NCBI GenBank assembly: GCA_026770585.1
Contig: MU646511.1
Coordinates: 397,744-424,976 of the forward strand
Source of the DNA: Baffinella frigidus
Lineage: Eukaryota; Cryptophyceae; Cryptomonadales; Baffinellaceae
DNA length: 27,233 nt
Reading direction: 5' to 3'
Part shown: positions 1 through 27,233 of the stretch, piece after piece
Layout of the letters: every line of letters starts with the position of its first letter
How positions within the stretch are numbered: position 1 is the stretch's first letter
Translations under genes and position numbers: made by a program
The notes under the pieces: model-generated
Told to the model about the DNA's origin: nothing
The model's input: only the letters and a program-made list of their open reading frames with translations
The model's database searches: none

Positions 1-395
1 CGGCAGCTCGGAAGGGGGGGGTGGGGGGCGGAGGCGCCTTGGAGGGGCGGGAGGGCGCTCTCGGAGCGCCCCTACAGGGGTACCTCGCTCACAAGGCGCC
101 GCACCCCCCTAGGACCCTACAGTAGGCCTATATCGAGAGCCCTACGGTGGTCCCTCCCCAGGACCCCCGGCTCTCTCTCTCTCTCTCTACCCTACGGCGG
201 CCCTTCCGCTCAAGGGGTATCCCTTGAGTGGCAAGGGGGTCGAATTCAAAGCCCAAGAGGTCCTAGGCACGTCCTATGGCCCGACGGTAGAAACTCGCCA
301 CTTGAGGGATATGAAGCCCCCTCCATTTTCACCCTACAGTCGATCTCAAAATCCGCGGGGGGCTCTTCCTAGACTCGTCCCCCCCCCCCCCAATT
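1..395. other. Non-coding GC-rich start of window with a diverged foldback element
   Basis: No supportable gene. From about 73 the sequence (ACAGGGGTACCTCGCTCA) matches the left end of the foldback family seen complete at 4514-4638 and 4172-4273, followed by the same core words (CCTACAGTAGG, CCCTACGGTGG). The right end is too diverged to place. A CT microsatellite lies at about 172-188. Confidence 0.45.
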
Positions 396-720
396 TGGGT
401 TTGGGGTTTGGGGTTTGGGGTTTTGGGGTTAGGATTTAGGATTGGGGAATGAGGGTTCAGGGTTTAGGGTTTAGGGTTTAAAGTTTGGGGTCTAGGGTTT
501 GGGTTTTAGGGTTGACGATTTAGGATTTATGGTTTAGGGAAACCCCAAATCCTGAACCCGCAACCCTGATCATTGAAACCTGAATCCTCGACTCTAAACC
601 CCAAACTTCAAACTCCACACCCTAACTCCAAAACCCCAACCCCAAACCTTCAACCCTAAACCTTCCCTACATAAATCCTAAATCCTCATCCCTAAACCTT
701 AAATCCTCAACCCTAAACCC
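396..720. repeat. Head-to-head telomere-like arrays
   Basis: G-rich TTTAGGG-type repeats on the plus strand (about 396-540) switch abruptly to C-rich CCCTAAA-type repeats (about 541-720). This makes a degenerate inverted repeat of telomere-like sequence about 325 bp long. Units are imperfect, so it is an old interstitial array, not a chromosome end. Confidence 0.8.
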
Positions 721-1680
721 TAAAGTATGATGCATATATGAAATGAATGGCTTGCCTCTGATTTTTATTATGCATAAACGTTCTGGGCCGCACTGCTTCT
801 CGAGGAATTCGAGCTAGGGAAGGCAACACGGAAGCGGGCGCACCTACCGCTGGTCTATCCACGAGTGTGACAACCTGATCTCGGGCCCCTTGGGTGCCGC
901 TCTCGGAAACAGTGACGGTTGTGGCCTTACCGCGAGGACTCACTCCCTTGGTTCCGTGGGTCCGAAGCGAAGGACACGGAGTGGACGCCTACCCCTGGTC
1001 TATCCACAGGATTGGCGACTTTATCTCCAGACCCATCGGTGGTCCGCGAGTGATCCTCGCTCGGACACGAAACGGTGCGTTTCCGCCTCGCCGTTGAGCT
1101 CCGCTCGGCTGCGGCCGTGGGTCCTCTTGGCGCTTCGCCTCGGGCGAGCGAGGCGAGACACCCCTGTGTGTTAAAATCCCGGGACCGTCCTGCACCGGCA
1201 ACGGTGTGAGTATGGAGAGGGCGGAGTCTGGCTTTGGGGCGGCGTGTTTCCGCAAGGGTTCCTCGCCAGTCATGACTCAATCGGTCCGAGGAAACAAGCT
1301 TAACTTGGGAAGCGTCTCGCATGGAGACACCGCCTTGCTATGCCCCATGATGTTCCCTTTCTGAGCTGCCCATTTTGGCACACCGAGCTTGATAATCTGG
1401 CTTGAAAGACAATCTGTTGTTTGGGTGTACCACGTAGCTGGCTACAAAAGGATTTTCGTCCCGATTTTGAGCGAGAGTCGGTCAGTAAATCCACAGGGAA
1501 ACCCCTATTTCCCTCCGGATGGCTGTGTGGCCTGCAAGATTTCGGGTACAACCTGAATCCCACGCCTTTCCCGGCCGAAAAGACGTCTCGCTCTCCCCGG
1601 TGAAACGCAACTCTTCGCGTTTTCCACGTCCGGGCTTTTACCTGATTCCGGAAAACCCGATATAAATTAAAACCAGAGTT
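721..1680. other. GC-rich region with no supported gene; ~142 bp tandem duplication
   Basis: Short open frames occur on both strands but none shows a recognisable domain or convincing splice context. A segment near 829-862 recurs near 971-1004 (both contain CTGGTCTATCCAC) with similar flanks, so this is an imperfect tandem duplication with a period of about 142 bp. It may be a duplicated exon of an unrecognised gene, but nothing proves that. Confidence 0.4.
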
Positions 1681-1681
1681 G

Positions 1682-2203
1682 TGTCTGAAATCCCCACTTG
1701 TGACCTGGCGTGGTTGGCCGCTCTCGAGCAGGTACCGAACATTTTAAAAGTCCATGTCCGGGATCTGGACATGAGTCCAGGTACAAATTTTTAAACCCCT
1801 TTAAGTTGTTCCCGTCCCGCTTGAGAGCGGTCTAGCCTAGTTTCTCGAGCGGAACCTGGTGGTACCAATTGTGTGTCCGATTTTCATACAAACTCGTTCG
1901 CGCTAAAAGTGTTAAGATGGCTTATCGGGGTACAGATTCTCAAAATTCCGCATGGCAAGGGCTCCAATTTCCAACACTCTTGGCGTATTTCGGGTAGAAT
2001 CAACTTTACTCGAAGATCGTGTAGTCCACGGCAGGTCATAACTGGGAATTCCAGGACGCAACGGTTCGTTTCGTGGTTCCAAATGGTACGTAGCCACACG
2101 GCGACACGCAAGTCGTCCAATCCGAGTACAAAATTTCCGGATCCGGGTACAGTTTTTATAAAAAGACTTGTATCCTGAAATTCCGAGTTATGACCTGGCG
2201 TGG
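1682..2203. repeat. Dispersed ~32 bp repeat in direct and inverted copies
   Basis: A block ending in TGACCTGGCGTGG occurs at 1682-1713 and 2170-2203. An inverted copy lies at 2025-2056. The inverted pair 2025-2056/2170-2203 brackets about 110 bp, as a small foldback element would. No coding sequence is recognised here. Confidence 0.55.
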
Positions 2204-2398
2204 AAAATGCAATTTTGACGTCTGACATGGCGTGATACTAGGAGTGAAGTGCTTTGAAGATTTGCCCCCCCCATGGTACATATAAGTTGTACCACCAGGT
2301 GCCATGCAAGAGACTCGGCCTGAAAACCTCCCCCTGCCCGCCCCGCCTTGGAGCCATTGGAGCCATTGGAGAGATTGCAGATTCATGAAGGCCGTCCC

Positions 2399-2578
2399 CC
2401 ACTCGAGAATGCTGGAGCCCCCTTTTTTAAACCTGGGTCCTTTACAAGTGGGTATTTGTGCAGTAACTTTCGCAGGTTTTGTCACGAGCCCCCCGGAAAT
2501 TCAGGTCTGGTGTCCTGCTCCTGATACAACTTCTTACAACCCCACACGTAACTAGGGGCCTCCAGCGTTCTCGGGCGG
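2399..2578. mobile_element. Foldback (MITE-like) element, family B, copy 1
   Basis: The left end CCACTCGAGAATGCTGGAG is mirrored at the right end by the complement of CTCCAGCGTTCTCGGGCGG. The interior shares words with the copies at 17909-18095 and 26744-26917 (GTAACTTTCG, ACAACCCCACA). It is about 180 bp, with no coding capacity. Confidence 0.7.
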
Positions 2579-3404
2579 CGGTCCTGTCCGCCGCGGGACA
2601 TTGTTGGGCAGGGGAACTCCGACACTCTACCCCTGATACAGCACTAGAAACCTGTAAGGTGTCAGCCCCCCTCTCCCTTTGTATCTCCCTTCGTAAGACC
2701 TCTCCCGCCGTCCCTGCAAGTGCCGTGCCTCGGTGGGGGGGGGGTTAATGGGGCCGTGTTGGCATTCCTAGAGGGATGTTTCTGGGTAATCTGAAAACCT
2801 TGCCTCCGCGTGGGGGGGGTGCGGCGGCGGCCGTGATAGGATCAATGTTTCCAATTTTGTCAATTCTGTAACCACACAGCGGGTTGCAAAGGGGGGCAAA
2901 TTTCAGAATCAACCCATTTCCGGTTACCTTATCCGTAGGACCCCCCCCTATGTCCCTACAGATTTCCCACCGTAAGGTCGTAGGTTTTGTCGCTGCAAAG
3001 TTCCTTTGAAGTCCGCTGTGTGGTAGGGCAACCCCTGATACAGGCGCAAATAAGGACACGCACCATCTTTGAGGTGGTCATATGCTCCTAGAACTAGCCC
3101 TACCGTGGGACCCTAGGGAGGAGCGTGTCTTTATCCGCGAGCAACCGGGCCGTGTCTTATTCTCATCTGCCTCAGTCTGAAACGGGCGCGCCTCTCAACT
3201 GCAGGGGCACATTGCCCATGAGGTAAGAAGTGGATCCGTACCAGTAAGTCTTCACTAAAGAACTCTCTCTCTTTGCTCATGAGGAGCTGCCCTCCCTCGA
3301 GGACCACCGCAGGGTCCAAGGTATCGGCCTACTGTAGGCTGCTGCAGGGGTGGGGGTTCTTGGAGTCGAAAACCTGCTGAAACCCGATCAGGAACCGCGC
3401 CTAC
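2579..3404. other. Unassigned non-coding stretch
   Basis: No gene recognised. Bases about 2931-3060 (CCTTATCCGTAGGACCC ... TCCGCTGTGTGGTA) are related to 22978-23090 and, in part, to 23447-23465, so this is probably a degenerate dispersed repeat. Bases 3299-3360 share GGATCGGCCTACTGTAGG-like words with 4340-4400. Confidence 0.4.
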
Positions 3405-3860
3405 ACTAAACCATAAACCCTAAACCCTGAACCCTGAACCCTAAACCCTAAACCCTAAACCCTACACCCTATACCCTAACCCCCAACCCCTAAACCCTAC
3501 ACCCAATACCCTAAACCCTAAACCCTGAGACCTACAAAACCCTAAACCCTAGACCCTAAACCATTGACCCAAAACCTAAAACTCTAAACCTTGAACCCTA
3601 AACCCTAAACCTTAAACCCAAAACTTGAACCCCTAACTCCTCACCCTTCACCCTAAACCCTAAATATCAAACCCTGGACCTTGAAAACTAAACCCTGAAT
3701 CCTAAACCCTGAATCCGAAACCCTCAACCCTCAACCCCAAACCCTAAACCCTAAACCCTAAACCCTAAACCCTAAACCCCAAACCATAAACCATAAACCA
3801 CAAACCCTAACCCCTTCTCAACCTGAAACCCTCAACCATAAACCCTTGACCCGAAAACTG
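3405..3860. repeat. Interstitial telomere-like array (CCCTAAA)
   Basis: About 450 bp of CCCTAAA units with many one-base variants (CCCTGAA, CCCTACA, CCCTCAA). The C-rich strand is on plus. Confidence 0.9.
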
Positions 3861-4171
3861 AACTGAGCGAAGAGGATATTGCCACAGGTCTCTTTTGGGA
3901 GGTGATGGTGTGGACTCAAGTCGCTCGCAGTGTAGGAATGGAATGACTTTTGCAAATACAACTGGATTGGTGTAATTAGCCTCACAGAGTTTTGGAGAGT
4001 GCCCAATACCAACATGTTATGTGTGAACGGTGGTGTGGTCAACAGAGGAAGATGCTGGCATACAGGGGCTACTCGAACAGAAGGTTCACACGTCGCAGGA
4101 GCTTACAGTATGCCTATTCCTATGGGCCTGGGACCACCCTACGTGCGGTGTGGGATGATTGAGTACAGAGT

Positions 4172-4273
4172 TGCCTCGCTCATAAGAAAGCGCACCCCCC
4201 CAAGGATCAACATAGGGCCCTGCATAGCCCTACTGTAGGGACCTAGGAGGAGGCACTTTCTTATGAGCGAGGT
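4172..4273. mobile_element. Foldback (MITE-like) element, family A, copy 2
   Basis: Terminal inverted repeats of about 20 bp: CCTCGCTCATAAGAAAGCGC at the left and the complement of CACTTTCTTATGAGCGAGG at the right, 102 bp apart overall. The core holds the near-palindrome CCCTACTGTAGGG. Confidence 0.8.
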
Positions 4274-4513
4274 AATCCTGAAACTCCCGTAGATCTCTTG
4301 CACCAACTCGTTTCCCTACTTGACAAAACCCACCCACCCCCTAGGGACCACCATAGGGTCCGAAGGATCGGCCTACTGTAGGTTGCAACATTGGCAGCTC
4401 GAAATCAAGAACACACTTCTCCCCTAGGACGGTCCTAAGCTCCGAGGCATAGCCCTACCGTAGCGCCCGTGTCTTTTTTTTGAGGAAATACTGTACAGTT
4501 GTACGGGTTCTTG

Positions 4514-4638
4514 TACAGGGGTACCTCGCTCATAAGAAAGCGCCTCCTCCTAGGAACCTACAGTAGGGCTATGGCTAGGGCCCTATGGTAGTCCTAGGTG
4601 GTGGACGATTTCTTATAAATGCGCAAGGTACCCCTGTA
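4514..4638. mobile_element. Foldback (MITE-like) element, family A, copy 3
   Basis: Ends are TACAGGGGTACCTCGCTCAT and the complement of GCGCAAGGTACCCCTGTA, 125 bp in all. It shares the TCATAAGAAAGCGC end and CCTACAGTAGGG core with the copy at 4172-4273. Confidence 0.8.
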
Positions 4639-5023
4639 TGCAACCCCACAGAGGCCACGTCTGAGCAGGACCGTAGGGTCGTAGGAATAGGCCTACAGTG
4701 TGCACTACTAAACGCTGTTGCAGGGGCGCGGGTTCTCGTATGCCCAAGAACGGCCTCAGGAAGTGGGTGAGGTGTTGGAGTGGGTTCCGAGGCTCGAACA
4801 GAGGAGGTGATGGAGGGGGGGCGTTGAGGGGAAGTGAGGACGCGAGTGTACACACTGTGTGTACAATACGCGTAAAGAAATTTGACATCTCCTGGGCATC
4901 AGGACTTGTGGAGTCTACTGCAGGCGGGGCTTGCTGCGAGTGGGCATCAGGCCACCTCAGACATGCCTACTTCGAATTTGCATGTATCCAAACATGCATG
5001 CCCTTTATATGCAGCGTCTCGCC
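4639..5023. other. Probable 3' flank of the WD40 gene
   Basis: It lies downstream of the stop codon of the minus-strand WD40 gene. No coding sequence is supported. Bases 4673-4745 share words with the 3299-3360 and 4340-4400 repeats. Confidence 0.4.
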
Positions 5024-8000
5024 TCAAACTGCGAGGAACGGCGCGTGCAAAATGCACACCGCCCCACTCTCGCACCCCACGCAGATCGTTGCGCCCTGGC
5101 ACCGCACGGAGGTGATCTGCTGCGGCGCCCTGAAGTTGGCCACGGGCGCGGCGCCGTGCTCGCTGTCCCATTCGCCTCCAGGTGGCCGTCCGGTGATCAG
5201 CAGCGTATCGTGGTTGAAATCAATCTTGTCATGGTTGGTGCTTGGCCCCTGCAGCCCCCCGGCTGGGCCCTCGACGAATGCGAACTCGAACGCCAGAGAG
5301 GCATTGACTTGCGGCACCTCCTTGCCGGACGCGATGTCCCAGAACCGCACCTGCCAAACCACCCAAGTCACCACTCGTGTCCACGCTGCCACGCAAGACT
5401 GTAGGACTCAGCTGTGAGAACAAGTCAGTTCACACGGGATTTGGACTGCGCTGTGAGAACAAGCCAGTTCACACGGGATCTCGGAAATCCTTCAGATGGA
5501 CGCGGCCGCCACACGAGGCTGATCTAGCACCCTTTGAAAAGTCCAAAAGTTGACAAAGTTGGGGCAGTGTGTAGTAATTTTCATTTGTTTGGTCACGTGG
5601 CCTCCGTTGAAAGCGGAGGCCACGTGACCAACTCCCATGCAACTGCCTTCACTCGACACTTTAAAAGGGTGTTGGATCAGCCTCGTGCGGTGCAGGGAAA
5701 AATATACACTTTTAAAATTTTGTGTAAAGCCGAATTCGGCGTTGGCTCTCGTAACCCAGTCAGACCTGCAATCTTGCGTGTTGAGGATAGACGATGCTCC
5801 CCAACGAAACATGCAGCCTTTAGTGTGTGCCTCGTAGGCCCCACCTTGTCAGCACCTGTGTGATACCGAGGACAGGTGATGACCACCACCAGATCAAGCA
5901 GCCTTGTGATTGCCTCCAACCGGGCCCACGCACCGTGTCGTCGATGCCCCCAGTGATGGCCTGCGCGCCGTCGTCGCTGAATTGCAGCTGCAACACCCTC
6001 GCTGAGTGACCCGCCAGCGTGTACACCTGCCACACAACACCTTCTTCTCACACTACTTCCAACCCCAACCGCTGTCGAGCGAAAGATGCACGGATTTGAA
6101 AGACACGTCGAGAATCTGGACATGGCATTTCCATTTTAAAGGTCCAGTTCGTTACTGTAGATTTCGGCTTGGCGCGGAATTCACTTCGGGTCGGGGGATC
6201 GAGAAAATCGAAAAAGTCGCGATCATTTTCACGTCCATCCAAAGTTTTATGCTATCTTACGCATGAATTTGACGACAAGCTCGAGACCCCACCCGTAAAA
6301 TACACCTTTTCGATTGACGCTGCCGGAATACACCTTTTCGATTGATACACCTTTTCGATTGACGCTGCCTCGCGACCCCCACCCGTAAAATTCACATTTC
6401 CCCCACCCGTACAATACACCTTTTTTTCGTTCCCCGATCTCCCGACCTGATCTCCCAAAATTCCGCGCTAAGCCGAAATCTACAATAAGGATTCAGATGA
6501 AAGTTTTGAAGTCCCCCGAAAAACAACCCCATCACCTCACCACCCTCCACGCACACCCACAAAGCTGCTCACCTCATCTCCGATCGCGACGTCCCAGATC
6601 TTCACGAGATGGTCGTCTGACCCGCTGACGATGCGCGTCCCGTCCAGCGAGAACGCGACCGATAGCACCGCCTTCGAATGCTCCATCACCGTGCGCACCT
6701 GCCACAACTCACCCTCTCCTCAGAACACTTCCCACTCAAAGCATGTGCAGAATGCCCGGGAACCCCCCCCCATCGCATCAACACCCTCAAAGCACATGCA
6801 CAACGCTGCTCACCTCGGCTGAGGTCGCGGCATTCCAGATCTTCACGAGGTTGTCAGCCGACCCGCTGACGATCCGCGTCCCGTCTGGGGAGAACCCGAC
6901 CGAGAACACCTCGCCTGAGTGACCTCTCAGCGTACAAACCTGCCAACGCACCCTCTCATGAGACTAAGACCTAGACACCACATGGGTAAAATGCCCGCAA
7001 AACAGCCCCATCGCCTCACAACCCTCAACACACTCCCACAAGGCTGCTCACCTCAACATCGGTCGCGACGTCCCAGATCTTGACGAGATGGTCAGCCGAG
7101 CTGCTCGCGACCCTCTTCCCGTCGGGAGAGAAGGCGACCGAGTGCACCATGCCCGAGTGCCCCGGCACGTCGCACTCTGGGTTCCGGACGAGGTAGTCAT
7201 ACCCATCCTGGTCCTCCTGCATGGTGCAGATGCAGCCGTCCTTGCAGTTGTGACACCTCGAAGTCCACACCTGCAAAACATGACAGAATCAGCGGCCGTG
7301 AAATTGATCAAAGAGCTTGGCCAGGCGGAGTGCCCCGGCATGGTGCACACCTGCCAACGCACTCTCATCTAAGTCCACTTTCAACATCAAGCATGCAAGA
7401 AAACATCGGCAGACACCCTCATCACCTCACCACTCTCAACACGCTCCCACAAAGCTGCGCACCTCGGCTCCGGTCGCGGCGTCCCAGATCTTCACGAGCT
7501 TGTCATCCGACCCGCTGACGATCCGCGTCATGTCCGCTGAGAAGGCGACCGATAACACTATGCCCGAGTGCCCTGTTAGCGTGCGCACCTGCCAACGCAC
7601 TCTCATCAGACCACTTCCAACGCAAAGAATGCGCGGAACGCCCGCAACACCCCCCATGCACATCGTCACCTTCAACGCGCACACACAAAGCTTCTCACCT
7701 CGGCCCCGGTCGCGGCGTCCCAGATCTTCACGAGCTCGTCAGACGACCCGCTGACGATGCGCGTGCCGTCCGAGGAGAACGCAACGGCACACACGGAGTC
7801 CGAGTGACCCGGCAGCGTCAATACCTGCAAAAACGCCAACATTCACAGCACACTAGCGCCCACCCTCTGCACACCCAACAGAAATCCTCGCTTCACATGG
7901 TGCACCCTCGATGTCTGCACACCTCGGTCCCGGTCTCCACGTCCCAGATCATCACGAGCTCGTCCTCCGACCCGCTGACAATACGCGTCCCGTCCTTGGA

Positions 8001-8986
8001 GAAAGCGACCGAAAACACCGCGCCCAAGTGCCCCGTCAGCGTACGCACCTGCAACACACCCTCTTCTCAGAACAAGACCAAGACATCGAATGCGCGAAAC
8101 CACCTCAAATCACCCGCACCATAACCCCCTCACAGCACTCCCCACAGAGGTGCTCACCAAGGCGCCAGTCTTGGAGTCCCAGATCTTGACCATCCCGCCA
8201 TGCGACCCGCTCACGACCCGCGCCCCATCTGGAGAGAAAGAGGCCGATGCAACCACTTCCCAGTGCCCCGAGAGGTTACACACACCCAGATACCTCCCCT
8301 CAGGCTTGTCCACCCACCGAACCAGCGGCAGCCCGAGGATCTCAGCCGTTGACGCTGCTCTCCGCGACAGGAAGCTCGCGTCAGGTTCCTGCGACGCCGC
8401 CTGCAGCCACTCGTGCAAACTACACACACCCCCTCCCCACGAGCGCTTCTGAAGGAACGCGTTGGCGTCCAACCACACGCCTCGCTCAGCCTGGTCGCTG
8501 CTCGCGTTGAGTCGCTGCAGCGCGAGTTGCTGGAGGTGCTCATGCGTGCTGCCCTGCGCAAGGGCCGATCACAGCTGCAACGTCTGGTGGCAGAAGCCGC
8601 GCGCCTCCAGCTCTCGCCTCCACGGCTTGCACGCCTGTGAACACTAAAAGGAATGCAGGACCCACGTGCTCCACGACGAAGGGCAGCATCCGCTGCAGCG
8701 TGTCGTCGCTCGGCCCCACACGCGTCCGCCCCAGCCTGAAATCCCACCCTCCAAATTCCGCCACCACCCTTCTCAGTGCTGCCTCCAGCGCTTCCTGCCC
8801 CCCCTCCGAGAGCGCCGTTGTGTCGCAGCGCATCGAGAAGGAGATTGTCACGGGAGCCAAGATCGAGAGCGACTCCTCAGGCGCACTGGAGTGCGCCTCA
8901 TCCGCACTCGCCGGCGCTGGCCGCTTGCCCGACGGCGTCTTGTCCTGTGCGCTCCCCGAGGGCTCTGCGCTGCGCTTGCCTCCCAT
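5024..8986 (-). CDS. WD40-repeat (beta-propeller) protein gene, ten exons
   Basis: A spliced gene. Exons on the minus strand: 8986-8633 (end uncertain), 8553-8158, 8048-7923, 7824-7699, 7588-7463, 7270-7052, 6939-6814, 6698-6573, 6026-5934 and 5350-5024 (stop TGA). Every junction is phase 0 and GT-AG, mostly GAG|GTGAGC ... GCAG|GTG, giving about 672 codons. Eight WD40 repeats with GH and WD marks are readable, for example [20 protein letters not shown] followed by an IWD strand. The last repeat is split: exon 9 stops at GGIDDT and exon 10 resumes [14 protein letters not shown]40 propellers are protein-interaction scaffolds; partner and pathway cannot be read from sequence. The N-terminal 200 or so residues are not recognised. 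The start is the first ATG of an open Ser/Ala-rich frame ([11 protein letters not shown]). Confidence 0.88.
5409..5480. repeat. Two-copy direct repeat in the last WD40-gene intron
   Basis: The unit GCTGTGAGAACAAG(T/C)CAG followed by TTCACACGGGAT occurs twice, about 40 bp apart, between the family E element and the start of the last exon. Confidence 0.75.
5510..5692. mobile_element. Foldback element, family E, with perfect central hairpin
   Basis: In the last intron of the WD40 gene. Outer ends CACGAGGCTGATCTAGCACC and the complement of GTGTTGGATCAGCCTCGTG form an inverted repeat. The centre is an 18 bp perfect stem (5589-5606 with 5614-5631) around a 7-base loop, including CACGTG. Confidence 0.8.
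6152..6489. mobile_element. Foldback element, family D, in a WD40-gene intron
   Basis: Inside the 546 bp intron 6572-6027. The left end TGTAGATTTCGGCTTGGCGC is mirrored by the complement of GCGCTAAGCCGAAATCTACA at the right. The interior shares a block (ACGTCCATCCAAAGTTTTATG) in opposite orientation with the copy at 16796-17045. It also contains tandem units of CACCCGTAAAATACACC and ACACCTTTTCGATTG at about 6290-6425. Confidence 0.8.
7052..7270 (-). CDS. WD40 gene exon 6: WD40 repeat with Cys-rich insertion
   Basis: 73 codons instead of 42. Thirty-one extra residues precede the Gly-His dipeptide and carry [10 protein letters not shown] followed by an acidic stretch ([13 protein letters not shown]). 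The repeat then continues normally ([20 protein letters not shown] ... [11 protein letters not shown]). The cluster C-x2-C-x3-C-x-C could bind metal or form disulfides. It lies at a blade edge where a loop insertion is tolerable. Confidence 0.8.
7271..7350 (-). pseudogene. Truncated WD40 pseudo-exon inside an intron
   Basis: After a perfect acceptor (GTTGGCAG|GTG) the sequence reads [10 protein letters not shown], the first ten residues of a WD40 repeat, then degenerates into unrelated sequence up to the acceptor of the next exon. There is no usable GT donor, and retention (80 nt) would shift the frame. It is a remnant of one more tandem repeat exon. Confidence 0.75.
8158..8553 (-). CDS. WD40 gene exon 2: linker plus first WD40 repeat
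   Basis: 132 codons. A helical Gln/Leu-rich start ([13 protein letters not shown]) and a linker lead to the first WD40 repeat, [20 protein letters not shown] ... [11 protein letters not shown]. It ends at TTG|GTGAGCA. This is the only repeat fused to upstream sequence in the same exon. Confidence 0.8.
8633..8986 (-). CDS. WD40 gene exon 1, N-terminal region
   Basis: Begins [15 protein letters not shown], a charged low-complexity leader, then a more structured stretch ([14 protein letters not shown] ... [14 protein letters not shown]). The frame must change before exon 2. Phase-0 donors at 8645|GTG or 8633|GTG paired with the acceptor CGCAG at 8554-8558 restore it, removing an intron of about 80-90 bp. 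A sequencing frameshift is the alternative. The domain is not recognised. Confidence 0.65.
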
Positions 8987-9430
8987 GCCGAGCCGCTTTC
9001 GACAATGAGCCTGTAGACGTGACGAGGCCGGATCAGCGCAGGAGAAATCGGCTGGGCATGATCACACACGAAGCTTCTCGGGCCAATCGTTTGCTTCAGG
9101 CGGAGGCTGTCGCTGCTCTGAGGAACCGCGTCGCCACAGAAAGTGCCAGCAGCTGACCTTACCCAACGCAGGCAGCTGGCGCGAAGCACGGAGCGCCGTT
9201 CGAACACATCGCGCGGGTGCGAACGCCGCCCCCCCACCAGCCCTCGCTTTCTGCCGCGGTTCGGGGGCAGCGACGACCCTCACGTGACGCTGCGTGAGCC
9301 CCGCCCTCTCCCGACGATCCCGAATCCAATGGCTCCAACCACCCGGATTTTGCCTGTCCCAGAAACCGTCGCGCGGAGAATGCGGTGGTGCTCACGCTGA
9401 ACCATCATAACTTGCCGTAACTCCTATATC
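8987..9430. promoter_or_regulatory. Divergent intergenic region (putative bidirectional promoter)
   Basis: 444 bp separate the start of the WD40 gene (8986, minus) from the ATG at 9431 (plus). It is GC-rich and free of telomere-like repeats, unlike almost all other non-coding sequence here. No TATA box or other named element is identifiable. The promoter role is inferred from position only. Confidence 0.45.
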
Positions 9431-9541
9431 ATGGGCAGCTCATCATCGACACCAAAGCAGAAGTCCGAGCGGCGGAAGAGCAACGCGGGCATGCGACAGA
9501 GTGTGCTTACGGAAGAGGAGGAACACAATTTCAATCAACAG
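9431..9541 (+). CDS. Candidate exon 1 of the plus-strand gene
   Basis: ATG opens a hydrophilic 37-codon frame, MGSSSSTPKQKSERRKS ... LTEEEEHNFNQQ. Gly-2 and the Ser run resemble an N-myristoylation signal. It ends CAG|GCGAGT, a possible GC donor; unspliced, the frame stops about 16 codons later. A 38 bp intron to 9580 (VFYALDGRLDGRLC) or a longer one to 10516 are the options; 10516 fits the coiled-coil character better. Confidence 0.5.
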
Positions 9542-12500
9542 GCGAGTGTCCAACCCGCTTGCGTTTCTGCTCTCATCAGGTCTTTTACGCGCTAGATGGG
9601 CGTCTTGATGGACGTCTATGCGCTGCTACTGCCGGTTCAATCGACGCTTGCGTCTATGACCTCTCTCGTCGCCCCTGCTCAGCCACCCTATTTTCGTCCT
9701 CATCCCTTCTGTCACTTCTATTCCAGGAAACTCGATGGCGGTGCTCTCTCTCTTATGCACGCAGGATGCAGGCGGGACGGACGCCCCTGCTGACACCCCC
9801 AGCCCTGCACATGCGCCCTGCAAACTGTTGGGTTTACAAGGCTGCTGTTGCAGCAGTACCTGCAACCTGCTAGGGTCCAGGGTGTAGGCTGTGGCTGTGT
9901 AGGCTGTTGGGTACTGGTGTACGGTTCAGTGTACACTGAAGTCCTAAACCCTAACCCTCAACCCTCAACCCTAACCCCTCAACCCTCACCCCTCACCCTT
10001 CACCCCTCACCCCTAATCCCAAACTCCAAATCAGGAGGCAGCCTCTCCCAGCCCCTCCCACCCCTCTCCGGTTCAGCCCCTCCCACCCCTCACCAGGGTT
10101 TGGGGTTTAGGGGTGAGGGTTGAGGGTGACTTGGGTGTCAGGGTGTCATGGTGCAGTCGAAGTCTCTTCGGCGGGCAGCTCGCCGAGAGGCGGGGGGGGG
10201 AAGTAAACCCTCAACCCTCAACCCTCAACCATCAAACATAAACCCTAAAACCTAAACCACAAACCCTGAACCCTGGCCCCTAAAACCTAACCCCTGAACC
10301 CCAACCCCTCAACCCTGAACCCTGGACCCTAAACCAGGGGGGCTCGTTCAGCTCGTTCAAGGGCAGGGTCGTACCAACGGGCATCGAGGAGCGCCCCTAT
10401 CCCTATTTCAAAATCTGACAAACCGGCGCCTTTCCTGGCACTAAAAACGCGCGGTTTGATGATTTGGGCGGTGGCGTGGTACAAAGGCTGAAGCGGGATG
10501 GGGGATTCGCGGCAGGGCGACGCGTTCCGCAAGCGGCGCGCCTCGATCGAGCGCATCGAGAATGCTCAACGACACGCTGCGAGTCAGGCCCAGGTACTGT
10601 CAACACCGTGCACGTGCATGCCCACCTTGAGCCATTCGGTAACGGTGCACTTGTCAGCACTAAAATGGCAATGCCAGGTCTTTTAAAGGACGATTTGTTT
10701 TTGCATTATACATTTTGTGGGGAGGCGCGTCCAAACAAGGTCTCCGTTGAAGTTAGCTTCTCGCATGGCAGGTGGGCACGCGGGAGGTGGGCACGCCAAG
10801 CACTCCGGAGCTACGCACCAAGAGTAGCGAGGCCCAGCTGGGAGCCGGAGCCGGAGAAGGTCCTCAACCCTACACCCTAGGCACTCAACGCTAAATACTC
10901 AACTCTGAACCCTTAACCCTAAACGCTAAACGCTAAACACTACACACGCAACACTGAAGCAGGAAGAGGAGGCGGCATTCTTCATGGGGTCAGACCTTTT
11001 GCGCGGTAAACACTCAACCCTCAACCCTAAACTCTGAAACCTGAAACCTGAACCCTCAACCCCAAACCCTAAACCCTAAACCCTAAACCATACACCCCAA
11101 ACCCTAAACCCTAAACCCTAAACCTGCACCCCTAAACGCTGAACGCTAAACGCTAAACTCTAAACTCTAAACACTCTAAACTCTAAACTCTAAACGCTGA
11201 ACCGGGTTAGGTTGAGCGAGGAGCGGCGCTCGTCGGACCCGGGCATGGCTCTCCCGCCGCAAGACCAGGCACCCTTTCTAACCCCTAACCACCCTAACCA
11301 CCAACCCCTAAACCCCTCTAAACCCTCAACACCAACCCCTAAACATCAGACCCGAAATAACAACGACTGGGCCCTAATCCGCACCCCCAGACACCTCTCC
11401 CGCCGCAAGACCAGGCACCCGCTCTAAACCCTCAACACGTATCCCTAAACAGCAAACACTAAATAACAATTAGTGGGCCGTCAGCCGCACCCCCTTACAC
11501 CTTTTCAAAAGGCTGGGGGGCCTCTCTCGAGGTCTCCTTGGTGCGCACCATGTGAGGTTAATAAAGAAGAAGAAGAAGCCTTACACCTCTCCTGGCGGCA
11601 CTCCCGGCGCAAGAGCAGCCAGGCGCAACCGCCATGCTCCCACGGCGGAGCAGGCGCCATGCTCCCACACCAAACTCTAAACCCTGGATCCTACAAAAGT
11701 AATCCCTAGACCCTAACTCTCTAAACCCTAAACCCTATACCCTAAAGCCAAAAGCCAAAAGCCTAAAGCCTAAACCCCAAACCCTAAACCCTAAACCCTA
11801 GTAATCCCTGTTTGCCCGTGTCCCCTCAGGGTGCATCGACCCTTACCCCTAACCCCTAACCTCCAACCCCCAACTATGAACCCCAACCCCCAACTCCCAA
11901 CTCCCAAACCCCTAAACCCTAAATCCGGCAACAGGCAAATCCCGACGAGGGGCAAGCAGCGAGCTATTCCGGGGTTTCAGCCAGCAGGTGATGGCTCTCT
12001 ACAGTATATCCTATAGTATATATTGTAGTATATTCTATTGGATATATTATAGTATACAAACATCTATAGTATATCTGCAGTATACTGTATTGATGTTCGG
12101 CGTGAGCGTTCGCGGGGTTTCCGCATGCATGGGATGCCCACGCCACCCTCTATAGTATATCCTCTAAAGTATATCCTATACAACATCTATAGTGTATCCT
12201 CTGTAGTATATCCTATGCAACCTCTATATTATATCTTCTATAGTATATTCTATACAACCTCTATAGTATATCCTATATAGTACATCCTCTATACCTTCAG
12301 GTATGTACAGCGGGGTTTCTGCACGCAGGAGAGGCGCACCTCACACACCCCTGAAGGAGACAAAGGTTCAAACGTATCGTCAGTAAAAGTATTGATTAAT
12401 TGCTTTTGGGCAACGAAAAATTCCTACACAACACAACTCGCGCGATGGCGCTTGTCCGGATTCCGCACACCACCGTCCAGGAGTTTGTGATTGTATGGAT

Positions 12501-15500
12501 ATCCAATCAATTGGGTGTCCAAGAAATTGCATGAGGATCCAATACATGTCGTCCGTCATGCACAAGTTTTTGAGTGGATGGGTATCCAATAAATTGGGCG
12601 TGTTTTCATGCCAGTGTTTTTACCACAAGGTAGGCTACGAGGGTTTCAGATACGCTAAATGTAGCGGCAACGTGACCAAATTTGCATCAGAAAATCCTTA
12701 AAGTCAACTACCCCGGGTCAAGTTGACCTTTGATGAAAGGTCCGTAGTCCACCGTGTGGTTTATCCAATAAACGCTGTTCCGCAGCAGGGTGCTGTTCAT
12801 GGTCAACCCTGAACCCTGGACCCTGAACCCTGAACCCTGAATCCTAAACCCTGAAACAGGGGGGCGATGTTTATGGTCAACGGCAGCGCGCGGCGCTCGA
12901 GCGGGGTATCCGAGGCATCGGTAACCCTGCACTCTAATCACCCAAGTGGACCAAAGAAAAATTGAAACCAAACCATCTTCTTCGAGGGACGGTCGAAAAT
13001 GCCCGGCTGTCAGAACGAAATGGCTCAGCCAACATTCTCGATTTGGGGTGCGTTTGAGGGCTACGCCCAAAGCAAGAAGGGTAGGGCTCGGCGTTCGAGC
13101 GGGGTATCCGAGCCATCGGTAACCCCCAACCCTCATCCCTCAACCCATAACCTTGAACCTTGAACCCTCAACGCTAAACACTAAACACTAAACCATGCAC
13201 CCTAAACCTAGACCATATACCATACACGTTACACCCCACACCCTACACCCTACACCCTACACCCTAAACCCTAAACCCTCAACACCAATCCTGAGACCCT
13301 CAACCCTACACACTAAAGCATGAACCCTGAACTGTAAACGCAGCACCGAAAAGCAGGCGGGGAGCTTCTCAGGCCCTTCATGGAGGCGTGGCTCACTGGA
13401 GGTGCTAACCCCTCACCCCAAACCCTGAACCCGAAACCCTAAACCCCGAACCCTAAACCCTAAACCCTAAACCTTGAACCCTAATCTCCAAACCCTAAAC
13501 CCCAACCCCCAAACTCTTAACCCTAAACCCCAAACCCCAAACCCGAAACCCCAAACCCTAGGCAACCTCCGACGAGGCCTCTGCGGGGAGGCGTGGCTCG
13601 ATGGAGGCACCAGCCCCAAACCCCGAACCCTAAACCCTAAATCCTAATTCCTAAACCCTGAACCCTAAATCCTGAACCCAAAACACTAAACCAGAAACTC
13701 TAAACCCTAAACCCTACACCATAAACCCTAAACCTTCAACCATAAACCCTAAACCCTCAACCCTCAACCCTCAACCCTAAGCCCGAAACCCGAAACCCAG
13801 AAGCAGGGGCGCTCGGATGCGGCGCTGCTCGCGCACGCGTCGCAGAGCCCCATGGTCTGGGAACCCTAACCCTCAACCCCAACGTCTAGTTTAGGGTTGA
13901 AACTAAACCCTGCTGTCTGAACGCTGAACCATCAAACCTCAAACCTACGCCCTCAACCCGGATCCCCAAACCCTGCACGCTAAAGCCCGAAACCTCGAAC
14001 ACTGAAACCTGACCATCCCTGTTTCTGTTTCCTTCCCTAAACCCTAAACCCCGAACCCTAAACCTTTTACCCTAGACCCTAAGCCCCACGCCCTAAACCC
14101 TAAACCCTGCACCCTAAATCCCTAAATCCTAAAGCAGGGGAGGAGGCGGAGCTCGACATCAGAGTCTGCGTTGCTTGCGGGAGGCGCGGTACCACCAACC
14201 CTCAACGTTCAACCACCAGTTTTGTAGGAGGCGTACACGTATTGTCGATGGGGCTCGATACAGGAGCCTCGGAGGGTCGAGGGCGTTACCACCAGCCCTC
14301 ACATAAAGCCCAGATCACTTCTGGCCTTCTATTTTTCTGGTAAAAGGACGGCGGAATCCATCGTCCTTATACTGGTACAAAGACCAAACCGATTCAGGAT
14401 TTGGGCCTGCTGTGAGGGCAGTGCGGTACCCTAGACCCTGTACTCCGAAATGCTCTCTATAATGCGTGTACGCTCTGTCAAATACTTGTACGCGCTCTAC
14501 AATAGATGTACGCCCTTTACAATACGTGTACGCTCTTTGCAATACGTGTACGCCCTTTACCATACTTGCACTCGCCCTTAAATACTTTTTTGGCGCTCTA
14601 CAATACGGGTACGCCCTTTACAATACTTGCACGCGCCCTGCAATACTTTTGCGCGCTCTACAATACGTACGCGCGTGTAGACTACACAACACGGCGAGGC
14701 AACGCACCGTTGCCTTAAGTTGACAGACGTTCCACTTTTGCTTTGCAAAGTTCCACACGCGACGTTTGTCTCGGTGGGCAGCGCTCTTCCACACCCGCCA
14801 GTTCTGCCTCAGTAAAACTGGGCTTGCCATAAAACACATTTAGAGCATAAAATCCGGTAGAAAAGGGCAACTAAATTGCTTTGATGACGAGCGCAGTTGT
14901 ATTGAGGCAGAGAGGGTCGAGGGTGGCGCGGAACCCCAAACTTTCTTCTCTTCTTCTTTATTACTCCCATCCTAGAGATGCATGATCCAGACGTGTATGC
15001 GCCTTCAGACGAGCCTTCCTCGGGAAAGTACGTCATCTTCTAAGGTGGAGGTACCCTAAACTTTAAACTCTGAAACGCGCTCTACAATACTTGTACGCTC
15101 TCTGAAATACGTGTACGCTCTCTACAATAATTTTACCCGCTCTACAATACTTGTATGCAAAACACTGTTGGTTGATAAGATGTATGTGTACCGAGCAATT
15201 CTGAATTATCACCAAAAAAATAAATGGACCGATCTGTGAAGCCCTCTGTGTGGTCCGTTAACGCTTGAAACAATACGAAAGCAGACGAGCCTGGTACTAA
15301 AGTGTCAAGTTTGGGGGTAGGTGGCGAGCAAGCGGCGGAGTAACAAGAAGGAAGATGTGGAGCGCGAGAACCAGTCATTGCGCATCTCTGTCGCACAACT
15401 CATGGTACCCCCGACCCCCGACCCCNNNNNNNNNNNNNNNNNNNNNNNNNNNNNNNNNNNNNNNNNNNCAACCCTAAACCCAGCCCCCTAAACCCTGCAC

Positions 15501-18500
15501 CCTGAACCCCTAAACCCTGAACCCTAAACCCATAAACCCTGTACCCTGAACCCTAAATCCCAAATCCTAAGCCCCAAACCCTATAACTACTCTACATTAC
15601 CCTGGTCTAAAACTTGTCAACCCGTGCAGGACGCGAACACGTTAGGGGTTCAATGTTCGTGTTTCGGAGATAGGATTTCGGGGTGCGCTAGACATTGTTA
15701 GGGTTGAAACAGGAGGGGACACGCAAGCCCGCCCAGGACTCCAAAACGAGGTTACTCGCGCAGATCGCTTCAAGTCGATTTTCCCGCTGAACCCTGAACC
15801 CTAAGCCCGAAGCCCCAACCATTAACCCTGAACTCTGAACCCTAAACATTAAAACCGTGCAGGACGCGAACACAAGGTTACGCAAGGAAATCGCCTTGAC
15901 GTATTTGCTTCACAAATTCCTTGATTTACTACACAAATTCTGCAGCAACGAACACATTTACCACACAAATTTCTTCGTAATAAAATATTTTACTACACAA
16001 ATTATGTAGTGATGACGGTCTCTCTCTGCAGGACGCGAACACGCAGCTGCGCGCACAGAACGCCGCGCAGGATGCGGACCGCGAGTGGTACGTGGCTCGC
16101 CACGAACAGGAGCGCAACTCTGTCGATGACCAGGTTCCAGCTCCGCCTCACTGGGGTTCACGGACTATTCTTAAGTTGACATGCTAGGTTCGCGGTACAA
16201 ATTCGTCAACGTCGGAGCGGGAAAGAGCCCGGGCTCGCCAAAGGACCAGGTGTGGCCACGCTGCATACAATCTATACGTAGTGGCTTAAAACCTCTTTTG
16301 GAGGTTTTGAACGAGACCTGGTCGTTTAAACCAAGATAGTTGAAACCAAGGCCGCAGTACTCCTCGCGTGGTGGAAATCTCTTCTGGAAATCGCGGAGCA
16401 GTTTGAGGGTTGAGGGTTGCGGGTCGCGGGTGTTGGGCAGGGTTTAGGGAAATCGCCAACCCTAAACCCTCAACTCCAAACGGTCGACCCGAAACCCTGA
16501 AGCACACACCCTAACCCCAGGTTGGTCACCTCTCCTGGCAGCTGGCCGCGCTCCTCGGGATCCGGCAGGCTCAAAACCTGCACGCGGATATAACTGTTTT
16601 GAACCACCACCGTACACACCTGGACGCGACTGCAAATTACCAGCGTATAATCTTGGACGCGCCTGTACAACTACCCTACAAACCTGGACGCGACTGTACA
16701 ACCCGGCATTTAAACAAGGGCCTCGGCCAGCCTCGTGGCTGTTTCACCCGGAAACCCCAGACCCTGACCCCAAAACCTAGAGAGAGTTGATCCGCCTGCG
16801 TTGATTGTAGATTTTGGGCCAGCCCGGATTTTCTCGAGGTCGTTTCGGGAGGTCGGGAAAGGAAAGCATCTGGAAAAATGAGAAAAATGTGTCATCTTAT
16901 GGGTGGGGGGTGCATCTTGCCATCAAATCAATGCGAAACCATAAAACTTTAGATGGACGCAAAAAATATCGATATTTTTTCGACCTCCCGACCTCCCGAC
17001 ACCGACCCAAAATCCGTGCTGACCCGAAATCTACAATAAACGCAGGTGGAGCAACTCTCTCGGCAGCTGGCCGCACTTCTTGGGATCCGGCAGGCTCAGA
17101 ACCTTCAAGAAGCAATCGCCATCGTTTCCTCCCCGAAGAATGGGGGGCACCTCAACTCGAAGCAAGGGGGGTACCTCAGAGCCGCCTTTGACGCGCTGGC
17201 CCCTAAGGTTTTCAGAAAACCCTCAACCCTGAACGCGGGCTCCTTTCTGCTCCAAAGTTGACGAATGTGCAGCACGCACCCAGCATGTCAACTTAAGCAT
17301 AGTCAACAGCCGATCCCAGGATCTAGGAAGGGCGAGGGGCGCGGCTCAACTGGTCTAGCTCTGTCTCAAGTAGTAAAACTCGGCTCGCCATGAAACACAT
17401 TTAGAACAGGAAATGTAGTAGAAAAGTGCAATTGAGATACAATTATTGCGAGACCAGGTTTTGCTCAGGCAGAGCTAGAAGGCGCTCTCTTGTCCTGGCT
17501 CTGCCTCACTCAAGTTGACCCACTATTCGCAAGTTGCCATGCTGGGTTTGCGGTACGAATCCGTCAATTTTGGTGCATTAAATATCCCGGGCTTATCGAA
17601 TTGGAGAGCTCAAATAGAATGAGACAGAGCTACGTTTCCAACAACGGCTCCAAGCGTTGTGTACCCCGAAATTGTTTTCAACTAGATCTACGGAGTTATC
17701 CGGGACAAGACATGGACAAGACATGTACCTGCATGTAAACCATGAACCCGAACCCCGAATCCCCAAACTCTAAACCCGGGTGAGCGCGGGCTCGACGCGG
17801 GTGGGTCTCGTTTTGCCTCAGTCTATTTGGTCTCCCCGATTCCAGAGTTGTCCGGAATGTTACATGTACCTACATGTAAACTGTACACCCAAAACCCTGA
17901 ATCCTCAACCACACGAAAATGCTAGAGGGGCCTATTTGAAAATGCTTTCTTTTACACGTGGGCATTTGAGTAACTTTCGTGAGGTTGGTCACGTAATTGG
18001 GCAAAACCAGTCAAGACACGAGGTTGGTTACGTTATCCTGGTACCAATATTTACAACCCCACATGTAAATATGACCCTCCAGCATTCTCGAGTGGAATCC
18101 TGAACCCTGGCCCCGAGTCAGAGTGGGCTTGACGCGGGAGGGCTCGCAGAAGCCACCAAACGTCTCGGGGCTCCCAGGCTCTCTCACGTCGAGGCCACTG
18201 AGGTGCAAAACCCGAAACCCCGAACCCCAAACTCCAAACCACACACCCCAAACCTCAGACCCCAAACCTCAAACCCCAAACCCCATACCCCAAACCCCAA
18301 ACCCCAAACCCCAAACCACAAACGACAAACCACAAACGACAAACCCCGAACCCCTACACCCTGAACTCCCAACCCCCAAACCGCACACTCCAAACCCCAA
18401 ACACCCAACCCCAACCCTTCAAACCAGGCGCTGCGAAGTCTGGACCGAGATAAGGACGAGAGGCTCACCTTCCTGGTCCTACCTCAACACCCCTAATCCC

Positions 18501-21500
18501 TAGTCCCTAATCCCACACCCCACACCCCACACGCTCAACCCTCAACCCTTAACCCTCAACCCTCAACCCCAAACCCTAAACCCTAAACCCTAAACCCTAA
18601 ACCCTAAACCCTAAACCCTAAACCCTAAACCCTGATCCCTAAACCCTAAACCCTAAACCCTAAACTCTAACCACCAAACCCTCAACCCTACACCCCACAC
18701 CTCAAACCCTCAACATGTGCATACAACCCACCTGTGCATTAACCCTACACCCTAAACACCAAACCCTTGACCCTCGCAGGAGTTTTCGCGGGTCTCGGAG
18801 GTGGTGCCAGCGGCGCGGGTCCCGCCCGAAAAGCTCGCGCTCTTCCTCGAATCTGTGTCGTGCTCCCAGGTGCAAGGTTTGGGGTTTAGGATTTAGGGTT
18901 TAGGATTTAGGGTTTAGGGTTTCGGGTTGTTGCTCCGAGGTGAGGCGAGGGAAGCCCCTAGGGCCAAACGAAACATATGCCCAAATCTTTAATCCTTGAA
19001 CCATGCACCCTAAACCCCAAGCTTTAAATCCGACGCAGGCACCTGCGCCGAAGAGACGGTGGCATCGAGCAGCGGGCGCTTACTCCCGCGCCTTTCTGAC
19101 CTGCCTTTCTCTGTGCAGGGTTCCTGGCTCAGGATTTCGGGGTGCAGGGTTCACAGTTCATGGTTCTGGGTGAGTGTGCAGGGTCCTGCTAAACCATGCA
19201 CCCGAAACTCGCAGGTGCTTGCAGCAGCGCTGGCATGAAGCAGCTGCTTGCACTCCCTCCCGCGTCTTTCCGATATGCCTTTCTCTGCGCAGGGTGTGGG
19301 GTTTAGGGTTTTCGGGTTTGGGGTTTGGTGCCTGAAGCATGTACCCCACCGTGGAACAGCCCCGCCGGCAGGCTCGTGAACAGACGCCGAAGCCAGACGG
19401 TCGGTCGTGACTGCCTTGCGTGTTCCTATGTAGGTGCTTGCAGAGGCGCTGGCATCGAGTAGCGGGAGCTCTCTCCCGCGCTTGTCCGACCTGGCAAGCC
19501 TCAGCGAGGAGCAGGTTCGAACTCTAAACCCTAAACCCTCAACCCTCAACCCGAAACCCGAAACCCAAACCCCAAACCCGAAACCCTAAACCCTAAACCC
19601 CAAACCCTAACCCCAAACACAGATCACAGTCGCGTGCCACTCAGCGGCCGGGGTTCTGGCACCCCTGCTCTGCGACTCTCTCCCTCGTCTGCTGCACGCG
19701 ACACTGCTGCCACCAACAGGAAACACACCCTAAACCCTAAACCCTAAACTCTAAACCCTAAACCCTCAACCGTACACCCTACACCCTGAACCCTAAACCC
19801 TAAATTCTAAACCCTAAACCCTAACGACTCCGTGCCTCTTCTTCTGCACGCGCCCCGACCCCCTCCGCCAAGAAACCCCAACCCTGAACCCTAAACCCTA
19901 AACCCCAAATCCTGAACCTTGAACCCTGAACCCTAGCCCCTAAACCTTAAAACCTACACCGCACACAGCAGGGTACAGCGCAGCGGCAGGCGATCCATTC
20001 ACGCTCCCGCCTCTCCGGCGCCTGCTCGCGGGAAGCAACAAGGAACCCAACACCCAAACCCCAAAGGGTGCCGAGCCTCAGCTGCAGGGGCTGGCGTGGG
20101 GTGGGGGGAGGGCGTTTGGAATGGCTGCTGCCAACTCTGTGGCGTGGCTGGGGCACCCCGCGGTGCAACCCTACACCCTACACCCTACACCCTACACCCT
20201 ACACCCCGAACCCTAAACCCCACACCAAAATCCTAAACCCTAAACCCTAAACCCCACACCCTAAACCCTAAACTCTAAACCCTAAACCCCAACCCCCAAA
20301 CCCGAAACCAGGAGGAGGGGACAAAGGCGGGTGCTGAAGGGGGGATGTGGGCAGAGGGGTTGGGGCTGTGGGCTGCGATGGAGGCTGAGCACGTACGCGC
20401 GCCCGAACCCCCCCATCCCTCTTTACGCTTTGGTCTTTAGGTTGTTAGGATGTTGGGGTGCACGGTTTGGGGTTTTATCAAACCCCTTCAGATAAACCCC
20501 CTTTATCCTATACCCTAAATGTGGGGGTGACGAGGGCTGCGATGGAAGGCGAGGATGCATGCGCGCCGGAGCCAGCAGCCAGGTCAGGATTTCGGGTTTC
20601 GCGCCTGAACCCCAAGCCAGTTTAGGGTTTATGGTCAGTGTTGAGGGTTTATGGTTTCACGCCCGAACCAGCAGCCCTTTTAGTGTCCAGGGTGTTAGGA
20701 TGTCAGGGTTTAGGGGTCCGAGTTTTATGAAATGTATGTGGGGGTGCTTGGCGACGTCTCATTAAAAAAATCCCGGACGATACACATCGCGAGACCCTCA
20801 ACTGAGTCCTTAACCCTGAACCCCAGACCTTTTCAAACCCTTTGGCAGGGCGGGGAGGATGCACAGCGGCATTTCAAGACGTGCCGCTGGGGGCCTTCTG
20901 GAGAATGCTACCAGGTGCTTTCTACTTCGGAAACACTTTCCATTTCAAATGCCGTTTGGTGCTATCTTCAGGCTGGAGTTTTTGATCTTAGCCTTGACCT
21001 AGCTTTACCTTAGAACAAAAACCACCCCTACGATAGCAAAAAGGTGGTTTTAATTCAACATGTTTCCATGTGAAATGGTGGACATGAAACCCGACACCCA
21101 AACCTCTGCAAGATTCTTTCCACGATTTGGGGGGGTCCGCTCTTCTTGGATTACGGTACACACCTCAGGGTTCAGGGCTCAGGGTCAGGGTTCAGGGTGT
21201 AGGATTTCATAAGCTCGTCCCTTCTCAAACAATCTCGAGCCTTGTCAAGCCGTCTCGACGGTGATTCATAAGAAAGGAACACTCGGTGGGCTTCAGATTA
21301 TTGTTTTGAATTCCGCTCAGCTGCAGTTCCTCAGTAAAGCAACTCTCTCGCTCTCTCTCTGCACAGCCAGACCAGCTCTGCGTCAGAAGGGTTGACAGAC
21401 TATCCTGAAGTTGACATGGTTGGTTGGTGGGCAGTCGCGGGCACTCGACGAGTGGCTGTTCGCAACCGTGAAAGAGGAAGACTGGCCTTCCCATCTGCAT

Positions 21501-21896
21501 GGTCAACACACACGACTCCACGTTCTCCGTAAGCCATACTCCCTTGACCCTAATTCCGAAACCCGGAACCCGGCACCCGAGAAACGAACTACGAAACCCG
21601 ACACTCGAAAAACCCGAAACCCGAAATCCAAACCCGAAACCATCTGGCGTCAACAGTAACCAATCTCTGTCTCTCTCTCTCTCTCTCTCAGCAAAGGTGC
21701 CTAAACCCTAAGACCCAAACCCTAAACCCTAAACCCTAAACATACACCCTGAACCCGCATCTTCCTCTCTCAGCGAAAATGCTTCGACGGAGGAAGGAAG
21801 CAGCACAGTCGAAACACCCTAAACCCCAAACCCTCAACCCTCAACCCTAAACACTGGGCCGCAAACCCAAACCCGGCACCGTGTGTAGACAGTAAC

Positions 21897-21940
<44 letters not shown>

Positions 21941-24900
21941 TTCTCTCTCTCAGCGAAAGAGGTGCGGCGGAGGAAGGAGGCAGCCAGGGCGCTGCTGACG
22001 ATCGAGGAGGTGGCTGCTCTTCGTCTTGCTACAGGTTTGAACCCCTACACCCTTAACCCTGAACCCTAAAACCTTAACGCTAAACCCTACACCCTAAACC
22101 CTAAACCCTAAACCCTAAACCCTGTATCCTAAACCCTAAACACTCAACCCCAAATCCTGAACCCTGAACCCTGAACCTTGAACCCAAAACGCTGAACGCT
22201 AAACCCTGAACCCTGAAGCCTGAACCCCGAACCCAAAACCCCAAACCCCAACCCCCAAACTCCAAACAATAAACCCCCAACCCCCAAACACGCTCCCGGC
22301 AGGCCCAATGAGAGAGGTCTACAACCTTTTTCTTCGACCGCACAGCACACCAAACCCCTCAACCCTCAACCCCAAACCCCAACCCCCAACCCTCAACTTC
22401 AAACCCGAAACCCGAAATCCGAACACTCGAACGTTGCAGGCCCAATGCGAGAGGTCTACAATCTCGTGCTCAGATCGCACACCTCTTCCAACGTCCCTTC
22501 CGTCGGTAATCCTTGCACCCCAAACCCTAAACCCTGTACCCTATAACCTATACCCTATACCCTATACCCTATACCATATACCCTATGCCATACACCCTAT
22601 ACTTTATATCATATACCCTATACCCTATACCCTACTCCCTATACCCTGTACCCTAAACCCGGAACCCTATAACCTTTACCCGATACCCTATACCATATAC
22701 CCTATACACTCTATACCCTTTATCATATACCCTATACCCTATACCCTATACCCTGTACCCTGTACCCTATACCCTGTACCCTACAACCTATACCCTACAC
22801 CCTATACCCTACACCCCATACCCTACACCCCATACCCTATACCCTGTACCCTATACCCTGTACCCTGTACCCTGTACCCTGTACCCTGTACCCTGTACCC
22901 TGTACCCTGTACCCTGTACCCGATACCCAGAACAACGTGCTTCGAAGGTTTTTTGGGGGCTCAGCCACCGAATTTTTGTTACCCTATCCGCAGGAACCCC
23001 CCTTTGTTGCTACGGGGTTGGCTACCGTAGGGTCCTATTGATTAGTACTCCATGGGATATTCAGGAAATCTCTTCGTAGCCCGCTGTGTGTCTATACCTG
23101 AATCCCGAAACCCGAGTCCCGAAACGCAAACCCTGAATCCCGAATCTCGAAACGCGAATCCGGAATCCGGAATCCCGAAAGAACGGAACAAGCGGTACGG
23201 CGCGCCCTGATCAGCGCGCTCTTCGCCTTCCCAGACGTAACCCCGGGGAGGAGATACGTACGTGTAGACGCAGATTTGTACCGGGATATGGACGTGTGGA
23301 CTGAGATATGGGCGGAGATATGGACGTGCTGGCGGAGATATATTCGAGATATACCCGAAATCTGAATGACGAACACAGGGGACAACCGGTACGGCGCGAC
23401 GCTCCGCATCCTAATCTCCGCCCTCGCCAAATTCTCGCTTTCCGCAGCCTTATCCGTAGGAAGACCTGACGGGGTATTCCTCGTGCCTTGTTGGAGCCGT
23501 TTGGTCCAAACCGCGGGTTGCTGGTGGCAGGGGACAACCGGTACGGCGCGACGCTGCGCGTGCTCGTCTCCGCCCTTGCCAAGCTCTCCTCCACACTCGC
23601 TCCCGGGTTCAGACCCTAAAACCTAAACCCTGAACCCTAATCCCTAATCCCTAAACCCTTAACTCTAAACCTTAAACCCTTAACCCTAAACCCTAAACTC
23701 AGAACCCTGAACCCTGAACCCCAAAACCCAAACCCTCCTGAACCCGAAACCCGAAACCAGGTCCGAGGCGGGCTCGTTCCGCACTCCCGAGGCGGGCCCG
23801 GCCCAGAAAGACGGTTCCGAGGCGGGCCCATCCCCCCAAAACGGTCCCGAGGCGGGCCCGTCACCAAAAAAGGGTGCTGAGGCGGGCACGTCCCATGAAA
23901 AGGGTGCTGAGGCGGGCCCAAGCAGGTGCCCTGTGTTGTACATCGCGCTTGCGGGGGGCGCGGTATTCCCCAACCCTCAACCCCAAAACCCCCATCCCTC
24001 TGTTGTAAAACCTGAAACCTTATCCCTTGATTATCCCTAACACTGAACCCTGTACCCTGAACCCTGAACCCTGAACCCTGAACACCCAACCCTAAACCCT
24101 AAACCCTAAACCCTGAACCCTAAACCCTAAACCCTAAACCCCAAAACCTGAACCCGAAACGCAAACCCCCAGGTACCCGGTGGCCTTGCATCGACGGGGG
24201 GGGCGCGGGGGGCGGTTGATACGGGGCTGCTCTTGGCGACCGAGGACTTAGTGCAGGTGCAGGGGTTAGGTGTCAGGGTTTCAGGGTCTAGAAGTGAGGG
24301 GTTAGGGGTTAGGGGTTAGAGGTTAGGGGTGAGGGGTTGAGGGTTGGGAGTTAGGGGTTAGGGGTTAGGGGTTAGGGTTTAGGGGTTAGGGGTTAGGGGT
24401 TAGGGGTTAGGGGTTAGGGGTTAGGGGTTAGGGTTCGGGGTGATGGCATAGCCATCCCCAAGCGCTCTGAGCAGGCGGTGTTTCTCACCCCCACTCTTCT
24501 CTCACCGCGGGGTGTATGTCTTCAGGTGTAGGGTGTAGGGTGTAGTGTACAGGGTTTCGGGTTCTGCCCTCGCGTCTCTCCCTGCCCTGCTCTTGACAAA
24601 TTGGGGGTTGGGGTGTAGAGTGCAGGGAGCAGAGTTGAGCAGTAACGGTGGATTGTGCGGCAGGCAGTGGTGGTGGCGGTGGCTGCCGGGCAGGGGGATA
24701 CCGAGGGGGGTGACGCCATTGCAGACCACCTCCCTACGGTTGTTAACCCTAAACCCTCAACCCTCAACCCTCAACCCTAAACCCTAAACCCTAATCCCCG
24801 AACCCGCAACCCTAATCCCTAAACGCCCAACACTAAACTCTAAACCCTGAACCCTAAACGTAATCCCTGAACCCTAAACCCTGCACCCCAATCCTTAATT

Positions 24901-26599
24901 ACGAACCCCTGACCCCGAAACCCGCAACCGAATACCTAAACCCCAAAACCTGAAATCCCAAATACTAAAAAACCTAAATACCTGAAACCAGAAAACCCTA
25001 AAACCCAGATGACCGCAGGTACTGGAGGTGCACAACGCGGCAGGCGCGGTCAGCCTCGAGTGGATCGCCCAGGTGTCAACTCTAACCCCTAATCTCTTGA
25101 CCCGAAAGCCGGACTCCAAAACGCTAAACCCGAATTCAGACACCCGAAAACCAAAAACCGAAACCTGAGCTCCAAACCTCTAACCCCCAACCCCTTATCT
25201 CCAACCCCCAACCCCTAATCTCCAACCCCCAACCCCTAATCCTTGGTCCCTAATTTCTAAACCTCAAACATCAAACCGCAAATCATGAACGCTAAAGTGC
25301 AAACCGCAACGCGGCAGACGGCAGGCGTGAAGGCATGGATGTTCCCCCCTGGCGCAGAGGTGGTTCTCTGCCCGCCGCCGCCACGCCTGGTACACCCTAG
25401 CTCTGCCTCATTCTATTTCGGCTGACCAATTCGGTGAGCCCGTTTTCGTTCCCGCTCGGGTGTGCGGTGCAAATTCGAATTTGTACCGCCTACCCAACAC
25501 GTCAACTTGCGGATAGTCGGACAGTCGACCAGAATGAGGCATAGATAGGCTCCTCTGCGAGGCGCCGCCGCGCCTCAAACCCGAAACGCAAAATGTGAAA
25601 CACGAAACCCCTATACCCTAAACCCTAAACCCTGAACCCGAAACCCCAAACCTTAAACCCTGAACCCTAAACACTAAACATGAAACCCTAAACCCTAAGC
25701 ACGAAGCCTCAACCCCTAAACAATAAAAGCCAAAAACCCAACCCCCAACCCCCAAACTCCAAACGAGGTGGTGACAGAGGCGGGGCCCGTTCTCCTGTTC
25801 TCAACCCTCGATCCTCAACCCTAGCGCCAACACACTCACACCAAACAGCAAACACCCAACACGAAAGCAGGCGTCGACAGAGGCAGGCTTCACCAAACTC
25901 CAAACCAGGAGGTGACAGAGGGCCCGTGCTCCTGCTCTCCACGGAGAGCTACATGCACTCAATATATCGATTCGTTCATTATTATTTACCCCGAGTTTAT
26001 TAATCATTACTGCTCACCGCGGAGAGCAATCATTGCCCCATGGGGCATTTATTTGTACCGGGATGAGCGTATTTTCCTGTAATAAACGTCGCTATTGTTT
26101 TCTGGCGGTAATAAACGTCGCTGTTGTTTCCCGGTGGTAATAAACGTCGCTGTTGTTTTTCGGTGGTAACAAGTAGCGGCATTGATTTCAGGTGTCAACT
26201 GACGCGGGGCCCGTGCTCCTGCTCCAAGCGCGCGTCGAGGCCCACTTTGCCCCGACCCTGCTCGAGTCCCTGCACCGCAACAAGGGCGGCGAGGGGGGCG
26301 TGCGTGTGGAAGAGGCCTCCGAGCGGTCCCGAGGCTCTGGCGATACAACCCCCGGAGTGACGTTACACGAGGGGTCCCAGAGAGGCGGGGTTGCGACCAA
26401 CCCCAGAGAGGCGGGGTTGCGACCAACCCAACCCCAGAGAGGCGGGGTTGCGTCGTCCCGAGGCGGGCCTGTGCCCCCCCGAGGCGCGCAGGGGGGGGGG
26501 GTCAAAGAGGAGGAGGAGGAGGAGGAGTTCCTGCCATCGTCGGAGATCCCCGATAAAGAGGACGTGTCTCACGGGGTGCCGCCCCTCATCCTATTCTCC
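9431..26599 (+). CDS. Long multi-exon gene: coiled coil plus C-terminal ADP-ribosyltransferase-like domain
   Basis: Gene-level proposal from exons read by eye. The exons from 15321 to 26599 (listed separately) are mutually phase-compatible and give about 658 codons. They comprise a leucine-zipper/coiled-coil segment, an Ala/Leu-rich helical middle, a Gly/Ala linker and a divergent ART fold. Candidate exons from 9431 to 14188 extend it upstream, but no joining exon from phase 1 to phase 0 was found before 15321, so two genes are possible. Introns are long, filled with CCCTAAA-type repeats and partial exon copies. The stop codon was not located: either splicing continues past 26600 or the frame reads through to TAA at 26966. 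The ART fold transfers ADP-ribose from NAD in active members. Here the catalytic motifs are altered, so a pseudoenzyme or binding role is more likely. Confidence 0.55.
9580..9870. other. Unassigned open stretch after exon 1
   Basis: After an acceptor-like TCATCAG the plus frame is open, with VFYALDGRLDGRLCAATAG, then becomes unconvincing. It may be a short exon ending before about 9670. No family is recognised. Confidence 0.25.
9942..10340. repeat. Telomere-like arrays with orientation switch
   Basis: CCCTCAACCC/CCCTAACCC units (about 9942-10025), then a G-rich inverse (about 10097-10131), then C-rich units again (10205-10336). A possible small exon (SKSLRRAARREAGG, 10157-10201) sits between them after GGTGCAG, with GTAAAC as donor. 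Confidence 0.7.
10516..10593 (+). CDS. Exon: basic/charged coiled-coil segment
   Basis: 26 codons between GCGGCAG| and CAG|GTACTG, phase 0 at both ends: GDAFRKRRASIERIENAQRH then AASQAQ. Charged helical composition with clear coding character amid non-coding sequence. Confidence 0.65.
10600..10790. other. Possible small foldback sequence
   Basis: GCATGCCCACCT near 10617 is mirrored by AGGTGGGCACGC near 10768-10780. The intervening 150 bp is non-coding. It may be another short inverted-repeat element, with weaker ends than the named families. Confidence 0.35.
10861..11215. repeat. Telomere-like arrays flanking a small exon
   Basis: CCCTAAA-type units, with CGCTAAA and TCTAAAC variants, interrupted by the candidate exon 10963-11005. 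Confidence 0.8.
10963..11005 (+). CDS. Candidate exon: acidic helical segment
   Basis: AAGCAG|GAAGAG ... TTGCGCG|GTAAAC encodes EEEAAFFMGSDLLR plus one base (phase 0 in, phase 1 out). Small, but both splice sites are good and it follows naturally from 10516-10593. Confidence 0.5.
11211..11640. other. Candidate exon with two degenerate copies
   Basis: Around 11221-11268 one frame reads ERRSSDPGMALPPQDQ, ending CAG|GC. The segment CTCTCCCGCCGCAAGACCAG (about 11251-11268) recurs near 11397 and, more diverged, near 11590 (TCCCGGCGCAAGAGCAG). Reading frame and boundaries are not settled. The rest is telomere-like sequence. Confidence 0.35.
11935..11987 (+). CDS. Candidate exon, frame ambiguous
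   Basis: CAACAG|GCAAAT ... CCAGCAG|GTGATG. Entered in phase 1 it reads KSRRGASSELFRGFSQQ and leaves in phase 0; entered in phase 0 it reads ANPDEGQAASYSGVSAS. The first suits a preceding phase-1 exon. Related GGGGTTTC.GC segments follow at about 12109 and 12307. Confidence 0.45.
11999..12300. repeat. AT-rich minisatellite (TATAGTATATCC units)
   Basis: Imperfect tandem units of about 13-15 bp, CTATAGTATATCCT and variants, in an otherwise GC-balanced intron. They are interrupted by a segment (12085-12145) resembling the upstream exon 11935-11987. Confidence 0.8.
12350..12780. other. Unique intronic sequence with a short direct repeat
   Basis: No exon recognised. TGGATATCCAATCAATTGGG (12494) recurs as TGGGTATCCAATAAATTGGG (12578), about 85 bp apart. 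Otherwise nothing notable. Confidence 0.4.
12860..12920 (+). CDS. Candidate exon, duplicated downstream
   Basis: GAAACAG|GGGGGC ... GGCATCG|GTAACC. One frame reads GGDVYGQRQRAALERGIRGI (phase 0 to 1); another reads GAMFMVNGSARRSSGVSEAS (phase 2 to 0). The last 40 bp recur near 13085-13115 with the same GTAACCC donor, and the first 25 bp recur near 12784-12806. Confidence 0.45.
13357..13401 (+). CDS. Candidate exon (ELLRPFMEAWLT)
   Basis: AAGCAG|GCGGGG ... CTGGAG|GTGCTA. In phase 1 it reads GELLRPFMEAWLTG, a good amphipathic helix. A partial copy at about 13573-13606 keeps the same frame (GEAWLDG) and ends GGAG|GCACC. Confidence 0.5.
13807..13854 (+). CDS. Candidate exon (GRSDAALLAHASQSPM)
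   Basis: AAGCAG|GGGCGC ... CCCATG|GTCTGG, 48 nt. The phase-0 reading looks most protein-like, but the neighbouring candidates need phase 1, so its use is uncertain. Confidence 0.35.
14138..14188 (+). CDS. Candidate exon (EEAELDIRVCVACGRR)
   Basis: AAGCAG|GGGAGG ... AGGCGCG|GTACCA, 51 nt, phase 1 in and out, compatible with 13357-13401. Short related pieces (GGGTCGAGGGCG, TTACCACCA) follow at about 14274-14296. Confidence 0.45.
14457..15155. repeat. ~18 bp minisatellite in two blocks
   Basis: Units such as CTCTACAATACTTGTACG occur tandemly at about 14457-14680 and again at about 15075-15153. Unrelated sequence and a family C foldback element lie between the blocks. Variants ACGTGTACG and ACGGGTACG alternate. 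Confidence 0.8.
14802..14912. mobile_element. Foldback (MITE-like) element, family C, copy 1
   Basis: CTGCCTCAGTAAAACTGGGC at the left; TTGAGGCAGAG at the right is its inverted end. The interior AAAACACATTTAGA and GTAGAAAAG are shared with 17355-17478. Confidence 0.75.
15321..15404 (+). CDS. Exon: basic stretch and start of leucine zipper
   Basis: GGGTAG|GTGGCG ... CTCATG|GTACCC, 28 codons, phase 0. A basic run (SKRRSNKK) precedes VERENQSLRISVAQLM. With the next exon, Val, Leu, Leu and Leu fall exactly seven residues apart, as in bZIP zippers, including the common E-N-x-x-L-R arrangement. The bZIP basic-region asparagine is not seen, so a plain coiled coil is equally possible. Confidence 0.7.
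15426..15468. other. Assembly gap (43 N)
   Basis: 43 undetermined bases in telomere-like sequence, within the intron after the leucine-zipper exon. Confidence 0.99.
15469..15900. repeat. Telomere-like intron with two partial exon copies
   Basis: CCCTAAA-type units at 15469-15590 and 15786-15850. The exon start GTGCAG|GACGCGAACAC appears at 15630 and 15863, before the full-length exon at 16032. Both copies decay within about 10-25 bp. Confidence 0.75.
16032..16133 (+). CDS. Exon: coiled-coil continuation
   Basis: CTGCAG|GACGCG ... GACCAG|GTTCCA, 34 codons, phase 0. It reads DANTQLRAQNAAQDADREWY, then VARHEQERNSVDDQ, continuing the zipper heptads. The next 3' sequence, GCTCCGCCTCA, is the end of a family C element, so the element begins about 5 bp after the donor. 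Confidence 0.8.
16137..16250. mobile_element. Family C element, partial, directly after a donor site
   Basis: AGCTCCGCCTCACTGG ... GACTATTCTTAAGTTGACAT ... GCGGTACAAATTCGTCAA match the left part of 17498-17630. The right terminal repeat is not clear. Confidence 0.55.
16521..16595 (+). pseudogene. Upstream copy of the next coiled-coil exon (echo or alternative exon)
   Basis: CCCCAG|GTTGGTCACC opens a frame VGHLSWQLAALLGIRQAQNL, matching VEQLSRQLAALLGIRQAQNL of exon 17046-17207. About 53 of 67 bases agree, and roughly half the differences are synonymous. The frame stays open through ADIT|GTTTTG, a plausible phase-0 donor. It is either a usable alternative exon or a recent relic. Confidence 0.6.
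16796..17045. mobile_element. Family D foldback element ending at a splice acceptor
   Basis: 250 bp with about 37 bp inverted ends (about 33 matches): CTGCGTTGATTGTAGATTTT at the left, the complement of AAATCTACAATAAACGCAG at the right. The right end coincides with the acceptor AACGCAG|GTGGAG of exon 17046, so the terminal repeat supplies the AG. It shares interior sequence with 6152-6489 in the other gene. This is the arrangement of an introner-like element. Confidence 0.8.
17046..17207 (+). CDS. Exon: coiled coil and hydrophobic segment
   Basis: 54 codons, phase 0, from ACGCAG| to CCTAAG|GTTTTC. VEQLSRQLAALLGIRQAQNL, then QEAIAIVSSPKNGGHL and GGYLRAAFDALAPK. The first half continues the coiled coil; the second looks like a Gly-rich loop and helix. 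No family recognised for this part. Confidence 0.8.
17355..17478. mobile_element. Foldback (MITE-like) element, family C, copy 2
   Basis: Ends CTAGCTCTGTCTCAAGTAG and TGCTCAGGCAGAGCTAG are inverted repeats, 124 bp in all. The interior matches 14802-14912. Confidence 0.8.
17498..17630. mobile_element. Foldback (MITE-like) element, family C, copy 3
   Basis: GCTCTGCCTCACTCAAGTTG at the left and AATAGAATGAGACAGAGC at the right, only about 20 bp from copy 2. The interior GCGGTACGAATCCGTCAA is shared with 16137-16250 and 25397-25548. Confidence 0.75.
17909..18095. mobile_element. Foldback (MITE-like) element, family B, copy 2
   Basis: CCACACGAAAATGCTAGAGG at the left; CCTCCAGCATTCTCGAGTGG at the right as the inverted end. 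About 187 bp, ending 26 bp before exon 18122. Confidence 0.8.
18122..18202 (+). CDS. Exon: helical segment (SGLDAGGLAEATKRLG...)
   Basis: GAGTCAG|AGTGGG ... ACTGAG|GTGCAA, 27 codons, phase 0: SGLDAGGLAEATKRLGAPRL, then SHVEATE. A partial copy with the same frame (GLDAGGS) lies at about 17788-17811. Confidence 0.7.
18205..18775. repeat. Telomere-like arrays on either side of exon 18428
   Basis: CCCCAAACC-type units (18205-18420) and nearly perfect CCCTAAA units (18570-18665), the purest run in this gene. Confidence 0.85.
18428..18475 (+). CDS. Exon (ALRSLDRDKDERLTFL)
   Basis: AACCAG|GCGCTG ... TTCCTG|GTCCTA, 16 codons, phase 0. Charged helix with both splice sites present. Confidence 0.65.
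18780..18869 (+). CDS. Exon: helical segment (EFSRVSEVVPAARVPPEKLA...)
   Basis: CTCGCAG|GAGTTT ... TCCCAG|GTGCAA, 30 codons, phase 0. It continues LFLESVSCSQ. Strong coding character, immediately followed by G-rich telomere-like units. Confidence 0.8.
19023..19300 (+). pseudogene. Two degenerate copies of exon 19434-19514
   Basis: Copy 1 (about 19036-19118) and copy 2 (19216-19293) share GGCATCGAGCAGCGGG/GGCATGAAGCAGC and CTCCCGCG(C/T)CTTTC with the exon, each preceded by GCAG|G. Copy 2 has TGA in frame after VLAAALA. Copy 1 is frame-disrupted near its start. Confidence 0.7.
19434..19514 (+). CDS. Exon (VLAEALASSSGSSLPRLSDL...)
   Basis: TATGTAG|GTGCTT ... GAGCAG|GTTCGA, 27 codons, phase 0, ending ASLSEEQ. 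It is the third and only intact member of a three-copy series. Confidence 0.75.
19623..19719 (+). CDS. Candidate exon with non-canonical donor
   Basis: ACACAG|ATCACA opens ITVACHSAAGVLAPLLCDSL and continues PRLLHATLLPPT. Good coding character, but the end is CAACAG|GAAACA, with no GT. A GA donor, as reported in some dinoflagellates, would fit. A partial copy follows at about 19827-19877. Confidence 0.45.
19972..20042 (+). CDS. Candidate exon, related to 19623-19719
   Basis: CAGCAG|GGTACA in phase 1 reads YSAAAGDPFTLPPLRRLLAG, then SNK, ending AAG|GAACCC (again GA). It aligns loosely with HSAAGVLAPLL...LPRLLHA of 19623-19719, and the phases fit (1 in, 0 out). It may be a second exon or a third copy. 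Confidence 0.4.
20088..20162 (+). CDS. Exon: Gly/Ala-rich segment
   Basis: GCTGCAG|GGGCTG ... CCCGCG|GTGCAA, 25 codons, phase 0: GLAWGGGRAFGMAAANSVAW, then LGHPA. Confidence 0.65.
20360..20760. other. Intron with exon-like copies and G-rich telomeric fragments
   Basis: GGGCTGCGATGGA occurs at about 20371 and 20536, followed by GA..CGTACGCGCGCC and GAGGATGCATGCGCGCC. The second shares the GEDA-coding segment with exon 20849-20914, so both look like degenerate copies. Short GTTTAGGG-like fragments occur at 20620-20720. Confidence 0.45.
20849..20914 (+). CDS. Exon (GGEDAQRHFKTCRWGPSGEC...)
   Basis: TTGGCAG|GGCGGG ... TACCAG|GTGCTT, 22 codons, phase 0, ending YQ. Cys- and Trp-bearing segment of unknown role. 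Confidence 0.65.
20915..21434. other. Intron, mostly unique sequence
   Basis: Contains ACCACCCCTACGATAGC and GCAAAAAGGTGGT (an imperfect inverted repeat near 21020-21050), a short GGGTTCAGG array (21165-21205) and, from about 21375, family C sequence (CTCTGCGTCAG ... CTATCCTGAAGTTGACATG) running to the next exon. Confidence 0.5.
21435..21501 (+). CDS. Exon: pre-ART segment (SRALDEWLFATVKEEDWPSH...)
   Basis: GTGGGCAG|TCGCGG ... CTGCATG|GTCAAC, 22 codons plus one base (phase 0 in, 1 out). The frame continues perfectly into 21954. The acceptor lies in or beside family C sequence. Confidence 0.75.
21675..21815 (+). pseudogene. Two partial copies of exon 21954-22034 with its CT-rich acceptor
   Basis: AGTAACCAATCTCTGTCTC ... 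CTCAGCAAAGGTGC (to about 21702) and CTCTCTCAGCGAAAATGCTT ... CGGAGGAAGGAAGCAGC (about 21762-21805) repeat the polypyrimidine tract, the CAG|CGAAA acceptor and, in the second, the RRRKEAA-coding part. Confidence 0.7.
21954..22034 (+). CDS. Exon: first helix of the ART-like domain
   Basis: CTCTCAG|CGAAAG ... GCTACAG|GTTTGA, 81 nt, phase 1 in and out. KEVRRRKEAARALLTIEEVA, then ALRLAT. The stretch LTIEEVAALRLATGP (ending in the next exon) matches the N-terminal 'LT.EE..ALR..TG' helix typical of algal/protist ADP-ribosyltransferase domains. A (CT)n tract of about 50 bp precedes it. Confidence 0.8.
22303..22350 (+). pseudogene. Upstream copy of exon 22440-22505 (echo or alternative exon)
   Basis: CGGCAG|GCCCAATGAG gives PMREVYNLFLRPHS against PMREVYNLVLRSHT in the exon. 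Most base differences are synonymous (AGA/CGA, AAC/AAT, CTT/CTC). No GT donor was found before the sequence dissolves into CCCTCAACC units. Confidence 0.65.
22440..22505 (+). CDS. Exon: ART-like domain, second segment
   Basis: GTTGCAG|GCCCAA ... TCCGTCG|GTAATC, phase 1 in and out: GPMREVYNLVLRSHTSSNVP, then SV. In ART domains this is the region after the TG turn leading into the helix bundle. Confidence 0.8.
22510..22925. repeat. Telomere-variant minisatellite (CCCTATA / CCCTGTA)
   Basis: About 59 seven-base units, first CCCTATA-rich and from about 22845 an almost pure CCCTGTA run. It lies within the intron between two ART exons. The 240-codon open frame across it is a by-product of a stop-free repeat. 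Confidence 0.9.
22930..23530. other. Intron with dispersed repeat and two exon copies
   Basis: Bases 22978-23090 resemble 2931-3060. Partial copies of the next exon lie at 23183-23232 (frame lost) and 23379-23450 (frame intact: DNRYGATLRILISALAKF). Between them is a run of GGA(C/G)(A/G)TATGG-like units (23280-23350). Confidence 0.55.
23531..23606 (+). CDS. Exon: ART-like domain, third segment
   Basis: GTGGCAG|GGGACA ... TCCCGG|GTTCAG, 76 nt, phase 1 in, phase 2 out: DNRYGATLRVLVSALAKLSS, then TLAP. It corresponds to the helix preceding the first catalytic strand in ART domains. Confidence 0.8.
23761..23962 (+). CDS. Exon: in-frame 10-residue repeats leading to ART motif 1
   Basis: ACCAG|GTCCGA ... 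GGCGCG|GTATTC, 202 nt, phase 2 in, 0 out. Five imperfect 30 bp repeats encode GSEAGPSPQN-type units; the exon then reads RCPVLYIALAGGA. The position of the motif-1 arginine (YRG in active ARTs) is occupied by Ile (YIA). The repeats form a disordered insertion before this strand. Confidence 0.8.
23970..24172. repeat. Telomere-like array
   Basis: CCCTGAA and CCCTAAA units, C-rich strand on plus, up to the next acceptor. Confidence 0.85.
24173..24256 (+). CDS. Exon: ART-like domain, motif 2 region
   Basis: CCCCAG|GTACCC ... GTGCAG|GTGCAG, 28 codons, phase 0: VPGGLASTGGARGAVDTGLL, then LATEDLVQ. The usual Ser-Thr-Ser/Thr motif of the ART core aligns with LAT, so its serine is absent. Confidence 0.75.
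24260..24440. repeat. G-rich telomere-variant array (GGGGTTA)
   Basis: About 20 GGGGTTA units on the plus strand, opposite in orientation to most arrays in this gene. Confidence 0.9.
24664..24738 (+). CDS. Exon: ART-like domain linker
   Basis: GCGGCAG|GCAGTG ... CCTACG|GTTGTT, 25 codons, phase 0: AVVVAVAAGQGDTEGGDAIA, then DHLPT. Confidence 0.7.
24740..25018. repeat. Telomere-like array
   Basis: CCCTCAA/CCCTAAA units grading into AACCTAAATACC-like degenerate sequence. Confidence 0.8.
25019..25072 (+). CDS. Exon: ART-like domain core strands
   Basis: CCGCAG|GTACTG ... GCCCAG|GTGTCA, 18 codons, phase 0: VLEVHNAAGAVSLEWIAQ. It aligns with the 'VLE...SL.W.SQ' strands of algal ART domains. Confidence 0.75.
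25318..25389 (+). CDS. Exon: ART-like domain, motif 3 region
   Basis: GCGGCAG|ACGGCA ... CGCCTG|GTACAC, 24 codons, phase 0: TAGVKAWMFPPGAEVVLCPP, then PPRL. The catalytic E-x-E of active ARTs aligns with A-E-V, so both key glutamates appear lost. A partial copy of the 3' end lies at about 25551-25577. Confidence 0.75.
25397..25548. mobile_element. Foldback (MITE-like) element, family C, 8 bp after a donor
   Basis: CTAGCTCTGCCTCATTCT at the left, AGAATGAGGCATAGATAG at the right. The centre is a near-perfect 26 bp palindrome around AAATTCGAATTT. It begins 7 bp after the exon end at 25389. Confidence 0.8.
25570..26075 (+). pseudogene. Telomere-like intron with three partial copies of the last exon
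   Basis: GAGGTGGTGACAGAGGCGGG (about 25764), GGCGTCGACAGAGGCAGG (about 25870) and GGAGGTGACAGAGGGCCCGT (about 25908) precede the full exon at 26192 (GTGTCAACTGACGCGGGGCC). The first keeps VTEAGPVLLFS in frame; the third keeps CCCGTGCTCCTGCTC. None has both splice sites. Confidence 0.65.
26076..26191. repeat. Tandem 3' splice-site repeat
   Basis: Four units of about 30 bp, GGTAATAAACGTCGCTGTTG plus a T-rich tail. The last, diverged unit (GGTAACAAGTAGCGGCATTG) ends ATTTCAG| at the acceptor of exon 26192. Confidence 0.8.
26192..26599 (+). CDS. Exon: end of ART-like domain and acidic/low-complexity tail
   Basis: TTTCAG|GTGTCA ... TTCTCC|GTAAAT, 136 codons, phase 0. PVLLLQARVEAHFAPTLLES, then LHRNK, matches the terminal strand and helix of ART domains. 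Then follow Arg/Gly repeats from a 26 bp DNA repeat (AGAGAGGCGGGGTTGCGACC, 26379-26450), a seven-Glu run and SSEIPDKED. If the donor at 26600 is not used, the frame runs on to TAA at 26966 through a family B element. Confidence 0.7.
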
Positions 26600-26743
26600 G
26601 TAAATCCATTGATTCATTGCGTCTCGGCAACGAAAATTACGCCACACTTGGATCATACGAGTAATAGTAACGCGTTTGTGCAGCAAATTTCGTTGCGCCA
26701 AAAACAATTAATCAATACGCGCACGCTTGGAGGAGCCGCCCCT

Positions 26744-26917
26744 CCACTCGAGATCGCTGGGGCCCCCTATTTACATGTGGGGTTGAAGGATATGTACCAG
26801 AATTCAGGACACCACTCCGCATTTTCTTGGGGGTCGTGCCAAACTTGCGAAAATTACTACACATCCGCAAAACGTTTTTTAAAATTGGGGGCTCCGGCAG
26901 TCTCCACTCTCGAGTGG
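26744..26917. mobile_element. Foldback (MITE-like) element, family B, copy 3
   Basis: CCACTCGAGATCGCTGGGGC at the left; GCAGTCTCCACTCTCGAGTGG-type right end (last 20 bases, inverted). The interior TTTACATGTGGGGTTG matches copies 1 and 2 in inverted orientation. Confidence 0.75.
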
Positions 26918-26989
26918 CTTATCCTGCCAGCTAGAGCGGTTTTCTCGAAAACAATGAAACGATGCTAAAAGGTGACCATGCTGGTACTT

Positions 26990-27139
26990 AGCCGTCAACT
27001 TTTGCCATTGATTTATTGTAACTTTTGCCATTGATTCATTGTCTTCGTGGCCAACAGTTGTGAAAACCGCTCTAGAATGAGAGGGGGAGAGCGAGAGAGA
27101 GAGATGGGGAGGGATAGAGCGAGAGAGAAAGAGAGAGAG

Positions 27140-27170
<31 letters not shown>

Positions 27171-27233
27171 AAGAGTGTGTGTGTGTGTGTAAAAGAGAGA
27201 GACAGCGAGGGGGAGGGAGAGAGAGACCCCTTT
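26990..27233. repeat. Short repeat and GA/GT microsatellites at window end
   Basis: TTTTGCCATTGATTTATTGT is repeated at 26999 and 27025. From 27081 to the end the sequence is (GA)n and (GT)n microsatellite. No gene seen. Confidence 0.85.

Follow-up and report, generated by a model that had tools for sequence, protein, structure and literature searches.

Partial exon copies in the introns of a cryptophyte gene follow a half-exon rule and recur in unrelated genes

Introduction

Why should part of an exon reappear in the intron beside it? This question is raised by a 27,233-nt stretch of Baffinella frigidus DNA (the window, meaning the whole stretch that was analysed). An earlier note, made from the letters alone, described a gene in which most exons were accompanied by partial copies in the flanking introns. 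It ascribed these copies to recurrent local duplication between telomere-like repeats, either feeding alternative exons or left behind as splicing decoys.

A search for the phycoerythrin alpha family (PF02972) gave 11 matches in the genome, compared with 0 of 14 controls; as the controls were all prokaryotes, this difference says little by itself. To our knowledge, the family is restricted to cryptophytes. One translated frame matched 19 distinct solved sequences that are, by name, phycoerythrin or phycocyanin alpha chains, several of them named as cryptophyte, and on these grounds the genome is that of a cryptophyte alga.

Results

The plus-strand gene at approximately 10516-26599 was modelled by hand as 18 exons, and the exons with partial copies, hereafter echoes, are listed in Table 1. 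We read its putative product, from the translation, as a coiled-coil-like N-terminal part together with a weak EF-hand-like stretch. A Pfam search of the gene gave no family above the cut-off and only this weak EF-hand, and when 248 aa of its joined exons served as the query of a protein search, none of the 7995 candidates scored was a relative at E<=0.001. The single N stretch of the window, at about 15426-15468, lies away from the echoes. A 20/60-bp tandem repeat (CTCTACAATACTTGTACG-like) occupies two intron patches, at 14452-14668 and 15075-15155. The intron between the VEQL echo and its exon holds other repeats, which hide the original duplication unit. An inverted-repeat element at 16780-17045 (arms ...GTAGATTT / AAATCTAC..., arm score 48.5) ends beside the VEQL acceptor and possibly supplies an acceptor; by eye, an apparent relative of it lies in a WD40-like gene of the window at about 6148-6490.

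Table 1. Exons, echoes and other copy pairs of the window gene (positions in the window)
Feature	Position	Strand	Observations
Exon DANT (DANTQLRAQN...)	16032..16133	+	open; gcag acceptor, gttcca donor; last of three copies with a common acceptor
Upstream echo of DANT	15625..15641	+	acceptor and about 12 nt; score 17, p=0.0015
Upstream echo of DANT	15858..15895	+	acceptor and DANTxLR; score 16, p=0.0024; also viewed by codon
Exon VEQL	17046..17207	+	coiled-coil part by our own reading
Upstream echo of VEQL	16521..16591	+	acceptor retained; score 43, p=0 of 3323 random pairs
Exon SGLD	18122..18202	+	precedes the weak EF-hand-like stretch (E=0.047, below cut-off)
Upstream echo of SGLD	17783..17810	+	score 16.5, p=0.0015
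Exon VLAE	19434..19514	+	modelled exon
Upstream echo 1 of VLAE	19044..19103	+	score 34
Upstream echo 2 of VLAE	19215..19279	+	score 27.5; filler start common with echo 1 by eye
Exon AKEV (KEVRRRKEAARALL)	21954..22034	+	modelled exon
Upstream echo of AKEV	21774..21808	+	cut end 1 nt before masked CCCTAAA array
Exon PMRE	22440..22505	+	modelled exon
Upstream echo of PMRE	22303..22344	+	cut end 4 nt before array
Exon GDNR	23531..23606	+	modelled exon
Upstream echo of GDNR	23379..23436	+	acceptor retained; score 42
Upstream echo of GDNR	23185..23233	+	gapped alignment; score 20
Final exon VSTD, start	26192..26293	+	open frame runs on beyond 26293
Upstream echo of VSTD	25768..25800	+	score 18
Upstream echo of VSTD	25913..25937	+	score 19
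EEGT stretch, candidate exon	20312..20410	+	modelled end without GT donor; either copy could be the live exon
Copy of EEGT 3' part	20534..20573	+	score 22
Copy pair member (partner 13080..13125)	12882..12927	+	donor-like GGTAAC end; score 36; provisional gene model
Copy pair member (partner 12882..12927)	13080..13125	+	score 36; provisional gene model
Copy pair member (partner 13575..13631)	13371..13426	+	score 29.5; alignment enters unmasked array letters; provisional gene model
Copy pair member (partner 13371..13426)	13575..13631	+	score 29.5; provisional gene model

The window was compared with itself after masking of CCCTAAA-type repeats, which left 75 islands. Among 176 island pairs less than 500 bp apart, 13 scored at least 18 in direct orientation, compared with 3 for the reverse complement and none for the reversed sequence, although some of the 13 were intron repeats and not exon copies. 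Among 2442 pairs more than 1 kb apart, 3 direct and 4 reverse-complement pairs reached this score. When the copy pairs of the earlier note were ranked against 3323 pairs drawn at random within the gene, 16 of 20 stood at p<0.01, while four fell short: 19827/19623 (p=0.064), 19972/19623 (p=0.015), 20550/20849 (p=0.064) and 21690/21954 (p=0.14). The 25870 pair passed solely through window overlap with the copy at 25913, leaving 15 independently confirmed pairs. The claim that most exons have copies was too strong. Echoes with an SW score of at least 17 were found for 7 of the 18 modelled exons, or 9 of 18 if the weaker DANT and SGLD pairs (p<0.01) are included; the pairs 12860/13085 and 13357/13573 come in addition and lie in a provisional gene model. 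With the EEGT stretch at 20312 set aside, it is true of the window that the intact exon comes last and that the copies keep the acceptor end. These results demonstrate that the copies of exons in the neighbouring introns are real.

We examined the geometry of the echoes in 43 hand-modelled exons of three genes, namely the window gene (18 exons) and two CCT genes, L032 (17) and L033 (8), which we take to be CCT-alpha-like and CCT-delta-like, respectively. The CCT loci came from a profile search and were not chosen for echoes. On either side of each exon, 900 bp were searched with every modelled exon masked and a score threshold of at least 17. Echoes, 20 in total, were found for 15 of the 43 exons (7/18 in the window, 5/17 in L032 and 3/8 in L033), so that 8 of the 25 exons of the two unselected genes carry such scars. 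As controls, 86 reverse-complement flanks yielded no such match and 530 distant stretches yielded 2. All 13 upstream echoes were centred in the 5' half of their exon (0.11-0.43), and all seven downstream echoes, of which one (EEGT) is ambiguous, in the 3' half (0.56-0.90). Were side and half independent of each other, so perfect a split would be expected by chance once in 77,520, or once in 27,132 with EEGT left out, in figures for which related echoes of one exon are partly dependent.

The splice dinucleotide was usually kept on the intron-facing side, with AG before 9 of the 13 upstream echoes and GT or GC after 5 of the 7 downstream ones, the GC of EEGT being doubtful. One downstream echo in L033 (d2) was scored as having lost its donor; its exon and the echo both run on as CAGGCACG once a 3-nt insertion is allowed. 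None of the 20 echoes in the three genes aligned to its exon at full length. The echoes of the window typically consist of an intron end and the neighbouring part of the exon, beside which a complete exon remains, and in other genes the mirror image was seen, in which the intact exon comes first and the donor end is retained.

The same pattern was found elsewhere in the genome: besides the two CCT genes, kinesins and dyneins carry partial exon copies. In nine other stretches (L002, L003, L005, L006, L007, L012, L013, L017 and L018), local pairs reaching at least 20 numbered 94 in direct orientation, ordinary tandem repeats included, compared with 14 for the reverse complement. An overlap of 12 positions or more between neighbouring profile matches was seen in 12 of 59 kinesin pairs (19 or more in nine of these) and in 4 of 9 dynein N2 pairs. 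For the dynein AAA_6 domain, 1 of 9 pairs showed such an overlap by eye. None of 6 CCT pairs overlapped by at least 12 positions in this test, which is coarser than the exon-echo search, and HSP90, with a single match, was uninformative. These results indicate that half-exon copies are not peculiar to the window gene but recur in unrelated genes.

Three motor-protein loci carried tandem units, and within a locus the units share filler. At L038, four copies of the acceptor and 5' part of a kinesin P-loop exon lie upstream of that exon. The repeat has a period of 255, and identity to the live exon is 38, 55, 58 and 58 of 58 positions in the four copies. At L039, two copies of the 3' part of a dynein exon, with the donor, lie downstream of it, and a kinesin exon at L040 likewise has copies of its 3' part with the donor behind it. 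Between the units, substitutions were found at 10 of 247 positions in the exon parts vs 138 of 676 in the fillers, in four comparisons of which two come from L038, whose filler has internal repeats and aligns poorly. Taken by locus, the difference gave p=0.024 at L039 and p=0.14 at L040 alone. Relatives of the L040 filler occur in the window and in L017, and one or more of the L038 filler in L013; for the L039 filler, the compared sequences contained none away from its own locus. Relatives were thus found for two of three fillers, few and diverged, in a comparison that covered a small part of the genome.

Tandem units were also seen in the WD40-like gene (WD40 by reading) on the minus strand of the window at about 5000-8600. 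They have a period of 236-241, lie at 6515-7142 and 7343-7806, and are identical at 171/225 and 180/224 positions in two neighbouring unit pairs. By reading, each unit consists of an exon and an intron. They may represent the same kind of duplication retained whole, which would be tolerable in a repeat protein.

CCCTAAA-type arrays make up 41%, 49% and 21% of the introns of the three genes on the C-strand. Among the upstream echoes, 6 of 13 had their cut end no more than 12 nt from an array; among the downstream echoes, 1 of 7 did. As contact with arrays is about equal to their share of the introns, random breakpoints in introns would suffice and a causal role is not needed. The arrays were therefore rejected as special duplication ends, and the part of the earlier note that placed duplication between telomere-like repeats was unsupported as regards the cause. 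In the introns of the window gene (10594-26191), L032 and L033, the arrays are strongly biased towards having their C-rich strand on the sense side, with 9630 vs 1075 bp summed over the three genes, one of which is on the minus strand. Arrays in the G-rich sense would bring in TTTAG acceptors as well as GT donors, and the CTAAC-like units resemble branch points. Array orientation may be set by selection for splicing.

The coding content of the echoes was compared with that of the exons. In the 16 echo rows of the window, substitutions at codon positions 1, 2 and 3 numbered 55, 41 and 76 of 234, 239 and 233, respectively. The pooled amino-acid changes were 78, compared with 97.9 expected from random substitution, and 0 of 2000 simulations were as low. 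The third-position share was 76/172, or 73/161 without the row DANT 15622, the one of 16 that is out of register. A share near half is close to that expected from one neutral and one constrained copy, so constraint on the live exon can account for part of the low amino-acid change; the VEQL pair, with 1, 3 and 12 mismatches at the three codon positions, is more extreme. With this third-position share, strong coding constraint on the echoes as a group was not upheld.

Intron gain by duplication of exon edges was examined with a zero-offset test on 36 introns, after 4 of 40 had been dropped for lack of a GT or GC donor in the model or, in one case, because of a provisionally modelled neighbour. 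The mean identity over 12 positions was 3.83 vs 3.72 in one comparison and 4.17 vs 4.44 in the other. At least 8 of 12 positions were identical in 2 of 36 introns each, vs null rates of 0.007 and 0.016, which leaves room for single cases. With no shift in mean identity, intron gain by exon-edge duplication was rejected as a general rule. In L032, the intron start at 8107-8118 (GTCATTCCCAAC) and the start of the next exon at 8418-8429 (GTGATCCCGAAG) are identical at 8 of 12 positions, and this intron is a candidate for formation by a recent exon-edge duplication.

Discussion

The recurrent local duplication proposed in the earlier note is supported, and other genes of this genome show it too. 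We consider the echoes to be, probably, fossils of small tandem duplications whose breakpoints lay on either side of a splice site, one exonic and one in the neighbouring intron. Duplication of an intron end together with the first part of an exon would leave an upstream copy made of the acceptor and the exon's 5' part, and duplication of the last part of an exon together with the intron start would leave a downstream copy made of the 3' part and the donor. One complete exon with both splice sites would persist in either case, so the change would be nearly neutral and the intron would merely become longer. If a whole exon were duplicated with both of its splice sites, the mRNA would change, and such a duplication would usually be removed; the WD40-like gene of the window may be a telling exception. 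If only duplications that leave one complete exon survive, upstream copies are expected to be 5' halves and downstream copies 3' halves. Once two copies exist, the unit could multiply into a series of echoes with a common filler, and old echoes would decay and become buried in CCCTAAA arrays and other repeats. The spliceosome would skip the echoes, each presumably having one splice site only. This account starts from what was directly observed, namely the partial copies, the rule that their geometry follows, the units in tandem and the presence of such copies in several unrelated genes.

Slippage or the fill-in repair of staggered breaks, among other processes, may underlie the duplication step itself. 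Fill-in of staggered breaks by CST-Pol alpha-primase yields small tandem duplications in mouse and human cells, according to the sections consulted of PMC8355091, and by analogy the same activity might act at staggered breaks in cryptophytes. That the exon parts diverge less than the fillers is not predicted by simple duplication with neutral decay and counts against this best explanation; gene conversion from the live exon, selection on the echoes or fast turnover of the filler are possible reasons. The pooled deficit of amino-acid changes and the strong third-position bias of VEQL also weigh against it, in part explicably through constraint on the live exon.

Other explanations were weighed against small tandem duplication. 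It is rather unlikely that a mobile element or other filler was inserted at a staggered break so that the exon copy is a long target duplication (about 25-95 bp by eye), with telomere-like arrays as one class of filler, perhaps added through telomerase and C-strand fill-in. The fill-in reported for mouse and human cells would suit such an event as well. Filler does separate the echoes from the exon, the fillers of L040 and L038 have relatives elsewhere, and arrays abut 6 of 13 upstream cut ends compared with 8% of random unmasked positions. However, this contact equals the array share of the introns and falls to 1 of 7 among downstream echoes, the fillers vary by locus, with the L039 filler confined to its own locus among the compared sequences, and direct repeats of this length exceed transposon target duplications, of which we know of none as long. 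An assembly error that joined paralogous loci or haplotypes is highly improbable. In its favour, all-N sequence made up 11 of 20 sampled 10-kb stretches (6 adjoining the window and 14 elsewhere), though these are not necessarily assembly gaps. Against such an error, the copies are interleaved singly with the exons along the gene, many have diverged by tens of per cent, the half-exon rule holds for several genes that lie on different contigs, and across the whole genome (382 Mb, 1364 contigs) VEQL matches a single site at E<=0.001.

The echoes could also be functional, either as alternative (mutually exclusive or regulated) exons or as decoys retained to tune splicing, and we regard this as improbable. 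Splice sites are frequently retained, the exon parts are more conserved than the fillers, and the pooled deficit of amino-acid changes is echoed by individual copies with fewer changes than random (VEQL, p=0.021; PMRE, p=0.024; one VLAE echo, p=0.030; one GDNR echo, weakly, p=0.094). However, the other GDNR echo shows no constraint (p=0.9955), and the same structures occur in exons of housekeeping chaperonin, kinesin and dynein genes. Mutually exclusive exons would be complete, with both splice sites and the same phase, whereas none of the 20 echoes spans its exon, many by reading lack the second splice site, and some have a stop or a frame-breaking gap. The proposal that the copies feed alternative exons is thus unsupported, while splicing decoys, judged from the sequence, would fit as a by-product.

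A broader possibility, which we hold only tentatively and think doubtful, is genome-wide growth of introns by repeated copying of an exon edge with its splice site, with gene conversion or selection keeping the exon parts similar while the filler drifts. If this is true, exon definition is being tested naturally and on a large scale in this genome, where as many as four decoy acceptors can precede a single true exon; at the kinesin locus, two of these four show no difference from the live exon across 58 nt. Such decoy splice sites occur naturally and could be used to ask how the spliceosome separates a real exon from half an exon. The process would also give introns a simple route to grow out of exon sequence, and in such genomes gene prediction may call false exons.

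Several known systems resemble the echoes in part. Like introners (Gozashti et al. 2022, PMC9860276, in the parts consulted), they expand introns with repeated DNA across a genome; unlike introners, their sequence derives from the local exon and not from a mobile family. The main text of that paper mentions no cryptophytes, Guillardia, cryptomonads, telomeric sequence or tandem duplication. Exonize reports full-exon duplication in about 4-7% of vertebrate genes, and in the sections consulted its catalogue (PMC12343006) contains neither a half-exon rule nor a cryptophyte, whereas half exons of a cryptophyte are concerned here. A review (PMC3443670, consulted in part) lists tandem duplication and double-strand-break repair as mechanisms of intron gain. 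Small duplications with direct repeats beside introns are common to those mechanisms and the echoes, but the zero-offset test gave no mean shift here and only a few single introns in the tail.

We found no description of half-exon echoes in a cryptophyte among the papers listed in literature searches, mostly outside subscription journals, and the consulted sections of two cryptophyte genome papers (PMC12220804 and PMC12747079) do not mention them. A tandem duplication across an intron-exon boundary has been described in a potato RdRp gene (Ma, Lan and Niu 2016, PMC4974935). Judging from the sections consulted, the duplicated segment there also consisted of an intron 3' end and the 5' part of an exon, the acceptor signals were inherited, and a small exonic remnant of the upstream copy turned intronic. 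Unlike that single case, in which a new intron was created, many genes are involved here, the mirror image at the donor also occurs, and it is mostly existing introns that seem to have been lengthened. The closest published case found is thus one potato gene, whereas here the copies recur across unrelated genes.
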